A stretch of DNA of 64,000 nt. Origin: Mycobacteriales bacterium. Lineage in GTDB: Bacteria > Actinomycetota > Actinomycetes > Mycobacteriales > SCTD01. This document shows positions 1 through 64,000 of this stretch, piece after piece. The position numbers were made by a program, and so were the translations under genes. Below the pieces are notes generated by a model, which had not been told where the DNA came from, ran no database searches, and saw nothing but the letters and a program-made list of their open reading frames with translations. Location: the NCBI GenBank assembly GCA_030447385.1, contig JAUJOY010000001.1, positions 1-64,000 on the forward strand. The letters run 5' to 3'. Within the stretch, counting starts at the first letter, position 1; every line of letters begins with the position of its first letter.

Positions 1-54
1 GCCCTGTTGGAACACAAGCCGTATGCAGCAGAAACCGGACGCGGGACACCAGCG

Positions 55-885
55 CTACAGGTCGACGATCATGCCCTCGGCTGCCGCACGCACGGACGGC
101 CGGTGTCCACCCAAGGGGCGTACGAGCTCGTCGAGCTCGTCATCGGTGCGGGTCGGGGCGTGGTGGTAGAGCAGCAGGGAGGAGCCACACCGCTCGGCGA
201 GGACCACGGCGTACTCGATCGCGGAGTGGCCGAACTCTGCCCGCTCGGGCAGCTCGGCCGCGGTGTACTGGGCGTCGTGCAGGATCAGGTCCGCGCCGGC
301 GCACAGCTCCAGCACGGCTGGGTGGTACTCGCCGAGGCCGTCCGGCCCAGGCCCGAGCGAGATCGGCCAGTGGTCGGAGAGGTAGGCCAGGGTCCGCCCC
401 CCCGGGTCGGTGATGCGGTAGCCGAAGGTCCGCCCGCCCTTGTGGGGGATGTCGAGCGCCAGCACCTCGAACCCCTCGATCTTCGTCGTCCCCGGCTCCA
501 GGGAGGCGAAGCGCCAGCTGCCCCGCAGTGCCGTCGGCAGGATCGGGAAGTGCGGCGGGCTCATGGCCCGGCTCAGCACCTCGACGGGATCTCCCTGTGC
601 CGGCAGGTAGAGCGTCACCTCGGCGTCCGGCCGGTCGAACGCCGGCGAGAACGGCAGCCCCTGAGTGTGATCCCAGTGCAGGTGACCGAGCAGGATGGCG
701 CCGATGTACGGCTCGCCCTCGAGCAGCGCCCCCGCACGGCTGAGCCCCGTGCCGGCATCGAGCACGAGCGAGGGCAGCTCCCCGTCGTGCGCGAGCGCGA
801 CGCACGAGGTGTTGCCGCCGTACCGGACGAAGCGAGGTCCAGGGGACGGGGTCGAGCCGCGGACCCCGCAGACCCAGACCCTCAC
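55..885 (-). CDS. MBL-fold metallo-hydrolase (cyclic nucleotide phosphodiesterase-like)
   Basis: The 276-residue protein opens with a beta-strand plus GVRGSTPSPG and then FVRYGGNTSC, as in the RNase Z/PhnP/cAMP-phosphodiesterase branch of the metallo-beta-lactamase fold. It carries the zinc motif HLHWDHTQG, a later DHWPIS segment, LILHDAQYT and a final YHHAPTRTDDEL histidine region. Length is normal for the family. The GTG at 885 is chosen because the family similarity begins there and it lies 7 bp after the upstream stop. The upstream gene encodes a cyclic-nucleotide-binding protein, so a two-gene operon degrading a phosphodiester or cyclic nucleotide is plausible. The substrate is not shown by the sequence. 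Confidence 0.85.
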   Translation of the reverse strand: MRVWVCGVRGSTPSPGPRFVRYGGNTSCVALAHDGELPSLVLDAGTGLSRAGALLEGEPYIGAILLGHLHWDHTQGLPFSPAFDRPDAEVTLYLPAQGDPVEVLSRAMSPPHFPILPTALRGSWRFASLEPGTTKIEGFEVLALDIPHKGGRTFGYRITDPGGRTLAYLSDHWPISLGPGPDGLGEYHPAVLELCAGADLILHDAQYTAAELPERAEFGHSAIEYAVVLAERCGSSLLLYHHAPTRTDDELDELVRPLGGHRPSVRAAAEGMIVDL

Positions 886-892
886 GCCGGCA

Positions 893-1900
893 TCACTCGA
901 CGCGTTCCTCCTCACGCCGGTGGCCTTCGCGCAGCTCCACCAGCTTGTCCCGGTCCACCGCGTCGGCCGAGGCGACGGCGACCTTACAGGCCGTGCGGGC
1001 GCGCAGCGTCGCCGTCCGAAGACCACCTTCGAGCACCGCGCGCTCCCCGAGGAGAGCACCTGGACCGAGCTCGGCCAGCGCCCTCCCGTCCACCTCGACC
1101 GACAGCAGCCCGTCGAGCAGGAGGAACAGCTCGCCACCCCGCTCGCCCTGCTCGGCGAGCAGAGCACCCTCCTTGACCTTGCGGACCTTCGGCTTCACGC
1201 CGCCCCGCATGATCTGCAGGGAGAGCTCGCGCTCGAGGGCCGTCTCCACCTGAGCGACCAGCGCCGGCGACTCCTCGTCACCCCACGGGGTGTGCTTGCC
1301 GAAGGAGCGGTTCGCCCACTCCTTGAAGTCGATGATCCCGCTCTTGTGCGACAGCGTGCCGTCGCTGCCGTAGACCCAGTGGCGCGGGAAGGTCGAGGCG
1401 CCCACGAGTTCGTGCTCCGCGCGGCCGTCGGCGTGCACGGTGAGGGTCAGCGTCGTGTAGGCCACCGGCGCGCGGTACTGCACGAACGGCGGTGAACTGA
1501 CCGTCCGGGGCATCGGCAGCCCCGTCCGGCCGCCTGCGGTCTGCGTGAACCGGACCCAGCCGTCGCCGACCTCAGGCTCGGGCGCGAGGTCGGGAAGCGA
1601 GATGGCCTCGAAGGTCACCTTCCGTCCCAGAGATATCGTGGTGGACCCGATCAGCCCACTGCCACCCTGCCCGTAACCGGTGACCCGGCCGTCCTCGGCC
1701 TCGATCCATCCTTCGAGGCGGTTGGCGAAGCGGAACCGGTCTGCGTCCCGCAGCGAGGCGAGCGTGTGCGGATCTGGCACGACGTCCGGCGGCGGCGGGT
1801 CGTAGTGCGCCATGCCGCCCTCGAACGGCATCTTCGTCATGCCCGCGACGGCCTCCGAGGGGATCCAGCTGATCGAGGTCACCGCCGCTTCGATGCGCAT
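893..1900 (-). CDS. Cyclic nucleotide-binding domain protein
   Basis: 335 residues. The N-terminal two thirds form an unrecognised domain rich in beta-strand with several Trp and aromatic residues. The C-terminal 100 residues match a CAP/CNB beta-roll: GALLAEQGERGGELFLLLDG, an acidic hairpin, then LGPGALLGERAVLEGGLRTA in place of the phosphate-binding cassette. The cassette keeps GE and R. No DNA-binding helix-turn-helix follows, so this is probably not a CRP-type regulator. The ATG at 1900 is preferred over upstream codons because the upstream stretch is low-complexity. It is the first gene of a minus-strand pair with the MBL hydrolase, suggesting a shared nucleotide-signalling role (inference). 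Confidence 0.75.
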   Translation of the reverse strand: MRIEAAVTSISWIPSEAVAGMTKMPFEGGMAHYDPPPPDVVPDPHTLASLRDADRFRFANRLEGWIEAEDGRVTGYGQGGSGLIGSTTISLGRKVTFEAISLPDLAPEPEVGDGWVRFTQTAGGRTGLPMPRTVSSPPFVQYRAPVAYTTLTLTVHADGRAEHELVGASTFPRHWVYGSDGTLSHKSGIIDFKEWANRSFGKHTPWGDEESPALVAQVETALERELSLQIMRGGVKPKVRKVKEGALLAEQGERGGELFLLLDGLLSVEVDGRALAELGPGALLGERAVLEGGLRTATLRARTACKVAVASADAVDRDKLVELREGHRREEERVE

Positions 1901-2052
1901 GGCGAGACGGTAGGGCCGCCGAGCACGTACCGGCAAGCAACCCTGCGGCGCCGTGATCTGCACGGCGCAGATGTCACTTTCCTCGCAACTTCGGCTTTCC
2001 GGGCCCTGCTAGGCCCCGTAACCTTACTCAGGATCGCAGCTGAGGAGCCTGC

Positions 2053-2214
2053 TTGACCACGAGACTGGACCCCTACCTGAACTTCCCCGGCAGCGCACGA
2101 GAGGCCATGCTGTTCTACGAGACCGTCTTCGGCGGGACCCTCACAATCACGACCGTGGGCGATGCGGGCGGGGTGCCGTGGATGGTCGACATCGCGGGGC
2201 CTAGCCGGACCTGA
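2053..2214 (+). pseudogene. Truncated PhnB-like VOC protein
   Basis: A 53-codon reading frame beginning TTG gives LDPYLNFPGSAREAMLFYET followed by VFGGTLTI. This is the typical N-terminus of PhnB/VOC-superfamily proteins, which are normally about 140 residues. The frame ends at TGA 2212-2214 with no trace of the second beta-alpha-beta-beta-beta unit, so it is a 3'-truncated remnant. A complete but different VOC gene starts 40 bp downstream, so the fragment may mark the edge of a deletion. Confidence 0.7.
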
Positions 2215-2254
2215 ACGACACGTCGGGTCGGTGCCCGCATCCAAGGAGGACGAG

Positions 2255-2758
2255 ATGACCAGCACCATCCCCGACCCCCTGGCGCTTGCCGCTGAACGCG
2301 ACCGCATCCGGGACGCCCACCTGAAGCCAGCCGGGGTCCGGCCCCCATCGAGCGCGCGTGGCCTGCACCACACGGCGCTGATCAGCAGCGACGTCGAGCG
2401 GACCGTGCGCTTCTACCAGGACGTGCTCGGCTTCCCGCTGACCGAGCTGATCGAGAACCGCGACTACGCAGGTTCTTCGCACTTCTTCTTCGACATCGGC
2501 AACAGCAACCTGCTGGCGTTCTTCGACTTCCCCGGGATGCCCGTCAGCCCGTACGCCGAGGTGCTGGGCGGGCTGCACCACATGGCGATCAGCGTGGACC
2601 CCGAACGCTGGCAGGAGCTCGTGGCCCGGCTCAGCGGGGCCGGTGTCGAGCACGAGATCCACAGCGGCGTCTCCGTGTACTTCCGTGACCCCGACGGCGC
2701 CCGCATCGAGCTGATTGCGGACCCGCTCGGCGAGATGTACGGGCACCAGGTGCTGTGA
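2255..2758 (+). CDS. VOC-family glyoxalase/dioxygenase-like protein
   Basis: 167 residues. GLHHTALISSDVERTVRFYQ with a following LGFPL segment is the classic first half of a vicinal-oxygen-chelate domain. The second half has GGLHHMAISVD and ends VYFRDPDGARIELI. The metal ligands His (first LHH), His (second LHH) and the C-terminal Glu of RIELI are all visible. The ATG at 2255 has a strong Shine-Dalgarno AAGGAGGA at 2243-2250. Family members include glyoxalase I, extradiol dioxygenases and resistance proteins; the substrate here is unknown. It stands alone, downstream of a broken VOC gene. Confidence 0.85.
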   Translation: MTSTIPDPLALAAERDRIRDAHLKPAGVRPPSSARGLHHTALISSDVERTVRFYQDVLGFPLTELIENRDYAGSSHFFFDIGNSNLLAFFDFPGMPVSPYAEVLGGLHHMAISVDPERWQELVARLSGAGVEHEIHSGVSVYFRDPDGARIELIADPLGEMYGHQVL

Positions 2759-2845
2759 ACGGGGCAGCGGTGCACCTTGAAGTGCCCGGCGAGAAGGTCG
2801 ACACTCTGGCAGGCGTGCAGCAGCACGCCTGTGCGGGAGGTGCGC

Positions 2846-3306
2846 ATGGCCGGATCGTCGGGGTGGGAGAAGCTCGTTGCCTCCGGGAACCGCCTGAGGA
2901 ATCTGTCTCTGGACGACGTCCGCAGGCATCTGACAGAAGGGCTCGAGCTGCGCGTCGACCCGGCCCAGATCCGCCGCGGTGAAGGACTCGAGGCGGACGT
3001 CCTGATCGCGAGCCCGGCGCGTCTCGGCGAGCTCCAGGTCGGCGTCGTCTGCACGGAGCACTACGACCAGAGCGTCCAGAGCAACAAGAGCTCATATCGC
3101 TCGACCTTCACCGCCATCGAGCACGAGGACTGGAAGCCGCTGCAGAGCGTGCCTGGCCGCCAGCGCGTGAGCCTGTCGATCCCCCCGGGTGCACCTTTCT
3201 CCTACGAGGCAGCTGCCTGTCCTTCCGGTGGGAGGTCGTCGTGCGGGGGCGCCGCAGACGTGCCCTGGACAAGCGAGCGAGCCAGCAGATCAGCGTGCGG
3301 CCGTGA
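2846..3306 (+). pseudogene. Arrestin-like (Spo0M-like) protein, frameshifted copy 1
   Basis: The frame starts at ATG 2846 (MAGSSGWEKL) and continues LELRVDPAQIRRGEGLEADV to SLSIPPGAPFSYE. At about 3208 the coding potential jumps frame: one missing G (GAGGC for GAGGGC) would restore SCLSFRWEVVVRG and a stop at 3304-3306. The repaired product, about 153 residues, looks like a single arrestin-type beta-sandwich. Its stop overlaps the GTG of the next gene, which is a related sandwich, so the pair was probably an operon of two similar proteins. The lesion is either real inactivation or a homopolymer sequencing error. Confidence 0.65.
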
Positions 3307-3657
3307 GCCTGATCTTCGAGCTTCGACTCGATGAGGAGCGCTACCGCCCCGGCGATCGGGTGACCGGCAACGTGGTGGTCGTCGAAGGCGGGCGCTCGCG
3401 CCGGCTCCAGGTGCATCTGGAGTATCTCGAGGAGACCGCGGACTACCTCGAGTGCGCGACCAGCATCTTGACCAGGGCCCTTCACGAGGGGAGATCTCTC
3501 GGCCGGCGAGTCCTTCCGGTTCGATCTCGTGCTGCCACCTGACGCGCCGCCCAACCACGACTCCACTCACGGCGCGCTTTACTGGCGACTGGACGTTCAC
3601 TCAGACGAACTCGGCTTGGACTCCCACGAGCGGCGGCGCATCGACGTCGCGGTGTGA
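3303..3657 (+). pseudogene. Arrestin-like protein, frameshifted copy 2
   Basis: The frame begins GTG (3303) SLIFELRLDEERYRPGDRVT, a strand pattern matching the first arrestin-like gene, and runs to LTRALHEG. There an extra G in a G4 run at about 3490 throws the frame. In the shifted frame it continues SFRFDLVLPPDAPPNHDSTH and LYWRLDVHSDELGL, ending at TGA 3655-3657. The repaired length is about 117 residues. The LYWRLDV strand parallels SFRWEVVV of copy 1, so the two genes are tandem paralogues. Function unknown; Spo0M/arrestin sandwiches usually act in protein-protein contacts. Confidence 0.65.
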
Positions 3658-3775
3658 GGCCGGAACCCGGAACACCGGCATCGTCGCCAACCTCGAGGTT
3701 GCAGAAGACGGCGAGCCACCACGGCCGCTGAAGCGCTCGATGTCACATTCCCGATCCTGGCGGTGCTGTAGAGAC

Positions 3776-4400
3776 ATGGACGTGGTCCGCCTCGGACGAG
3801 CGGCGCCCAGGGCCGTCCCGCGCAGCCGCGACCTGGTCGCCGGTGCCGCGCAGCGGCGGGACGGGAGGAAGACGCACGTGGCGCTCGCCGGGTCGCGCGG
3901 TGCAGTGCGTGCCGACCTGGACGAGGTCTTCCGCCGCGACTACGCCATGGTCGTCGGCGTGGCCGCCCGCGTGCTCGGCTCGCGGGACCAGGCCGAGGAC
4001 GTCGCACAGGACGTCTTCCTGTCCTTCGGCCGGTCGTCGGTCCCCCCCCGGTGAGGCTCGCGGCTGGCTGTCCGTGGCCGCCGCTCACACCGCGCTGAAC
4101 CTGCTCCGCGCAGGCCGCCGCCGTGACACGCGAGAGGGGAGCGCCGGCGCCCCGCACGACGGCCTCGTCTCCGACGTGGCCGAGGTGGTGGTGACACTGG
4201 AGGAGCGCGGCCGCGTTCGGGCGGCGCTCGCGCGACTGCCTTCCAAGCAGGCCACCGCCCTGGTGCTGCGGCACAGCGGCCTGAGCTATGCCGAGGTCGC
4301 CGCGGCGCTCGACATGTCCCCCGGAAGCGTTGGCACCACGGTGCGACGCGCCGAATCCGCCCTGCGCAAGGAGTTGAGCCGGAATGCGTCATCCGACTGA
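3776..4400 (+). pseudogene. ECF RNA polymerase sigma factor, frameshifted at a C8 run
   Basis: Region 2 is clear: LDEVFRRDYAMVVGVAARVL and DQAEDVAQDVFLSFGR. Immediately after, GTCCCCCCCC (8 C, about 4041-4048) brings a stop at 4052-4054. With 7 C the frame continues PPGEARGWLSVAAAHTALNL into region 4 (LPSKQATALVLRHSGLSYAE, then a helix-turn-helix). The repaired protein would overlap the anti-sigma start by 17 bp, the usual coupling. Translation may start at ATG 3776 or, more likely, at GTG 3878 behind GGGAGGAAG. A C-run could be phase-variable, but an assembly error is the simpler reading. Confidence 0.75.
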
Positions 4401-5466
4401 GGGCGTGCTGCGCCGGCTGCTCGACGAGCCGGCGGGAGTCGCCACTGCCGACCGCCAGCACGTCACCCGCTGCCCGCAGTGCCTCGGCGACCTTGCTGCG
4501 GCCCGCGAGGATGCCGCGTTCGTCGGCGCGGCACTGGCGTCGGAGCCCCCCGCGGAGGTCGACGTCGCTGCCGCCTGGCAGCGCCTCTCGGCCACCACTG
4601 CCCCCGCGGCGGCACCGGAGCCGGCGGCGCCGCGTCCCGGTCGGCACCTGGCGCTACTGCGCCGCCCGGCCACCGCCGCGCTGGCCGTGGCTGTCGTGCT
4701 GACCGGCGCGGGCACTGCGGCCGCAGGCGGCTGGCTGCAGATCTTCCGCACCGAGCAGGTCGCCCCGATCAGCATCACCACCGCCGACCTCGTCGCCCTG
4801 CCGGACCTCAGCGGCTACGGCGACATCGCGCTGAGCGGGGACCCGGACGTGCACGAGGTCCCTGACGCGGCGGCCGCGGCGGCCGAGACCGGTCTGGACG
4901 TCCCGGAGGTGACCGGGCTGCCCCGCGGGATCAGCGGCCGGCCGGTCTACCAGGTCGGCCGGCAAGCGAGCGCCACCTTCACCTTCTCCGCGCAGCGCGC
5001 GGCCCGTTCGGCCGCCGCGGCGGGGAAGCCGCTGCCGCCTGTCCCGCCGGGTCTGGACGGCGCGCAGGTGCGGCTGGTCGCCGGTCCGGGCGTGGCTCAG
5101 TTCTGGTTGTCCGACGCCGGTGCGCCCGCCCTCGTCGTCGGGCGCGCCGTCGCTCCGGCCGCGTTCTCCTCCGGGGTCGCGTTCGAGGTGGTGCGCGACT
5201 ACGTGCTGTCCCTGCCGGGACTGCCCGTCCAGGTCGCGGAGCAGCTGCGGGCGTTCACCGCGAACGGCTCCACCCTGCCGCTGCCCGTACCCGCGGACAA
5301 GGTGACGACGTCCCGGGCGCAGGTGGACGGAGTGCCCGCCACGGTGCTGGAGACCCGTGACCGGGCGCTGGCCGCCGTCGTGTGGGTGGACGACGGGATG
5401 CTGACCGTCGTGGCCGGCTCGCTGGACGACGACGAGGTCCTGGCGATCGCCCGGGACCTGCGGTGA
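4384..5466 (+). CDS. Anti-sigma factor with zinc-binding N-terminus and extracytoplasmic domain
   Basis: 360 residues. HVTRCPQC near residue 26 is the HxxxCxxC part of a ZAS-type anti-sigma domain. A single membrane helix follows the basic stretch at about residues 95-115 (TAALAVAVVLTGAGTAAAGG). The remaining 240 residues are an outside domain with DLSGYGDIALSGD and a VPEVTGLPRGI segment, likely a sensor. The gene overlaps the frameshifted ECF sigma gene upstream, and its TGA overlaps the GTG of the ABC ATPase downstream. This makes a sigma/anti-sigma/ABC operon in which the transporter may be the regulated output (inference). Confidence 0.8.
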   Translation: MRHPTEGVLRRLLDEPAGVATADRQHVTRCPQCLGDLAAAREDAAFVGAALASEPPAEVDVAAAWQRLSATTAPAAAPEPAAPRPGRHLALLRRPATAALAVAVVLTGAGTAAAGGWLQIFRTEQVAPISITTADLVALPDLSGYGDIALSGDPDVHEVPDAAAAAAETGLDVPEVTGLPRGISGRPVYQVGRQASATFTFSAQRAARSAAAAGKPLPPVPPGLDGAQVRLVAGPGVAQFWLSDAGAPALVVGRAVAPAAFSSGVAFEVVRDYVLSLPGLPVQVAEQLRAFTANGSTLPLPVPADKVTTSRAQVDGVPATVLETRDRALAAVVWVDDGMLTVVAGSLDDDEVLAIARDLR

Positions 5467-6467
5467 CGGCCGCCGACACCACGGTGGGGCAGGGCGACGG
5501 GCTCCGCGGTGCCGCGCGCCTGGTCGCCGGGCTGCCGCCCGCGCCCGCCGTCTGGTGCTCGGGTCTGCGCAAGCGGTACGGCCGGCACCAGGCCGTCCAG
5601 GACGTCTCCCTGGAGGTGGCCCGCGGCGACGTGGTGGGGCTGCTCGGCCCGAACGGGGCGGGCAAGACCTCGGTGATCAAGATGCTCCTGGGCCTGGTGC
5701 GCCCCGATGCCGGTGAGGTGCTGCTGCTCGGGCGGCCGGCGACCGACCCGGCGGCGCGGGCCTGCGTGGGCTACCTGCCCGAGCTGTTCCGGTACCAGCC
5801 GTGGCTGAGCGCGGTGGAGGTGCTGGCGCTGCACGTCCGCCTCTCCGGGATCGACGTGACGGCGCAGGACCAGCGGGCGTGCCTGTCCCTCGTCGGCCTG
5901 GCCGACCGCGCCGGCCACCGCGTCGGCGGCTTCTCGAAGGGCATGCAGCAGCGCCTCGGCCTGGCTGTCGCGCTGGTGGCCCGACCCGAGCTGGTCGTCC
6001 TGGACGAGCCGACCAGCGCGCTGGACCCGCTCGGCCGGGTCGACGTGCGCGACATCGTGCTGGCGCTCAAGGAGCGCGGCGTCGCGGTGCTGCTCAACTC
6101 CCACCTGATCGGTGAGGTCGAGCGGGTCTGCGACCGCGTCGTCATCCTCGACCGGGGGCGGGTCGCCGCATCGGGGACCCTCGCCGAGCTGCTCGGTCAG
6201 CGCGAGCTCCGGCTGCAGCTGACCGGCCTCTCGCCGGCAGCCGAGGCGCGGCTGCGCGCAGCCGGGAAGATCGAGCGGGCCGGCGACTGGTTCACCCTGG
6301 CGCTGCCGGCGGACCACGACGGGGCGGCCGTTCCCGACCTGGTACGGGACCTGGCCGCACTCGGCGCACGGGTGCACGCGGTCGAGCCGGCGCGCATCAG
6401 CCTGGAGGAGCGCCTGCTCGGCATCCTGCGGGAGGGCTCAGCTGCCCGATCGGCGGACGGACGATGA
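5463..6467 (+). CDS. ABC transporter ATP-binding protein (ABC-2 exporter type)
   Basis: 334 residues. Walker A GPNGAGKT, Q-loop region GYLPELFRYQPW, signature FSKGMQQRLG, Walker B LVVLDEPTSALD and a switch His in LLNSHLIGEVE are all present. The last 90 residues form the DUF4162-like C-terminal extension common in ABC-2 exporters. The GTG at 5463 overlaps the anti-sigma stop and the TGA overlaps the ATG of the permease, so the three are translationally coupled. It should power the downstream membrane subunit; substrate unknown. Confidence 0.9.
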   Translation: MTAADTTVGQGDGLRGAARLVAGLPPAPAVWCSGLRKRYGRHQAVQDVSLEVARGDVVGLLGPNGAGKTSVIKMLLGLVRPDAGEVLLLGRPATDPAARACVGYLPELFRYQPWLSAVEVLALHVRLSGIDVTAQDQRACLSLVGLADRAGHRVGGFSKGMQQRLGLAVALVARPELVVLDEPTSALDPLGRVDVRDIVLALKERGVAVLLNSHLIGEVERVCDRVVILDRGRVAASGTLAELLGQRELRLQLTGLSPAAEARLRAAGKIERAGDWFTLALPADHDGAAVPDLVRDLAALGARVHAVEPARISLEERLLGILREGSAARSADGR

Positions 6468-7324
6468 CCACTGCGCGTACGGTCCTGACGATCGCCGGCC
6501 TCACCCTTCGCGAGGCGTCGCGTCGGCGCGTGCTGATCGCCCTCGCCGGGCTCACCGTCGTGCTGCTCGCGCTGAGTGGCTGGGGGTTCTCGCGCCTGGC
6601 TGCGGAGTACGGCGGCAGCGCGCTCACGAGCGGCGAGGCCCGGCTGACCGCCTCCATCGTCCTCAACCTGGTGATGTTCGGCTTCAGCCTGATTGCGGCG
6701 CTGGGCACCGCCTTCCTCGCCGGCCCGACGCTGTCGGGGGAGACGGAGTCCGGCATCGCCCTGGCCGTGCTGGCCAGGCCCATCCGGCGGTCCGCCTTCC
6801 TGCTCGGCAAGTGGCTGGGCCTCGTGGCGTTCGGGAGCGGCTTCGTCGTGCTCGCCGGGCTGGCCCAGTGCCTGGTCGTCCGGGTGACGGTGGACTACTG
6901 GCCGCCGCAGCCGGCGGCCGCCCTGGCGCTGCTCGCCGCCCAGACCACGGTGCTGCTGACCCTGGCACTCCTGCTCTCGACGGCGATCTCACCCATGGCC
7001 TCGGGCGTCGTGGCCGTCGGCTTGTTCTGCACGACCTGGGTGGCCGGGGTGGTGGGGGGCGTGGGGGAGGGGCTCGGCAACGACGCCGTTGCACGCGTCG
7101 GGGACGTGTCCCGGATGCTGCTGCCCACCGACGGCCTCTGGCAGGGGGCCATGCACGCCTTCCAGGACCCTTCGGTGTTCGTCACCTTCGGCGGCGCGGA
7201 CGTCGCGGCCTTCCCGTTCCTGAGCACGGCGCCGCTGACCGTCGCCTACCTCGGCTGGGCGGCGCTGTGGGTCGCGATGGTCTGGGGTCTGGCTGCCGTG
7301 TCCTTCGGCCGCAAGGACCTCTGA
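6464..7324 (+). CDS. ABC-2 type transporter permease
   Basis: 286 residues with about six hydrophobic segments, among them LIALAGLTVVLLALSGW, FGFSLIAALGTAFLAG, LLALAAQTT-type segments and a final YLGWAALWVAMVWGLAAV. The conserved ABC-2 pattern GPTLSGETESGIALAVLARP between helices 2 and 3 is readable. It starts at ATG 6464 overlapping the ATPase stop and is the last gene of the sigma/anti-sigma/ABC unit. No periplasmic binding protein is nearby, consistent with export rather than import. Confidence 0.85.
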   Translation: MTTARTVLTIAGLTLREASRRRVLIALAGLTVVLLALSGWGFSRLAAEYGGSALTSGEARLTASIVLNLVMFGFSLIAALGTAFLAGPTLSGETESGIALAVLARPIRRSAFLLGKWLGLVAFGSGFVVLAGLAQCLVVRVTVDYWPPQPAAALALLAAQTTVLLTLALLLSTAISPMASGVVAVGLFCTTWVAGVVGGVGEGLGNDAVARVGDVSRMLLPTDGLWQGAMHAFQDPSVFVTFGGADVAAFPFLSTAPLTVAYLGWAALWVAMVWGLAAVSFGRKDL

Positions 7325-7363
7325 GCCCCTACGCCGCGCCGCCGCGGCCGGGACAGAGCGGAG

Positions 7364-8023
7364 TCACGGACGAGGTCGCGGACCCACACCCGCGTCGCGG
7401 GCGCGGAGGATGGCGTCCGCGCGGCTGGCGACCTGGAGCTTGGCGAAGATGTTCGACACGTGGTTGCGCACGGTCTTGGGCGCCAACGACAGCTGCGCGG
7501 CGATCTCGGAGTTGGTGCGCTGCTCAGCGAGCAGCCGCAGGATCCCGCGCTCCCGCTCGGTCAGCTCCGGAAAGGCCTCGGCGTATCCGTCGGGGCGCCG
7601 AGTCGAGAAGTACTGACCGAGCCGCCGGGCGATGGCGGGCCCGAAGATGGCCTCCCCGCTGCTGACCCCCCGGATCGCGCGGAGGATCTCGGCGCGCAGG
7701 GCGCCCTTGAGCAGGTAGCCGCGGGCACCTGCCTGCATGGCCTCGAACACCGAGTCGTCGTCCTCGAGCATGGTCAGCATCAGCACCCCGATGTGCGGGC
7801 TGACCGCCAGGATGCGCCGCGTCGCCTCGATGCCGTGCAGACCCGGCATCGAGATGTCCATCAGGATCACGTCCGGCTGCAGGCGCTCAGCCAGCCGGAT
7901 CGCCTCCGCCCCGGTGGCGGCCTCGCCCACCAGCTCCATGTCGGACGCCGAGAACAGCAGCGCCCGCAACCCGTTGCGGAACTGCAGGTTGTCGTCCACG
8001 ACGAGAACACGGATCGCCTCCAT
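7364..8023 (-). CDS. NarL/LuxR-family response regulator
   Basis: 219 residues. Receiver domain with the acidic pair D10-D11, phospho-acceptor D56 (VILMDISMPG), and a TM-x-E switch region; then a LuxR helix-turn-helix from about residue 152 (LTERERGILRLLAEQRTNSE and VRNHVSNIFAKL). The ATG at 8023 overlaps the TGA of the histidine kinase gene, so the two are coupled and the kinase is its likely partner. It is convergent with the ABC permease, separated by 39 bp. Target genes are unknown; the adjacent membrane protein genes are candidates. Confidence 0.9.
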   Translation of the reverse strand: MEAIRVLVVDDNLQFRNGLRALLFSASDMELVGEAATGAEAIRLAERLQPDVILMDISMPGLHGIEATRRILAVSPHIGVLMLTMLEDDDSVFEAMQAGARGYLLKGALRAEILRAIRGVSSGEAIFGPAIARRLGQYFSTRRPDGYAEAFPELTERERGILRLLAEQRTNSEIAAQLSLAPKTVRNHVSNIFAKLQVASRADAILRARDAGVGPRPRP

Positions 8024-10050
8024 CAGCCCGCCATCTCGACCGGGGACGTACGCGGGAGGCGGACGCGGACCCCGGTGCCGCGTCCGGCAGCCCCCGTGAC
8101 CGAGCACGTGCCCCCGAGCTCGGCCGCACGTTCGCGCATGGAGCGCAGGCCGACCCCCTCCGACACGTCGCCCCGAAGGCCCACCCCGTCGTCGTCCACC
8201 TCCACGACCACTCCACCCTCCTCGGCGCGCAGGCGCACGGTGCACGTCGTGGCCCCGGCGTGCCGCAGGACGTTGACGACCGCCTCCTGGACGATCCGGT
8301 AGATGGCCACCTCGGCAGCGGCGGACAGCGGCGGCAGGTCGTCCGGCAGGTCGAGGTGGAGGTCGACCTGGCTCGACCTCGAGCGCGTCAGGAAGGTCCG
8401 CAGCGCCCCGATCAGACCGAGGTCGTCCAGCGCCGGCGGGCGCAGGTCGTAGACCAGCCGGCGGATGTCGGCCGTCGACGACTGCAGCTGGACGACGAGG
8501 TCCGACAGGATGCTGGTCGCCACGTCCGGCTGCTCGGTGAGCAGCTCGCGCGCGGTCTCAGCCTGCAGCGTCATGCTCGCGAGGGCCGGACCGAGCCCGT
8601 CGTGCAGGTCCCGGCGCAGCCGGCGGCGCTCCTCCTCCCGGGCGGTGACCAGCCGTTCCCGGGACTGCTGAAGCTCCTCGGTGAGATGGACCGCGTGCAC
8701 GGCTGCGCCGGCGTGCCGAGCCAGGTCGTCGAGCAGGGCGCGATCGGCCGGGGAGAACGCCTCTGCCGGCGAGCGCGGAGCCACCCGCAGCTCGCCCACC
8801 GCCTGGCGGCGGTGGACCAACGGCAGGACCAGCAGGTCGGGCACGTCGCTGCCGCGCTGAGCAGCCACCTGCAGGATGCCGTCGCGTTGCAGCGCGAGAG
8901 CGACGTACGGCGACTTGAGCGCGACCGAGACGCTGTCGACGACCGTCTGCAGGACGGAGTACGGGGCGCCTGTGGCCTGGAGCCGCTGACCCAGAGCGGA
9001 CAGCACCTGGTACGGCTCGTCGCGCTGGCCGTACATCAGCCGGTTCACGCCACGCTGGATCCGCTCGCGCAGCGGCGCGAACGCGAGAGCCACCAGCGCC
9101 GCACCGAACAGGGAGCCGCCGGCGTTCCCCGGCGCGCCGAGAGAGCGCCCGAGACCCGCCGCCACACCGACGTAGAGCGCCAGCAGGCTGATGGTCAACC
9201 CGCCGTAGACCAGCGCCCGATTCACGACGACGTCCAGGCCCCACAACCCCTTCCGCAGCAGGGCCACGGCCAGGGCGAGCGGGACCAGGGCGAAGCCGGC
9301 GGAGATCCCGGCCGGGCTCGCCATGTCGAGCAGTGCCGCTCCCGCGCCCGGACGGGACAGGGCCGGGACCGACTCCAGCAGCGGGAAGACGAGCTGCGTC
9401 ACCACTGCCACCGCCAGAGCCAGCGTGACCCAGCGCGTCTGCTGCCGCTGCTCAGGCGTGGAGACCCGCCGGTAGCGGTGGACCTGAGCGGCGAGCCCCG
9501 TCCCCAGTCCCAGCAGCAGGGCCCAGAACAGCGCCTCGCTGACCGGCGTGGCCACGGATCCCCGGGCCACCACGAGAGCCACCAGGCTGGCGGCCACGAG
9601 GACGCTCGACCACCGCGGGTGGAAGCGCCCGTCCGGGAAGGTGAACAGGAACAGCACCAGGCACGTGAGGAGGAGCTGGAACGCCACCGTCGCGGCGCCC
9701 TCCAGCGCGGGGCGCTGCTCCACGAGCGCCTCCATGTTGGGAGCGTTCGCCGCCCCGAGCGCCACGACGAGCAGCGCGGCGAACCAGGCGACCCGATCGC
9801 GCGGTCGACGCGCCACGATGAGCGCGGCGACCGCGAAGCAGACGAGGGCGAACGCCACGAGGACGGTGCTCCACCACGCGGCATACCAGGACACCGGCAG
9901 CCCCAGCTCGTCCAGGCCTGCCCGGACGGCCGGCCGAGGCGCGCTCTTGCTGGCGTGGACGGCAGGGACGGAGAGGGCGAACAACGCGACCAGTGGCAGC
10001 GTCAGGGCGGTCCACCCCGCGGCGAGCCCCACCACCCGGTCGTCCCGCAT
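8023..10050 (-). CDS. Membrane sensor histidine kinase (LiaS/NarX type)
   Basis: 675 residues. The N-terminal half has about eight to nine membrane helices (LTLPLVALFALSVPAV to a last pair near residue 300). A GAF-like domain follows at about 370-470 (YSVLQTVVDSVSVALKSPYV). A HisKA_3 dimerisation segment has RRDLHDGLGPALASM with H483 as the phospho-acceptor. The HATPase_c has a YRIVQEAVVNVLRHA N-box and DDGVGL G-box. The ATG at 10050 is chosen at the start of similarity; the open frame upstream is low-complexity. It is coupled to the response regulator downstream. Confidence 0.9.
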   Translation of the reverse strand: MRDDRVVGLAAGWTALTLPLVALFALSVPAVHASKSAPRPAVRAGLDELGLPVSWYAAWWSTVLVAFALVCFAVAALIVARRPRDRVAWFAALLVVALGAANAPNMEALVEQRPALEGAATVAFQLLLTCLVLFLFTFPDGRFHPRWSSVLVAASLVALVVARGSVATPVSEALFWALLLGLGTGLAAQVHRYRRVSTPEQRQQTRWVTLALAVAVVTQLVFPLLESVPALSRPGAGAALLDMASPAGISAGFALVPLALAVALLRKGLWGLDVVVNRALVYGGLTISLLALYVGVAAGLGRSLGAPGNAGGSLFGAALVALAFAPLRERIQRGVNRLMYGQRDEPYQVLSALGQRLQATGAPYSVLQTVVDSVSVALKSPYVALALQRDGILQVAAQRGSDVPDLLVLPLVHRRQAVGELRVAPRSPAEAFSPADRALLDDLARHAGAAVHAVHLTEELQQSRERLVTAREEERRRLRRDLHDGLGPALASMTLQAETARELLTEQPDVATSILSDLVVQLQSSTADIRRLVYDLRPPALDDLGLIGALRTFLTRSRSSQVDLHLDLPDDLPPLSAAAEVAIYRIVQEAVVNVLRHAGATTCTVRLRAEEGGVVVEVDDDGVGLRGDVSEGVGLRSMRERAAELGGTCSVTGAAGRGTGVRVRLPRTSPVEMAG

Positions 10051-10133
10051 CAGGCTTCCCCCGTGCTGTTGCGCTGAGCGGAGGCTACCGCTGCGCAAGG
10101 GGAGCGCAGGGCGCCGGGCGCCGGCACCGCGGC

Positions 10134-10861
10134 TCAGGTCGCGCTGGGAACGGGGGCGTCGAACGTCGCCGGGACCGCCTCCGGCGTGCCGCCGATCAGC
10201 GCCCGGCCGGCCAGGGCGTAGCCCGTGAACAGCACCCAGTACAGCGACGCGATCGGGAGCATGCCGGCGATCCAGGTCGTGGCCTCGGGGCCCACCCTCC
10301 CGCCGTTCACGGCACCGATGCCGAGCATCAGGACCACGAATGTCGGCACGCAGGCGATCTGCAACCAGCCGACGGCACGCGGCAGCACCCGCGCACGCAG
10401 CGTCGCCCCTCCCAGAAGGGGGAAGCCCAGGAGCAGGATCCCCGCGAGCGGCCCGAGGGCCCCCGCCCCGTGCGCCAGGGCTCGGCCTCGCCCACGAGCG
10501 GCTCCGCACCGGGCTTCCCGGCGACAACCGGGATCGCGGACGCCTCGTACAGCGTGAGGTAGAGGTGGTAGGCCGTGGCCACCATCGTGACCACGAACGC
10601 GACCAGCCCCAGCCTGCCCGCGCGACCGGCCTGGCTCAGGTAGAGCGCCGGCAGCCCCAGCATCGCGAGGACCCAGGACGCGAACAGGATCAGGTGCGAC
10701 GGCCCGTACGCGCCCTGCAGCACGCTCTGCAGCTCCTCGTTGGGCGGGTGCATCAGGAGTCCGGCGACCTGCAAGGGCAGGGTGGCGATCAGTGCCGCTC
10801 CCGCGAGGCGGCGCAGCTGGGCGGCGGACATCCCGGTCCGGTCCTGGCTGGGAGTTGTCAT
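10134..10861 (-). pseudogene. Multi-pass membrane protein of unknown family, frameshifted
   Basis: From ATG 10861 (AGGAGAG Shine-Dalgarno) the frame gives LRRLAGAALIATLPLQVAGL, LILFASWVLAMLGLPALYLS and LGLVAFVVTMVATAYHLYLT, three to four helices. Near 10484 the hydrophobic coding continues in another frame: LPRAVGWLQIACVPTFVVLM, then IAGMLPIASLYWVLFTGYAL, to the stop at 10134. One lost base explains it. The repaired protein would be about 242 residues with six helices. It lies 83 bp upstream of the histidine kinase gene in the same direction. I do not recognise the family. Confidence 0.6.
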
Positions 10862-10964
10862 CCGAGCTCTCCTGTCGTAGACGGCTGGCTGGTCCACCTC
10901 AGGATGTGGACGAGGGTGTCCCGCCGTCACGGGACACCCGGCCCGGTCGTCCGGGATCTTCCGG

Positions 10965-12584
10965 TCAGCGCCGCTGCCACACCTCGACCAGCTCGCTGCG
11001 GCGCGAGGTGGTGACGAGCCGGTACGACGACTCGAGCTGCTGCAGGAGGGCCGTGGTCTCCGGCCTGCTCAGGTCCTCGGGCGTCGCGGACCGGCGGCCC
11101 ACGACGAGCACGACCCCCGGGCCGCGGGTGAGGTCGACGCGCGGCGGCACGAGGACGAGGCCCGACAGGTCGGGGTCGATCGCGCGCCGCGGGTCGACAT
11201 CGTCGCGGAAGCGCACCACGAAGGAAGGGGAGACCGCCTGGTAGTGGCCCACATCGACGCTGTCGCGCAGCACCGCGATCCGGCCGGCCTGGTGCCGCAG
11301 CGGATCGCGGGCCCGGTTGCGCGCGTCCGGCCCGACCGGCTCGTCCCGCGACAGGCGCAGCGCCACCAGCGTGGATCCACGGGGCACGGCGGGTGCGACG
11401 GAGAGCATCTCGGCGACGTCGCGCTGGAAGTGCAGGTCGGTCGGCAGGCGCAGGCCGATCAGCGCGGCCGTCCCGACGAGCAGCCCGACGAGGGCGAGGC
11501 GAGCGGCCCGGCGGGTCGGTGGCGGCGCCGCCGCCCACAGGATCAGCATCAGCGGAGGGAACAGCGAGAGCCGGTCGTTGAGGAAGCCGTACTCCGGCCC
11601 GTACCTGTCCGGCGAGGCGAGGTACCACAGGGAAAGGAGCAGGCCGGTGACCGCGAGCGCCGTGCGCTCCGGGAGGCGGCGGGCATCGCGACCGCGAAGC
11701 ACCGCCAGCGCGATCAGGGCGAGCGCGACGAGGACGCTGCCGGCGTACTCCCAGAGGGTCCAGGCGACGAGCGGGCGCCCCAGGGTGAGCAGGCCGCCCA
11801 GCAGGGACAGGGGCGAGGACGCACGCACCGGCTCCCCGCGGCTGTCCGCCGACTGCACGACGAACACCAGCGTCAGCGCCAGCACCGGCAGCCCGATCAG
11901 CGCCGGCGGCAGCACGTGGCGCCGAAGCGCCGCGACGCGTGTCACGCTGCCATCGGCGAGCGCCCTTCCGCCGGCGAGGACCGCGACGAACAGCCCCGCG
12001 ACGAGCAGGGGCACGAGGTGCGCGCTCCACGTGAGGGCGAGCAGCACAGCGGCCAGCAGCGCTGCCCGCACCGACCAGCCGGACCGCTGCCGCAGCGCCA
12101 GCCCGAGAACCAGCAGCATTCCCACGAGTGCCAGGCACAGGTTGTAGAAGCCGTACGTGAGCAGGTAGCCGCCGACGAAGGGCACCGCCGCCACCGCCAG
12201 CCACCCAGCGCGCGGGTCGACACCTCGCAACGCGTAGCGCATCGCGAGCGGCAGGCCGACGGCGTACGCGAGGACGAGCACCCGCTCGGCACTGTCCGGG
12301 CCGAGCACCGTCAGCAGCGCGCCGAGCAGCAGCGTCGTCAGCAGGTTGGGCACCGGGTCGAACTCGACCCGGTAGACGCCGTAGGTGGGGTCCCCCGAGT
12401 GCAGCAGCGCCCAGGCACTGGCCAGGTGCGCCGGGCCGTCCACGGTCACGACACGCGGCCACGCCGTCAGCGCCGCCGCCTGCAGGGCCACGGCGACGGC
12501 CAGCAGGAGGTCCCACGGGCGGTCGCCGCGAGCGACAGACGCCGTCGGTGCCGGCTCCGCCGCGGGAGCCTTCAGGGTGTGCAC
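10965..12584 (-). CDS. Polytopic membrane protein, GT-C glycosyltransferase-like
   Basis: 539 residues with roughly eleven membrane helices. After the first helix there is an outside loop VVTVDGPAHLASAWALLHSG with acidic and His residues, as in GT-C/PMT-type glycosyltransferases. A C-terminal soluble part of about 150 residues is mostly beta and follows the last helix. GTG 12584 is chosen because GGGGAG lies 5 bp upstream and the first helix begins 20 residues later; the open frame extends further but is low-complexity. There are no sugar-pathway neighbours, so the donor and acceptor cannot be suggested. Confidence 0.6.
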   Translation of the reverse strand: MHTLKAPAAEPAPTASVARGDRPWDLLLAVAVALQAAALTAWPRVVTVDGPAHLASAWALLHSGDPTYGVYRVEFDPVPNLLTTLLLGALLTVLGPDSAERVLVLAYAVGLPLAMRYALRGVDPRAGWLAVAAVPFVGGYLLTYGFYNLCLALVGMLLVLGLALRQRSGWSVRAALLAAVLLALTWSAHLVPLLVAGLFVAVLAGGRALADGSVTRVAALRRHVLPPALIGLPVLALTLVFVVQSADSRGEPVRASSPLSLLGGLLTLGRPLVAWTLWEYAGSVLVALALIALAVLRGRDARRLPERTALAVTGLLLSLWYLASPDRYGPEYGFLNDRLSLFPPLMLILWAAAPPPTRRAARLALVGLLVGTAALIGLRLPTDLHFQRDVAEMLSVAPAVPRGSTLVALRLSRDEPVGPDARNRARDPLRHQAGRIAVLRDSVDVGHYQAVSPSFVVRFRDDVDPRRAIDPDLSGLVLVPPRVDLTRGPGVVLVVGRRSATPEDLSRPETTALLQQLESSYRLVTTSRRSELVEVWQRR

Positions 12585-12717
12585 CTGCTCCCCGCTTCCC
12601 GGAGCCGACCAGCTCGCCCTCCGCCACCGGCGGACCGTGGCAAGGGTAGACCCGGGCCACTCACCGGGACAGGAGCGCAGGCCCGCGCGGCGGGCGCAGA
12701 ACCGCCCCGGCGGCAGG

Positions 12718-13458
12718 TCAGGCCGCGAGGCTGGCGTGCATCTCCCAGACCAGGATCTCGGCCGCTTCGGTGGCGGTGACGGTGTGCCCGCCGGTGCCGG
12801 TGAAGCGCACGGCATCACCCGCCGTCAGGCCGCCGGCCGTCTCCAGCTCCACCGACCCGCGCGGCACGAACAGGTGCAGCCAGGGGGCGTCAGGCAGCGA
12901 GATCGACTGCCCGGGAGCGAGGCGCGCGGCGTGCAGCGCGGCATTGCGGTTGCCGATCCGGATCGCCGCGTCGTGTCCAGCCATGCCGGAGGCCACCGGC
13001 ACCAGCCCGGCGGAGAGCGCCTCCGCGGCGACCTCCAGCTGCTCGTATCCCGGGGTTCGGCTGGAGCCATCCGGCACGACCCACATCTGCACGAAGTGGA
13101 CCGGGTCGTCGTGTCGCGGCCCCGCCAGGCGCCAGGCGTCGTTCTTCTCCGAGTGCAGGATCCCCGAGCCGGCGCTCATCCGCTGGGCGAGACCCGGGTA
13201 GATGACGCCGTTGTGGCCGGTCGAGTCCTGATGGACGAGCGAGCCCTGCAGGACCCACGTGACGATCTCCATGTCCCGGTGGGGATGGGTCTCGAAGCCC
13301 GCGCCGGGGCATACGACGTCGTCGTTGTTCACCAGCAGCAGGCCGTGCGAGGTGTTGCCGCCGTCGTAGTGGCGGCCGAAGGAGAACGAGTGCTTCGAGT
13401 CCAGCCAGGACAGCCGGGTGGCGAAGCGATCCTGTGCGCGGCGTACGTCGACGGTCAT
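12718..13458 (-). CDS. Pirin-family bicupin protein (YhhW-like)
   Basis: 246 residues. The N-terminal cupin has the pirin metal site: FETHPHRDMEIVTWVLQG gives H58 and H60, and GSGILHSEKN gives H102 and E104. LSWLDSKHSFSFGRHYDG and an AQRMSAGSGI segment are family hallmarks. The C-terminal cupin is shorter and lacks the full ligand set. Relatives include quercetin dioxygenases and redox-sensing pirins. It follows the YceI gene by 36 bp on the same strand and probably shares its promoter, so it would be controlled by the divergent MarR regulator (inference). Confidence 0.9.
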   Translation of the reverse strand: MTVDVRRAQDRFATRLSWLDSKHSFSFGRHYDGGNTSHGLLLVNNDDVVCPGAGFETHPHRDMEIVTWVLQGSLVHQDSTGHNGVIYPGLAQRMSAGSGILHSEKNDAWRLAGPRHDDPVHFVQMWVVPDGSSRTPGYEQLEVAAEALSAGLVPVASGMAGHDAAIRIGNRNAALHAARLAPGQSISLPDAPWLHLFVPRGSVELETAGGLTAGDAVRFTGTGGHTVTATEAAEILVWEMHASLAA

Positions 13459-13494
13459 GGCTGCCTCCGGTGCGAAGTCTGCGCTACGGACGAC

Positions 13495-14052
13495 TCAGGC
13501 GTTGCGGATGGCCGAGATCTCCAGCTCGAGCACGACCTTGTCGCCCACCAGCACGCCCCCGGTCTCGAGGGCGGCGTTCCAGGTCAGGCCGAAGTCCTTG
13601 CGGCTGACGGTCAGCGTGCCCTCGAAGCCGGCCCGCACGTTGCCGAACGGGTCGGTCGCCAGCCCGTCGAAGGTGAACGGGATCGTCACCGGGCGCGTCA
13701 CGTCCTTGACGGTCAGGTCGCCGGTCAGCTCGAAGACCTCGCCGTCCTGGCGCACGCCGGTCGAGACGAAGGTGATCGTCGGGTACTTCTCCACGTCCAG
13801 GAAGTCGTCGGCCCGCAGGTGCCCGTCGCGCTGCGTGTTGCGGGTGTCGATGCTGGCCGCCGAGATGGTGACCTTGGCCGCGGAGCGCGACGGGTCGGAG
13901 CCGTCGAGCTCGGCGGTGCCCTCCACCTCGTTGAAGGCGCCGCGGACCTTGGTGGCCATGGCGTAGCGGGCGACGAAGCCGACGCGGCTGTGCGCGGCGT
14001 CGATCGTGTAGGTGCCGGTCAGCTCGGCGAGGGACGGGGCGATGGTGGTCAT
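13495..14052 (-). CDS. YceI-family lipid-binding lipocalin-like protein
   Basis: 185 residues with the full YceI pattern: LTGTYTIDAAHSRVGFVARY, then ASIDTRNTQRDGHLRADDFL and a final FGLTWNAALETGGVLVGDKV. There is no signal peptide, so it is cytoplasmic like most actinobacterial members. ATG 14052 has GGAGAG upstream. The promoter region contains two palindromic boxes shared with the divergent MarR gene. YceI proteins bind polyisoprenoid-like lipids; pairing with pirin and MarR is seen in organic-stress loci (family knowledge). Confidence 0.92.
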   Translation of the reverse strand: MTTIAPSLAELTGTYTIDAAHSRVGFVARYAMATKVRGAFNEVEGTAELDGSDPSRSAAKVTISAASIDTRNTQRDGHLRADDFLDVEKYPTITFVSTGVRQDGEVFELTGDLTVKDVTRPVTIPFTFDGLATDPFGNVRAGFEGTLTVSRKDFGLTWNAALETGGVLVGDKVVLELEISAIRNA

Positions 14053-14077
14053 GGCGCTCTCCAGAGGAAGTGGTAGT

Positions 14078-14126
14078 GGTTGACGTGTCATCAACACAGT
14101 GCCGCAACGCTGTTGATGTGTCAACC
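14078..14126. promoter_or_regulatory. Double palindromic operator between yceI and marR
   Basis: Two boxes of the form GTTGA-N-TCAAC lie between the divergent genes. Box 1 (14078-14096) reads GGTTGACGTGTCATCAACA; box 2 (14111-14126) reads TGTTGATGTGTCAACC. Each is nearly palindromic and the two are inverted copies of each other, centred about 16 bp apart. The position next to a MarR gene makes a MarR-type binding site, autoregulating and controlling yceI-pirin, the natural reading. Confidence 0.75.
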
Positions 14127-14165
14127 ATTCCGGTAGGCTGCCGTCATGACGCAGGATCTGGTGCC

Positions 14166-14693
14166 ATGACGCGCTGGCTGGAGGACTCCGAGCAGCAGGT
14201 GTGGCGCAGCTTCCTCACCGTGCAGAGCCGGCTGACCGCGCACCTCGGCCGGCAGCTGCAGGCGACGTGCGCGCTGTCACTGGCCGACTTCGAGGTGCTG
14301 GTCGCGCTCAGCGACGTGCCGACCGGACGCCGCCGCGCGTTCGAGCTCGGCCGGCTGCTGGAGTGGGAGAAGAGCCGCCTGTCCCACCACCTAACCCGCA
14401 TGGAGCGGCGCGGCCTGGTCACCCGCGAGGGCTGCGGCACCGACCGGCGCGGGGCGTACGTCGTCCTGACGCCCGAAGGTCGGGCCGCGATCGAGGCCGC
14501 GGCCCCCGGGCACGTCGAGGAGGTGCGCCGCATCGTCTTCGACGTGCTCGCTCCCGAGCAGGTGGCGGCGCTCGGGCAGATCTGCGGGCGGCTGCTCGAG
14601 CGGCTGGACGCAGAGCCGGCGTGCGTGGGTGAGCGGCTGGAGGCGGACGCGGCGTGTCCGCAGGAGGAGGCGGAAGCCGACTCGGCCACTTGA
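14166..14693 (+). CDS. MarR-family transcriptional regulator
   Basis: 175 residues. The winged helix-turn-helix is clear: LSLADFEVLVALSDVPTGRR, a LLEWEKSRLSHHLTRMERRG recognition helix and a GCGTDRRGAYVVLTPEGRAA wing. An acidic tail of about 25 residues follows the dimerisation helices. ATG 14166 lies within the divergent intergenic region 40 bp after the operator boxes. It probably represses yceI-pirin and itself and is released by a small organic ligand or oxidant (family knowledge). Cys residues at 45 and 94 could allow redox sensing, but this is speculative. Confidence 0.9.
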   Translation: MTRWLEDSEQQVWRSFLTVQSRLTAHLGRQLQATCALSLADFEVLVALSDVPTGRRRAFELGRLLEWEKSRLSHHLTRMERRGLVTREGCGTDRRGAYVVLTPEGRAAIEAAAPGHVEEVRRIVFDVLAPEQVAALGQICGRLLERLDAEPACVGERLEADAACPQEEAEADSAT

Positions 14694-14696
14694 CAT

Positions 14697-14715
14697 GTGA
14701 CATCGTCGATGTCAC
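14697..14715. promoter_or_regulatory. Perfect dyad in the promoter of the membrane protein-merR operon
   Basis: GTGACATC-GTC-GATGTCAC is a perfect 8-bp inverted repeat. It starts inside a TTGACA -35-like hexamer at 14690-14695 and ends 10 bp before the ATG at 14725. A dyad at the -35/-10 spacer is the arrangement used by MerR regulators, and the operon's second gene is a MerR regulator. No convincing -10 is seen. GGAGG abuts the ATG, so the message may be leaderless or use a non-standard start. Confidence 0.6.
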
Positions 14716-14724
14716 GTTCGGAGG

Positions 14725-16557
14725 ATGAGAACCCTGCCGCTGCTCGACGCAGGCCCACCCCCCGCCGGCGGGGCCGCTCTCGGCGAGGTGATCGGCGCGA
14801 GCGCGGGCGTCACGGTCGTGACGCTGCTGCTGGCCGCGCTGGCCTTCGCACATCGCACCCGCCGGACGACCGTGCTCGTTCGCGCGGCCGAGCTCGCCGG
14901 TCGCCGCACCGGCCGAGCGGGGTGGGTGGCCCTCCCGTCGCTCGTGAGCGCGATCGCGCTGCTGACCGCCCTGTTCGGCATGATGTGGGACATCTCGCTG
15001 CACGTGGGACAGGGGCGTGACGAGGGTCCACTGGCCAACCCGTCGCACTACTTCATCCTGATCGGCCTCTACCTGCTCTTCGCCGCCGGGATGCTCGCGG
15101 TCGTCCTGCCGCTCGACGAGAAGCCAGGGCCGGCGTCGATCCGGATCACCGCGCACTGGCGTGCGCCGGTCGGCGGGCTGCTCATCGCGATGGCCGGCTT
15201 CTACGCGCTGCTCGGCTTCCCGCTCGACGACGTGTGGCACCGCCTGTTCGGCCAGGACGTCACCCTGTGGGGGCCGACGCACCTGATGCTCATCGGCGGT
15301 GCCGGGCTCTCCCTGGTCGGCGTGCTCGTGCTGGAGCAGGAGGGTCACGCGGCGCGGCCGGCCGGCGGCGGCGCGTCACCCTTCCTGTCGCGGCTGCTGC
15401 GGGTGTTCGCCTTCGGCGGGCTGCTCATCGGGATGTCGGTCTTCCAGGCGGAGTACGACTTCGGCATCCCGCAGTTCCGGGCGGTCCTGCACCCGATGAT
15501 GATCGCCGGCGCGGCCGCGCTCGCCCTCGTGGCCGTCCGCCTCATCGGGGGCCGCGGCGCCGCGATCGGTGCCGCGCTGTTCTTCCTGCTGATCCGCGGT
15601 GGCATCTCGATGATCGTCGGGCCGGTGCTCGGGGAGCCGACCCCCTCGCTGCCGCTCTACCTCGGTTCCGCCCTTCTCGTGGAGGCGCTCGCGCTGACCT
15701 CCCTGCTGCGCAGCCCGATGAGGTTCGGCGCTGTTGCCGGGCTGCTGGTCGGGACGGTCGGCACGGTGACGGAGGCCCTCTGGTCGTACGCGGTCATGCC
15801 CTTGCCGTGGACGCGCGACATCTGGGTCGAGGGCCTGCTGATGTCGGCGGCCGTCGGCGTCGCCGGCGGGCTCTGCGGCGCGCTGCTGGCCCTCGGCGTG
15901 CAGGGTCACCTGCCGCGGCCGTCGGTGGCCCGACCGGTGCTCGTCGCCAGCGTCCTGGTGCTGGCTGCCGCCACGGCCAACGGCCTGATCGCCACCGTCC
16001 CGGAGGACGCCCGGGCGACGGTCGCGTTGACCCCCGCGGGTCCGGGCTCGGTCACCGCCGAGGTCGCGCTGGAGCCGCTCACCCTGGTCGACGACCCGTC
16101 CTGGGTCTCGCTGACAGCGTGGCAGGGCGGCGGCCTGGTGGTGGACCACCTGGAGCGGACCGGACCGGGCACCTACCGCTCGACCCGGCCGGTGCCGGTC
16201 GACGGCACCTGGAAGACGCTCGTCCGCGTGCAGGACGGCCGGATGCTGACCGCCAGCCCGATCTTCCTCCCGGCCGACTCGGCGATCGACGCCGAGGAGA
16301 TCCCGGCCGAGGCCGGCAGCACGCGCGGCTTCATCCCCGAGATCTCGCTGCTGCAGCGCGAGCGCGACCTGGACGTCCCGGGCTGGACCTGGGCGGCGGC
16401 GGCATTGTTCGTCCTGCTGTGCTCGCTGGTGCTGGTGGGCGCGCTGTCCTGGGGTGTGGGCCACCTCAGCGCGCGCATCCCCAAGAACCAGGTGGGGGAA
16501 GACATCTCACCCGGTTCTGCTGCCGTAGCGAAGGCGCTGGATCCGCGACCGGTATGA
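14725..16557 (+). CDS. Large polytopic membrane protein, unknown family
   Basis: 610 residues. About eleven membrane helices fill residues 20-420, with His-containing helix ends such as MMWDISLHVGQG, ANPSHYFILIGLYLLF, WGPTHLMLIGGAGLSLVG and QFRAVLHPMMIAG. These repeated His residues near membrane faces could bind metal or haem. Residues about 430-540 form an exported beta-domain (WVSLTAWQGGGLVVDHLERT), and a last helix ends the protein. The TGA overlaps the ATG of the merR gene. I do not recognise the family. The His pattern plus an Ig/FixH-like tail suggests redox or metal handling, as inference only. Confidence 0.6.
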   Translation: MRTLPLLDAGPPPAGGAALGEVIGASAGVTVVTLLLAALAFAHRTRRTTVLVRAAELAGRRTGRAGWVALPSLVSAIALLTALFGMMWDISLHVGQGRDEGPLANPSHYFILIGLYLLFAAGMLAVVLPLDEKPGPASIRITAHWRAPVGGLLIAMAGFYALLGFPLDDVWHRLFGQDVTLWGPTHLMLIGGAGLSLVGVLVLEQEGHAARPAGGGASPFLSRLLRVFAFGGLLIGMSVFQAEYDFGIPQFRAVLHPMMIAGAAALALVAVRLIGGRGAAIGAALFFLLIRGGISMIVGPVLGEPTPSLPLYLGSALLVEALALTSLLRSPMRFGAVAGLLVGTVGTVTEALWSYAVMPLPWTRDIWVEGLLMSAAVGVAGGLCGALLALGVQGHLPRPSVARPVLVASVLVLAAATANGLIATVPEDARATVALTPAGPGSVTAEVALEPLTLVDDPSWVSLTAWQGGGLVVDHLERTGPGTYRSTRPVPVDGTWKTLVRVQDGRMLTASPIFLPADSAIDAEEIPAEAGSTRGFIPEISLLQRERDLDVPGWTWAAAALFVLLCSLVLVGALSWGVGHLSARIPKNQVGEDISPGSAAVAKALDPRPV

Positions 16558-17351
16558 CCTCCGATACCGTCGCGCGGCAGGGCGTCGACGCGGAAGCGAA
16601 CGAGCTGACGGTCGATCAGCTCGCGGCGCGGGTCGGCATGACCGTGCGCAACGTCCGGGCCTACGCCGCCCGTGGACTGCTCCCGCCGCCGCGGCTGATC
16701 GGGCGGACCGGCTGGTACGGCCCGGCGCACATCGCGCGGCTCACCCTCGTACGCGAGATGCTCGCGCAGGGCCTGACCCTCGCCGCCGTCCAGAAGGCGA
16801 TCGAGAACGAGCCGGCGGCGGGCAGCGTGCAGGCGCTGGCCCTGCACCGCGCGATCCTCGCGCCGTGGCGGCCCGAGGCTCCGCAGGAGACCGACGTGGC
16901 GACCCTCGCCGCTCGGGCCGGCGGGATAGACCCCGGCCTCATCGACGGGCTGACCGAGGAGCTGGCCCGGCTCGGGGTTCTCGAGCGGCTCGAGGGCGAC
17001 CGGCTGCGCGTGCTCGCTCCCGCGCTGCTGGACGCGGGGCTGCGCGGGATCGCCCTCGGACTGCCGCCCGCGCCGCTCGTGGCCGCTCAGCTGCGCATCG
17101 TCGAGCTGATGGAGCAGGCGGCCGACATCTACGTCGAGCTGTTCCGCTCGACGGTGTGGCAGGAGTTCCTCGACGCGGGCGCGCCCGAGCAGGGCTGGGC
17201 CGCGATCCAGGAGGTGATCGCGAGCCTGCAGCCGGTCGCCATGCAGGCCGTCCTCGCCGGCTTCCGCGAGGTCATGGCCGCGGCCGTGGCGAACGAGGTC
17301 GACAGCTACATCGCCGATTACGAGACCCGCCACGGCGGCGGGTCCGGCTGA
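16554..17351 (+). CDS. MerR-family transcriptional regulator
   Basis: 265 residues. The N-terminal winged helix-turn-helix reads LTVDQLAARVGMTVRNVRAY and GLLPPPRLIGRTGWYGPAHI, the MerR signature. A long, mostly helical effector domain of about 190 residues follows and lacks the Cys pairs of metal-sensing MerR proteins, so a small-molecule or protein signal is more likely. The ATG at 16554 overlaps the stop of the membrane protein gene. The perfect dyad at 14697-14715 is its probable autoregulatory site. Confidence 0.85.
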   Translation: MTSDTVARQGVDAEANELTVDQLAARVGMTVRNVRAYAARGLLPPPRLIGRTGWYGPAHIARLTLVREMLAQGLTLAAVQKAIENEPAAGSVQALALHRAILAPWRPEAPQETDVATLAARAGGIDPGLIDGLTEELARLGVLERLEGDRLRVLAPALLDAGLRGIALGLPPAPLVAAQLRIVELMEQAADIYVELFRSTVWQEFLDAGAPEQGWAAIQEVIASLQPVAMQAVLAGFREVMAAAVANEVDSYIADYETRHGGGSG

Positions 17352-17403
17352 CCAGGGCGCATCTCCGGCCGGAGGAGCATCGGCCGGCGGTAGCCTGAGG
17401 TGC

Positions 17404-18618
17404 GTGCTGACCCCTGCCCCGCCCGAGCGGGCTCTGCTCCTCGAGAGCATCCACCACGACGCCGCCTGGACGTTGAAGGACGCCGGCTTCGACGTCGACC
17501 GGCTCGACATCGCACTGCGTGAGGAAGAGCTGCGCGAGCGTCTGGCCGGGGTGCGGGTGCTCGGAATCCGGTCCAACACGACCGTCACGGAGAGGGTGCT
17601 CGACGCGGCGCCCGACCTGCTGGCCATCGGCGCGTTCTGCATCGGCACCAACCAGGTCGACCTGACCGCGGCGGCGCAGCGCGGTGTCGCGGTGTTCAAC
17701 GCGCCCTTCTCCAACACCCGCAGCGTCGTCGAGCTGGCCCTGTCGGAGATCATCGCCCTGACCCGGCGACTCACCCAGAAGAACGCCGACATGCACGCCG
17801 GTCGCTGGGACAAGTCGGCTGTCGGCAGCCACGAGGTGCGCGGCCGCCGCCTCGGCATCGTCGGCTACGGCAACATCGGCAGCCAGCTGTCCGTGCTCGC
17901 CGAGGCGCTGGGCATGTCGGTGCTGTTCTTCGACACCGCCGACAAGCTCGCGCTCGGCAACGCCCGCCGCTGCGGCACGCTCGACGAGCTGCTCACCGAG
18001 TCCGACGTCGTGTCGCTGCACGTCGACGGCCGGGTCTCCAACAGCAGCCTCTTCGGCGAGGAGCAGTTCGCCCGGATGCGCCCTGGCAGCATCTTCCTCA
18101 ACCTCTCCCGGGGCTTCGTCGTCGACCACGTCGCGCTGCGCCGGCACATCGAGAGCGGCCACCTGACCGGGGCCGCTGTCGACGTCTTCCCGGTCGAGCC
18201 GAAGAGACCGGGCCAGGAGTTCGTGTCGGAGCTGCGCGGCCTGGCCAACGTGATCCTCACGCCGCACGTCGGGGGATCCACCGAGGAGGCGCAGCAGGAC
18301 ATCGGCCACTTCGTCGCCGGCAAGCTGCGCGACTACGTCGTCGAGGGCAACACCTCCCTGTCGGTCAACCTCCCCCGCGTCGCCCTGCCGCGCTCCGGTG
18401 CCTCCCGCCTGCTGCACCTGCACGTCAACACCCCTGGCGTCCTCGCGCACGTGACGACGATCCTCGCCGAGCACGGGGTCAACATCGAGGGCCAGCTGCT
18501 CGCGACCTCCGGCTGGCTCGGCTACGTCGTCACCGACGTCGCCGCGACCGACCTCGGCGAGCTGTCGGGCGCGCTGCGCGCCATGCCCGAGACGGTGCGG
18601 CTGCGGGTTCTCGGGTGA
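17404..18618 (+). CDS. serA: D-3-phosphoglycerate dehydrogenase with ACT domain
   Basis: 404 residues, the size of the E. coli-type enzyme. It contains the substrate loop IRSNTTVTERVLDAAP, the Rossmann motif RRLGIVGYGNIGSQLSVLAE, catalytic Arg (FLNLSRGFVVD), Glu (VDVFPVEPK) and His (LTPHVGGSTEEAQQDIG). A C-terminal ACT domain (LLHLHVNTPGVLAHVTTILA) gives serine feedback. It oxidises 3-phosphoglycerate to open serine synthesis and can reduce 2-oxoglutarate to D-2-hydroxyglutarate as a side or coupled reaction. GTG 17404 is the only start close to the conserved region. The next gene overlaps its stop. Confidence 0.93.
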   Translation: MLTPAPPERALLLESIHHDAAWTLKDAGFDVDRLDIALREEELRERLAGVRVLGIRSNTTVTERVLDAAPDLLAIGAFCIGTNQVDLTAAAQRGVAVFNAPFSNTRSVVELALSEIIALTRRLTQKNADMHAGRWDKSAVGSHEVRGRRLGIVGYGNIGSQLSVLAEALGMSVLFFDTADKLALGNARRCGTLDELLTESDVVSLHVDGRVSNSSLFGEEQFARMRPGSIFLNLSRGFVVDHVALRRHIESGHLTGAAVDVFPVEPKRPGQEFVSELRGLANVILTPHVGGSTEEAQQDIGHFVAGKLRDYVVEGNTSLSVNLPRVALPRSGASRLLHLHVNTPGVLAHVTTILAEHGVNIEGQLLATSGWLGYVVTDVAATDLGELSGALRAMPETVRLRVLG

Positions 18619-20003
18619 GCCCCGCCGGGGTGGGTCCGGCCGCGGCCCTGCCGCTAGGTGCGCTGCGCGAAGCCGTCGGCGCCGAGCACGTGCTCGTCGA
18701 CCCGGGGCTGACCGCGTCCTACGAGACCGACTGGACCCGCCGCTACCGCGGGCGGGCCGGCTGCGTCGTACGCCCCGCCGACACCGCGCAGGTCTCGGCG
18801 GTGCTGCAGGCCTGCCACGGGACCGGTGCGCCCGTGGTCGTGCAGGGCGGCAACACCGGGCTCGTCGGGGGCGCCGTGCCCGCGGGTGGCGAGGTGCTGC
18901 TCAGCCTGACCCGGCTCTCCTCGCTCGGGGAGGTCGACCTGGCGGCCGGTCAGGTCTCCGCCGGCGCGGGCGTGACCCTTGCTGCGCTGCAGCGGCACGC
19001 GCAGGCGGCCGGCCTCGACTTCGGGGTGGACCTGGCCGCCCGGGACTCGGCCACCGTCGGTGGTCTGGTCGCGACCAATGCCGGCGGAATCCGGGTGCTG
19101 CGCTACGGCTCGATGCGTGCGCAGCTGCTCGGTGCCGAGGCGGTGCTCGCCGACGGATCCGTCGTGCGCCGGATGGCTGGCCTGGTCAAGGACGGGACCG
19201 GCTACGACCTCGTCGCTCTGCTGGCCGGCAGCGAGGGCACCCTCGGCGTCATCACGCAGGCGCGGCTGCGGCTCGTGCCGCGGCTGCGCGCGCGATGCGT
19301 CGCGCTGCTGGCCATGGCCGATGCCGACGCAGCCATCGCGCTGCTACCCGGGCTGCGCGCGCGGCTCCCGCACCTGTCGGCCGCCGAGCTGCTGTTCGCG
19401 CCCGGGATGGCACTGGTCCGCGAGCACGGCGCGCTGCCACCGCCGTTCGCGCAGGAGCATCCCGCGTACCTGCTCCTGGAGTGCGCCGACGCCACCGACC
19501 CGACCGATGCGCTGGTCGACGCGGTGGGCGACGCGGACGGCCTGTCCGACGCCACGGTGGCCGGTGACAGCGCCGGGCAGCGGGCGCTGTGGGCATACCG
19601 CGAGCAGCACACGGAGGCGATCAACGCCGTGGGCGTGCCGGTCAAGCTCGACGTCTCGGTACCCCTCGGCCGGCTGGCCGAGCTGGTCCGGCGTCTCGAG
19701 CCGACGATCCGGCGCGTCGCCCCGGCCGCGCGGCTCATCGTGTTCGGCCACGTCCACGAGGGCAACCTGCACGTCAACATCCTCGATGCGGGGCCGCTTG
19801 CGGAGCAGGTCACCGAGGCCGTGCTCCACCTGGTGGCCGAGCTCGAGGGCTCTATCAGCTCCGAGCACGGGGTGGGCCGGCAGAAGGTCGGCTACCTGTC
19901 GCTGTCGAGGTCCGCCACGGAGATCGCGGCGATGCGGGCCATCAAGGACGCGCTCGACCCGCGAGGGGTGCTCAACCCCGGGGTGCTCCTGCCGGCTCGG
20001 TGA
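18615..20003 (+). CDS. FAD-dependent D-2-hydroxyglutarate dehydrogenase-like oxidase
   Basis: 462 residues of the GlcD/D2HGDH family. The FAD-binding PCMH part has VVVQGGNTGLVGGAVPAGGE and DSATVGGLVATNAGGIRVLR; the C-terminal cap has IVFGHVHEGNLHVNI (metal/substrate His) and ISSEHGVGRQK, ending LDPRGVLNPGVLL. The GTG at 18615 overlaps the serA stop. Known biochemistry in Pseudomonas couples SerA, which makes D-2-hydroxyglutarate, with this enzyme, which removes it. The overlap here supports the same pairing (inference), though lactate or glycolate as substrate cannot be excluded. Confidence 0.85.
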   Translation: MSPAGVGPAAALPLGALREAVGAEHVLVDPGLTASYETDWTRRYRGRAGCVVRPADTAQVSAVLQACHGTGAPVVVQGGNTGLVGGAVPAGGEVLLSLTRLSSLGEVDLAAGQVSAGAGVTLAALQRHAQAAGLDFGVDLAARDSATVGGLVATNAGGIRVLRYGSMRAQLLGAEAVLADGSVVRRMAGLVKDGTGYDLVALLAGSEGTLGVITQARLRLVPRLRARCVALLAMADADAAIALLPGLRARLPHLSAAELLFAPGMALVREHGALPPPFAQEHPAYLLLECADATDPTDALVDAVGDADGLSDATVAGDSAGQRALWAYREQHTEAINAVGVPVKLDVSVPLGRLAELVRRLEPTIRRVAPAARLIVFGHVHEGNLHVNILDAGPLAEQVTEAVLHLVAELEGSISSEHGVGRQKVGYLSLSRSATEIAAMRAIKDALDPRGVLNPGVLLPAR

Positions 20004-20018
20004 GCCGTCGGCGGCCTG

Positions 20019-20041
20019 GCGCGGCGCTCCTCGCGCCGCGC
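20019..20041. terminator. Hairpin between convergent genes
   Basis: GCGCGGCG, 7-nt loop CTCCTCG, CGCCGCGC forms a perfect 8-bp GC stem 15 bp after the D2HGDH-like gene stop. No T-run follows on either strand, as is common in high-GC actinobacteria. It separates convergent transcription units (the SDR gene ends at 20114). Confidence 0.5.
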
Positions 20042-20055
20042 TACCTCGGTGCCCA

Positions 20056-20096
20056 TGCACCCGCGCCGCCTTCGTGCTCGTGCACCCGCGCCGCCT
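20056..20096. repeat. 16-bp tandem direct repeat
   Basis: TGCACCCGCGCCGCCT occurs at 20056-20071 and 20081-20096 with 9 bp between, inside the short space between two convergent genes. No gene or obvious protein site covers it. Confidence 0.6.
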
Positions 20097-20113
20097 CCAC
20101 CTGGCAGGCTCTG

Positions 20114-21016
20114 CTACTTCGTGAAGTGCCCGTTCAGCGCGACGATCTCGTCGGTGATCGAGCTCGGGACGATAGAGCCGTTGCGGTCGGTGATGTCGCC
20201 GAGATGGGCGGCGATGTCCTCGGCGGTCGGGATGCCGTCCTGGCCGGCGTACCAGCCCTTGGCAAGCCCCCAGAAGACGCTCGCGTAGCGGCCGCCGGCA
20301 GCCGAGAAGGCACCGTGCGTGGTGGTGTTGGCCTCGCTCGCGAGATAGGTCACCATCGGGGTCACGAACTCCGGCGCGAGGTAGTTGGCGAAGTCGCCGA
20401 GCAGGTCCTCGGTCATGCGGGTCTTGGCGACCGGCATGATGACGTTGGACAGGATGCCGGAGCGCGCACCCTCCACCGACAGCGTGTTGGACAGTCCGAC
20501 GAGCCCCATCTTCGCGGCGGAGTAGTTGGACTGGCCGAAGTTGCCGAAGGTCGCGTTGGAGGCCGTGAACACGAACCGCCCGTAGCCGTTCTCCTTCATC
20601 ACCGCGAAGGCCGGCTGGCTCACGTAGAACGCCCCCTTGAGGTGCACGTCGAGCACCGCGTCGAGGTCCTCCCAGGTGAGCTTGAGAAAGCTCTTGTCGC
20701 GCAGGAAGCCGGCGTTGTTGATGACGATGTCGACCTTGCCGAAGCGGTCGACGGCGGTGCGCACGATGCTGGCGCCACCCTCCGGCGTGGACACCGAGTC
20801 GAAGCTCGGCGCCGCGTCGCCACCGGCCGCGGCGATCTCGTCGACGACCTTCTGCGCCGCAGTGTGGTCGCCGCCTTTTCCGTCGACGCTGCCGCCGAGG
20901 TCGTTGACGACGACCGCGGCGCCGCGGCGGGCGAGCTCGAGGGCGTAGGTGCGGCCGAGGCCGCCGCCGGCTCCGGTGACGACGGCCACGCGGCCGTCGA
21001 AGCTGATGTCGGACAC
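20114..21016 (-). CDS. Short-chain dehydrogenase, (3R)-hydroxyacyl-CoA dehydrogenase type
   Basis: 300 residues. The cofactor motif VVTGAGGGLGRTYALELARR and the following VVNDLGGSVDGKGGDHTAAQ insert are typical of the dehydrogenase domain of peroxisomal-type multifunctional beta-oxidation enzymes. NNAG, the catalytic Ser in FTASNATFGNFGQ, and YSAAK (Tyr and Lys) are all present. It is a stand-alone SDR; no hydratase or acyl-CoA genes lie beside it, so a role in beta-oxidation is suggested by family only. It is convergent with the D2HGDH-like gene. Confidence 0.88.
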   Translation of the reverse strand: MSDISFDGRVAVVTGAGGGLGRTYALELARRGAAVVVNDLGGSVDGKGGDHTAAQKVVDEIAAAGGDAAPSFDSVSTPEGGASIVRTAVDRFGKVDIVINNAGFLRDKSFLKLTWEDLDAVLDVHLKGAFYVSQPAFAVMKENGYGRFVFTASNATFGNFGQSNYSAAKMGLVGLSNTLSVEGARSGILSNVIMPVAKTRMTEDLLGDFANYLAPEFVTPMVTYLASEANTTTHGAFSAAGGRYASVFWGLAKGWYAGQDGIPTAEDIAAHLGDITDRNGSIVPSSITDEIVALNGHFTK

Positions 21017-21092
21017 GAGGAGGCTCCTGGCGGATCGGGAGAGTGCGGTTGCCCCATTGTCCGTCGTACGCGTGGGCCGCCGTTCATCGGGG

Positions 21093-23168
21093 TCATCGGC
21101 CGAAGTCGACCGACCCCGTTCGGGCGAGGTCGCCTGCCCGGCCGGCCACCACGCCGGTGCGGGACACCGCGTACACGCTGGTGCTGTCGTGCAGCACCCG
21201 CTCGACCTGGACCTGCGGACCCAGACGCAGCCGACCGGCGCGCTCGAGCGCCCCGTCCTCGGTCACGCGGATGCCGACCGCGTCGTTGCTGCCGCCGCCG
21301 CCTCCGTCGATCGACATGTCGTACGTGCTGAGCGGCAGCAGCGCGAGCCGGCGCTGCGGGTCGTAGCCGAACGCCCGGCTGTCGTCCATCGCGAGGCTGT
21401 GACCCTGGCCGAGGGGCATCCGGTCGAGCTGCACGGGCTTGCTGCGGTCGGACAGGTCGAACAGCGAGACCTGCATCCCCGTGACCCGGCCGTTGCTGTC
21501 GGCGTCCGAGCCGATGCCCAGCAGGCGGTCCCCGCCGACCGGGTGCAGGTAGGTGGAGAAGCCCGGCACCTTGAGCTCGCCCAGCAGGCGTGGGCTCTTC
21601 GGGTCGGCGAGGTCCAGCACGTACAGCGGGTCGGTCTGCCGGAAGGTGACGACGGTCGCGAGGTCCCCGAAGTAGCGCACCGCATAGATGCGCTCGCCCT
21701 TCCCCAGCCCCTCGACCTTGCCGGTCTCGAGCAGTCCGTCGGCCTTCTCCCGCAGGACGGTGACGGTCGACGACGAGGACGGCTCCTCGCCGGACCAGGG
21801 AGCGGCGCTGGTCGTGGCGACGCGCAGGTGGCCGGCGTGCGACGACAGCGCCCAGCGGCCGTAGACGTATCCCGGCACGGCGGCCGAGCCGGCGTACGGG
21901 GTGGTGGTGGCCGACGTGGTGTCGAAGGCGTGCAGCTCGGTCGTGACCTTCGCCGAGCGGCCCGGCCGTGCGGTGCCGGTCCCGCCGCCCGGTGCGGCGG
22001 TCCCCCCGCGGCTCGTGGCGACGTACAGCCGCCCGGCGGAGGCGTAGACGAGGTCGCCCTCGGTCGTCACCGCTGTGCGGTCGGTGGCGCCGAGCCCCTT
22101 GCCGGGGTCCAGCGTGGTGACCAGCAGCGTGCCGGCCCCGGTCGGCGAGGAGGCATGCCGGACCTGTTCGCACGCAACGGCCGGCCCCTCGGCGATCAGC
22201 GCGCCGGTGGCGGACCGGCGGACCTCTTGCGGGAGCACCTGCTCGACGGTGGCCGAGCGGGCAGCGTCGCGGCGGGCGGTACGCGCCGCCCTCTCCTTCG
22301 CCGGGCCGGCAGGCGACGTCATCGGCCGGTTCGGCAGGGAGGGCGTCGAGGCGGTGACGAGGCGGACCGTCCCGCCGGAGAGCCGGGCGGACAGGTAGCG
22401 CCCGGTGATCTCGAGCGTCTCCACCAGCCGCGGCGCCGTCGGGTCCTTCACGTCCAGCAGCATCAGCCGGGTCGACCCGGAGCCGTAGGACCCGCCGTCC
22501 GGGGCGATCGGGCTGCTCTGCGAGGGAGCTGCTATGCCGGACGTCGGCGCGTCGGGAGCCGGCGCTGTGCCGTTTCCCGGGCCGGTCGGCGGAACCTGCC
22601 CGGGAGGGCCCGTCGGCTCGGGGATCCCGGGTCGGTCGCTGCGAGAGGCCGGCATCAGCACGAGCACCCGATCGCCCTGGACGAGCAGCTCCGCGCCGTA
22701 CGCCGGCCCGCCGAGCGCAGAGCTCGACAGCAGCTGCGGCTGCGGGCCCTTGCGTACGATCTGCAGCCGGTCCTCGGAGAAGGCGAACAGCAGGTCGCCG
22801 ACCGTCTTCGCGAGATCGGGCTCGTCGACGCCGCGCTCCTGCACGTTGGTGCCCGTCGGTCCGGACCCGCCCGCGTCCAGGGACTGCCGCTCGGCCGCTG
22901 GGGCGGAGCCCGACTGGACGGATTCGGCTCGCCCGGAGGCGGACTGCGCGTCGCGCGGTCCGGGCATGGGCAGGCCGCGCCGGCCGCCCGCCGCGGTGCT
23001 CCGCTCGAGGGCGGACCGGTAGTACCCGAGCAGCTCCTCGCAGCTGCCGTAGGCGACGAGTGCAGCGGCAGCGGCCTGCGGCGCGGCTCCCGGCAGCAGG
23101 GTGAAGCCCCCCGCTGCGAGGGCGAGGGCGGCGACGGTGCCGACGGCACGGGTACGACGAGAGACCAT
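21093..23168 (-). CDS. Secreted beta-propeller domain protein
   Basis: 691 residues. A twin-Arg-containing N-terminus (MVSRRTRAVGTVAALALAAG) and an Ala-rich cleavage zone make a signal peptide. NVQERGVDEPDLAKTVGDLL followed by LLFAFSEDRLQIV is the hallmark of the Beta_propel family. Six or so blades follow (RLMLLDVKDPTAPRLVETLE; YVLDLADPKSPRLLGELKVP; VSLFDLSDRSKPVQL). Low-complexity Pro/Gly inserts interrupt it near residue 220. ATG 23168 has GGAGG 7 bp upstream. Family members are exported and of unknown function; no partner gene is adjacent. Confidence 0.85.
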   Translation of the reverse strand: MVSRRTRAVGTVAALALAAGGFTLLPGAAPQAAAAALVAYGSCEELLGYYRSALERSTAAGGRRGLPMPGPRDAQSASGRAESVQSGSAPAAERQSLDAGGSGPTGTNVQERGVDEPDLAKTVGDLLFAFSEDRLQIVRKGPQPQLLSSSALGGPAYGAELLVQGDRVLVLMPASRSDRPGIPEPTGPPGQVPPTGPGNGTAPAPDAPTSGIAAPSQSSPIAPDGGSYGSGSTRLMLLDVKDPTAPRLVETLEITGRYLSARLSGGTVRLVTASTPSLPNRPMTSPAGPAKERAARTARRDAARSATVEQVLPQEVRRSATGALIAEGPAVACEQVRHASSPTGAGTLLVTTLDPGKGLGATDRTAVTTEGDLVYASAGRLYVATSRGGTAAPGGGTGTARPGRSAKVTTELHAFDTTSATTTPYAGSAAVPGYVYGRWALSSHAGHLRVATTSAAPWSGEEPSSSSTVTVLREKADGLLETGKVEGLGKGERIYAVRYFGDLATVVTFRQTDPLYVLDLADPKSPRLLGELKVPGFSTYLHPVGGDRLLGIGSDADSNGRVTGMQVSLFDLSDRSKPVQLDRMPLGQGHSLAMDDSRAFGYDPQRRLALLPLSTYDMSIDGGGGGSNDAVGIRVTEDGALERAGRLRLGPQVQVERVLHDSTSVYAVSRTGVVAGRAGDLARTGSVDFGR

Positions 23169-23306
23169 GGGACCAACCTCCGGAGGTGAGCAGCTGGGGC
23201 TAGGACGCAGCGGCGGGGCATCTGGATCCGTCGTCGGCGACCTCATCCCCGTGGAAGACCGCTGGGCGCTTCGGTAGGCTGCGCGACGGGAACCGCGAGG
23301 TCCCGA

Positions 23307-23396
23307 GGAGGCGTCGCCTAGTCCGGTCTATGGCGCCGCACTGCTAATGCGGTTTGGGTCTCAAGCCCATCGGGAGTTCAAATCTCCCCGCCTCCG
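23307..23396 (+). tRNA. tRNA-Ser (anticodon GCU)
   Basis: The 90-nt type II tRNA folds fully by eye: acceptor GGAGGCG/CGCCTCC with discriminator G, D arm, anticodon stem CCGCA/TGCGG around CTGCTAA (GCT at 23343-23345), a long variable arm TTTGGGTCTCAAGCCCAT and T arm GGGAG-TTCAAAT-CTCCC. No CCA is encoded. An integrase remnant lies just downstream, so its 3' end has probably served as an attachment site. Confidence 0.95.
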
Positions 23397-23399
23397 CCC

Positions 23400-23638
23400 C
23401 TGACCTGCGGGTTCGGGTCGCTACGCAAGATCGACCTGATGCCCTCCGGTGCCGGCGGCCGAGCCACTCGTGCCCGATTTGGTGCACGTCGCCGGGCCTG
23501 CAGGTCCCGGCGGTGGAGAAGCAGCTGCCCGTCGATCGCCTCGGCGGCACGGCGGTACTGCCCGGCCAGCCAGTCATCGTTCAGGTGCAGGTAGATCCGG
23601 GTCGTCTCGATCGAGGCGTGTCCGGCTTGCGCCTGCAC
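23400..23638 (-). pseudogene. C-terminal remnant of a tyrosine integrase
   Basis: The minus-strand frame gives QAQAGHASIETTRIYLHLND then DWLAGQYRRAAEAIDGQLL. This is the last conserved block of XerC/phage-type integrases, with GHxSIETT, the catalytic Tyr in RIYLHL and the usual helical tail. Everything upstream (N-terminal arm, catalytic Arg and HxxR) is missing, and the frame then degenerates into the tRNA-Ser gene. The closeness to a tRNA 3' end marks an old insertion site and the left edge of a decayed island. Confidence 0.75.
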
Positions 23639-23865
23639 CGATCAACCGGGTGAGACCTTGCGCTGACCGCTCGCAGTCGCCCTCTCCGATCGTGCGTGTG
23701 GATGCCTGCGCACGACTTGCCGACGGTCGGTTGTCTGGTGGGGTTTGCGCAGTCTTCGGGTGCCGGATCCCCTACAGGGAACCCTCCGGGCGGCCGAAGT
23801 GGAAAGGGCCTCGCAGGACGCCGATGTGGGAGACACGGGCGTTCCCCCATGGTCAGGAGTACGTC

Positions 23866-26327
23866 GTGCTTGGCCTGTTGAGGTTGGCTGCGGCCACGTC
23901 CGTCCTGGGCCTCGTGGCTGGTGCAGTTCCGGCGCCGGTCGCGGAGGCAGCGCACTCGGTGCAGTGCACGGTGCGCTGGGCGCAACCGGTCAGTGGGGCC
24001 TGGGAGAACCCGCTGTCGTGGCGTGACGTCACCGACACCCCCCGGGTTCCTGGCTTGGACGACACCGTGTGCCTGGGGGGGCAGGGAGCCTGTTCGGTGG
24101 CGTTGTCCAGTGAGGTGGCTGTGGACAGCGTGCGCGCCCGCGACCTGGAGTCGCAGGTCGAGCTCGTGCTGGCACCCGGTGCCAACGGCAGCGCCGTGCT
24201 GCGGGCTCCGCTGGTAGACCTGAGTGGCACCCTCGTTCTCGGTGAGTCCTCGACGTCGGGTGGGCGGGTGGAGGTAGATAGTTCCGGCCTGTACGCCGGT
24301 GAGCTCCGGACGCAGGGGACTGTGTCGGCTCAGCGCCTGCTCCCCAGGGGCGGGTCGGTGGAACGAGCTCTTGTCAGTCACCTACGAGCGTCACGGGCAC
24401 GTTCTCAACGCACGCACTCGAGGTGACGTCGGCGGGCAGGCTGCAGGTCGGGGAGCGCGCACCCGACGTCGTGGTCGGCACAGATCCGATGCCTGGCAGG
24501 TCTTCCTTCTTCGTCTCCGCGCTGCAGAACGCGGGCACCATCGAGCTCTTCTCCGCCGCGATCCGGCTCGGGTCGGCCGGTGGCCGACCGGTGCAGGTCT
24601 TCGGAGGTTCACTGCAGGAGATGACCGGGGCCGCGACGGCCGAGCTGCACTGGACGGTGGCGCTCGAGACCAACCAGTCCAGTCCACAGGCCGTCCTGCG
24701 GGTGGTCGCAGGCGCGGGCACGCTCGCCACCGTGGACGTGGCTGCTCGGCTGAGTTCTGGGGCAGCCTGGAACTTCTGCAAGCTCCGACGGGCGGTGCCC
24801 CCGGAGGGCTCGCCGTGGTGCGTGTGCCGGCGGGGGACACAGCCATGTTCCGCGGCGTGACACTTCGCCGCGGCGAGAGCGCTACCGCCACCGGCGAGTT
24901 GCGCTTCCAGGGCAACGTCGGCGTCGGCTTCGGGCCAAACCCAGGTCTGGAACGCCTCGACGTCGGCGCGGGCATGGTGGCGACAGTCCCCCAGTTCACC
25001 GACCCGCAGGTCGGGTCGGGGCGGCCACTCGGTGACTGGCTCGTGCGTGACGGGGGCGAGATCCGGGTGCCCGGTGCGGACGGCGTCCTGCCTGCAGCGC
25101 GGCTACGGCTCAGCGCCCGGCTCCGCACAGACACGGGCGCGGAGTTGATCGCGGGGCTGCGGCGCATTCCGGCGAACGCCCGACTCGAGCTGGTCGGGGG
25201 CCCGACGCGAACGGTCAGCGGTCCGCTCACCAACGACGGGATGCTCGAGCTCGACCGGGCCGTGCTGGTCGTGACCGGCGAGTACGCCGCGAGCGGCCAG
25301 CTGCGCCTGCTCAGCAGCGGAGCCGTCGCGCAGGCTGCCACATTCCGCCTCTACGCCACGGCGGACTTTCCTACTTACGGAGACCGCTCGGGGCGGATCG
25401 ATGGGATGGGGACCGTTCGCGGCTCGGTCAGCGGCGGCACCGTGCAAGCCGGTCTTCGGGAACCTGCCCGCGCCGGCACGCTCACGATCACCGGCGACCT
25501 GACTTGGTCCGACTACCACCCCGGCGTGATCGTCACCGGTACCGCGGCAGAGGAGATCAGCCGCATCAGCGTCCGAGGACGCGCCGTCAGTGGAAGCCGG
25601 GCAGGCTCGGCCCTCAATGTCTTCACCTCGCCCGACGGTAGGCAGGGAGACCTGCAGGCCCGCGTCCTGGTCGCCGCCGGTGGCCTGACCAGCGCTGGTA
25701 CGCCGTGCACTCCTCCCCCACGGACGGTGTCACGGCCAGTGACGGGCCCCCGTACACCTACACGGTTGAGCCGAACGCCTTGGTGCTCAGCCGGTTCACT
25801 GCCATCGACCGCAAGCACGAAGCTCGGAGGTGACGCAGGGCTGCTCGGCCCCCCCACCGGGCCGGAGATCCCCGTGTTCGGCGGGCGGGCGCGCGACTAC
25901 CAGCACGGGTCGATCCTGTGGGGGCTCACTACCGGCGCCTTCGAAGTGCACGGCGCCATCCGCGACACGTGGGCTCGCCTTGGTGCAGCACACAGCGCCC
26001 TGGGCTTGCCCAGGACCGATGAGACTCGCGCGCTGACCGTCGGCGGCCGGTACAACCACTTCCAAGGCGGTTCGGAAAATCGGGACAGCCGGCGGCCGCG
26101 CCAACCACTTCGAGCGCGGCTCGATGTACTGGACCCCGACCACAGGCGCCCACGAGGTGCGCGGGGCAATCCGCGACACCTGGGGCCGCATGGGAGCCGA
26201 GCGCAGCTGGTTGGGCCATCCGATCAGCGACGAGTACGCCGTGGCCGGCGGGCAGCGCAGCGACTTCCAAGGAGGGTCCCTGATGTGGACCGCGGCCAGC
26301 GGACGGGTCGACGCCGTCGCACGCTAG
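23866..26327 (+). pseudogene. Secreted beta-helix/LGFP-repeat protein, several frameshifts
   Basis: GTG 23866 (CAGGAG upstream) opens a signal peptide, VLGLLRLAAATSVLGLVAGA, cleaved near AEA. The next part (SGAWENPLSWRDVTDTPRVP, then GLDDTVCLGG) resembles the start of a parallel beta-helix passenger and is repetitive to about codon 650. The C-terminus has two LGFP repeats (FEVHGAIRDTWARLGAAHSA; GAHEVRGAIRDTWGRMGAER) ending at TAG 26325. Coding jumps frame near 24350, 24760, 25700, 25810 and 26080, so no intact product is possible as read. LGFP modules bind the cell wall in actinobacteria (family knowledge). Confidence 0.65.
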
Positions 26328-27109
26328 GCAGGACCTCCTAGTCCGAAGGTCTCGGACCTCAGACAGCCTGTTGTGAACGATTCAGGGGAAGTTCGCGCTC
26401 TCACTTCAGGGCGGCGTTCGACCACCGCGAGGATGGGTTGCCCGACGACGAGCGGGCGACGGCCTTCGCGTTCATGGCGTCCGACCTGGCGAGCTTGTTC
26501 TCCACCGTCAACCGACTTGCCTTGCGCTCCTCGACGAGGTCAAGGAGCAGCGAATGGGTGGGTTCGTGCACCGCCGCCTCCGCGAAGCGGCGGGCGGGCG
26601 AGCGGCCGACAGCCCGGACCTATGGGTCGTTCTCGTCGGGTCACCTGCAACAAGCGATAGCCATGGTGGATCACCCCCCGGCGGTCGCCGTTACGTCACT
26701 TCCGGAGGAGCCCAGCGCTGCAATCCGCGAACGCCCACCAGAGGACGGTCAACTGGAAGGCGCTCGATGGCGGCCCCAGCAACGACTGAGCCCGGTCAGC
26801 ATGCCAGCCGGGACCACTAGGCACAGGTCCTCGGAGGGCACGCCCAGGCGGCGGAGCCGCTCGACCGTGGCCTGCAGGCTGGCGACTGCCGCCTCGTCGC
26901 CCGGCATCAACTCCCGAGACCCGTCGTCATCGGCCACCCGGTGAGACTAGGTGCCGGGAGCCGCCTAGCGGCTGACGCTCAACTTCGGTGTAGACGTCTC
27001 GATGCCGAAGCCGCGGCCCGACCGGCCACCGATCGATTACTGCGCGAGCCGCTGACCGGCATGTCGCCAATCGGCTAAAGCCTCGTGCGGCCTGAGTCGA
27101 GGAGAAGGC
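26328..27109. other. 782 bp without a convincing gene
   Basis: Short open frames exist on both strands, including a 62-codon minus frame at 26749-26937 (DEAAVASLQATVERLRRLGV) and a plus frame with AFAFMASDLASLFSTVNRLA. Neither has a ribosome-binding site or a family match, and they overlap antisense. Read as eroded sequence of the island. Confidence 0.4.
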
Positions 27110-27913
27110 GTGACCGACCCGTACGAGCTGCCCGAGACCGAGTCAACGGATCCGACGCCGTGGTGGCAGCAGCGCAACGTCGTCCGCGGCGCGGTCGGCT
27201 TCCTGGGCGCGGGCGGGATCCTGGTCACGCTCGCGGGCGCCAGCGCGGCCGTCGTGTTGGTCAGTGGCGGCGGCGGCGAGGACACGCTCGCCCCGGCACC
27301 GGAGGCCACCTTGACGCCGTCGGCCTCGCCCACGGTCGAGCCAACGCCGGAGCCCGAGCCGAGCGAGACGACGACACTTGCGCCCGTAGTGACGACGCCT
27401 TCGCCCGTGGCGACAATGTCGCCGGCGACTCCGACCAGGACCGCCGCTGCGACCCCGAGCCGTTCCCCAACGCCGGTCAGGACCACGGCGGCGCCAGTGG
27501 CCCCGGCCGCCGGTCAGCCGTCAACCACGAAGAGCGCCGCGCCGGTGCCGTCCCCGACCGGGACTGCGCCGGGCGAGGTCTACATCACGTTCATAAACCA
27601 AACGACGCAGGAGCTGCGCTTCTCGGCGGACACGCACGACCCCGGCAGCAAGCCGGTCGCCGTCGTCGCCGCCCCGGGCACCCAGAAGCGAATCGTCTTC
27701 CACCCGAACCCTGCACACGCGACGGCGGTTGCAGGGCGTTGGACGCAGAACCCGGACTGCAGCATGGGCGACGCGCCCGGCCTGCCGGCGCCCGGCTCCT
27801 ACACGATCATCCAGCGCAACCAGCCCGGCGCCGGCCCTGGACCGACGGCCTGTGCCGGGCACCGTCAGATGGAGATGGTCTCGCCCGACGCCGACGGGAT
27901 GATGCGGCCCTGA
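27110..27913 (+). CDS. Membrane-anchored protein with Pro/Thr-rich linker
   Basis: 267 residues from GTG 27110 (GAGGAGAAGG upstream). A short cytoplasmic head with WWQQRNVVRGAVGFLGAGG leads to one membrane helix (ILVTLAGASAAVVLVSG), then about 110 residues of low-complexity Pro/Thr/Ser/Ala linker, and a compact outer domain of about 100 residues (GEVYITFINQTTQELRFSAD; a lone Cys pair in PDCSMG and TACAGH). The layout is that of a surface-displayed ligand-binding or signalling protein. Family not recognised. It is one of the few intact frames in this decayed stretch. Confidence 0.6.
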   Translation: MTDPYELPETESTDPTPWWQQRNVVRGAVGFLGAGGILVTLAGASAAVVLVSGGGGEDTLAPAPEATLTPSASPTVEPTPEPEPSETTTLAPVVTTPSPVATMSPATPTRTAAATPSRSPTPVRTTAAPVAPAAGQPSTTKSAAPVPSPTGTAPGEVYITFINQTTQELRFSADTHDPGSKPVAVVAAPGTQKRIVFHPNPAHATAVAGRWTQNPDCSMGDAPGLPAPGSYTIIQRNQPGAGPGPTACAGHRQMEMVSPDADGMMRP

Positions 27914-28015
27914 CCACTCAGGGCCGGCGGGTCGTGGTCACGGCGCCCTCACCGCTGGGCTGGTAGGAGCCGCGTCCCACCCCGGCCGGGATGAAGCCGT
28001 GCCGGGCGTATTGAC

Positions 28016-28285
28016 ATGGACATCGTCGTCGCCACCGACGACCACATCGAGCCGGTGATCGAGCGGCTCGCAGGTATCGGGTACCGGTGGCGAGGCGACC
28101 TTGGTGTGGAGGGACGGCAGGCACTCGAGGCGCCCGACGACGGTGTGCTACCCCCGCACCACCTGTACCTCGTCGTTGGCACCGGCGGCCTGTACACGGC
28201 CTTGACGGTCCGACCCGCAGACGAGGCTGACGCTGCTCGCACAGGAGGAGAAGAGCCGCCTCGCGGCGAGCCCAGGCGTCGTTGA
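28016..28285 (+). pseudogene. GrpB-family nucleotidyltransferase fragment
   Basis: MDIVVATDDHIEPVIERLAG followed by IGYRWRGDLGVEGRQAL and PHHLYLVV matches the middle of GrpB (UPF0157) proteins, which read LGYxYRGELGIPGRxxF...HHLHVV. The N-terminal catalytic GS motif is missing and the C-terminal part is out of frame or lost, leaving about 60 recognisable residues of roughly 170. A further helical stretch, SRLAASPGVVDAMADAHERL at about 28255-28350, is in another frame and of unknown origin. Confidence 0.55.
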
Positions 28286-28625
28286 CGCGATGGCGGATGC
28301 GCACGAACGACTGCAAGAGCTTCGTGAGGCGGACCTCGCCCGGGGTGCGAAGACCTGGCTACCTACTGGGCTGGTCGGAAGGCGCTCGGCCAGGCGTGGC
28401 TCACGGCAGCCGATCGCCGCGAGGGGTTGTGAGCACGGAGCATCGGCCGGGCCTGGGCACACGCGGCTCGGGAGCGCGGGCAGCGCCTGTACGTCTGGCA
28501 CGGTCCCGTGGTGCCGATGTACTACGTCGCCAGCTCATTTCGAGGGTCCGGACGACAGAGGCCATGAGCCGTTCTCGTCGGCAGCTGGCGATACCTGACT
28601 TCCTGTAGACGCGGAGGCTCTCGGG

Positions 28626-29339
28626 TCACTCCATCCCGAGGTAGGCGGAAATGACGCGCTGATCGGCGAGCAGGTCCGCTCCGGCACCCGAGTGGGCGAG
28701 CGACCCGGTCTCGAGCACGTAGCCCACATCGGCAGCGCGCAGCGCGCGGCGGGCGTTCTGCTCGACGAGCACCACAGTCGTGCCGGACGCGCGGATCTCG
28801 GCGATGACCCGGAAGACCTCGTCCACGATCCTCGGCGCCAGCCCCATGGAGGGCTCGTCCATGAGCAGCAGTCGGGGCTTGGCCACCAGCGCCCGGGCGA
28901 TGGCGAGCATCTGCTGCTCGCCTCCCGACAGCGCACCAGCAGGCAGCTCCCGCCTCTCTCGCAAGACCGGGAAGCGCTAGTAGATCGCCTCGATCGAGGC
29001 TGCCGATGTGGCTCGCCGGTGCCAGCCGCCGAGTTGCAGGTTCTCGTGGATCGTCATGGAAGCCAGGATCTCCCGACCCTCGGGCACTTGTACCAGCCCG
29101 GCATCGACGAGGCGGTGGGCCGACCAGCGGGTGATGTCCCGGCTCTCGAAGCGGATCGTGCCGGCGCGCGGCTTGACCAGCCCGGCGACGGCGTTGAGCA
29201 CCGAGGTCTTGCCGGCACCGTTGGCACCCACGAGCGCCACCAGACTGCCCTCGTGCGCCTCGAACGACACCTCCCGCACAGCGGAGACGCGCCCGTACGA
29301 GACCGAGAGCCCCTGTACCGACAGCAGCGGCTCAGACAT
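28626..29339 (-). pseudogene. livF: Branched-chain amino acid ABC ATPase LivF, nonsense mutation
   Basis: One frame carries SVQGLSVSYGRVSAVREVSF, Walker A GANGAGKT, EGREILASMTIHENL, then IEAIY-stop-RFPVLRERRELPAG, signature LSGGEQQM, Walker B LLLMDEPSMGLAP and a LivF-type C-terminus ending SAYLGME. The only lesion is TAG at 28977-28979, where homologues have Glu (IYERFP). Without it the protein would be 237 residues, the normal length. It follows livG by overlap (ATG 29339 versus stop 29332). Suppression is unlikely, so it is read as inactivated along with its partners. Confidence 0.8.
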
Positions 29340-30647
29340 GCGACTCCGCCTCGTCCTGCTCGGTCCCGGCCGAGCCGAGATAGGCCTCGATGACGGCCGG
29401 GGTCTTCGCCACCGTCGCCGGGTCGCCCGAAGCGATCACCTCACCGAAGTTGAGCACCACGATCCGCGAGCAGGTCTCCAGAACCATCCGCACGTTGTGC
29501 TCGATCAGCAGCACCGTGATGCCGTCCTCGGCCAGCCACAGGATCAGCATCGACAGCCGGGACGCCTCGACGTGGTTCATGCCCGCGACGGGCTCGTCAA
29601 GGATGAGCAGGGTCGGATGCCCCGCGAGGGCACGGGCGATCTCCAGCCGGCGCCGGTCGCCGTACGACAGCTGTCCTGCGGGGTCCCGCGCCCGGTCCGC
29701 GAGGCCCACCCGGGCCAGCTGCGCGCTGGCCTGCGCCAGCGCCCGGTGCTCGTCGCGACGCGCCGAGGGCAGGAAGACCAGCCGCCGCAGGAGGGGCGTT
29801 GGTCTGGACGCACCGGTGTCGGGCGGCTGACGACGTGCGCGCCGACCAGCGCGTTCTCGAGCACGGTGAGGCGGTCGAAGAGCTTGGAGTGCTGGAAGGT
29901 GCGGCTGACACCGGCCTTGGCGAACCGGTGGGCCCGCCCGGGCCCACCGAGGGGACACCGAGGACGCTGCCCGTCCCGCTGGTCGGCGTTGCCAGACCGC
30001 TGAGCAGGTTGATCAGGGTGGTCTTGCCGGCGCCGTTGGGGCCGATAAGGCCGAGCACCCTCACCGCTGTGCAGCTCCAGGTCGATCGCCTTCACGGCGT
30101 GGACACCGCCGTAGTCCTTGCCGACGCCCGACAGGCTCAGCAGCGGCGTGCCCGCGGAGGGGAGGGCGGGCAGGTCCGGGGGCGTCGCATCCGGGTCGAA
30201 CTCCGGGGCGCACCAGCGCGGGATCAGGCTGGACAGCCCGCCCGGCAGGAACAGGATCACCACGAGGAGCAGTGCCGACGCGAGGAAGGGCCGAATCCAC
30301 CCGGCCTCCACCCCGAGCGCGCGCTGGATCTCCGGCACCGAGGTGAGGAAGCCGCTGCCGAGCAGCGGGCCGATGAACATGAGTGAGCCGCCCACCACGG
30401 CGGTGACCAGGCCGTCGACCGCCGCAGCGAAGCCGAAGTCGTCCGGAGTGATGAAGCGGGAGAAGTAGGAGATGAGCACGCCGTACATGCCGGCGACCGC
30501 GCCGGAGGTGACGAAGGCCGTCACACGGTAGCGGCTGACGTCGACGCCCATCGCCCGAGCCGCCAGCTCGTCCTCGCGCAGGGCGGCGAGTGCCCGGCCG
30601 AGGCGAGACCCGCGGCCGTTCCACCGAACGACGTCGAAAGCGGACAC
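29332..30647 (-). pseudogene. LivM-LivG permease/ATPase fusion, truncated and frameshifted
   Basis: The first part is the C-terminal half of LivM: REDELAARAMGVDVSRYRVT, then ISYFSRFITPDDFGFAAAVD and FLASALLLVVILFLPGG. After a linker it runs into LivG (LSLSGVGKDYGGVHAVKAID, Walker A GPNGAGKTTLINLLSG, a FAKAGVSRTFQHSKLFDRLT block, LSYGDRRRLEIARALAGHPT, LLILDEPVAGMN). LivG coding moves between frames near 30060, 29960 and 29830. LivM lacks its first 150 or so residues; the frame stops dead at 30647, next to the second LGFP gene. No livH, livJ or livK remains. Confidence 0.75.
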
Positions 30648-30650
30648 CCG

Positions 30651-32312
30651 ATGAGCTCACGATGGTCGCGCACCGGCGCGGCCGCACTGGCCAGCGGTCG
30701 CGGCGGCTCTGACGGCGACGGCGCCGGCCGCGCTCGCCGCCCAGTCCTGCGCCGAGGACGCACCGGGGACGTGCCCGGGGCCGAGGATCTGCTGCGGTTC
30801 TGCGTGAGCTCGTCCGAACCTGTGGTGACGATGGACCTGACGGTCGACGGCGCCACGACCGTCGCCGCCGGGGGACGGACGGTGACGTGGCAGGCCACGG
30901 GCACCGTCGACGGCAACCCGGTAGCTTCGTCGTCAGGGCGGGCGCCTCGGGAGCCGTGGTGCACTATGCCACCGACGCGCCCGGCGCACCGCCGGTGTGC
31001 ACGGCGCAGCCAGACGTGGACACCAGCGACCGGTACGCCGTCACGTTCGCGGGGTGGTGCTTCCCGCGCAGCTCCGCGCTCACGGCCGTGCCCACCGTGA
31101 CGACGGCTGGCGGCTCCGACGGCGGGGACACCACACCGTCCGCCGTCCCCATCCTGCTTGGCCCCGTCGACGCCAGGTACAGCGACCTTCGCGGCCCCCG
31201 CTCTGAGCTCGGCGCCCCAGTGGGGTCCCTGATGATCGGAGAGCTCGGGACGACGCAGCGCAGGCGGTACGAGAGCGGCCTGATCACGCAGACCGACTCA
31301 ATTACCTCGCTCGCCCGCGAGGTCATCGGGCCGCGCTACCTGCTGTACCGGCAGATGGGTGAAGAGGCCGGGCCGCTCGGCCGCCCGACCTCGGGTGAGT
31401 ACCCGACGTTCTCCCGCGACGGTGTGATCGGTCGGATGGAGCACGGGTTGCTCATCACCGGCAACCAGACCGGGACGCACGAGGTGCACGGCGCCATCGA
31501 GCGCGCCTACGTCTGCCCGATGGTGTGCGACCCTCATCCGGAGAGGTTTTTCGGCTTCCCGACCACGGACGAGACCCCCACACCGGACGGGGTCGGGCGC
31601 TACAACCAACTTCACCCTCGGCTCGATCTACTGGACGCCGTCCACCGGCGCACCCCAGGTTCCCAACGAGCTCCGTGACGTCTGGGCGCGCATGGGGTGG
31701 GAGCGCGGACCGCTCGGCTACCCGACGCGCGGGGACGGGCTTCACGCCGAGGGGTCGAGATCCGGCTCCTTCCAGGGCGGTGCGGTGGTCTCATCGCCGG
31801 CGTACGGCGTGCGCGAGGTCCACGGAGGCATCGCCGCCACCTGGAAGCGCCTTGGCGCCAACCGAGGTGTGCTCGGCGTGCCGGCCACCGACGAGCTTGC
31901 CACGCCGGACGGCCGAGGCCGGTTCAACCACTTCGCCGGCGGTTCGGTGTACTGGACGCCGACGACCGACGCGCAGGCGATCCGCGGCGCCATCCGCGAG
32001 ACCTGGGCCCGGCTCGGCTGGGAGCGAGGTGCGCTGGGCTACCCGGTGACCAACGAGCTGGGCGCCCCCGACGGGCGCGGCCGGTTCAACCACTTCGAGC
32101 GGGGCTCGGTGTACTGGACGTCCACCACGGGCGCCCACGAGGTACGCGGTGCGATCCGCGCTTACTGGCCCTAAACCGGGTGGGAGCGCGGGTGGCTCGG
32201 CTACCCGGTCACCGACGAGTACCCGGTCGCGGGCGGGCAGGCCCAGGACTTCGAGAACGGACAGCTTCGTTGGGACGCCGCCACACGATCGGTATCAGCA
32301 GTGCGGCGCTGA
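30651..32312 (+). pseudogene. Second LGFP-repeat secreted protein, several frameshifts
   Basis: Beginning MSSRWSRTGAAALA and, after a one-base shift near 30692, AVAAALTATAPAALAAQSCA, this is a signal peptide followed by a Cys-containing domain (FCVSSSEPVVTMDLTVDGAT). Five or six LGFP modules follow (WERGPLGYPTRGD; RLGANRGVLGVPATDE; RLGWERGALGYPVTNE; WERGWLGYPVTDE). Breaks lie near 30780, 30925 and 31605, plus a TAA at 32172 that two compensating one-base changes would remove. The final stop is 32310-32312. It resembles the LGFP gene at 23.9 kb; the two flank the broken liv cluster. Confidence 0.65.
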
Positions 32313-32416
32313 CTCCCGCTCTTCGGGACCTCACCCTCGGTCCTGGCTCGTCAACCGGCTGGCGTCGCACGGCTGCTCGCGAGACGCTCCGAGCGCTGGT
32401 CGGCGAGAATGCGCAG

Positions 32417-33274
32417 GTGGGCACCGTCGTCTCCGTGGTGCGCTACCCGCTGAAGAGCGCCCGCGGTCAGCCGCTGGCGGAGGTCGACGTCGACGCCGTC
32501 GGCGTGCGTTGGGACCGGGCCTGGGCCTGCTTGGACGGGACCGACGGCAGTGTCGGCAGCGTGAAGCACCCGCGGCGGTGGGGTGGCCTGCTCGAGGTGG
32601 CCGCCTCGGTCCGCGCCGACGGGACGGACTGCACGCTCACCGTCGGCGGGCGGCGGGTCACTGCGGGCACGGCCGAGGCGGAGGCCGTGCTCGGGACCCA
32701 CCTGGGGCGCAGGGTCCGGCTCACCCGCGACGTACCGGCGCGGGCACAGCTGCACCGCCTGCTTCCCGAGCAGGCCGGGCTCGTGCCGGGCTGGATGCGC
32801 GACGTCAGGCCCGGGCAGGAGCTGGTCACGGACGTCCAGGGTGCGCAGCCGGGTGGCCGCTTCGTCGACTTCGGCGCGGTGCACCTGGTGACCACGGGCG
32901 CGCTGGCGCTGCTCGCCCAGCGACTCGGACGGCCCGCCGTGCAACCGCAGCGCTTCCGGCCCAACCTCGTGCTCGACCTGGCGCAGGACCCTGTCGCAGG
33001 GCAGGAGCTGCGGATCGGCGAGGTCGTCCTGCGGACAGTGCTGCCGACCCCACGGTGCGTGGTTCCCGGTCTGTCCCATGACGCGCAGCGCCTCGACGTC
33101 GGGCTGCTGAAGATGCTCGCCCGCGACTACCGGATGCCGGTGCTGGAGCACGGGCACGCGGCCTGCTTCGGGGTCTACGCCGACGTCGTCCAGCAGGGTC
33201 GAATCGCCGTTGGCGACGCGGTCCGTAGGCGGTCCCGCATCGGCGGCGGGACCGAGTGGCGCACCATGATGTGA
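32417..33274 (+). CDS. MOSC-domain protein with beta-barrel N-terminus
   Basis: 285 residues. VVSVVRYPLKSARGQPLAEV is the MOSC_N start, and the MOSC core has FVDFGAVHLVTTGALALLAQ, RFRPNLVLDLA and TVLPTPRCVVPGL with the conserved Cys expected in sulfur-carrier MOSC proteins. Relatives include mARC and YcbX, which reduce N-hydroxylated compounds using molybdenum cofactor. No ferredoxin domain is attached, so an electron donor would be separate. GTG 32417 is chosen at the start of similarity. The stop overlaps the ATG of the SGNH hydrolase gene. Confidence 0.85.
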   Translation: MGTVVSVVRYPLKSARGQPLAEVDVDAVGVRWDRAWACLDGTDGSVGSVKHPRRWGGLLEVAASVRADGTDCTLTVGGRRVTAGTAEAEAVLGTHLGRRVRLTRDVPARAQLHRLLPEQAGLVPGWMRDVRPGQELVTDVQGAQPGGRFVDFGAVHLVTTGALALLAQRLGRPAVQPQRFRPNLVLDLAQDPVAGQELRIGEVVLRTVLPTPRCVVPGLSHDAQRLDVGLLKMLARDYRMPVLEHGHAACFGVYADVVQQGRIAVGDAVRRRSRIGGGTEWRTMM

Positions 33275-33999
33275 TGGCGGGTGTCATGGCTGTACCCGCG
33301 TCGTACATCGCCCTCGGTGACTCGATCTCCGTCGACGACTACGCGGGCGGGCCGGGCCGCGGCGGGCCCAGTCTGCTGTTCCGCAACCGTGACGACGACT
33401 TCCCGCAGTGGCGGGGACGCGACCTCGTGAGCACCGAGCCGCAGGCGTCGTTCATGCTGCTCGCCTCCGACGGCGCCACGACGCGGACCCTGCTCGACAC
33501 CCAGCTGCCGCGGCTCGCGGCCAGTTCTGTCCGCCCGACGCTCGTCACGCTGACGATCGGTGGCAACGACGTCCTCGGCGTGTACGGCGACACCGTGGCT
33601 GCCCACGCGACGATCGACCAGGTGTCCGTCGCGGTGTCCCACGCGTTAGCCGAGCTTCGCGTGCTGCTTGCCCCGGCCGGCCGCGTGATCGTCGGGACCG
33701 TGTACGACCCAAGTGACGGCACCGGGGACGCCGCCCGGCTCGGCCTGCCACCGTGGCCGGAGGCCGTCGCCGTGATCGCGCGTCTCAACGACGCCCTGCG
33801 CGTGGTCGCCCGTCGACACGGGGCCGGCGTCGCGGAGGTCGGCGAGTGCTTTCTCGGGCACGGGTTGAAAGCAGGCGACCCCTCCCGTCCCGAGCCGCGA
33901 CCGCCTCAGAGGGACCTGTGGCTGTGCAGCGTGATCGAGCCCAACGCCTGGGGAGCCGGCGGGGTGCGGGAGGCGTTCTGGGCAGCGCTGCACCGGTGA
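33274..33999 (+). CDS. SGNH/GDSL-family hydrolase
   Basis: 241 residues. Block I YIALGDSIS with the nucleophile Ser, Gly block, and GGND block III are present. Block V, normally DxxHP, reads VIEPNAWGAGGVREAFW, so the usual catalytic His is replaced by Glu at the aligned position; a nearby alternative His is not obvious. No signal peptide is seen, so it is cytoplasmic. The ATG at 33274 overlaps the MOSC stop (TGATG), and the two are probably co-transcribed. It could act on an acyl or acetyl ester. The missing His should temper confidence in activity. Confidence 0.8.
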   Translation: MAGVMAVPASYIALGDSISVDDYAGGPGRGGPSLLFRNRDDDFPQWRGRDLVSTEPQASFMLLASDGATTRTLLDTQLPRLAASSVRPTLVTLTIGGNDVLGVYGDTVAAHATIDQVSVAVSHALAELRVLLAPAGRVIVGTVYDPSDGTGDAARLGLPPWPEAVAVIARLNDALRVVARRHGAGVAEVGECFLGHGLKAGDPSRPEPRPPQRDLWLCSVIEPNAWGAGGVREAFWAALHR

Positions 34000-34451
34000 G
34001 CCGTGCCGCAGGGTCCGCGTCCTGTGCACCGGTCAGGGCGGACACGTGCGCACACATCGTTATCACCAAGCACAGGAGAACCGGCTGGGCAGGCTCAGGT
34101 CGGGCCGACGTCGATCACGATGTGTGCAGCGTCGTCACCTTCGGGATACAGGCCAGGGTTCGGCCGGATCCTGCTCGCCGTTGTCAACACGCTGCTGGAC
34201 ACCGGGCGCGGACCGTTGCTGTGGGCGTTCGCCCTCAGCCGCGCTCTGGTGCTCACGTCGGCCTCGGATGCGGCTGATGCGGCGACGCTGGCCCCCCACG
34301 GCTGGGGCTGGCGATGGGGCGGTACGTCGCACGCTCGAGCCGCTTCCGTCGACGTCCGTGAACGTGCTTGCCTGGGCACTGGGGGGCGATCCGGGACCGC
34401 TACCTGAACGGGCGCCTGGAAGGGCGGCGTCGCCGGTCGTACCGTGCACGT
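34000..34451. other. 452 bp without a recognised gene
   Basis: Frames on both strands are open by base composition only. No start with a ribosome-binding site and no family pattern was seen between the SGNH hydrolase gene and the DUF2277 gene. Confidence 0.4.
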
Positions 34452-34739
34452 GTGTGCCGAAGCATCAAGACCCTGCGCCCGCCGTTCACCGATGAGGTGA
34501 GCACCGCTGACATGGACGCGGCTGCGCTGCAGTACGTCCGCAAGGTCGTCGGGATGCGCCATCCTGCGCCGCACAACCAGGCGGCCTTCGACGCAGCCGT
34601 GGCGGCGGTATCCACGGCGACGCAGGACCTGTTGCGCGACGTGGTCGTACGCGGTGGCTCACGGCGTCCGGCCGCGACCGGGTCACAGCAGCAGCGCGAC
34701 CGCAACCACCAGGCCGAAGGCGACCACGACAAGGCGTAG
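34452..34739 (+). CDS. DUF2277 family protein
   Basis: 95 residues from GTG 34452: VCRSIKTLRPPFTDEVSTAD then LQYVRKVVGMRHPAPHNQAA matches DUF2277, small proteins of about 85-90 residues that begin MCRNIKTLRPP. The ribosome-binding site is weak. The C-terminal 25 residues are hydrophilic and unlike the family. The last 57 bp overlap the 3' end of the opposite-strand TauE/SafE gene. Function unknown; the conserved Cys near the start is present. Confidence 0.75.
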   Translation: MCRSIKTLRPPFTDEVSTADMDAAALQYVRKVVGMRHPAPHNQAAFDAAVAAVSTATQDLLRDVVVRGGSRRPAATGSQQQRDRNHQAEGDHDKA

Positions 34740-35435
34740 CCGGGCCGGATTGAGGCGCCGCGCCACCTGGGCGCCGAGGTAGCCGCCGACCAGCGCCGCG
34801 GGTGCCAGCACCGCCACCACGCCCCAGTCCACCGGGGCGAACAAGGAGAACGCGATCAGCGCCACAGCGTTGATGAGCAGCGACAGGGCGCTCTTGAGCC
34901 CGTTGAGCTGCTGGAGGCCGTCCTGGACGAACAGGCCGAGACAGGCCAGCAGCACGACTCCGAGGCCACCCCCGAAGTAGGCGCCGTAGCTTGCTGCCAG
35001 CAGGACGGAGAGATGCAGCAGGGGCGAGCGGATGCCCGCGCCGCCGCCCGGCCAGGCGCGCACTCTCTCGGTGACGCGGCCCTGGACGGCGAGCAGGAGG
35101 GAACCGCTCAGGATGAGGAAGGGGACGAGCTGCTCGAACGCCTCTTCCGACGTGACGAGCAGGAGCAGGCAGCCTGCGATGGCACCAGTGACCGCGGCAG
35201 GGACGAGCGCGAGGAGCCGGCGGCCCTGGGGGGCGAGCTCGCGGCGGTAGCCCCAGGTCGTCCCGACGTAGCCCGGCCAGACGGCGACGCTGTTGGTGAC
35301 GTTCGCGGTCAGCGGCGGTAGCCCCAACGCGATCAGGGAAGGGAAGCTGATGAGCGAGCCGCCGCCGGCGAGCGCGTTGATCCCGCCGGCTACAAGTCCG
35401 ACGACGACCAGCACCAGCGCCTCGAGCGCGCTCAC
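34683..35435 (-). CDS. TauE/SafE-family sulfite/anion exporter
   Basis: 250 residues with eight hydrophobic segments. The family repeats are clear: LVVVGLVAGGINALAGGGSL near the N-terminus, NVTNSVAVWPGYVGTTWGYR, and in the second half YGAYFGGGLGVVLLACLGLF with NGLKSALSLLINAVALIAF. TauE/SafE proteins export sulfite, sulfoacetate or related organic anions. No sulfur-metabolism genes lie nearby, although the MOSC protein is a loose link. The gene is read away from tRNA-Arg and looks intact. Confidence 0.88.
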   Translation of the reverse strand: MSALEALVLVVVGLVAGGINALAGGGSLISFPSLIALGLPPLTANVTNSVAVWPGYVGTTWGYRRELAPQGRRLLALVPAAVTGAIAGCLLLLVTSEEAFEQLVPFLILSGSLLLAVQGRVTERVRAWPGGGAGIRSPLLHLSVLLAASYGAYFGGGLGVVLLACLGLFVQDGLQQLNGLKSALSLLINAVALIAFSLFAPVDWGVVAVLAPAALVGGYLGAQVARRLNPARLRLVVVAFGLVVAVALLL

Positions 35436-35556
35436 CGTCCTGCGTCCGCCACCTGAGCAGCCTGCCAGAGCCCGGTGTCGGACTGCTGCCGACGTCAGGG
35501 CGCTCGGGCGGCCGATCCCGGCCGGTATGCTCTCGCAGACCGCCCCAGGGCGGCGC

Positions 35557-35629
35557 GCGCTCGTAGCTCAACGGATAGAGCACTTGACTACGGATCAAGA
35601 GGTTGGGGGTTCGAATCCCTCCGAGCGCA
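35557..35629 (+). tRNA. tRNA-Arg (anticodon ACG)
   Basis: 73 nt. Acceptor GCGCTCG/CGAGCGC with discriminator A, D arm GCTC-AACGGATA-GAGC, anticodon stem CTTGA/TCAAG around CTACGGA (ACG), and T arm GGGGG-TTCGAAT-CCCTC. No CCA is encoded. An integrase gene ends 90 bp downstream and points toward it, so the 3' half is the likely attachment site (attL) of the element to the right. Confidence 0.95.
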
Positions 35630-35718
35630 CAGCAAAACAGCAGGTCAGAGGGGTCGCTCCGGTTCAGGCGGCTCCTCTTTCGCGTTTCGTACAGCCTCGA
35701 ATACAGCCACGGCGGTGA

Positions 35719-36897
35719 TCAAGTCGATGAGCCAGGGTTCATCTGACGCAGGAGGTCGTCCATGCGGTCGGCGGCCGCGCGCTGCACCGGCTCGAGCAGG
35801 TGCGTGTAGAGGTCGCTCGTCGTGGACAGCCGCGAGTGGCCGAGCGTGCCCATGACGACGCGCATGTCGACGCCCTGCAGCAACATGAACGAGGCAGCGG
35901 CGTGCCGGAGGTCGTGGATGCGGATCCGTCGGACCTGGGCGCGGTCGCAGAGCGCGTGGAACGACCGCAGGACGTTGCGTGGCTCAAGCGGCGTGCCGAT
36001 GCCGGTGGTGAAGACCAGCGTGTCGTCGATCCAGACCGCAGATGCGAGGCGTTCCTGCACCTGAGCCGTCCGGTGTGCCCGCAGAGCATCGACAACGACC
36101 GCTGGCAGGGGCAATGCGCGTCGGCTCGACTTCGTCTTCGGCATCTCCGAGCGCACGAGCTTGCCGCCCACACGCTGCACGCTTGCCTTGACCTGCAGCG
36201 ACCCGCCGTCGAGGTCGACGTCCGCCCACCGCAGCGCCAGCGCCTCACCGCGGCGGAGCCCGAGCGCAGTGACGAGCAGCCACAGCGGCGACAGGCGGTC
36301 GGTTGCCGCCTGGGCGAAGAGCCGCCCCGCCTCCTCGAGCGTGAGCGGCGCGATTTCGGGGCGCTGCACCTTCGGCCCGCAGACCAGGCCGGCGACGTTG
36401 CGCACCACCAGGTCGTCGCGCCGGGCCTGCTCGAGCGCAAGGCGCAGGACCGCGTGCAGGTACTGGATCGTGCGGGAGGACAGCGGTCGCTTCGTCCTCG
36501 GGCTGGTCTGCGTGCTCTTGTCGCTGAGGAACGCGCGGATGTGCACGGCGGTGAGCTTGTCGAGCCGGTGGTGTCCGAGCCCCGGGATGATGTGCTGCCT
36601 GGTCAGGCTGGAGTACGACTGCGCCGTAGACGGCCGGACCAGCATCGGCAACGTGTCGCGGAGCCAAGCTTCCAGGTAATCGGCGAGCGTGATCGGGCGG
36701 CTCGTCCCAACTGGCAGGCCGGCATCGAGCGTGCGCCGGATGGCGCCCAGCTTGTCGAGCACCTCGCGCTGGGTCGCCCCGTACGGCGTCTTGCGCTTCG
36801 GCCGCCCGGCGACGATGCCGACTGCGACCGATCCCTGCCAGCCACCCTGCTTGCGCTTGTGCACCGACCCCTCGCCGGCCGCGCGTCGTGCACCCAT
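35719..36897 (-). CDS. int: Tyrosine integrase of an integrative element
   Basis: 392 residues, complete. The N-terminal arm-binding part (GSVHKRKQGGWQGSVAVG) and core-binding SAM-like domain (LADYLEAWLRDTLPMLVRPS) precede the catalytic domain. The catalytic residues can be placed: R215 in GLRRGEALAL, H328 and R331 in HDLRHAAAS, H354 in GTLGHSRLSTT and nucleophile Y364 in SDLYTHLL. This is the actinomycete pSAM2/ICE-type integrase. ATG 36897 is chosen at the start of similarity. The gene ends 90 bp from tRNA-Arg and is preceded by an excisionase, the standard layout. Confidence 0.93.
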   Translation of the reverse strand: MGARRAAGEGSVHKRKQGGWQGSVAVGIVAGRPKRKTPYGATQREVLDKLGAIRRTLDAGLPVGTSRPITLADYLEAWLRDTLPMLVRPSTAQSYSSLTRQHIIPGLGHHRLDKLTAVHIRAFLSDKSTQTSPRTKRPLSSRTIQYLHAVLRLALEQARRDDLVVRNVAGLVCGPKVQRPEIAPLTLEEAGRLFAQAATDRLSPLWLLVTALGLRRGEALALRWADVDLDGGSLQVKASVQRVGGKLVRSEMPKTKSSRRALPLPAVVVDALRAHRTAQVQERLASAVWIDDTLVFTTGIGTPLEPRNVLRSFHALCDRAQVRRIRIHDLRHAAASFMLLQGVDMRVVMGTLGHSRLSTTSDLYTHLLEPVQRAAADRMDDLLRQMNPGSST

Positions 36898-36934
36898 TAC
36901 GGACCCCTCCGTCGTTGGTCGACAGGGACAGCGG

Positions 36935-37121
36935 TCAGCCCGTTCGGCGCAGCTCGGCCAGAAAGTCGTGGACGGCGTCGAGGGGGATGTCGGCAGCTGC
37001 CGATGCGGATCGACCTTAACTGGCCGGTCTGCAGGAGTTCGTAGACCTTCGATCGGCCGATGCCGAGTGCCTGCGTGGCCTCGACCGGGGTGAGCAGCAG
37101 CTTGTCCATGTCGTCCTCCAT
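36935..37121 (-). pseudogene. Excisionase/HTH_17 DNA-binding protein, frameshifted
   Basis: LLLTPVEATQALGIGRSKVY and ELLQTGQLRSIRIGSCRH is the classic Xis/MerR-like helix-turn-helix. At about 36995 the frame is lost; with one base added it would continue IPLDAVHDFLAELRRTG and stop at 36935-36937, giving about 62 residues. As read, the frame runs on to overlap int. Start is ATG 37121 or ATG 37109. If the shift is real, the element may be unable to excise. Confidence 0.75.
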
Positions 37122-37155
37122 GATGACGAGGGCGCTCGGACGTGAGTGCCTGAAC

Positions 37156-37239
37156 GTCCCTCACTAGTTGAAGGTGCGATCTGAAGGCCCTCTGTGACAG
37201 CCGATCTTGGCCTTTCTCATGCACGGCCCCTTGCCACCA
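37156..37239. repeat. Diverged upstream repeat, copy A
   Basis: This 84-bp segment aligns with 40608-40699 at an estimated two thirds identity or more by eye: GTCCCT-AC-TA, GAAGGTGCG-TC, CTGTGACAG, GATCTTG, TTTCT, CACGGCCCC and GCCGCCGG occur in the same order. It lies upstream of the minus-strand xis-int genes. CTGTGACAG (37192-37200) is a palindrome around a central G and could be an operator. Confidence 0.65.
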
Positions 37240-37966
37240 CAGCCGCCGGGTGCAAGGCGGATCACGCCCATTCCCCACTCAAGCCGCAGACGACCCTTGC
37301 CCCATGAGGCTCTTCCTCCACGGGCAAGGGTCCTCACCCTTGCCCGTGGGAGTCGGCCCTCCACTGGCCCACTCGGCGCGCGGCGACGGGGCGGCATCGT
37401 CGACCGCACTGACGACGAGGTGGGCCGGCGGCTGGAGGCCGGTGGAACGACCTCGCGCCCGTAGCCAGCCGTCGTCTGGGTGAAGGCTTCGCGCACGCGC
37501 GCCGCGGTGACTGCGCGGCATGCCCTGCGGGGAGCCTGTTCGGCGGCGAGCAGTTCGGCGGCGCGTCGGGCTGATGCTGCTTGAGCGGCCCGCCCCTGCA
37601 GCTCGCGAAGGGGGCCAGTGCCGGGCTCAGGCGGTGCAGCCCGTCCAACATCTGGAGCAGCCGGCGGGTGTCGGCCTGGCGGACGAACTCCATCCCCCAC
37701 AGCCCCCGGCGGCCCGTCTCCCCGCGCCGCTCCGGTCGGGATGGGTGGCCGGCGACGCAGCCCCGAGCAACCTGGTCGTAGGCGTCCGCGGCCTGTCGCA
37801 GCCTCCAGCGTCCAGGGCGGGGTCGTATGGCCCGTTGAGGATTGGCTTGTCGATCACCGCGTCGACGCCTCACCGGACGAGGCCGACAGCAGACTCGCTG
37901 TGCAGCTTGGTCGCTTCGCCCCATCGGGCAAGACTTTCTTGGAGTGGGCCAAGGGTGCTGTCCCAC
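37164..37966 (-). pseudogene. Mobilization-associated helical protein, copy A, frameshifted
   Basis: Recognisable coding: RQAADAYDQVARGCVAGHPS, then VRQADTRRLLQMLDGLHRLS in one frame and, after about 37615, LRELQGRAAQAASARRAAEL in another. The same order (CYDRAARDLHRQIAPP, VKRADTRQLLALLSELTALC, QGRAAQARAARQAAEHLTAE) is found in the gene at 38.5-39.1 kb, so the two are paralogues. They lie downstream of the relaxase on the same strand. Long helices rich in Ala and Arg suggest a relaxosome accessory or relaxase C-terminal-like role, as inference. Its limits are approximate. Confidence 0.5.
37318..37349. repeat. Perfect 14-bp inverted repeat
   Basis: CCACGGGCAAGGGT, loop CCTC, ACCCTTGCCCGTGG form a perfect hairpin in the mobile element, inside the region of broken accessory copy A and upstream of xis-int. 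The half-site ACCCTTGCCC also occurs at 37292-37301. It could be a terminator, an oriT-like stem or a protein-binding dyad; no nick-site consensus is identified. Confidence 0.65.
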
Positions 37967-38104
37967 TCGGGCCTACTGAGCACGGTCCGGGCAAGACCCG
38001 GATCCCCACCTGCGGGGCGGCGCCGTCCACAGTTCCGGGCTCACGGGGTCTTGCCGGCGGACTCGGAGGGCGAGGCTGGGTGACCCGTGGAAGGAGCTCT
38101 CTCC

Positions 38105-38503
38105 GTGCAGGACCCGACCGTGCCGCCGCCCGGTGATGAGTGGCCATCCGATCCGCCGCCGACACCGCGCCAGGACCATGCCGTGCTGGCATGGCTCGCC
38201 CTGGAGGCAGACCTGCCGGACGCGGTGCAACTTCTTCTGCTCGATGCGCTGGTGGCGTGGGCGCCGCTGATGGGGCCGCACCTGTTCCCGACCGAGCCCG
38301 AGGCGGGGGTGGAGTCCGACGTCGGGCAGCTGCTCGAGGCGATCTGGTGGCGCCGCAGCGAGCAAGCTGTCGACGCGCCATGGGCGCAGAAGGTGGCCCT
38401 CAACGAGCTCTGCGGACGACTCGGCCTGGTGCTGGCCATCCTGCGCGCCCCGGCGCCGGCCGCACCACCGGCCGCACCACCCCTGGGGTCACCGGGCGGT
38501 TGA
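38105..38503 (+). CDS. Hypothetical helical protein of the mobile element
   Basis: 132 residues from GTG 38105 with AAGGAG 8 bp upstream. After a Pro-rich head the centre is regular helix: HAVLAWLALEADLPDAVQLL, then LLDALVAWAPLMGPHLFP and VGQLLEAIWWRRSEQAVDAP, ending in an Ala/Pro tail. It is the only plus-strand gene in the mobilization block and overlaps the 3' end of accessory copy B by 15 bp. No family recognised. The coding pattern and ribosome-binding site make it credible. Confidence 0.6.
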   Translation: MQDPTVPPPGDEWPSDPPPTPRQDHAVLAWLALEADLPDAVQLLLLDALVAWAPLMGPHLFPTEPEAGVESDVGQLLEAIWWRRSEQAVDAPWAQKVALNELCGRLGLVLAILRAPAPAAPPAAPPLGSPGG

Positions 38504-39107
38504 GGGCCGCCGCGTGTGGGCGCTGGTCGGGACGGACGGCGGTGTCGGTACCCCGACGCTTGGCAACCAGGTCGCCCTCGTCGAGACCACTGGGACGGCA
38601 GCGGATGCGGCGGTCAGGCGGCGTCCGTGTTCGGCGGTGAGATGCTCGGCTGCCTGCCGTGCGGCCCGGGCCTGCGCGGCTCGTCCCTGCGTCTGGCGCA
38701 GCACCGCCATCGTCTGGCAGAGCGCCGTCAGTTCTGAGAGCAGCGCGAGCAGCTGTCGGGTGTCGGCTCGCTTGACGATCCGGGCGTTGAGCAGGGCGCC
38801 AGCTGCGCGGCGGGTCGTTCGGCTGAGGGAGGTCGGAGGCGCGATCTGGCGGTGCAGGTCCCGGGCGGCTCGGTCGTAGCAGTCACCGGCGGCGCACAGC
38901 GGCCCGCGGTGCTTTCGCTCGACCAGGAGCTTGTGGCGTGCAGCATCTCGCTGGCCGCCGTGGCCGCCGCTTGCGCGCTGGCCTGCTGGGCCTGGCTGGC
39001 AGATGGGCTGCTGGCGGCCCGGATCTGCTCGGTGGCCTCCCGCGCCGCCCGCTGCGCGGACAGCCACAGCCGGCGTCGTTCCAGCTCGGTCAGGTTCCCG
39101 TCCCTCC
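38489..39107 (-). pseudogene. Mobilization-associated helical protein, copy B, frameshifted
   Basis: The first part, LTELERRRLWLSAQRAAREA and AAATAASEMLHATSSWSSE, is in one frame; after about 38925 the frame continuing to the stop at 38489 has GDCYDRAARDLHRQIAPPTS, VKRADTRQLLALLSELTALC and QGRAAQARAARQAAEHLTAE. It is homologous to copy A. It begins about 27 bp after the relaxase stop, but no normal start codon is evident; the Shine-Dalgarno-like GGAGGG at about 39109 suggests the true start has been lost or altered. Confidence 0.55.
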
Positions 39108-39133
39108 AGGGGCCGCCGCTGCTGCTGCCCGGC

Positions 39134-40079
39134 CTACGAGCAGGCGCTGACGCGTTCGGCGTCCGACGCTGCGCCGGCCGGGCTGTCGTCGTGCCAGCGG
39201 GCCTGGAGCTGGGGCAGGCTCAGGTCGGGGGCGAGCTTCCCACCGCCGAACCAGACGCTGGCCTGGTCGGTCGTTCCGTGCGGCAGGAGCGCCACGGCGT
39301 AGCCGGTGATCTCCCCGGGTTGCGGGTGCTGTAACGCTCACGGACCACAACCCCGGAGGATCGGAGCCGGTCGGCGAACTCCTCCCAGCCCTGCGAACCG
39401 GCCAGCGCCGACCGGACCCGGGCCCGCAGCACCTCCCGGTCCGGTCCGGCCGCAGGCGGCAGTCCCGCCTTCGCCCGGGCTCGCACCGTCGTCTGGTGCT
39501 TGCGTCGCTCGCCCTCGTGATCTCCGGGTTGGCCGTGCGGTCCACCGGGCTGGTCGGGGTCAGCCCGTACTGCTTCTCGACCGCCAAGCTCGCCTCACGG
39601 GCCCGGTAGAAGTCGTGGTGCGGGAACACCCGCCGGCCGTCCTGGCGGACCAGGGTCGCCACGACGTGCACGTGGTTGTCGGCATGCCGCACAGCGACCC
39701 ACCGCACCGCGCCGGTGTCGCCGTGCTCGGCCAGGCCGAGCCGGTCGAGGTACTGCCCGGCGATGTCAGCCCACTGGGCGTCGGACAGCAGCCGGTCGGT
39801 CGGGGCGGCGCTGATCGCCAGGTGATAGGTCGCCTTGGCGTCCTTGCCGACCCCGCCGGCCCGCACCGGCGCGTCCAGCAGCGCAGCCAGCCGAGACACG
39901 TCGGCCCGCCCGTTCCTCGTCCGCTCCGGCTCGAGCCCGCCGGGCCTCTGGTAGCCGGCGATGACCCGGGCGTCGCGGTGCGCGGAGTCCAGGCCGCGCT
40001 CACCAGCCAGGCCCCCGGTGAACAGGTAGCCCAGCAACCGGCGGGTGTCAGTCCCGCGCCGGCACACCTTCCCGATCAT
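39134..40079 (-). pseudogene. MobA/VirD2-type relaxase, two frameshifts
   Basis: From ATG 40079: MIGKVCRRGTDTRRLLGYLF, KATYHLAISAAPTDRLLSDA and RWVAVRHADNHVHVVATLVR. The last holds the HxxxHxH metal site (H132, H136, H138) of actinobacterial relaxases. Near 39517 coding shifts to a frame with GSQGWEEFADRLRSSGVVVR; near 39315 a missing G in a G-run shifts it again to EITGYAVALLPHGTTDQASV and a TAG at 39134-39136. The repaired protein would be about 315 residues. It would nick oriT for mobilization by a helper conjugation system. It is preceded by the MobC-like gene. Confidence 0.75.
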
Positions 40080-40112
40080 CGAGTGCCGTCCTTCGGGTTC
40101 CGCCTGTGCTGC

Positions 40113-40577
40113 TCAGCCGAGACGGCGGGACAGCGCGACGGTGGCCCGGTCCATCCGCTCGCTGGCCCGCGCACAACCGTTGACGGCCTGCAGCAGCCAC
40201 ACCGGCGCGCCCGCGCCGCTGTTGAGGGCCGCGACGGCCTGGTTCAGGTTCACCCCGTACCGGCCCAGCGCCGTGCGGCCCTGCAGCAGCTCGGCCAGCA
40301 ATGCCCTGTCCGCCGACGTCGCCGGGGCGACCCCGGACCCGGACAGCGCCAAGCCGGCCGCCGCGACGAAGCCAGTCGGCGTCAGCCCGGCCAGCTGCGC
40401 CGCCACCCGCACCGAAGCGACCTCCACATCGTCATAGAGCACCTTCAGCGCGTTGCGGCGACCAGGGAAGCGATGCGCCCGGTCCCGCACGAAGGCGCCC
40501 CGCGCACCGCGTGCGGACAGCACACCATCAACCGGCAGCTGCACCGGCCGCTCCGACAGCTCGTCGTGACCATCCAT
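40113..40577 (-). CDS. MobC-like relaxosome protein
   Basis: 154 residues. LKVLYDDVEVASVRVAAQLA then GLTPTGFVAAAGLALSGSG resembles the ribbon-helix-helix N-terminus of MobC proteins, and YGVNLNQAVAALNSGAG is their conserved NLNQ-N motif. MobC binds oriT and assists the relaxase. It lies 33 bp upstream of the relaxase gene on the same strand, as usual. The region upstream (40608-40699) is one copy of a repeat also found before xis-int. Confidence 0.75.
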   Translation of the reverse strand: MDGHDELSERPVQLPVDGVLSARGARGAFVRDRAHRFPGRRNALKVLYDDVEVASVRVAAQLAGLTPTGFVAAAGLALSGSGVAPATSADRALLAELLQGRTALGRYGVNLNQAVAALNSGAGAPVWLLQAVNGCARASERMDRATVALSRRLG

Positions 40578-40607
40578 GCCGCGCTCCTCACCCCGCCGGA
40601 CGGGGTC

Positions 40608-40699
40608 GTCCCTTACCTACAGAAGGTGCGGTCGGGCAGGGTGCTGTGACAGAAGATCTTGAAGTTTCTGCGCACGGCCCCGTTCCGGTGTGCCGCCGG
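40608..40699. repeat. Diverged upstream repeat, copy B
   Basis: This segment matches 37156-37239 over its length, with CTGTGACAG at 40644-40652. It stands directly upstream of the minus-strand mobC-relaxase operon, while copy A stands upstream of xis-int. A shared promoter/operator is the simplest reading. An oriT duplication is the alternative. Confidence 0.65.
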
Positions 40700-41135
40700 C
40701 CCGCGCCCGGGCCGGCCCGACCCTTGCCCGCGACCACCGGCGCGGCCCTGCGCAGGGGAACGGGCCGGACGCGCAGCGGACGGTCCGGTCACCTGACCAT
40801 TAACTTGCTCGGCTCTCCCTGAGGTTCGCGGGCAAGACTCAGCGACGTCTCACCACCGAGCAGAGTCGTCTTCTGCCCGGCTGGACGCCAGGTGCAGAGC
40901 TACGCCAGTCCAGCGACACAGGGGGTTCGGCTCGGCTGGCCTGACTCTTTGCTGCGGGCACCCTCCGATGCACCGGCATGCGGGACAGCATGCGGCTCGT
41001 CGACCTCGTCGGCCTCCTGGGCCGGCTGAAGGCCGCCAGTCTCGCGGACTCCGGGTCGACGTGCGCGGCGACGCATTCAGGTTCCGGGCGAACGCGTGAC
41101 CGCAAGCCTGCCCGGTATCGCCGGCCGTCCGCTGG
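40700..41135. other. 436 bp between the mobilization and copper modules, no gene seen
   Basis: Open frames here are composition-driven, without ribosome-binding sites or family motifs. The segment is the join between the mobilization module and the metal-resistance genes and might hold an unrecognised origin of transfer or insertion junction. Confidence 0.4.
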
Positions 41136-41879
41136 CTACGGGAGTCGCCCGCCTTCGCCGGGGAGCGTCGTGATGACCTGTCCGTCGAGCAGGCGCCAGG
41201 CGTAGTAGGCGGCGGACAGGAGCAGGACGGCGGCGAGGACGAGATCGACGCGGCGGGTCTTGCGGGGGTCGTCGGGGACGAGCCACCGGCCGCCCGCCGC
41301 CGCCGCGGCGTAGAGCGTCACGGCCCGGCCGACGACGAACGCGGCGACGACGAGCAGGGACGGGAGCGGGCCGGCGGCTGCGGCGGCGGCGCCGACCGCG
41401 GCGGCGACGGGTGCGCAGCCGGGGCAGCCGCTGACAGAGAACAGGACCCCGGCGCTGACCGCCCGGATCGGGTCGGGCGGAAGGGCCTCGAGCCGGCGGC
41501 AGAGGGCGGGGCCGTTCGCGCGAAGTAGCCGCACGGCGGCGTAGGTCAGCAGAACGACGGCGACGACGTTGAGGACGACCGCGGCGCGGGTGAGGACGAC
41601 GAGGACGCCGACGAACCCGGCGGACAGCGTGGCGACGACTCCGTCCATGCCGATGACGAAGCCGAGGACGACGGCGAAGCCGCGGGGTCCGCTGACCGCG
41701 GCCGGGCAGCGCTCGCGGGCGGCGGCGCGGGCGGGGCCGACGAGGGCGACGACGGCCGGCAGGCTCGGCCAGGACACGGGCGTGACGGTCAGGGCGGCGC
41801 CGGCAAGGAGGCCGAGCAGCGGCGCGAGAAGTCCGGCCTGCTCGATCTGGACGGTGAGGAACTCAACCGGCGTCAGCAA
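41136..41879 (-). CDS. CcdA/DsbD-like polytopic membrane protein
   Basis: About 247 residues with six to seven helices: LLAPLLGLLAGAALTVTPVS, GFAVVLGFVIGMDGVVATLS, GFVGVLVVLTRAAVVLNVVA, FVVGRAVTLYAA and VDLVLAAVLLLSAAYYAW. A central FSVSGCPGCAPV loop carries a CxxC pair, suggesting thiol-disulfide electron transfer across the membrane as in CcdA/ScsB. The start is uncertain: TTG 41879 is the only usable codon before the operator at 41921-41939 and lacks a good ribosome-binding site. Divergent from the small gene at 41948 and sharing its operator, so probably copper-controlled (inference). Confidence 0.65.
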   Translation of the reverse strand: MLTPVEFLTVQIEQAGLLAPLLGLLAGAALTVTPVSWPSLPAVVALVGPARAAARERCPAAVSGPRGFAVVLGFVIGMDGVVATLSAGFVGVLVVLTRAAVVLNVVAVVLLTYAAVRLLRANGPALCRRLEALPPDPIRAVSAGVLFSVSGCPGCAPVAAAVGAAAAAAGPLPSLLVVAAFVVGRAVTLYAAAAAGGRWLVPDDPRKTRRVDLVLAAVLLLSAAYYAWRLLDGQVITTLPGEGGRLP

Positions 41880-41920
41880 GGGCCCGACCGGCCCGTGGGC
41901 GACCGGACCGGAGGAGACCG

Positions 41921-41939
41921 GTACTGCAGGGGAGTATAC
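41921..41939. promoter_or_regulatory. CsoR-type operator 1 (with -10 TATACT)
   Basis: GTACTGCAGGGGAGTATAC, a degenerate copy of the GTACTCCC-N-GGGAGTAC palindrome found four more times in the copper cluster. It overlaps TATACT at 41935-41940, a good -10 box 7 bp before the ATG at 41948, so the plus-strand message would be leaderless and repressor binding would block it. It also covers the promoter side of the CcdA-like gene. Confidence 0.65.
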
Positions 41940-41947
41940 TTGTCGGC

Positions 41948-42214
41948 ATGACCATCCATGCCTGGGCAGAGCACGTCGTGCACGTCGAGCTCTTGAGTAA
42001 CGACGTCGAGATCTCCGAGACAACCGTCCGGTTCCTTGAGCGGCGATTCGCCGACCGCGACGTCGAAGGGCACGCCGAGCCGGGCAGGGTCGGGTTGCAC
42101 AGTGAGCTCGACAGCCCTGTCACCGCCGAGAACGTCGCGCGCGCGCTCGTCGAGGCCGGGGTGCGGGCGCACGCCGTCCACGAACGGCAGGAGTGGAGCG
42201 TGACCGATGCCTAG
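41948..42214 (+). CDS. Small conserved-looking protein of the copper cluster
   Basis: 88 residues: MTIHAWAEHVVHVELLSNDV, a helix FLERRFADRD, VGLHSELDSP and AENVARALVEAGVRAHAVHE. The beta-alpha-beta-beta-alpha-beta order resembles a heavy-metal-associated (HMA) fold, but the metal CxxC is absent. His residues at 4, 9, 12, 42, 51, 75 and 78 could bind metal instead. It is first in a plus-strand unit with two tiny genes, under operator 1. Function not recognised. Confidence 0.6.
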   Translation: MTIHAWAEHVVHVELLSNDVEISETTVRFLERRFADRDVEGHAEPGRVGLHSELDSPVTAENVARALVEAGVRAHAVHERQEWSVTDA

Positions 42215-42257
42215 GCGAGACGCCGCAGGCGCGCCGGAAGCCGAGGAGACCGCATGA
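42207..42257 (+). CDS. Possible 16-residue coupling peptide
   Basis: ATG 42207 lies inside the 3' end of the preceding gene and the frame MPRRDAAGAPEAEETA ends with TGA 42255-42257, overlapping the ATG of the next gene. It would bridge the two genes by translational coupling. There is no independent evidence of function; it may be chance. Confidence 0.3.
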   Translation: MPRRDAAGAPEAEETA

Positions 42258-42448
42258 CCGACCTGCTGCTCGACCTGCTGGGCTTCGCATACTGGGCCGC
42301 GATCATCGGCTTCGTCGTGTGGTGGGTGTGGAGCATCAAGAAGGCGTCCCGACCCCGGCGCCGGACACCGCGGGAGCAGGCCGAGCTCGCTAGCCTGCGC
42401 ACCGCGCTCGCGCGCGCTGAACGGAAGTCGGTGGGCCTCGGCGCCTGA
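42254..42448 (+). CDS. Small single-pass membrane protein
   Basis: 64 residues. LLLDLLGFAYWAAIIGFVVW followed by WVWSIKKASRPRRR is a Trp-rich helix with a basic cytoplasmic end, then a short helical tail. GAGGAG stands 7 bp before ATG 42254. Third in the operator-1 unit. Small membrane proteins beside metal exporters often modulate the exporter, but nothing here shows that. Confidence 0.6.
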   Translation: MTDLLLDLLGFAYWAAIIGFVVWWVWSIKKASRPRRRTPREQAELASLRTALARAERKSVGLGA

Positions 42449-43153
42449 GCCCCACGCCCGGGCTCGGTCGAGCAGGTCCTGCGTCCTCCACAGCAGCGTC
42501 CGGGGGCCGTACAGGAACGGGCAGCCGCTGCCCCGGCTCGCCAGATGCTCCAGCCCCTCGACCAGCCCCGCCGCCCGAAGCAGCCCGTCCTGGAACGACC
42601 GGCACGTCTGGGGCTCTGCGCGGCGGGTCCACGCCCACCGCCAGCCACCCGAGAACGCGCCGGCATGCTCGCGCATCCGCGCGAGGACCTCCCCGTCGCC
42701 GACCGGTTCCGTGAGGACGGGGTGGAACGCGTGCGCGGCCGGCTGACCGTGCTGGGCGTCGCGCGACCACGTCCCGTTGCGGCCGATCAGGCCGACGCCG
42801 TTGAGGACCCCGTCGCCGCCGAGGGCGAGTTGGCGCAGCCCGACGGGCACCGCCCGGGGCCACCACCCCCAGCTCTCCTCACCCGCCTCGACCCACCAGT
42901 GACCGTAGAGGTCCCGCCACGTCGGGTTGTCGCGCTTCACCGTCACCCAGAGCAGGGTCCGCGGCGCGCCCCACACGGTCTCGACGCTGTCCGAGGCGGC
43001 CGGCACCACCGGCACGGGGGGCGGCGCGCTGTCGGGGCGGCGCCGCAGCGCGGCCCCGGTCCGGCGCAGGTTCGCGGCGCGCAGCCGCGACCGGGCGCGG
43101 AGCCGGCGGGCCCGGCGGCGGGCCCGCCGGACGCCGGCGGCAGGCGCGGTCAC
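42449..43153 (-). CDS. Unknown protein at the end of the copA operon
   Basis: From GTG 43153, overlapping the stop of the Lys-rich gene: a very Arg-rich head (RRARRRARRLRARSRLRAAN), a Pro linker, then a Trp-rich domain: LLWVTVKRDNPTWRDLYGHW, WVEAGEESWGWWPRAVPVGL, GRNGTWSRDAQHGQPAAHAF, WTRRAEPQTCRSFQDGLLRA. The frame stays open antisense through the plus-strand genes to 41873, so the true 3' end is uncertain; about 235 residues are convincing. Family not recognised. The basic head suggests nucleic-acid or membrane contact. Confidence 0.5.
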
Positions 43154-43296
43154 GGTTTGCGGCCCTTGCCTTTCTTGCCCTTCTTGTCGCCGCCCTTGTC
43201 GGACTTGCTCTTCTTCTGCGCCGCATGGGCCTGTCTGCGAGCGTCCCGGAGCTGCTTGCTCGTCGGGATGCTCGGGTCGCTCTGGTCCTCGCTCAT
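43150..43296 (-). CDS. 48-residue Lys-rich protein
   Basis: [20 protein letters not shown] followed by RQAHAAQKKSKSDKGG and a KKGKKGKGRKP tail. AGGAGAAG precedes the ATG at 43296, which overlaps the TGA of the flavoprotein gene; its own TGA overlaps the next GTG. This double coupling makes a real small gene likely. The Lys-rich tail resembles nucleic-acid- or membrane-binding tails. No known family. Confidence 0.65.
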   Translation of the reverse strand: MSEDQSDPSIPTSKQLRDARRQAHAAQKKSKSDKGGDKKGKKGKGRKP

Positions 43297-44486
43297 GCGG
43301 CTTCTCCTGCGGTGGGTGCTGGCTCGGAGGACCGAGCGCTGCGAGGCACGGCGTGACCAGGCGCGACGGGCCGGTCAGGCGCGGCCGCGACGGGGACCGG
43401 CCGGCGCTCGGCCTGGTCGCCGGCGATGCGCCGGACGGCCTCGCGAGCGTCGCGGTCGACGCCGTTGATGATCCCGCTGTTGAGCCGGGTCTGCCACGGC
43501 AGCCCGACCCAGTGGAGGCCAGCGGCCGGGGACCGGCCTGCGTCGTGGATGGGCCGACCCTGCTCGTCGAGGGCGCCGGCGACACGGAGCCACTGGTGGT
43601 CGGTCTTGTAGCCGGTGCACCACAGGACCGCGTCCGCCGGGATCTCGGTGCCGTCTGCGAGGACGGCGGTCTGTCCGTACGCGCCGGCGACGCGCTCCGT
43701 GAGCATCCGGACCTTGCCTGCGGCGACGAGGGTCTGCAGGTCCCGGCCGATGATCCCGTTGCCGCGGGCACGGACCATCCGCGAGATCCGGCTGGTGCTC
43801 GGGCTGTTGAGGACACCGGTGAGCCAGAACCACCAGTAGACGCTGACGCCCAGGAGTCGGGCGGGCAGGAACCACATCCCGCCCGGCGCGGCGACGGTCA
43901 CCCGCCGCTCGGCGGCGGCGAGCTCGACGGCAAGCTGCGCGGCGGTGTTCCCCGCGCCGACGACGAGCACGTCCTCGCCGGGCAGATCGTCGGGGGCGCG
44001 GTAGGACGACGAGTGCATTTGCGCAACCGAGGGGTCGAAGCCGTTGGCGGCGTCCGGGACGAACGGCGCGGTGTACGGCCCGGTCGCGACGACGACGTGC
44101 CGGGCCCGGATCCGCCCGGTCGTCGTCTCGGCGACGAACCCGCCGTCGTCCCGGGCCAGGGCGAGGACACGGGTGCAGAGCCGGACCGGCAGCCGTTCCC
44201 GAACGGCGTAGTCGGCGAGGTAGTCGGCGGTCTGGTCCTTCGTCGCGTACTCGCCCGGGCCGCGGGGCGTCGCCGTGCCGGGGAGCGGGCTGAACCGCCG
44301 GGGCGTGAACAGGACCAGGCTGTCCCACCGCCGGCGCCAGCTGTCGCCGATCCGCTCCGCGCCGTCGACGACGAGGAACGACAGCGACGTCCGCCGAGCG
44401 AGGTGGTGCCCGGTCCCGAGCCCGGCCTGCCCAGCGCCGATCACCAGGACGTCCACGCCGGCGCCCTCGGGGTGGGGCCCGGTCAC
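43293..44486 (-). CDS. CzcO-like flavin-containing NAD(P)-dependent monooxygenase
   Basis: 397 residues. The FAD motif [20 protein letters not shown] and NADP motif [20 protein letters not shown] bracket a [20 protein letters not shown] loop; [12 protein letters not shown] and [12 protein letters not shown] close the fold. This class is called CzcO or Trk-like and often lies beside metal-efflux genes. The GTG at 44486 overlaps the CopA stop and the TGA overlaps the Lys-rich gene, so it is in the copA operon. The real substrate is unknown; oxidation of a metal-binding thiol or siderophore-like compound is possible. Confidence 0.85.
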
Positions 44487-47311
44487 CGCGCGCCCGCCGC
44501 CGCGGGCTGACGGGCGGCGCCGTCGGGCGCGTCGTGCATGACGGGGGGCTGGAAGCGGTTGAGGCGGGCGCTGTTGAGTACGACGCTGATGCTGGAGATC
44601 GCCATCGCGGCGGCGGCGATGAGCGGGGACAGGAGCGCGCCGGTGACGGGGTAGAGCAGCCCGGCGGCGACCGGGATAGCGGCGACGTTGTAGCCGAACG
44701 CGAGCACGAGGTTCTGCTTGATGTTGCGCATGGTGGCCTTGGACAGCGCGATGGAGGTGACCAGGCCGCGGAGCTCGCCGGACATCAGCGTGATGTCGGC
44801 CGCCTCGATCGCGACGTCGGTGCCGGTGCCGATCGCGACGCCGACGTCGGCCTGGGCGAGAGCGGGGCTGTCGTTGATGCCGTCCCCGACCATCGCGACG
44901 AGCTTGCCCTCGTCCTGCAGCCGGCGGACCTCGGCGGCCTTCTGGTCCGGCAGGACCTCCGCGAGGACCCGCGTGATCCCGACCTGGCGGGCGACGGCGT
45001 TCGCGGTCCGCTCGTTGTCGCCGGTCATCATCGCGACCTCCAGCCCGAGGCGCCGGAGCGCGGCGACGGCAGCGGCGCTGTCGGGCTTGACGGTGTCGGC
45101 GACGGCCACGAGCCCTGCGGCCCTGCCGTCGACGGCGACGTACATCGGGGTCTTGCCCTGGTCGGCCAGTCGATCGGCGTGCTGCTCCAGCTCGCCGGTC
45201 GTGATGTCGGCGTCGCGCAGCAGCCGGGCGTTGCCGATGAGCAGCTCGCGTCCGTCGACGGTGGCCCGTACGCCCTTGCCGGTGATGGAGTCGAACGTCG
45301 TCACGGGGGACAGCTCGACGCCGCGGTCCTTCGCGCCGGCGACGATCGCACCGGCGAGCGGGTGCTCGCTGTCGACCTCGGCGGAGGCGACCAGGCGCAG
45401 CAGCTCGGTCTCGTCCTGCCCGCCGACGGGGACGACGTCGGTGAGCTCGGGCTTGCCGCGGGTGATCGTGCCGGTCTTGTCCAGCACGACCGTGTCGAGC
45501 TTGTGGGCGGTCTCCAGCGACTCGGCGCTCTTGACCAGCACGCCGTACTGCGCGCCCTTGCCCGACGCCACCATGATCGACAGCGGCGTCGCGAGGCCGA
45601 GCGCGCACGGGCAGGCGATGATCAGGACGCTGACGGCGGCGACGACCGCCAGCGTGAGCTGCGGGCCGGCGACGAACCAGACGACGAACGTGATGATCGC
45701 CAGGAAGATGACGGCGGGCACGAAGTAGGACGCGATCAGGTCGGCGAGGCGCTGGATCGGGGCCTTGCTGCTGGACGCCTCCTGGACGAGCTTGATGATC
45801 TGCGCGAGCGCGGTCTCGGCCCCGACTCGGGTCGCGCGCATCGTGAACGCGCCGGTTGTGTTGACCGTCGCGCCGATGACCGGGTCCCCGGCGCCCTTGC
45901 TGACCGGCAGGCTCTCCCCGGTCACCATCGACTCGTCGATCGTGCTGGTGCCGTCGGTGACCTCCCCGTCGACCGGGACCTTCTCGCCCGGCTTGACGCG
46001 GAGCAGATCGCCGACCTGGACCTGGTCCGCGGGGATCTCCGTCTCCGCGCCGTCGCGGACGACGCGGGCGGTCGCGGGGGCCAGGGAGACGAGCGCGCGG
46101 ATTGCGTCGCCGGTGCCGGCGCGGGCGCGGGCCTCGATGAGCCGGCCGAGCAGGATGACCGTGATGATGAAGCTGACGACCTCGTAGTAGACCTCGCGGA
46201 CGTCCTCGGGCAGGACCTGCGGGATGAACGTCGCGACCAGGCTGTATGCCATCGCGGCGATGGTGCCCAGGGTGATGAGGCTGTTCATCTCGGCGCTGCG
46301 GTTGCGCAGGGCACGCCAGCCGATGCTGTGGATCGGCCAACCGACGTAGAGGAACACCGGCAGGGTCAGGAGGAGCTGGACGTAGCGGTTCTCCAGGACG
46401 TCGGGGACGTACTGCTCGCCGATGAAGTGCTCGACCATCGCGGCGTACAGCACCGGCACGGTCAGCAGCGCGCCGAGCGCTACGCGGCGCTTGAGGTCCC
46501 GGACCTCCTCCTTGCGGGCGGCCGCTTCGGCGTCCTCCGTGTCGGTGCTGCCGGGCTCGGGGCGCAGCCGGGCTGGGAAGCCGGTGGCCTCCGCGACGGC
46601 CCGGGTGAGGCCGTCGGGGTCGAGCCGGTCGGGGTCGTAGGTGAGGACGGCGCGTTCGGCGCCGAAGTTGACCGTCGCGCTGTCGACCCCGCCGACGGCC
46701 TTGAGCTGCGCCTCGGCGCGGGCGGTGTCGGTCGGCAGGCTCCGCAGCGCCCCGGGGAGCATGAACTCGATGCGTTCGACGGTGTGGCCGCCGTCCAGGC
46801 GCGGCCCGACGCCGACGGCCCGGGCGGTCTCGCGGTTGTCGGTCGTGACGCCGCGGGCGGCCTCGGCGACCTTGCCGGCACCCTGCTCGGGGGACGCGAG
46901 AGCGGTCTGCGCCTGCTCCTGCGCGCCCCCGCCGCCGGGGGCCTCGGCGACGAGGGTGCCGTGGAGCATGTTCATCCCGCACGCCCAGGAGTACTCGCCC
47001 GGCTCCGCGAGGTCGAGGTCGAGCGTGGTCGTGCCGAACGCCTCCAGCGACGCGCTCTTGCGCAGGTCGGGGAAGACGACGCGGGCGGTGCAGTCGCTGT
47101 TCTCCTGCCGGTGGAACCGCAGGCGGACGGGGGTGCCTGCCTCGACCCGGATCAGGCTCGGCGAGTAGCCGCCCTTGACGGTGATGTCGACGACCTGCCG
47201 GCCTCCCTCGACCTTGGCGTCCGTCGCGGTGCGGGGCTGGAAGAAGTACCAGGCGAGGCCGGCGATGAGGCCGAGGCCGGTCAGGACGACGGCGATGTCA
47301 GCGGCGGTCAT
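44483..47311 (-). CDS. copA: Copper P1B-type ATPase with N-terminal cupredoxin domain
   Basis: 942 residues. A first helix (6-24) leads to a cupredoxin-like domain (about 38-124) with possible ligands H67, C74, C111, M113, M115 and H117 ([11 protein letters not shown]). Residues 178-250 have the HMA beta-alpha-beta pattern ([20 protein letters not shown]) but no CxxC. The ATPase core is complete: TGES 464-467, CPC 567-569 in the membrane, D611 KTGT phosphorylation site, HP 650-651, GDGIND 809-814. It exports Cu(I). Head of a coupled operon with the flavoprotein and two unknown genes, 54 bp after the Met/His-rich gene. Confidence 0.95.
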
Positions 47312-47365
47312 GTGCGCTCCAGGTCAGACTGAGGTGGGAACCGGGCTTGCGGGGCCTTGGGGGGC

Positions 47366-47668
47366 TTAGCGCGGCCCGTCGGTCATGAGCTGGTGCATCT
47401 GGGCCATGCCGGGGTTCTGCTCGACGTGGAGCTCGTGCATCCGTGCTATGCCGGGGTTCTGCTTGACGTGCAGTTCGTGCATCCGGGCCATGCCCTGTCC
47501 CGGGCCCATCATCTGCTGGTGCATCCCCGCCGTCCCGGGCGCGGGCGCGGTGCCGCGGTCAGGCCGGTCCTGCGCCGCGGCGGTGCCGGCGGACGCGAGG
47601 AGCACGGCTCCTGCGCTGAGGGCGGCGAGGGCTGTTGCCGCGGTTGCGGCGGTGCGTCGGGCTGTCAT
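47366..47668 (-). CDS. Secreted Met/His-rich repeat protein, probable copper chelator
   Basis: 100 residues. A signal peptide (TALAALSAGAVLLASAGTAA) is cleaved near AAA-QD. The mature part carries two near-identical units, GMARMHELHVKQNP and GIARMHELHVEQNP, followed by a partial third, GMAQMHQL, plus a leading GMHQQMMGPGQ. About a third of the mature residues are Met, His or Gln. MxxMHxxH spacing suits Cu(I)/Cu(II) binding outside the membrane. GGAGG precedes ATG 47668 and the best copy of the cluster's operator lies 18-38 bp upstream. Probably the first gene of the copA unit. Confidence 0.75.
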   Translation of the reverse strand: MTARRTAATAATALAALSAGAVLLASAGTAAAQDRPDRGTAPAPGTAGMHQQMMGPGQGMARMHELHVKQNPGIARMHELHVEQNPGMAQMHQLMTDGPR

Positions 47669-47685
47669 GGTGCCTCCATCGTCTC

Positions 47686-47706
47686 GGGTACTCCCAGGGA
47701 GTACCC
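47686..47706. promoter_or_regulatory. CsoR-type operator 2 (perfect palindrome)
   Basis: GGGTACTCCC, central A, GGGAGTACCC: a perfect 21-bp palindrome, the strongest of five related boxes. It begins 18 bp upstream of the Met/His-rich gene start (minus strand) and abuts the end of the alpha/beta hydrolase gene. TTGTAG just upstream on the minus strand may be the -10. Confidence 0.8.
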
Positions 47707-47707
47707 G

Positions 47708-49042
47708 CTACAACGACGTCGACGCCCTGGTGTTCCCGGCGGCGAGGATCGCGCCCGCGACGTCGCCGGGCCGCTCGACCGGCAAGCCGTGCGTCCCGGG
47801 CAGCCGGACGACATCCACGCCCGGTCCGATCAGCCGGTCGAGGCCGGAGGCCAGGACGGTCTGGTCGTCCTCGGCCATGACCACGGTGGTCGGCAGCGGC
47901 GGGTCGGCGAGCCACTCGGGCAGCGGACTATCGTCCATCAGGCTCGTCAGAGCGTCGCGATAGGCGGGCCAGACGTAGGTCACGGCGTCCCGGGCGACAT
48001 CGGCGGGGATGTCGGGCGACACCCGCGCGGCGACGCGGGGCGCGAGCGCGGTCAGCGGCCGGCGGAGCAGGCACATCGTCCCGCAGGCGACGTCCGCGAC
48101 GGGCGAGCCGGTCATCGTCTTGCGGGCGATCCAGGAGCGTCCGCCGATCCGCGCGCGGGCCTCGGCGGCGTCGGCGAACGCCGCCGGCGCGACCAGGACG
48201 AGCCGCCGGACCAGCTCCGGCCGGTCCTTCGCACCGGTGACCGCGACGGCGGCGCCGTAGGAGTGCGCGACGAGCACGACCGGCCCGCCGCCGTGCCGCT
48301 CGATCAACCGGACGACCGCCGCGGCCTGGTCATCGAGGTGGAAGTGCGTGCCGAGCCTGATCGACGCACCGAACCCGAGCAGGTCCGGCACCAGGGTCCT
48401 GGCCCGGCCATCGATCTCGCGGACGACGGGCCGCCAGAACGCCGACGACGCCCCGAGCCCGTGCAGCAGCACGACGGTGGGGCCCGCGCCGCCGGCCTGC
48501 TCGTCGTGGACCAGGTCCGCCGCCGCCGGGTCGCGCTGCGGCCGCAGGACCGCCATCCCGGTCAGCCCGATGCCCGGCGGCAGTCCAAGAGCGGCCTCGG
48601 CCCGGCGGGCCCGGATCCACGCCGTCAGGGCGCCGACGTACAGGCCCAGGCAGGTCAAGGCGGCGAGGAGCCAGCTGCCGTCGCCGCCGGGCAGGTAGTG
48701 CGCGGCGACGTGGCCGAGGAACACGTCCATCCACCGGTAGTGCGGGACGCCGCCGCGGAACAGCAGGTCGGGAAGCATCGCGTACAGATGGAACGCCAGG
48801 ACCAACGGCAGGAGCAGCCGCGGCCCAGGCGCCCCGGTGACGAGCAGCCGGAACAGCAGGACCAGCGACCCGAACGCCAGCCCGACCAGGAAGTGCGTCG
48901 CCCAGTGAAACCGCGCATCGTGGGCGCTGTAGCTCGCGTACAGCGCGATCTCGGCGAGGACCAGCAGAGCGAGCTGCACGGCGAGGGAGACCGGCCGCAG
49001 CGGCCGGTACGCATGGCTCCAGCCGTCCGGGTCGGCGATCAC
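47708..49042 (-). CDS. Membrane domain fused to an alpha/beta hydrolase
   Basis: 444 residues. The first half has five membrane helices (VSLAVQLALLVLAEIALYAS; THFLVGLAFGSLVLLFRLLV; LLPLVLAFHLYAMLPDLLF) and HYRWMDVFLGHVAAHYLPGG. The second half is an alpha/beta hydrolase: VVLLHGLGASSAFWRPVV oxyanion region, nucleophile in VAHSYGAAV, acid in VVMAEDDQTV and His in PGTHGLPVE. GTG 49042 overlaps the stop of the thioredoxin-like gene. Third gene of the csoR operon. A link to copper is by location only; lipid or ester hydrolysis at the membrane is the likely chemistry. Confidence 0.75.
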   Translation of the reverse strand: MIADPDGWSHAYRPLRPVSLAVQLALLVLAEIALYASYSAHDARFHWATHFLVGLAFGSLVLLFRLLVTGAPGPRLLLPLVLAFHLYAMLPDLLFRGGVPHYRWMDVFLGHVAAHYLPGGDGSWLLAALTCLGLYVGALTAWIRARRAEAALGLPPGIGLTGMAVLRPQRDPAAADLVHDEQAGGAGPTVVLLHGLGASSAFWRPVVREIDGRARTLVPDLLGFGASIRLGTHFHLDDQAAAVVRLIERHGGGPVVLVAHSYGAAVAVTGAKDRPELVRRLVLVAPAAFADAAEARARIGGRSWIARKTMTGSPVADVACGTMCLLRRPLTALAPRVAARVSPDIPADVARDAVTYVWPAYRDALTSLMDDSPLPEWLADPPLPTTVVMAEDDQTVLASGLDRLIGPGVDVVRLPGTHGLPVERPGDVAGAILAAGNTRASTSL

Positions 49043-49608
49043 CGGCCGGCGTCCGCGACCGCGCCGGTGATGACGTCGACCTCGAACGCGTTCTGCGGGT
49101 ACACAGGGTCGAGCGTGGCGTACCTGACGGTCCTGCTCGGGTCGACGACCGCGTAGCCGATGGGCCGGCCACCGTCGACCGGCGTCGGCATCCCGATCCG
49201 GTCCGCGAGCTCGTCGCCGTCCGCGCCGACCTTCACGACCAGGTCGACGCCGTCATCGGCGACCGCATGCTGCCACTGCTGGAACGCCTCGCCGGAAGGC
49301 TGCTCGCGGTCGAACAGCACGACGACCGGGCGCCCGCCGAGCTCGACGCCGTCGACCAGGGCGGGCAGGACCGGACCCTCCAGGAGGAGGCCGTCTCGCT
49401 GGTCGCCGGCGGTCGGGTCGTCAAGCGGGCCCGGCGGGCGGACCACCAGCACGACGACGAGCGTGAGGACCACGGCCGCCAGGGCCGCGACGGCGGCGGG
49501 GATCCACCACCGCAGCGGCGGCTCCGCGCCGGGCAGCCTGCCCCAGTCGGCGTCCTGCGGGTCGTCGCAGCACGACCCGCGCTCGGCTCTGGCGATCGCG
49601 GCGGTCAT
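49039..49608 (-). CDS. Membrane-anchored thioredoxin-fold-like protein without CxxC
   Basis: 189 residues. A cytoplasmic head with a CCDD pair, one helix (WIPAAVAALAAVVLTLVVVL), then an outer domain: LGGRPVVVLFDREQPSGEAF, WQHAVADDGVDLVVKVGADG, IGYAVVDPSRTVRYATLDP. The strand-helix order suggests a thioredoxin-like fold, but no redox Cys is at the expected place. It starts 8 bp after the csoR stop and overlaps the hydrolase start, so it is co-transcribed with the repressor. Function unknown. Confidence 0.6.
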   Translation of the reverse strand: MTAAIARAERGSCCDDPQDADWGRLPGAEPPLRWWIPAAVAALAAVVLTLVVVLVVRPPGPLDDPTAGDQRDGLLLEGPVLPALVDGVELGGRPVVVLFDREQPSGEAFQQWQHAVADDGVDLVVKVGADGDELADRIGMPTPVDGGRPIGYAVVDPSRTVRYATLDPVYPQNAFEVDVITGAVADAGR

Positions 49609-49616
49609 CCCGCGGG

Positions 49617-49943
49617 CTACCGGTAGCGGGTGAGGACCGTCATGAGCTCGTCGTAGATGAGCGGGTCGCCGCCCTCAATCGCGGTGGTGACACACCGCTC
49701 CAGGTAGTTGCGCAGGACGATGTTGCCGACGGCGTCCAGGGCCTTCTGCACGGCGGCGATCTGCTGGAGGACGTCGGTGCAGTGCCGGCCGTCGTCGATC
49801 ATCCGGCTGATTCCGGCGACCTGGCCGGATGCGCGGGCGAGGCGCTTGAGGGCCTCGTCGCGCTTCTCCGGCGACATCATCTCGCTGTCGCACCCCGACA
49901 CCGCCGGCACGTGCGCCGCGGCCGTCTTCGTCCTTGTCGCCAT
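49617..49943 (-). CDS. csoR: CsoR/RcnR-family metal-responsive repressor
   Basis: 108 residues of the DUF156 all-helical repressor family: EKRDEALKRLARASGQVAGI, DVLQQIAAVQKALDAVGNIV, then LRNYLERCVTTAIEGG. Aligned to M. tuberculosis CsoR, the Cu(I) ligands C36 and C65 are kept (C55, C84), but H61 is Tyr (Y80), while the residue before the first Cys is His (H54) where CsoR has Tyr35. ATG 49943 has AAGGAG upstream. First gene of an operon with the thioredoxin-like and hydrolase genes. Five palindromes nearby are its presumed operators. Confidence 0.9.
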   Translation of the reverse strand: MATRTKTAAAHVPAVSGCDSEMMSPEKRDEALKRLARASGQVAGISRMIDDGRHCTDVLQQIAAVQKALDAVGNIVLRNYLERCVTTAIEGGDPLIYDELMTVLTRYR

Positions 49944-49979
49944 CGGGTCTCCTTCGTCGCGGCGTGCAGTCGCCCCATC

Positions 49980-49996
49980 ATACTCCCCCCGGGCAT
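49980..49996. promoter_or_regulatory. CsoR-type operator 3 (weak)
   Basis: ATACTCCCCCCGGGCAT, 37 bp upstream of csoR on the minus strand. It keeps TACTCCC and GGG but the right half is degenerate. Likely autoregulatory; the weakest of the five boxes. Confidence 0.5.
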
Positions 49997-50093
49997 GCGG
50001 TCGCGCCCGTATGGGAGAGGGCGTGGGACCTGCGCCCGTCCGCCTGGTGCCGCACACGCCTGACCGAAGGAGACTGACCGCGACCGCTGGTCG

Positions 50094-50111
50094 GATACTC
50101 CCCTGGTGTAC
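50094..50111. promoter_or_regulatory. CsoR-type operator 4
   Basis: GATACTCCCCTGGTGTAC, about 56 bp upstream of the DUF4396 gene start. TACTGT directly after it may serve as the -10 box. Left half matches the palindrome fully; the right half has two mismatches. Confidence 0.6.
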
Positions 50112-50166
50112 TGTATGCGGCGAGCGGCGATGGCCGACCTACCTGACCCCTGAAGGAGTACGACAG

Positions 50167-50880
50167 ATGGACATGGAAGCGCTGGTGCTGCCCGGCTGGG
50201 TCCAGCCGATCGCCACGGTCTTCGTGGCGTTGTCGGTCCTCACGGCCCTCGCGGTCGCGTTCGACATCTACGGCCGCGGCTACCGCCAGCGCTCCCTCGC
50301 GGTCGAGGGAGTGTGGATCATCAGCGCGCTGTGGCTCGGCCCGTTCGCGTTGCCCCTGTACGCGCGGACCGGCCGGTCCCGCACGGCGAAGTGGCAGGCC
50401 CAGCACGCGCCCGACCAGGAGCTGGGGCTGGCCGCGGAGAGCGCCTCGGGCAGCCTGCCGGGTGCGGCCGCCTCCACGATCAGCCACGTCGTGGCGGTCC
50501 CGTTCGTCCTCGCGACCGGGCTCAGCCTGTTCGACGTCCCGATGTACGCCATGATCGTCATCATCCTGTTCCTGGCGATCGCGATGCTCTGGGCGTTCGA
50601 GTACTCCACGGCCAACCGCCGCAAGGCCGGCGCGATGAGCGTCGCGACGGCCCTGGTCGTCGCGACCATCACGGTCGTCGCGTTCGACCTCGGCATGGTC
50701 GGCTGGATGCTGGTCCTGCACTTCACCGAGCTCCTGCCGGCGCCCGGAACCGTGAACTTCCTGTTCTTCATGCAGATCGGCAACGGCCTGGGGTTCCTGG
50801 CCGGGCTCCCCGTCGTCGCGTTCCTGCTGTCGCGCGGCGTCAAGCCCACCGGAGCCCGCGACCAGATGGCCGCCGCCTGA
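50167..50880 (+). CDS. DUF4396-family polytopic membrane protein
   Basis: 237 residues. VEGVWIISALWLGPFALPLY is the DUF4396 signature segment. Helices: VQPIATVFVALSVLTALAVA, STISHVVAVPFVLATGLSLF, YAMIVIILFLAIAMLWAFEY, SVATALVVATITVVAFDLGM and GLGFLAGLPVVAFLLSRG. Many relatives carry a SHCGAGC-like metal/thiol cluster in the third segment; here it reads SHVVAVP, so the Cys are missing. GAAGGAG lies upstream of ATG 50167. A single-gene unit under operator 4, so probably induced with the copper genes; transport role inferred only. Confidence 0.75.
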   Translation: MDMEALVLPGWVQPIATVFVALSVLTALAVAFDIYGRGYRQRSLAVEGVWIISALWLGPFALPLYARTGRSRTAKWQAQHAPDQELGLAAESASGSLPGAAASTISHVVAVPFVLATGLSLFDVPMYAMIVIILFLAIAMLWAFEYSTANRRKAGAMSVATALVVATITVVAFDLGMVGWMLVLHFTELLPAPGTVNFLFFMQIGNGLGFLAGLPVVAFLLSRGVKPTGARDQMAAA

Positions 50881-50895
50881 CCCAGGCGCCCCATC

Positions 50896-50962
50896 CCAGC
50901 AGCGCCCCGTCCCAGCAGCGCCCTGTCCCCCACCCACCGGTGCGCTGGTGGGGCGCTGCTGG
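50896..50962. terminator. Bidirectional hairpin with tandem arm
   Basis: CCAGCAGCGCCC occurs twice in tandem (50896-50908 and 50912-50923) and is matched by the inverted GGGCGCTGCTGG at 50951-50962. Either copy can form a 12-bp stem. It sits between the converging DUF4396 gene and the lnt fragment. Confidence 0.6.
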
Positions 50963-51034
50963 TTGCACGCCCTGCGTGCCCGCTTCCCCGCCTTCGTGCG
51001 GCAGGAGCGACTCGCCAGGCCGGCGCTGCGGCTG

Positions 51035-51690
51035 CTACGACCGACGCAGGCCGCCGCACGGGGCCGCAGAGGCCGGCCGGGTCTCTGTACCCCGGCCGCC
51101 GGCGCGCACCGCCTCGCGGACCCGGCCCGCCAAGAACACCTCGTAGGAGATGACGACGCCGATCGGCCCGATGGGCAGGCACAGCCGGGCGGTTCCCCGG
51201 CCGACGATCGCGTCCTTCGGGACCAGGGTGGTCGCGTCTTTGAGCCGGGGCAGCAGGGCCCGGGCCGGGACGTACTCGCCAAACGGGCCCGGTGCTCCTT
51301 CTCGTACCGGTCCGCGATCGTCCCGTCCGGACCGTAGACGACGGCGGCGTTCCGGGAGCCCTCCGGCTCGCCCTCCACCACACCAACGATCAGGGACGTC
51401 CTCAGGGCGGCGGCGCGGCGGCCGAGCTCGCGGCTGCGGGCCGTCTCGGACCGCGGCGCGTCGACGACGATGACGCCCTCGGGCAGGACGACCAGGTCCG
51501 GCGACCCTGCGACCCGTCCAGAACGGCGAACTGCCGGGATGGTCACGTCGTGGGGGTTGGTGAACACCGCCCAGGTGCCGCCCGGACCGCCACCCTGCAC
51601 GACGACAACGTCGGTCCCCACCGGCGACGTCGTGACCGCCGAGCTGACGAGGACAGGCAGCCCGGCCCGCCCGGACGGCCCGCGGCGGCC
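51035..51690 (-). pseudogene. Apolipoprotein N-acyltransferase (Lnt) fragment, frameshifted
   Basis: Only a nitrilase-like CN-hydrolase part is present: VVVVQGGGPGGTWAVFTNPH, DLVVLPEGVIVV (catalytic Glu), LIVGVVEGEPEG and IADRYEKEHR (catalytic Lys). Near 51285 the frame shifts; the repaired reading is PFGEYVPARALLPRLKDATT, then IGVVISYEVFLAGRVREAVR. At the nucleophile position Ser stands where E. coli Lnt has Cys (ICYE). The membrane N-terminus is absent and the C-terminus short (TAG at 51035). Directly downstream of copCD on the same strand. Confidence 0.65.
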
Positions 51691-51706
51691 TGGGACGCGG
51701 GGCCCC

Positions 51707-53698
51707 TCACGGGTAGCGGTACTCGCGCGTGAGGAGGTGGTTCGGCGTGACGATCCGCTCCGAGACGATCCGGTCCTCGTCGTCCAGGCGCAGCGCGAAG
51801 TGGTAGCCGAGGGCGGGCAGCGCGAACAGCAGCGTCCTGCCGCCGTCCCGCATGGCGACGGTGGCGTCGGCGGCGCCGCCCTCGGCCCACGGCTGTCCGG
51901 CGAGGAACTCCTGCCCGGTCCGGCGGGATCGGTGCGGCAGGACCACCCCAAATCCCGACGTGACCGTCTCGACGGTGTCGATGGCACTCCGCGCACCCAT
52001 CGCGTCCTGGACCCTGCGGAGCAGGCCGGGCGCGGGGACCGCGGGCCACGGCACCGGGATCGAGACGCTGCCGCCTTCGAAGCGGTCCGCCGCCACCTCG
52101 AGCGCGAGGACGTTCGTGCCGGGCGTCCAGTCGACCGCGCCGGTCCAGCAGGACGGGCCGCAGCTGTCGAGGGCCAGGGCGCGCATGCCGCCGGACGGCC
52201 CGGCGACCCGGCCGTCGAGCCGGATGCGCGCGGGGGTCCCGCCGTCGGGGGCCTTCGCGCGGAGCTCGACGCGGCCCTGCGACGCGACGGCCGCGACGGT
52301 GACCTGCCGGGCGCGTTCGGCGACCCGCACCGTCGGGCCGACCGGGGCGGCGAGCAGGCTGGACACCGGCACCAGCCGGGCGGGCGTGACCGTCGTGACG
52401 GCGGCGGCGGCGAGGACGACCGCGGCGAGAGCGGCGGTCTCCAGCGCGACGACCAGCCCGAGCGGCCGCCGGAGCGCCGGGACGGAGACTGCGACGGGCA
52501 CTGCGACGGGCGCGTCGGCGGGCACGGGCGCGGTGTAGCGCTCAACGGAGGGGGCGGGCGGGTCGGTCCGGAGCCGCCGGCGGGCCGCGACGCCCAGGGC
52601 GACGACCAGCAGGAACACCGCGATCTTGCCGAGCAGGAGCCGCCCGTAGGTCGTGCCGGTCCAATCGGCGGGCTCGGGCAGGAGCCGCAGGGCGCTGACC
52701 GTGCCGGTCGCGGACACCAGGACGAACAGGACGAGGGCGTTGCGGGCGTAGGTCCGGGCGGCGACGCGGACGGCCTTGGGGCGGCCGCGCCACGCGGCGG
52801 CGAGCCGCAGGACGTGGACGAGCCCGCCGAGCCACAGCGCCGCGGCGAGGAAGTGCGTGACCGTCAGGACCGCGCCGAGCGGGCCGTCTGCCTCGCCGGG
52901 GTGCGCCCGTGCGCCCTCCAGCGCGACGACGAGCAGCAGCATGAGCCCGGACTGCAGGCCCCGGCCCGGCCGTTGGGCGAGGACCGCCGCCATGCCGAGC
53001 GCCAGGGCCTGCAGCCCCAGGAGCCGCCCGACGCCGGGCGACGTCGCGGCGGTGAGCAGCCCGCCCGTGCCTCCGAGCCCGGCGAGCAGCCCCACCGCGG
53101 CGAGTAACGCGGCGACCGAGCCCGCCCGGAGCAGCGGGCGCGGGCCCGGCAGGCCCCCGGTCGCGTCGTCGACCCGCCACGCGAGCCAGGCGCCGCCCAG
53201 GGCGACGGCGACTCCGAGGAACAGCAGGCCCCGCAGCGCCGTCGTCCCGACCGGGACGGACTCCGGTGCGCCGCCGCCGGAAACCCCCCTGCGGCCAGAC
53301 GCCCCTGCCGCGCCGACCGGCGTCGCGACGCCGAACGCGAACGTCCCCGAGATCAGGTCGCCGTCCTGGCCGACGACCCGGTAGGTCGCCTCGTACGCGC
53401 CGACCGCCAGCGGCGCCTCCGGCGTCCCGACCAGGCCGGCCCCGCCCTGCGCGCTCGTCACCCGCAGGCGGACCTCCCGGTCGCCGGCGGTCTTGAGGAC
53501 CAGGGGCCGGTCCGGCAGCGTGACCGGCTCGTTGAATGCCAGGGCGATCTCGGGGGGCGGGTCGGTGACGGCGTACCCGGCCCCGGGCGTGCTGCTGACG
53601 AGCGCCGGGTGGGCCGACGCGGGCGCGGCGGCGCCGAGCAGGCACCCTAGGACCAGGACCGCCAGGACGGCCAGACGGCCGGTGGCCCGCGGCCTCAC
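51707..53698 (-). CDS. CopC-CopD fusion copper protein
   Basis: 663 residues. A signal peptide ends ASAHPALVSSTPGAGYAVTD, giving the N-terminal His-Pro of mature CopC; the CopC fold continues EIALAFNEPVTLPDRPLVLK to YRVVGQDGDLISGTFAFGV. Eight CopD-type helices follow (TALRGLLFLGVAVALGGAWL; AVLTVTHFLAAALWLGGLVH with a conserved His; LLGKIAVFLLVVALGVAARR). The last 230 residues are an extra outer domain rich in beta-strand, with a CGPSC pair. GTG 53698 overlaps the stop of the propeller gene. Copper uptake or periplasmic handling is the family role. Confidence 0.88.
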   Translation of the reverse strand: MRPRATGRLAVLAVLVLGCLLGAAAPASAHPALVSSTPGAGYAVTDPPPEIALAFNEPVTLPDRPLVLKTAGDREVRLRVTSAQGGAGLVGTPEAPLAVGAYEATYRVVGQDGDLISGTFAFGVATPVGAAGASGRRGVSGGGAPESVPVGTTALRGLLFLGVAVALGGAWLAWRVDDATGGLPGPRPLLRAGSVAALLAAVGLLAGLGGTGGLLTAATSPGVGRLLGLQALALGMAAVLAQRPGRGLQSGLMLLLVVALEGARAHPGEADGPLGAVLTVTHFLAAALWLGGLVHVLRLAAAWRGRPKAVRVAARTYARNALVLFVLVSATGTVSALRLLPEPADWTGTTYGRLLLGKIAVFLLVVALGVAARRRLRTDPPAPSVERYTAPVPADAPVAVPVAVSVPALRRPLGLVVALETAALAAVVLAAAAVTTVTPARLVPVSSLLAAPVGPTVRVAERARQVTVAAVASQGRVELRAKAPDGGTPARIRLDGRVAGPSGGMRALALDSCGPSCWTGAVDWTPGTNVLALEVAADRFEGGSVSIPVPWPAVPAPGLLRRVQDAMGARSAIDTVETVTSGFGVVLPHRSRRTGQEFLAGQPWAEGGAADATVAMRDGGRTLLFALPALGYHFALRLDDEDRIVSERIVTPNHLLTREYRYP

Positions 53699-54645
53699 TC
53701 GGAGTAGCGGGTGGTGAACGTGCGGCCCTGGTCGGTGCTGGCGAGGATCCCACGGTCGGTCGCGGCGACGTAGAGCGTCTCCGTGCCGTCGCGGACATCG
53801 ACGGTCATCGCCTCGGGCTGGCCCCCGACCGAGCCTCGCTCGCCCCAGGTGGTCCCGCCGTCCTCGGACCGTTGCACGTTCCCGTCCGGCGTCACGCCGT
53901 AGAGCTGGCCCTGTCCGGCCCAGGCCAGGACGACGAGCGTCGGCGCCCCGGCGATCGGCGTCCAGGCCCGGCCGCCGTCGGTGCTGCGGACGACGCCCTG
54001 CCGGGTGGTCGCGAGGAGCGTGTCCGGGTCGGCGGGGTCTACAGCGAAGTCGGCCATCGGGAGCTTTGAGCGGCGGTCCCACTCCTTGCGGTCCCGGCTG
54101 ACCATGAACGTCTGCGACGTCGAGTCGTAGCCGTAGACGTTGCCGTGGGCGGCGTGCAGGGCGTGGAAGTCGGCCTTGCCGTGCAGACTGATCCGGTCCC
54201 ACGTCTCGCCGCGATCGTCGGACTCGATCAGGCCGAGCAGCGGCGGACGGACGTCGTCCTCGCGAAAGTCCGGGTGGCCCGAGCCGATGAACTTGCCCGG
54301 TCCGACGATGGAGAAGCCCATCGTGTCCTGGGCGCGGTTCGCGACGCGCTGGGCCCTGCCCTGCTCAGGGACGCGGAACAGGCCGGAGTGCGTCGCGGCG
54401 TAGAGGACGCCGTCGCCCGGGTCGACGCCGAGGCCGTGGACGTGGACGACGCCGCTCTCGACCTCCAGGGGCGGCAGCCCCGAACTCGCCCGCAGGCCGT
54501 CCCGGCCGTTGTCTCCGTCGGACTGCGCCAGGAACACGGCTCCGGCAGCCAGGGCGGCGGCGGCCAGGACGCCGGTCACGGCGATCCTGCGTCGGCGCTC
54601 GGCGCGCTCCCGCTCTTGCCGGGCCCCGGCGGTGCGCTTCGACAT
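53695..54645 (-). CDS. Membrane-anchored BNR/sialidase-like beta-propeller (F510_1955 type)
   Basis: 316 residues. Short basic head, one helix (IAVTGVLAAAALAAGAVFLA), then a propeller with repeated Asp-box-like motifs: ESDDRGETWDRI, STDGGRAWTPI, SEDGGTTWGERG, STDQGRTFTTRY. HVHGLGVDPGDGVLYAATHS and FHALHAAHGNVYG place several His that could bind metal. GAGGAG precedes ATG 54645 and operator 5 lies 22-39 bp upstream. It overlaps copCD. Such propellers are found in copper-resistance loci; the molecular role is unknown. Confidence 0.8.
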   Translation of the reverse strand: MSKRTAGARQERERAERRRRIAVTGVLAAAALAAGAVFLAQSDGDNGRDGLRASSGLPPLEVESGVVHVHGLGVDPGDGVLYAATHSGLFRVPEQGRAQRVANRAQDTMGFSIVGPGKFIGSGHPDFREDDVRPPLLGLIESDDRGETWDRISLHGKADFHALHAAHGNVYGYDSTSQTFMVSRDRKEWDRRSKLPMADFAVDPADPDTLLATTRQGVVRSTDGGRAWTPIAGAPTLVVLAWAGQGQLYGVTPDGNVQRSEDGGTTWGERGSVGGQPEAMTVDVRDGTETLYVAATDRGILASTDQGRTFTTRYSE

Positions 54646-54666
54646 GCTGAATGCTCCTCGGTCTCC

Positions 54667-54684
54667 GGTACTCCCTGGGAGTAA
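54667..54684. promoter_or_regulatory. CsoR-type operator 5
   Basis: GGTACTCCCTGGGAGTAA: the palindromic core GTACTCCC-T-GGGAGTA is nearly complete. It lies 22 bp upstream of the propeller-copCD unit on the minus strand, with TAGATT as a possible -10 just upstream. Confidence 0.75.
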
Positions 54685-54732
54685 TCTACCCGCCTTCCGG
54701 ACGGGGGACCTGCCGGGACGTTCCGGGCGGGC

Positions 54733-55002
54733 TCACGCCGGTCCGGGCGCGCCGCCGTCGTCGGCCCGGTCGGGGGCGCGGCACGCGTCGCGGAGCCGCA
54801 GGTCGCACGCAGCCCGCGGCGCCCGGGGGCGGCTGTCGGAGCACAGCGCGTCGATGAAGGCGTGCCAGAACGCGGGCGGCGGCGGCTCGTCGGCGCTCCA
54901 GAGCGCGCCGTTCCCGCTCCGGGCCAACCGCGCGCGGCCCGCGGCGCCCGGGGGGCGGCAGCAGCTTGGGGCTGTGAGACCGCGGAGGTCATAGCAGATC
55001 AC
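54733..55002 (-). CDS. Possible small Cys-containing protein
   Basis: An 89-codon frame upstream of operator 5: MICYDLRGLTAPSCCRPPGA, then LWSADEPPPPAFWHAFIDAL and ACDLRLRDACRAPDRADDGG. Five Cys and an internal helix make it more protein-like than chance, but it has no clear ribosome-binding site or family. It would be transcribed toward the propeller gene. It may mark the right edge of the copper cluster. Confidence 0.35.
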   Translation of the reverse strand: MICYDLRGLTAPSCCRPPGAAGRARLARSGNGALWSADEPPPPAFWHAFIDALCSDSRPRAPRAACDLRLRDACRAPDRADDGGAPGPA

Positions 55003-55149
55003 TTTGGCGTCGAGTATCCAAAGCCGCCGATGCGCGGCTGACGGCGACGTCCGCTTCTGTCGGGAACGGAGCTGCCTCGGGGGCCGTCGGTGACGCTTGG
55101 CGGTGCAACGGCGTGAGCGCGAGGCAGCGCCTGTCGACCGCCTCCCGAC

Positions 55150-56112
55150 ATGTGTAATGCAGATGTGTCAGTGCCGCCTAGGACGCCGTGCGACCCTGCA
55201 CAAGTGTCAGGTCGTCACCTCCGCGCGCAGCTGTGCTGCATGCTGCTGCTCGCCGCGGGGTGTGGCGGCGGCCCGGCCTCCACCACCGCGTCCGGCGTCC
55301 CTTCCGACGTCGCCGAGCCACTGGTGCAGCCGGGGCACGTCGTGGTCCTGCGCGCCGACCGCAGCCTCGTGGCTGTCTCGCCCAGCGGTGAGATGGCCGC
55401 CGTCTTGGCTTCGGTACCGCCGGACATCGGCGAGCCAAATAGTATCGCCGCTTCTGCCGACGGGCGCCTCGTCCTCGTCTCCGCTGTGCGCTACGACGAC
55501 GACGCGCCCTCCACATGCTCCGCGGAGGTCCTGCAAGTCCTGCCGGGTGAGCGCCTGCGGAGGCTGGCCGACGGCTCCTCCGTGTCTCTGACCCCGGACG
55601 GCACGCAGCTCGCCTACTTCCGCTACGCGGAAGACGCTGGTTTCTGCCGCCGTACCGCGCTCGTGGTCCGCGACCTCGGGGACGGGTCCGAGACCGCCGT
55701 CCCCACCACCGACGGCGCCGTGGCCGGAACCACGCCTCCCGGGTGGCCGGTCAGCCTTTCACCCGACGCGAAGGAGGTCGCGCACGTGGCTTCGGACGGC
55801 GCGGTCATCACCACCTTGGCGTCCGGTGAGACGCGGGTGCTCGAGGCGGCGCCGGACGGCAGGGCGCTTGCACCCGCGTGGCTGACGGACGGCCGTCTGG
55901 TCGCCCTGCACGGCTGCTGCATCGGCAGCGGTACCGTACGGGTGGAGGGTTCGCCGAACGCCCTGTTCGAGGTACCCGGTCCGGTGCGCAGCCTCCGTGC
56001 GGGGCGGGAAGGCCGGGGTGCGTGGTTCACCCTCGAGGAGCAGGGGCTGCACCACTGGGACGGAGCGACCACGCGGAAAGTCTTCGACGACGCGCTGCTC
56101 ACGTCGGGGTAG
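55150..56112 (+). CDS. Lipoprotein with TolB/WD40-like propeller
   Basis: 320 residues. LCCMLLLAAGC is a lipobox (LAAGC), so the protein is anchored outside the membrane. Repeats such as VVVLRADRSLVAVSPSGEMA, NSIAASADGRLVLVSAVRYD, VSLTPDGTQLAYFRY and VSLSPDAKEVAHVASDG are typical TolB/YncE blades. The ATG at 55150 gives an unusually long n-region; an internal start nearer the lipobox may be used. Stand-alone, with a hairpin downstream. Function unknown. Confidence 0.7.
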   Translation: MCNADVSVPPRTPCDPAQVSGRHLRAQLCCMLLLAAGCGGGPASTTASGVPSDVAEPLVQPGHVVVLRADRSLVAVSPSGEMAAVLASVPPDIGEPNSIAASADGRLVLVSAVRYDDDAPSTCSAEVLQVLPGERLRRLADGSSVSLTPDGTQLAYFRYAEDAGFCRRTALVVRDLGDGSETAVPTTDGAVAGTTPPGWPVSLSPDAKEVAHVASDGAVITTLASGETRVLEAAPDGRALAPAWLTDGRLVALHGCCIGSGTVRVEGSPNALFEVPGPVRSLRAGREGRGAWFTLEEQGLHHWDGATTRKVFDDALLTSG

Positions 56113-56185
56113 TAGTCGCCGGCTCGAGGTCGTCCGCGGCCGAGCGTCGACTTGATGTTGATGCGCGCCGACCGGCGCAATAGCG

Positions 56186-56221
56186 GAGGATCCGCCGCGA
56201 CATAGTCCGGCGGACATCCTC
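56186..56221. terminator. Hairpin after the lipoprotein gene
   Basis: GAGGAT-CCGCCG and CGGCGG-AC-ATCCTC pair with a two-base bulge around a 10-nt loop, 74 bp after the lipoprotein stop. No T-run. Confidence 0.4.
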
Positions 56222-56524
56222 ATCTGCCGCTGACAGGGCTGCTGTGCGTGCGTCGCTGGGGTGTGTCGATAGCCGAGCTCGACCGTGCGCGCGCTACGCC
56301 GAGCGACGCGGCACAGCCTCCCCGCCCTAGTTGCTGTAGGGACGAGGCCAATCGGGCTCCGTCGCGCTGCTGACCACGCAGCGTCGCCACACCGGTGCAG
56401 CGCGAGGTACGTCGGGCTGTCAGGCGCAGAGCCCCGCTGGTGTCTGTGGTGACCTCGACCTCATCGGGAAGGTAGGCGCGAGGGCCGGCGCCGGCGCCTG
56501 GAGTGGTCGGCGTGGGCGAGAGTC
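56222..56524. other. 303 bp between convergent units, no gene seen
   Basis: No start with a ribosome-binding site and no recognisable coding pattern between the lipoprotein hairpin and the 3' end of the AAA ATPase gene. Confidence 0.4.
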
Positions 56525-57550
56525 CTACAGGTACTGCCCGACCGCCACCTCTTCCGCCGGCGTCTCGACCGGTCGCGCGACCAGCACCTCCGCCAGCGTC
56601 ATCGGGCCGCCGACGGCGCGGCCCAGCAGCTTCGCGGCCTGCGTCGCCGGCAGCGGCGCGAACTCCACCTGCGCCAGGCACCGCCCCGGCCGCACGACCG
56701 CCGGGTGGAGGCGGCCGAGCGGTTCGTTGGTCGTGATGAGGAACAGGCAGCGCAGGCCCTGGCCGAGCAGCCCATCGGTCAGGTTGAGCAGCTTGGCCAT
56801 ACTGGGTCCGCCGGTCTCTTTGCGGAGCAGTGTTTCGGCGTCCTCGAGCACGAAGACGCTCCAGCGCCCGTCGTCGTCGTCCGCGTCCAGCACCGTGCGG
56901 CGCAGGTACTGCCCGTCCCGCAGCAGCTCGTCCGGGTCGGTGACGACGACGCCGTCCGCCCACTCTCGCCAGGCGTGGAGCAGTGCGCGCACGGCGGAGG
57001 TCTTGCCCGTGCCCGGCGCACCGTGGAACAGCACGAGGCGCCGCGGCGACCCGACGTCCGCCCGGTGGCGGGTCAGTTCCTCGAGCGCGGTGCGGACGCC
57101 GTCGGCGTAGTGGCCGGCGACTTCCTGCCACGGGCGCACGTCGATCGCGACAGTCCGCAGTCCCGCGCACTTGTCTGTGAACGTGACCTCGACGCGTCGC
57201 TCGCTGGCTGCGCTCGGCACCCGCGCGACGATCTCCTCGAGCACGGCGGCGGCAAGCGCCTCGTCGTCCGCGCTGACCACGGCCTGCGACTCCGCGCGCC
57301 AGCTCTCGAGCAGCACCAGCGCGTCGCCGACCTCCGCGATGACGCGGCGCTCGTACTGGCCCTGCACCGTGCGCAGCACGACGGCGCGGTCGGGCAGCGC
57401 GTTGTCCGGCGCGTGCCGCTCGAGGTCGCGCACGACGACGTGGCGGTGACCGCGCGCCAGCAGGGCGCGCAGGTGCAGCAGGCGCCCGAGCTCGTGGTGG
57501 TGCTCGAGCGGGAACGAGGAGTGCAGGACGTCGTGCTCAGCGATGCTCAT
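56525..57550 (-). CDS. AAA ATPase with DUF5925-like N-terminus
   Basis: 341 residues. The N-terminal 165 residues are an unrecognised domain (DRAVVLRTVQGQYERRVIAE; VEVTFTDKCAGLRTVAIDVR) fitting DUF5925. The AAA core follows: Walker A GAPGTGKT (177-184), Walker B VFVLEDAE (232-239), sensor N275 (LITTNEPLG) and the R290 region RPGRCLAQVEF. It resembles the ATPases that remodel single protein targets. It is divergent from the hen1-pnkp operon with a 504-bp gap, so co-regulation is plausible. A role as an RNA-damage-linked switch is inference. Confidence 0.8.
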   Translation of the reverse strand: MSIAEHDVLHSSFPLEHHHELGRLLHLRALLARGHRHVVVRDLERHAPDNALPDRAVVLRTVQGQYERRVIAEVGDALVLLESWRAESQAVVSADDEALAAAVLEEIVARVPSAASERRVEVTFTDKCAGLRTVAIDVRPWQEVAGHYADGVRTALEELTRHRADVGSPRRLVLFHGAPGTGKTSAVRALLHAWREWADGVVVTDPDELLRDGQYLRRTVLDADDDDGRWSVFVLEDAETLLRKETGGPSMAKLLNLTDGLLGQGLRCLFLITTNEPLGRLHPAVVRPGRCLAQVEFAPLPATQAAKLLGRAVGGPMTLAEVLVARPVETPAEEVAVGQYL

Positions 57551-58054
57551 GGCGGGTCTCCGCGGGTGGTCGGCGGGCCCGCAGGGCGCGTCAGCGCAGC
57601 GCGGGACCCGGATGGGGTCTGAGTCGAGCTGGCATCGACGTTGCTCCTCGGAGACGTGGCGGGCCCGGGCACTGTGCCACTCGAGCCGCGTGCTGTCGAG
57701 CGGGTTCCGGTCACCTGCCCGGACACGGCCGTCTGTGCGGCAGGCTCCGGCCGGTGAGGGCCAGCCTGGCCGGCACCGCATGAGCCGGCCCACCCCCGCG
57801 AGCAGGTGCTCGCGCTCGCGGGTGACGCGAGCAGCCTGAAGGCCGGCCAGGCGCAGGCGAGCGCGGCGAAGTGGCCGAGCCTTGACGTCGACGGCGCGTA
57901 CGCCTGGGGCAGCGCGAAGCACGCGCGGCGATGACGGCCACGGCGTTGCTCGCCGGTGCCTGACCTTGTAGCCATTGGCCGTCGAGGGCCTGTGCGTTCT
58001 CCCTGCGATAGGGAACTCAGGTGCCTCGCGCCGCTGGGTCGGGGACACTGCGAT
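57551..58054. promoter_or_regulatory. 504-bp divergent region between the AAA gene and hen1
   Basis: Both flanking genes read outward, so their promoters must lie here. I see no convincing -35/-10 pair or clear palindrome. Open frames on both strands are low-complexity shadows; the plus frame running into hen1 from 57956 has no ribosome-binding site. Confidence 0.45.
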
Positions 58055-59548
58055 GTGCTCCTGACCCTGTCCACCACGCATCGGCCCGCCACGGACCTCG
58101 GCTTCCTGCTGCACAAGAACCCGGCGCGGGCGCAGAGCACCAGCGTCTCCACCGGTGTTGCGCACGTCTTCTACCCCGAGGCTGATGACGACCGGTGCAC
58201 CGCTGCGCTTCTGCTCGAGGTCGATCCGATCGGTCTGGTCCGCGGCAGCAAGGGCCCGAGCAGCGAAGCATTCAGCCTGGGGCAGTACGTCAACGACCGG
58301 CCCTACGCCGCGTCCAGCATGCTGGCCGTCGCGCTGGGCAAGGTCTTCGCCAGCGCACGCCGCGGCGTCAGCAAGGAGCGCCCCGAACTGGTCGACTCCG
58401 CCCTGCCGCTGGAGATCCACCTGCCGGCGATGGCGTGCCGCGGTGGCGTGGAGATGGCCGAGCGGTTCTTCGCCCCCCTCGGCTGGCAGGTGCACGCAGC
58501 GGTCATCCCGCTCGACGAGACGTTCCCGGACTGGGGCAGCTCGCGCTACGTCGACCTGCGGCTGACCGGTGATCAGCGCGTTGCTGATGCCGTGAACCAC
58601 CTGTACGTCGGGCTGCCTGTCCTGGACGACGCCAAGCACTACTGGGTCAGCAACGACGAGATCGACAAGCTGCTGCGCGCCGGCGCCGGCTGGTTGGCCG
58701 ACCACCCCGACCGGGACCTGATCACCCGGCGCTACCTCGCGCACAAGGGCTCGCTGTCACGCCAGGCGATCCCTCGCCTGGCCGAGGTCGACGACGCCGA
58801 GCCGGACGCGCTGGACGACGCGACCGCGCCGAGCGCGACGGCGGTCGGCCACGACGGTGCCGACGCCGCCGAGGCTGACAGGCCGGTGCCGCTGGCTGTG
58901 CAGCGTCACGGTGCCGTGCTCGCCGCACTGCGGTCCTGCGGTGCCCGGCGGGTCATCGACCTGGGCTGCGGGAGCGGGGCGCTGATGCCCACACTGCTGT
59001 CCGAGCCTGCCTTTTCCGAGATCGTGGGGGTCGACGTGTCCCACCGGGCGCTGGAGGAGGCGGCGCGGCGGCTGCGGCTGGATTGCATGCCGGAGCGGCA
59101 GCGCTCACGGCTGACCCTGCTGCAGGGCGCCTTGACCTACACCGACAGCCGGATGGCCGGATACGACGCTGCCGTGCTCATGGAGGTGATCGAGCACCTC
59201 GATCCCGACCGGCTGCCCGCGCTCGAGCACGCGGTGTTCGCGGCCGCCGCCCCGGCCACGGTGATCGTGACGACGCCGAACGTCGAGCACAACGTCCGCT
59301 ACGAGCACCTGCCCGCGGGCTCGATGCGCCACCGCGATCACCGCTTCGAGTGGACCCGCGGGCAGTTCGCCGACTGGACCGATCGGGTCGCGGAGCGGCA
59401 CGGCTACGACGTCCGACTGCTCGCCGTGGGCAGCGACGACACGGAGGTGGGACCTCCGACGCAGATGGCGGTGTTCACTCGCCGGCCGCAGCAGCAGACG
59501 GTGCCAGCCGACACCAGCCCCCGCCCGGCCGCCGAGGGAGCCGCATGA
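58055..59548 (+). CDS. hen1: Hen1-type 3'-terminal RNA ribose 2'-O-methyltransferase
   Basis: 497 residues. The N-terminal half matches the bacterial Hen1 N-domain: VLLTLSTTHRPATDLGFLLH, STGVAHVFYPEADDDRCTAA and SMLAVALGKVFASA. The C-terminal methyltransferase has SAM motif VIDLGCGSG (300-308) and the Hen1 metal site E377, E380, H381 and H429 (LMEVIEHLD; HRDHRFEW). GTG 58055 fits the family start MLLTI. It 2'-O-methylates the 3' end of cleaved RNA during repair so that the site resists another cut. The TGA overlaps the ATG of pnkp. Confidence 0.93.
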   Translation: MLLTLSTTHRPATDLGFLLHKNPARAQSTSVSTGVAHVFYPEADDDRCTAALLLEVDPIGLVRGSKGPSSEAFSLGQYVNDRPYAASSMLAVALGKVFASARRGVSKERPELVDSALPLEIHLPAMACRGGVEMAERFFAPLGWQVHAAVIPLDETFPDWGSSRYVDLRLTGDQRVADAVNHLYVGLPVLDDAKHYWVSNDEIDKLLRAGAGWLADHPDRDLITRRYLAHKGSLSRQAIPRLAEVDDAEPDALDDATAPSATAVGHDGADAAEADRPVPLAVQRHGAVLAALRSCGARRVIDLGCGSGALMPTLLSEPAFSEIVGVDVSHRALEEAARRLRLDCMPERQRSRLTLLQGALTYTDSRMAGYDAAVLMEVIEHLDPDRLPALEHAVFAAAAPATVIVTTPNVEHNVRYEHLPAGSMRHRDHRFEWTRGQFADWTDRVAERHGYDVRLLAVGSDDTEVGPPTQMAVFTRRPQQQTVPADTSPRPAAEGAA

Positions 59549-62175
59549 CCGGCGCAGACCACGCCCCGGAAGCGGACGCCCCGGAGGATTCGGGACCTCA
59601 GCCGGTGAGGCCGGCCGAGATCTCGATCCCGGATCTGTCGCTGGTCGTGCTGATCGGCATCTCCGGAGCGGGCAAGAGCACCTTCGCCCGCGCGCATTTC
59701 CGGGCCACGCAGGTGCTCTCCAGCGACTTCTGTCGCGGTCTGGTCGCCGACGACGAGAACGACCAGGCCGCGACGCCGGCCGCCTTCGACGTCCTGAACT
59801 ACATCGCGGCCACCCGGCTGCGAGCCGGCCGGCTCACCGTCGTCGACGCGACCAACGTCAAGCGCGAGGACCGCGCCAAGCTCGTCCAGCTCGCCCGCGA
59901 CCACGACGTTCTTCCGGTGGCGGTCGTGCTGGAGGTGCCCGAAGCGCTCGCCGTCCAGCGCAACGCCAACCGGCCGGACCGCGACATGGCGCCGGGGGTG
60001 ATCCACCGACAGCGCGCCGACCTGCGACGCGGTCTGCGCGGGCTGAGTCGGGAGGGCTTCCGCAAGGTCCACGTGCTGTCCGGCACCGACCAGATCGCGG
60101 CCGCCTCCATCACTTACGAGAAGCAGTACAACGACCGCCGCGAGGACATCGGCCCGTTCGACGTCATCGGCGACGTCCACGGCTGCAGCGCCGAGCTCGA
60201 GCAGCTCCTCGTCGAGCTTGGCTACCAGCTGTGGCCCGACGAAGCCGGACGGCCTGACGACGCGGTACACCCGCAGGGCCGACGCGCCGTCTTCGTCGGC
60301 GACCTCGTCGACCGGGGCCCGGACAGTCCCGGCGTGCTGCGCCTGGTCATGGGCATGGTCGCCGCCGGGCACGCGCTGTGCGTACCGGGCAACCACGAGA
60401 ACAAGCTCGTCAGGGCGCTGCGCGGCCGCAACGTCACGATCAGCCACGGCCTGGAGACCACCCTCGCGCAGCTGCAGACCGAGGACGAGAGCTTCCGCAA
60501 GCAGGTCGAGGAGTTCTGCTACGGCCTGGTCAGCCACTACGTGCTGGACGGCGGCAACCTGGTGGTCGCGCACGCCGGGTTGAAGGAGTCACTGCAGGGC
60601 CGCTCCAGCGGCCGGGTCCGCGATTTCGCGCTCTACGGCGAGAGCACCGGCGAGACCGACGAGTTCGGCCTGCCCGTCCGCTACCCGTGGGCGAAGGAGT
60701 ACCGAGGCCGCGCCACGGTGCTGTACGGCCACACGCCGGTACCGGAGCCGGAGTGGATCAACAACACGCTGTGCCTGGACACGGGGTGCGTCTTCGGGGG
60801 GCGGCTAACCGCGTTGCGCTACCCCGAGCGCGAGCTGGTCAGCGTGCCGGCGGCGCGCACCTACTACGAGCCGGCGCGCCCGTTCCTCCCGCAGGGCGAG
60901 GCTGCGCCCGAACTCGACGTCCCGGCGCGGCGTGATCCTGAGCTGCTGGACATCGACGACGTGCTCGGCAAGCGCGTCGTCGAGACGCGGTTCGCCGGCC
61001 GCGTGACGGTACGGGAGGAGAACGCGGCCGCGGCGATCGAGGTCATGAGCCGCTTCGCGCTGGCCCCTCAGCAGCTGCTCTACCTCCCTCCCACGATGAG
61101 CCCGTCGGCGACCTCGCAGCTGCCCGACCTGCTCGAGCACCCGGCAGAGGCCTTCGGCTACTACCGCAGCGAGGGCATCGCCCAAGTCGTCTGCCAGGAG
61201 AAGCACATGGGGTCACGAGCGGTCGCCCTGGTCCGTCGCAGTGACATCGACGGTGCGCCCGAGCGGCCCGTGTCCGACCGGGGGGCGCTGCACACCCGGA
61301 CCGGCAGGGCGTTCTTCGCAGACGCCGGGCTCACGACCGCCATCCTGCGCCAGCTGGCTTCGGCCGTCGAGAAGGCGGGTCTGTTCGACGAGCTGCGCAG
61401 CGACTGGGTGCTGCTCGACGCCGAGCTGCTCCCGTGGTCGGCCAAGGCCGGCGACCTGATCCGCAACCAGTACGCGGCCGTCGGCGCCGCCGCGCGCGCA
61501 GCCGTCCCGGCTGCCGTGAACACGCTGGAGCAGGCCGCTGGTCGCGGGCTGGACGTCGGTGACCTGCTGACCGTCCAGCGCGAGCGGGCGGCTGACGCCG
61601 TCGCGTTCACCGAGGCCTACCGTCGCTACTGCTGGCCGACCGAGGGCCTGGAGGGGGTGGCGGTCGCGCCGTTCCAGTTGCTCGCCGCTGCCGGCGCCAC
61701 CTTCCACGACCGGGAGCACGCCTGGCACCTCTCGCTCGTCGACCGGCTGGTCAGTGCAGATCCGCAGCTCATCCGGCGCACCGAACACCGGTTCGTGGAC
61801 GTGACCGATCCGGTGAGCGAGGCAGCGGCGACCGAGTGGTGGACGTCCATGACCGCAGGCGGCGGGGAGGGCATGGTCGTCAAGCCGTCCGGCAACCTGA
61901 CCAAGGGCCGACGTGGTCTGGTGCAGCCGGGGCTGAAGGTCCGGGGCCGTGAGTACCTGCGGATCATCTACGGGCCGGACTACACCAGGCCGGCCAATCT
62001 CGAGCGGCTCCGCCAGCGCAACCTCGGCCGCAAGCGCGGGCTGGCACAGCGCGAGTACGCGCTCGGCCTGGAAGCGCTCGAGCGTGTCGCCCGCGGTGAG
62101 CCGCTGTGGCGGGTGCACGAGTGCGTGTTCGCGGTTCTCGCGCTCGAGTCCGAGCCGGTCGACCCGCGGCTGTGA
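59545..62175 (+). CDS. pnkp: Polynucleotide kinase-phosphatase-ligase Pnkp
   Basis: 876 residues, close to the 870 of Clostridium thermocellum Pnkp. Kinase: Walker A GISGAGKST (38-46), LSSDFCRG and DATNVKRE. Phosphatase (metallophosphoesterase): GDVHGC (209-214), GDLVDRG (252-258), GNHE (282-285), H343, YGHTP (H396). Ligase: QEKHMGSRA with nucleotidyl Lys K553, then WVLLDAELLPW and EGMVVKPSGNL. It heals 2',3'-cyclic phosphate and 5'-OH ends and, with Hen1, seals RNA. It is coupled to hen1 and to the nucleotidyltransferase gene downstream. Confidence 0.95.
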   Translation: MTGADHAPEADAPEDSGPQPVRPAEISIPDLSLVVLIGISGAGKSTFARAHFRATQVLSSDFCRGLVADDENDQAATPAAFDVLNYIAATRLRAGRLTVVDATNVKREDRAKLVQLARDHDVLPVAVVLEVPEALAVQRNANRPDRDMAPGVIHRQRADLRRGLRGLSREGFRKVHVLSGTDQIAAASITYEKQYNDRREDIGPFDVIGDVHGCSAELEQLLVELGYQLWPDEAGRPDDAVHPQGRRAVFVGDLVDRGPDSPGVLRLVMGMVAAGHALCVPGNHENKLVRALRGRNVTISHGLETTLAQLQTEDESFRKQVEEFCYGLVSHYVLDGGNLVVAHAGLKESLQGRSSGRVRDFALYGESTGETDEFGLPVRYPWAKEYRGRATVLYGHTPVPEPEWINNTLCLDTGCVFGGRLTALRYPERELVSVPAARTYYEPARPFLPQGEAAPELDVPARRDPELLDIDDVLGKRVVETRFAGRVTVREENAAAAIEVMSRFALAPQQLLYLPPTMSPSATSQLPDLLEHPAEAFGYYRSEGIAQVVCQEKHMGSRAVALVRRSDIDGAPERPVSDRGALHTRTGRAFFADAGLTTAILRQLASAVEKAGLFDELRSDWVLLDAELLPWSAKAGDLIRNQYAAVGAAARAAVPAAVNTLEQAAGRGLDVGDLLTVQRERAADAVAFTEAYRRYCWPTEGLEGVAVAPFQLLAAAGATFHDREHAWHLSLVDRLVSADPQLIRRTEHRFVDVTDPVSEAAATEWWTSMTAGGGEGMVVKPSGNLTKGRRGLVQPGLKVRGREYLRIIYGPDYTRPANLERLRQRNLGRKRGLAQREYALGLEALERVARGEPLWRVHECVFAVLALESEPVDPRL

Positions 62176-63083
62176 CGGTCAGACGGGAGCCGGCACTGCC
62201 CGTCGGGACGCAGGTCGTGCTCCGGACGGCCGGCCACGACCTCGACGGTAGGCCGGTGCAACCGGGCGCGACTGGACGAGTGACGGACCAGGACGGCGGG
62301 CGGTACCGCGTCGAGCTCCCCGACGGCCGCGTGGCGCTGTGCGCGCGCGGCGACGTCGAGTTGCGTCGGCGCTGGCAGGCGCGGGTCGCCCTCGGCGAGG
62401 CCGCCCTGAGCGGCCACCAGCTCGTCGAGCAACGCACCGTGTATGCCGCGGTGGTCGGCTCCAGGGCATTCGGGCTGGACGTGGACGACTCCGACACCGA
62501 CGTCCGGGGCACCTACCAGGCCCCGACGACGTCGTTCTGGTCCCTGGTCAAGCCGCCGGCCCACGTCGAGGGGCCAAGTTCGCAACAGTTCTCCTGGGAG
62601 CTAGAGAGGTTCTGCGAGCTCGCGCTCAAGGCAAATCCCAACCTGTTGGAAGTGCTGCACAGCCCTCAGGTCCTGTCCTGCACGAGCGTCGGCGACGAGC
62701 TGCTGGAGCTGCGCCCAGCCTTCCTGTCCCAACTCGCGCACACCACCTACGCCGGGTACGTCCTGAGCCAGGCGAAGAAGCTGCAGGCAGACCTTCGTCA
62801 GCACGGCCAGCCGCGGTGGAAGCACGTCATGCACCTGTTGCGCCTCCTGCTGGCCGCCGCCGAGCTGCTCCGGAGCGGGCGGATGCCGCTTGACGTGGGT
62901 GAGCACCGGGAACGGCTGCTTGAGGTCAAGCGCGGCGAGGTGCCCTGGGACGACGTCGAGCGCTGGCGCCTGCGACTGCAGGCCGACGTGGACGAGGCCC
63001 TGCGGCGCTCCCCTTTGCCGCCGGCTCCCGACGTCGGGGCGGTGGATGCCTGGTTGGTGTCGGTGAGGAGACGTGACCTGTGA
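62172..63083 (+). CDS. RlaP-like nucleotidyltransferase with SH3-like N-terminus
   Basis: 303 residues. Residues about 10-64 form a small beta-barrel-like domain (VGTQVVLRTAGHDLDGRPVQ; RYRVELPDGRVALCARGDVE). The catalytic motif is GSRAFGLDVDDSDTDVRG, with G96-S97 and the Asp pair D108/D110, as in the RNA-ligase-associated (RlaP) branch of polymerase-beta-type nucleotidyltransferases. ELALKANPNLLEVLHSP and KHVMHLLRLLLAAAELL continue the family pattern. The GTG at 62172 overlaps the pnkp stop and the TGA overlaps the next gene. Such enzymes probably add nucleotides to RNA ends before repair; untested here. Confidence 0.85.
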   Translation: MTVRREPALPVGTQVVLRTAGHDLDGRPVQPGATGRVTDQDGGRYRVELPDGRVALCARGDVELRRRWQARVALGEAALSGHQLVEQRTVYAAVVGSRAFGLDVDDSDTDVRGTYQAPTTSFWSLVKPPAHVEGPSSQQFSWELERFCELALKANPNLLEVLHSPQVLSCTSVGDELLELRPAFLSQLAHTTYAGYVLSQAKKLQADLRQHGQPRWKHVMHLLRLLLAAAELLRSGRMPLDVGEHRERLLEVKRGEVPWDDVERWRLRLQADVDEALRRSPLPPAPDVGAVDAWLVSVRRRDL

Positions 63084-63865
63084 CGGACGTCCGTGCCGTG
63101 GAGCCGGCCCTGCTCCGTCCGATCATCGAGGAGCAGCCCTATCCGGTCGTGTTCGCGACTGTGTCGGGTGCGCACCTGTACGGCTTCGCCTCCCGCGACT
63201 CCGACGTCGACCTGCGCGGCGTGCACCTGCTCCCGGCTGAGGACGTGGTCGGGCTGAGGACCGGGCCGCAGACGCTGGACCGGTCATGGGTCCGTGACGG
63301 GGTCGAGATGGACCTGGTCACGCACGACCTGGCGAAGTTCGCACGGCTGCTCCTCCGGCGCAACGGCTACGTGCTCGAGCAACTGCTGTCGCCGCTCGTC
63401 GTCACGTCCAGCCCCGCGCACGAGCAGATGACCGCCTTGGCGCCTGCCTGCATCACCCGACACCACGCCCACCACTACCTCGGGTTCGCCCGCACGCAGT
63501 ACGAGCTGTTCGGACGCACCGATGAACTGAAGCCGCTGCTCTACACCGTCCGCGTGCTGCTCACCGGTATCCACCTGATGCGCACCGGCGAGCTGCAGGC
63601 GCACCTGCCCAGCCTGATCGACGCCGTTCCGGAGGCCCCGCGGTGGGTCCAGGACGCGATGCAGTGCAAGGCGAACGCCGAGCACACCGGGAACGGTGGG
63701 CTGGTGCCGACAGGCCAGGTGGAAGCCGACCATGGCCGACTCGTCAGCCTGCTCGAAGCCGAACGGGACCGCTCGACACTGCCCGAGGCACCGACGGCGG
63801 AGCCCGCGCTGCACGACCTGGTCGTGCGGCAGCGACTCGGCGGACGTGGGACAGCTGCGTGTTGA
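63080..63865 (+). CDS. Second RlaP-like nucleotidyltransferase
   Basis: 261 residues. VFATVSGAHLYGFASRDSDV followed by DLRGVHLLP is the catalytic motif, with G30 and the Asp pair D42/D44; the usual Ser after Gly is Ala (A31). FARLLLRRNGYVLEQLLSPL and LKPLLYTVRVLLTGIHLMRT match the helical C-terminus. It is distinct from the upstream enzyme (no SH3-like part, different active-site wording), so the two are not recent duplicates. GTG 63080 overlaps the previous stop. Last gene of the operon. The substrate may differ from that of the first. Confidence 0.82.
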   Translation: MTDVRAVEPALLRPIIEEQPYPVVFATVSGAHLYGFASRDSDVDLRGVHLLPAEDVVGLRTGPQTLDRSWVRDGVEMDLVTHDLAKFARLLLRRNGYVLEQLLSPLVVTSSPAHEQMTALAPACITRHHAHHYLGFARTQYELFGRTDELKPLLYTVRVLLTGIHLMRTGELQAHLPSLIDAVPEAPRWVQDAMQCKANAEHTGNGGLVPTGQVEADHGRLVSLLEAERDRSTLPEAPTAEPALHDLVVRQRLGGRGTAAC

Positions 63866-63933
63866 AGCCGGCGGCGCTACGAGCGATGGCCGCCGAGCTC
63901 GCAGAACCAATGAGGTGCTCAGCATCCTCGCCG

Positions 63934-63960
63934 ACCCTGCCAGTGGCGAGCCGGCAGGGT
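63934..63960. terminator. Hairpin after the RNA-repair operon
   Basis: ACCCTGCC, 11-nt loop, GGCAGGGT: a perfect 8-bp stem 68 bp after the last stop of the operon. No T-run follows. Confidence 0.5.
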
Positions 63961-64000
63961 GCGCCTGGGGACCGGCCTTGCGGTGATTTCAGCGACGACC

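Follow-up and report, generated by a model that had tools for sequence, protein, structure and literature searches.

A tRNA-Arg-integrated segment carrying copper, RNA-repair and restriction genes in a Mycobacteriales genome: a probable decayed integrative mobilizable element

Introduction

When a tRNA gene is followed by an integrase, a set of mobilization genes and a cluster of copper genes, three questions arise: where the inserted DNA ends, what it carries and whether it can still move. Here, we address these for a 64,000-nt stretch of a Mycobacteriales genome (the window; the contig that holds it is called C9). A preliminary description, made by eye, had placed a helper-dependent integrative mobilizable element (IME) at 35557–40577, with the copper genes behind the relaxase as cargo and an RNA-repair locus as possible further cargo. 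We read C9:35580–68054 as one element that was integrated site-specifically and is now a decayed IME, with a probability of roughly 0.87. As a kind of element it is ordinary and well delimited; its decay is informative, and it has one new, specific sequence signal.

The ends and extent of the element

ARAGORN finds the intact target gene, tRNA-Arg(ACG), at 35557–35630 (+). The core of attL (35580–35631, +) is a 52-bp perfect direct repeat that runs from the anticodon arm to 1 bp beyond the tRNA. Its partner, attR, matches it perfectly over the 52 bp and lies at C9:68003–68054, 4 kb beyond the end of the window. The search that led to it, for a downstream copy of the tRNA-Arg 3′ end, had been proposed in the preliminary description; the sequence given there occurs once in the window and twice in the genome, the second time at C9:68033–68051. 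No right-hand att had been seen by eye up to 64 kb, and indeed the window contains no second one. Nor does attR directly follow the relaxase, a position that had been named as speaking against the copper genes as cargo; it is 28 kb further on. Allowing as many as 3 mismatches over 33 bp uncovered no additional att copy in the genome, and the first 240 kb of C9 contain no third one. The coordinates given earlier thus span the left end alone, and the element extends to C9:68054, with a length of about 32.3 kb (32,423 bp as assembled; closing a 100-N placeholder would bring it to about 32.27 kb). That attR is situated behind this scaffold gap (64670–64769) speaks against the reading as one element, although 55 identical bases occur on both sides of the gap and the frame of the restriction gene continues through the overlap. 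The element does not stand out from its surroundings in GC content.

Next to attL lies an intact gene for a tyrosine integrase of 392 aa (35719–36897, −; PF00589, E=1e-21), which points at the tRNA and whose stop codon is 88 bp away from it (90 bp in the preliminary description). In 240 kb of C9, the nonamer TACAGCCAC is present at four places: once at the left end (35702–35710, +), twice at the right end (C9:67897 and 67908, beyond the window) and once elsewhere. Paired end repeats of this kind look like the arm sites of tyrosine integrases, as in lambda-type recombination, and, judged by their number and conservation, the copies at the two ends are probably the arm sites of this integrase. 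A scan of genome contigs with the integrase as query returned distant relatives only, at 44% identity or less over most of their length. The congener G002 has an integrase at the same tRNA that is 87% identical and has one internal stop, together with an xis and a right end 49 kb away, which is 80% identical over 160 bp and contains the same repeats. Between these ends, no cargo of the G002 element matches that of the window element. As G002 keeps both ends with no matching cargo, the two ends form a pair between which the cargo can be exchanged; this conservation, and the presence of TACAGCCAC at both ends, argue that C9:35580–68054 is one integrase-borne element. It encodes a site-specific integrase of its own and is bounded by defined att sites, as an IME should be.

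A mobilization set in decay

Behind the integrase gene follow an excisionase gene (xis; 36897–37121, −; TIGR01764), a relaxase gene and a MobC-like gene. All three had been recognised by eye, but the breaks in two of them had been missed. In xis, the reading frame shifts after residue 44, a point at which three homologs stay in frame. The relaxase gene (38464–40079, −) is a pseudogene, in which an intact MobA/VirD2 nuclease domain of about 190 aa (within 39090–40079, −; PF03432, E=3e-12) is followed by changes of frame. Compared with a 533-aa homolog, these fall near 39510, 39319, 39171 and 38926, although the count of about four depends on the alignment and tblastn alone demands at least two. 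A relaxase of its own, as iMOB-type IMEs have, is thus left in the element only as a pseudogene, whereas intact homologs of 506–549 aa are encoded at locus G000:C1 and in G004 and G013. The MobC/NikA-like relaxosome accessory protein (40113–40577, −; 154 aa) is intact. Its match to the NikA-like family PF21983 is weak (E=0.14), homologs reach 2e-5 and adjoin relaxase genes, and on these weak but consistent matches it would belong with the NikA-like relaxosome proteins. A general sequencing or assembly error is unlikely to explain the frameshifts, since the neighbouring backbone and the large cargo genes are uninterrupted. A relaxase–MobC copy at C11:160–163 kb, 91% identical to that of the window, is likewise broken. 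By eye, a second relaxase remnant had seemed to lie at 37.2–37.9 kb, but tblastn found no significant match for it.

Intact versions of this gene set are found in sister elements. In G013:C1, a tRNA-Ala is followed by integrase, xis, relaxase and MobC in the order of the window element, flanked by 46-bp repeats of the tRNA 3′ end that are 77 kb apart and accompanied by arm repeats of its own; its xis, relaxase (549 aa) and MobC genes are all intact. The IME-like locus G000:C1 has an intact relaxase of 506 aa. Because these sisters hold an intact int–xis–relaxase–MobC set, the window element appears to belong, as a member that has decayed, to a family of actinobacterial IMEs, and its mobilization set to be a relic. 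The family appears to use several tRNA targets, as another xis–int pair in the host genome adjoins tRNA-Gly (C9:421–422 kb) and a further one, on G004:C231, lies beside a tRNA cluster.

Neither a T4SS nor a replication gene was found in the element ORFs scanned, as the preliminary description had stated, and no mating-pair or coupling gene scored above cut-off in them, which fits an IME. Genome-wide, a profile search detected no TraG/VirD4-type coupling protein, and the only FtsK is encoded on contig C8, outside the element, so that no helper is obvious in the genome. With relaxase and xis broken in such a genome, the idea that the element is at present a helper-dependent mobilizable one is not supported; it has probably lost excision and self-directed mobilization, or depends for them on factors in trans. 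An AICE or ICE would bring an FtsK/TraB translocase or a T4SS; neither was found in the element, the one FtsK of the genome being on C8 and no TraG/D having been detected. A CIME would have kept its att sites and lost its integration and transfer genes; here, the integrase is intact and a transfer gene is broken. The element is better named a decayed IME that may retain a cis site.

A conserved box upstream of both operons

The candidate for such a cis site is a conserved box of about 30 bp, TGTCACAG-N10-GATCGCACCTTC, which lies upstream of xis–int (37170–37199, −) and, in a second copy, upstream of mobC–relaxase (40622–40651, −). In an alignment of upstream regions, TGTCACAG-N9/10-GAyCGCACyTwC precedes mobC, and the same sequence precedes xis. 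Both positions are filled in the window element, in G000:C1 and in G013 (with one mismatch in the xis copy of the last). Across the order, the exact pattern was matched 14 times in 397 genomes; 13 of these matches fall within this family, and one of the 13 (G002:C61) adjoins no recognised mob or xis gene. In 5 Mb of simulated sequence, the pattern had no match. From its position and conservation, the box is a candidate for a control site common to both operons or for an oriT. Its orientation matches that of the downstream operon in every case, which speaks for a role as promoter or operator; the rival is a transfer origin, and the reverse complement seems to resemble MOBQ nic regions.

We tentatively suggest that one box before both operons could turn excision and mobilization on and off jointly. 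It might do so as the site of a helper-sensing activator, comparable to the AcaCD site of SGI1, or else as an oriT-like site by which the NikA-like MobC would govern excision as well. If so, an element with a broken relaxase could still move in trans through the box. Whatever its role, the box is a short and very specific tag by which such elements can be found, and it offers a testable idea on how excision and mobilization might be co-ordinated.

The strongest alternative is that the element is still a mobile IME. The remaining relaxase nuclease fragment might suffice, or the G000:C1 relaxase might act in trans on an oriT of the element, with the truncated Xis still working and a helper moving the element. 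The intact integrase and MobC speak for this, as does the box upstream of mobC that the window element shares with the intact C1 set, and IMEs without a relaxase (iOriT) are known (PMC11389934). However, the C-terminal part of the relaxase and xis are out of frame, the C1 relaxase is only about 62% identical in the N-terminal domain, and the genome has no TraG/D. We therefore regard continued mobility as unlikely.

Copper, RNA-repair and restriction cargo

The copper genes start at 41.1 kb, behind the relaxase as described earlier, and lie inside the att-bounded segment. At the left end of the cluster, a CcdA/DsbD-like membrane protein (weak profile match; 41136–42023, −) is encoded, of which a homologous gene copy occurs at C9:86.6 kb. 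It is followed by a flavin-dependent oxidoreductase (Pyr_redox_3/FMO-like; 43293–44486, −), a cupredoxin–HMA–CopA copper P-type ATPase of 942 aa (44483–47311, −), an α/β hydrolase with a small conserved protein (47708–49608, −), a CsoR-type metal-sensing repressor (49617–50057, −), a CopC–CopD fusion (51707–53611, −) and a BNR-repeat protein (53695–54645, −). Relatives of the copper cluster are present in G002 and G003, at loci other than tRNA-Arg, and plasmid-borne relatives of the ATPase reach up to about 65% identity.

An open frame that encodes, in its C-terminal part, an AAA ATPase with a DUF5925 domain (56525–58744, −; the gene itself is shorter) is followed by the RNA-repair locus, which lies within the attL–attR span, as had been suspected. 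It consists of the RNA ribose 2′-O-methyltransferase Hen1 (57956–59548, +; TIGR04074, 691 bits), the polynucleotide kinase–phosphatase–ligase Pnkp (59536–62175, +; TIGR04075, 1382 bits) and two RlaP nucleotidyltransferases (62106–63083 and 63080–63865, both +; PF10127); the Hen1 and Pnkp genes are adjacent and both score above the curated cut-offs. Beyond the window, PADLOC identifies a type IV methyl-directed restriction enzyme (PLD–helicase–DUF3427; C9:64798–67818). Because a Pnkp1–Rnl–Hen1 complex repairs ribotoxin-cleaved RNA in vitro (PMC4411300), the right half of the element may be read as defence or damage-repair cargo. One mobile element would thereby carry metal resistance, RNA repair and restriction together.

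Two broader ideas found no support. RNA repair does not look inherently mobile, as Pnkp scores above cut-off in 131 of the 397 genomes of the order; in full length, it occurs in two of 24 family genomes, the present one and G001. Copper and RNA-repair genes are not a fixed pair either: G001 has Hen1–Pnkp without adjoining copper genes, whereas G002 and G003 have copper clusters but no full Pnkp. A diverged, partly broken second set of copper and Hen1–Pnkp genes is located 18–34 kb beyond attR.

Insertion history at the tRNA-Arg locus

When the two flanks are joined by script, they align unbroken to the tRNA-Arg locus of G012, the nearest genome without the insertion (74% over 256 bp, reaching 177 bp past the junction); G012 belongs to a different genus, and its locus has a second att copy of its own nearby. 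An empty-site comparison showing the copper genes to be ancestral had been named as counter-evidence, and no such result was obtained, as G012 joins both flanks. Among the relatives fetched, no truly empty tRNA-Arg site of the same genus was found. One could not be shown because the only right-hand backbone anchor is at C9:167.7–171.3 kb (matching G002:C5:1.5–5.1 kb), with none close to attR.

The DNA directly right of attR encodes the beginning of a second integrase, which is truncated and differs in type; behind it comes an IS1380-type transposase (DDE_Tnp_1_4). Given this adjoining remnant, the element looks as if it sits between the tRNA and an older, decayed element. Several relatives have two to four att copies at tRNA-Arg, which marks it as an insertion hot spot, and tandem accretion at one tRNA has been described for IMEs (PMC5704250).

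At such an accretion site, the segment could be a composite island, in which the integrase element ended earlier and the RNA-repair and restriction block arrived separately, reusing the same att; the second copper and Hen1–Pnkp block right of attR would suit this. Yet the stretch from 35.6 to 68 kb lacks a third att copy, and the repeats of the right arm agree with those of this integrase's left arm, which makes a composite origin quite improbable. That the copper genes are ancestral chromosome, with a small integrase remnant alone at the tRNA, is very improbable indeed: copper-cluster homologs do exist elsewhere in G002 and G003, but at other loci and in none of the tRNA-Arg regions of the relatives fetched, and perfect repeats bound the whole segment.

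For a single, decayed IME, we propose the following history. The tyrosine integrase would have recombined the att core of the element with the 3′ part of tRNA-Arg(ACG), resulting in the 52-bp direct repeats and a rebuilt tRNA. The incoming element would once have held an int–xis–relaxase–MobC set resembling that of its intact sisters, and would have brought in the copper cluster, the Hen1/Pnkp/RlaP locus and the type IV restriction enzyme. It would have landed between the tRNA and the older element whose remnant, of a different integrase type, is just right of attR. Its relaxase and xis genes were later broken, probably ending excision and self-directed mobilization or leaving them to factors in trans.

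Comparison with known systems

Like AICEs, the window element is integrated at a tRNA by a tyrosine integrase in an actinobacterial host; unlike them, no FtsK/TraB-type translocase or replication gene was found in it. In the SGI1 and MGI islands, xis is under the control of AcaCD; for SGI1, the activator that binds the promoter of xis comes from the helper (PMC4605294). Comparably, the window element has one box before both xis–int and mobC–relaxase; no activator is known for it, the box is a conserved sequence, and the likeness would be one of arrangement.

The loci G013:C1 and G000:C1 are alike in having int, xis and relaxase/MobC beside a tRNA or contig edge and the conserved box before both operons, to which G013 adds arm repeats; they differ in their target tRNA, in integrases of about 42% identity and in their intact genes. 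With canonical IMEs, which combine an integrase and a relaxase without a T4SS (PMC5704250), the element shares the tRNA 3′-end target, tyrosine integrase, xis, relaxase/accessory set, cargo and tandem accretion at one tRNA, and differs in its broken relaxase and xis. A 2017 review knew of one canonical IME in Actinobacteria (PMC5704250), and the present family is therefore little described; the window element and its sisters add such a family, with intact members at other sites to serve as references, to a phylum in which few IMEs have been described.

A probable large variable region downstream of tRNA-Arg

Comparison of the source genome (G000 contig C9, 35.6–167 kb) with a congener carrying an element at the same tRNA-Arg (G002 contig C5, 5–131 kb) shows that the int/xis genes and the right end of the element are common to both, with almost nothing else shared. 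This near-absence of common sequence spans about 125–130 kb downstream of tRNA-Arg, the next common gene pair lying at C9:167.7–171.3 kb in G000, which suggests that the variable region at this tRNA is very large.

Part of the element's cargo is present again, in diverged form, at C9:86565–90645 and C9:98459–102557, that is, 18–34 kb right of attR (DNA identity to the element cargo, 76–81%). This copy comprises CcdA-like, hydrolase, CsoR and BNR genes, followed by Hen1 and Pnkp, several of its genes being broken into two frames. Two related copper and RNA-repair blocks therefore lie near one tRNA. Within the element itself, the same 55 bp flank both sides of a 100-N scaffold gap (C9:64670–64769), which is probably an unclosed overlap rather than missing sequence.

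Related mobilization and integration genes

Between xis and the relaxase pseudogene, window positions 37200–37950 look, on inspection by eye, like what is left of the C-terminal part of another relaxase, but a tblastn search of this stretch with intact relaxases as queries yielded nothing significant. Another contig of the source genome (C1:1–4296) encodes xis, MobC and an intact relaxase of 506 aa, together with an integrase truncated by the contig start. This set is a possible trans-acting partner.

Elsewhere on C9, tRNA-Gly(CCC) is adjoined by the conserved upstream box, xis and integrase of the IME family (C9:420947–422540), with no relaxase or MobC match in the 20 kb of sequence covered; it may represent a sister element without a relaxase.

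Follow-up and report, generated by a model that had tools for sequence, protein, structure and literature searches.

The locus analysed here raises a simple question: what does a small, putatively exported Met/His-repeat protein do when its gene is placed between an operator and copA, the gene for a copper ATPase? The window, as the whole 64,000-nucleotide stretch of DNA is called below, belongs to a Mycobacteriales bacterium. A previous sequence-only reading had proposed a small exported copper sponge, one that either passes copper on to CopA's cupredoxin domain or captures exported copper.

The gene and its repeat units

The open reading frame (47366–47668, stop codon included), for which no strand had been given, lies on the minus strand and has 100 codons. 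Codon-position GC (0.75/0.55/0.87), a GGAGG ribosome-binding site (47673–47677, direct sequence reading) 4 nt before the ATG, and the presence of homologues indicate that this is a real gene. The product has the sequence MTARRTAATAATALAALSAGAVLLASAGTAAAQ / DRPDRGTAPAPGTAGMHQQMMGPGQGMARMHELHVKQNPGIARMHELHVEQNPGMAQMHQLMTDGPR, with a slash where the signal peptide is presumed to end, although it could end one residue sooner. As proposed previously, the N-terminus (residues 1–33; 47570–47668, minus strand) is, by eye, signal-peptide-like, with an AxA-type site, TAAA/QD, at its end; cleavage is placed near TAAA/Q from the translation. The mature protein would contain 67 residues, including nine Met, six His and no Cys. 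The sequence shows neither a lipobox Cys nor a sortase motif, nor any other evident anchor, which suggests that in a Gram-positive organism the protein might be lost to the medium.

DNA repeats at an exact 42-nt spacing span four units on the minus strand of the gene. These are a degenerate unit 0 (residues 46–59, TAGMHQQMMGPGQG; 47492–47533), which is in exact 42-nt register with the others, unit 1 (residues 60–73, MARMHELHVKQNPG; 47450–47491), unit 2 (residues 74–87, IARMHELHVEQNPG; 47408–47449), and unit 3 (residues 88–100, MAQMHQLMTDGPR; 47369–47407), which has the MHxxM form and 13 residues. Two near-identical 14-residue units and a partial third had been counted before; the near-identical pair is confirmed in units 1 and 2, while the count fell short of the four units now recognised. 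The regular spacing of Met and His that had been described is borne out by four MHxx[M/H] motifs in the mature protein at steps of exactly 14 residues. When the mature sequence was shuffled 200,000 times no shuffle reached three spaced motifs, the best result being two, in 37 shuffles. Moreover, the 47366–47668 frame is the only one of the 370 six-frame open reading frames of at least 60 residues in the window to contain two or more such motifs.

The choice of MHELH as the defining repeat was too narrow. The family consensus is MHELM, and the second His is found only in the window protein. There it is common to units 1 and 2, and this shared variant, taken with the near-identical DNA of the two units, suggests that they arose by duplication within the lineage.

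An AlphaFold2 model, built from an input of 13 low-diversity sequences, predicts three consecutive helices at residues 58–70, 72–84 and 86–97, matching units 1–3. Block-mean pLDDT is about 82–90 from residue 61, there is no confident structure before residue 58, and overall pTM is 0.31, so that the model is best described as a low-pTM string of helices. In a helix, unit positions 1, 4, 5 and 8 share one face.

Relatives and conservation of the repeat

As a lone query the window protein finds few relatives. The HMM search with the repeat unit that had been suggested was carried out as family-profile searches. These returned relatives in copper clusters and no match to an established family with another function, and the protein proved not to be an orphan. 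About 15 relatives were collected, all of them actinobacterial, from the same genus, the Geodermatophilaceae (Geodermatophilus, Modestobacter and Blastococcus), Arthrobacter, Pseudarthrobacter, Kocuria and Actinophytocola, with metagenome-assembled genomes among the sources. Scanning 84,980 species genomes by alignment gave 12 loci, actinobacterial in every case, and profile searches added further relatives in 8 of 115 Geodermatophilaceae genomes. Among 396 phylum-wide genomes the only match was the window's own, and this rare and patchy occurrence indicates that the family is accessory. Weak matches elsewhere in the window's genome are signal-peptide or composition matches and not second copies.

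All relatives have a signal-peptide-like N-terminus followed by two to four units, with the consensus M-A-R-M-H-E-L-M-x-x-G-N-P-G, and the 14-residue spacing is exact in 14 aligned proteins. A 78-residue relative from the same genus (genome G022), detected through synteny only, has two units 13 residues apart. In the 14-member alignment the Met, His and Glu columns of the unit are invariant, and the signal peptide and unit positions 9–11 vary. The pattern used to tally units fixed M4 and H/C5 and restricted positions 1 and 8, so that the tally is independent evidence at positions 2, 3, 6, 7 and 9–14 only; for the positions fixed by the pattern the evidence is the invariant alignment columns. 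In the Geodermatophilaceae, Cys replaces His in the last unit. In all five comparisons of the repeat region pN was below pS (0.041/0.14, 0.145/0.475, 0.136/0.31, 0.134/0.353 and 0.096/0.504). The window protein shares the features that delimit this 14-residue repeat family, since it has a signal peptide and at least two exactly spaced units, and its gene stands immediately behind a palindromic operator within a copper cluster.

The repeat had not been recognised as a known copper chaperone, and it is likewise unclaimed in Pfam, NCBIfam and the PDB sequences. Scans of Pfam and NCBIfam with the window protein and 14 relatives identified no credible family. Five of the 14 members matched Metal_resist (PF13801) weakly, at best with E 0.0084, which is below the gathering cut-off; this is a metal-linked family, but the window protein itself was unmatched. 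Matches to Phage_tail_X (PF05489) were compositional, to the repeats or the signal peptide, and no stretch passed alone. A search of PDB sequences with the family profile gave a single chance match (E 1.2), and neither CusF nor any other copper protein of solved structure was matched. In word searches of the open-access literature on actinobacterial Met-rich copper proteins and on copper resistance in Geodermatophilaceae and Arthrobacter, the repeat appeared in no title or abstract.

Copper gene clusters and their operators

The gene order in the window is CsoR, an unnamed protein, an alpha/beta hydrolase, the repeat protein, CopA and a flavin monooxygenase-like protein. The unnamed protein (49039–49608, minus strand) has one hydrophobic segment and no Pfam match, and is 64% and 54% identical to syntenic proteins in two genomes of the same genus, G017 and G022, respectively. 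The hydrolase (47708–49042, minus strand), with a hydrophobic N-terminal region, also has counterparts in the G017 and G022 clusters, as well as in a second cluster of the same genome. The copA gene (44483–47311, minus strand) starts 54 bp beyond the stop codon of the repeat gene, exactly as had been reported, and encodes a Cu P1B-type ATPase (TIGR01511, 629 bits).

Nearly all relatives lie within copper clusters. G017 has the window order minus CopA, with its Cu-ATPases on other contigs, and the G022 cluster combines the repeat gene with CopCD, a cupredoxin-type CopA and CsoR. A CopA about 80% identical to that of the window is encoded divergently from the repeat gene in Geodermatophilus and Blastococcus capsensis. 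The repeat gene of Arthrobacter, Pseudarthrobacter and Actinophytocola lies behind a co-directional gene for a Cu-type ATPase. The occurrence of three different arrangements (downstream, divergent and upstream) around the same type of partner argues for a functional linkage between the repeat protein and CopA. Further genes in these clusters encode SCO1/SenC, TlpA-like thioredoxins, CopC-CopD, DUF326 Cys-rich and SHOCT-like proteins, and BlaI/CopY-family repressors. The most constant neighbour is a BNR-repeat lipoprotein-like gene (53695–54645, minus strand, in the window), which has matches in most of the loci.

Directly upstream of the repeat gene, 17 bp before its start codon, lies the perfect 21-bp palindrome GGGTACTCCCAGGGAGTACCC (47686–47706), a putative CsoR operator arranged as 10+1+10 with no mismatches, where none is expected by chance in the window. 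One further site within three mismatches is present in the window (54666–54686, three mismatches), before the BNR-repeat gene, whereas shuffles yield none. The 3.4-Mb genome contains three sites with up to three mismatches, all on the same contig (C9). The two imperfect ones are in or near copper clusters, the third site being about 43 kb off, in the second CsoR cluster. A relaxed search for TACTCC-N0..6-GGAGTA found one additional site elsewhere in the genome. The claim that the cluster's strongest operator precedes the gene is thus confirmed, and this is the only perfect match genome-wide.

The presumed regulator is a CsoR-family repressor (49617–50057, minus strand; PF02583, 3.6e-25) whose annotated start is uncertain, and we infer that it binds the palindrome and controls the gene through it. 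In alignments with CsoR sequences from the PDB, the window CsoR has His-Cys where the Mycobacterium tuberculosis protein has Tyr-Cys, and Tyr-x-x-x-Cys where that protein has His-x-x-x-Cys. The Tyr and His that flank the Cu(I) site thus seem to have changed places, both here and in the CsoR of the second cluster (9398–9745 of locus L049, minus strand); the G022 CsoR has, by eye, Tyr at both places. The Cu(I) site of the window CsoR may therefore be unusual, and with the canonical His missing its copper sensing is not assured.

The second, partial copper cluster of the same genome (L049; contig C9, about 86.5–91 kb) contains a CsoR 95% identical to that of the window, an alpha/beta hydrolase, a DsbD-like protein, a BNR protein and a CsoR-type palindrome, and has neither copA nor a repeat gene. 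Since its hydrolase matches come in several pieces, this cluster may be decaying.

Most relatives have another palindrome at the same place. TACTA-N7-TAGTA is invariant before the repeat gene in ten relatives; no clear site was seen upstream of the gene in one metagenome-assembled genome (L039), and the site is degenerate in G017 and G022. The longer form, TACTAT-N5-ATAGTA, occurs with up to one mismatch at only 2–6 sites per Geodermatophilaceae genome of 4.4–5.5 Mb. These sites are grouped near the copper island, and the exact form is the one before the repeat gene in five genomes out of seven (G655, G161, G288, G213 and G105). The window's genome contains no such site. In these relatives a BlaI/CopY-type repressor gene is present in the same cluster, and one was also recognised by sequence at 8668–9051 of locus L040. 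We infer that the TACTA-N7-TAGTA palindrome belongs to BlaI/CopY; the assignment is kept provisional because the published CopY/BlaI operators follow a TACA/TGTA pattern (PMC7253601). Two unlike palindromes, CsoR-like in the window and TACTA-N7-TAGTA in most relatives, thus share the top rank in front of one and the same gene, and such a change of repressor type before a conserved gene would be a clear regulatory replacement. Across loci L033–L044 TACTAT-N5-ATAGTA also marks a compact copper regulon near genes for BlaI/CopY-type proteins and M48/M56 peptidases.

Proposed function and alternative explanations

The features observed directly are the export-type sequence, the repeat geometry, the predicted helices, the genome-best operator, the copper-cluster linkage and the conservation of Met and His. 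The favoured reading, to which we assign a probability of roughly 70%, is that the repeat protein is a copper-induced, exported Cu(I) sponge located outside the cytoplasmic membrane on the exit side of CopA. Metal binding, the identity of the metal and functional coupling to CopA are presumed; Ag(I) would probably be bound as well. Each 14-residue unit would fold as a short amphipathic helix, one face of which would carry M1, M4, H5 and M/H8, and N-P-G would end and restart the helix between units. On a rise in copper CsoR would leave the palindrome, and the repeat protein and the downstream CopA would be co-produced. CopA would then export Cu(I) and the repeat protein would capture it on the exit side, so that the level of free Cu(I) near membrane and wall would fall. 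The number of units could vary through tandem duplication. That the relatives form a family and lie in copper clusters fits the earlier suggestion that exported copper is captured.

This placement at the exit of CopA is favoured because of the SilE-like helix geometry and because CusF, an external Met/His protein, takes Cu+ directly from CopA and then passes it on (PMC9470648). SilE is a periplasmic 'molecular sponge' with i/i+3/i+4 Met/His motifs that is disordered when empty and helical around Ag+, and it binds Cu2+ too (PMC5008109); strong Ag+ binding is also described for MX2H and HX2M motifs in isolation (PMC10080550). Like SilE, the window protein is small, exported (by eye), free of other domains and associated with a metal-efflux gene set, with i/i+3/i+4 Met/His on helix faces, although its helix is predicted whereas that of SilE forms on metal binding. 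SilE, which belongs to a plasmid-borne sil operon, differs in its length (143 residues), its non-periodic HxxM/MxxH motifs and its Gram-negative periplasmic setting. PcoE is an exported Met/His-rich protein of the pco copper cluster with its own regulated gene and a stretch, MAEMHKKM, resembling MARMHELM, but it has 144 residues, no 14-residue tandem period and two-component control. CusF resembles the window protein as an exported Met/His Cu(I) binder on the outer side, such binding being presumed for the latter, but is a beta-barrel with one Met2His site, in contrast to the predicted helical multi-site repeat.

These likenesses raise the alternative that the protein is a far-diverged true member of SilE/PcoE, by descent or transfer. 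The short look-alike stretches (HDMMQNGNSAAHQDMAEMHKKMM in PcoE and HELMTEGNPGMARMHELM in the relatives) speak for it, but profile similarity is not significant: hhalign gave a probability of 6.1% over 23 columns with a profile of four SilE/PcoE-type sequences only, and hmmsearch in both directions, with sets of 4–16 sequences, remained below inclusion (best whole-sequence E 0.05), the comparison set being records fetched from plasmids. In addition, SilE/PcoE have no fixed 14-residue period, and tblastn of 72,556 plasmids with the window and Arthrobacter proteins gave no match. Such kinship, already disfavoured, is thus very unlikely. A delivery chaperone, which would pick up Cu(I) at CopA or outside the cell and bring it to an external cupro-enzyme or its assembly factor (SCO1, a multicopper oxidase or cytochrome oxidase), would suit the onward transfer known for CusF and the SCO1/SenC, TlpA-like thioredoxin or multicopper-oxidase-like genes in several relatives' clusters. 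However, an array of tandem sites that differs in copy number points to capacity more than to a specific hand-off, the operator is arranged as in detoxification genes, and the immediate cluster of the window has no SCO1 match; this explanation is considered unlikely. The protein could also be a sacrificial Met buffer against surface oxidants, co-induced by copper since copper makes radicals, and with no specific metal role. Met makes up 9 of the 67 mature residues, and Met oxidation of Escherichia coli CusF under copper stress is documented (PMC9302797), but a pure buffer needs neither the fixed M-x-x-M-H-x-x-M geometry nor a near-invariant His and Glu, which makes this proposal highly improbable.

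The hand-off of copper to the CopA cupredoxin domain, as first suggested, has in its favour a cupredoxin-type CopA that is adjacent or in the same cluster in the window, G022, Geodermatophilus, Blastococcus and Arthrobacter. The order within the window CopA is a hydrophobic segment (about residues 6–24), the cupredoxin domain (Cupredoxin_1, 4e-17), a degenerate HMA-like domain and the ATPase core, and by hydropathy the next hydrophobic segment starts at residue 276. The P1B ATPase core requires a cytosolic N-terminus. With no hydrophobic segment between the cupredoxin and residue 276, this standard topology would put both the cupredoxin and the HMA-like domain in the cytosol and out of reach of an exported protein. 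Moreover, the CopAs in the Pseudarthrobacter and Kocuria clusters match an HMA domain but no cupredoxin, and in other relatives a cupredoxin-type CopA is absent or decayed, Modestobacter sp. VKM Ac-2984 having only a remnant. The hand-off is accordingly not supported and considered very unlikely. The fusion of an N-terminal transmembrane segment and a cupredoxin (residues 1–125) to a Cu P1B-ATPase with a degenerate HMA is an observation in its own right, and a cytosolic cupredoxin in CopA would be unusual. Remnants of a cupredoxin-type CopA lie beside an intact repeat gene in Modestobacter sp. VKM Ac-2984 and in G288 (L028 8369–8668; L029 9628–9843), where the repeat protein outlives the pump.

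Overall, the Cu(I)-sponge reading would make these proteins, probably, an unnamed actinobacterial family of SilE-like sponges, alike in working principle and with no claim to SilE/PcoE membership. A broader proposal is offered tentatively, with the odds against it as a whole: an undescribed, modular Cu(I)-sponge family without SilE/PcoE descent, whose capacity is set by unit number, whose CsoR-type and BlaI/CopY-type control has been swapped while the genome's strongest operator was kept, and which may leave the Gram-positive cell copper-loaded as a disposable export carrier. A Cu(I) acceptor beyond CopA is well described for E. coli, in CusF, and none was found described for actinobacteria. 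The Met/His-repeat family, which is tiny, modular and preceded by a very strong operator, is a testable candidate for this acceptor, and its 14-residue repeat is a natural candidate for a metal-binding module, with a capacity countable in units and possible uses in Cu and Ag capture.
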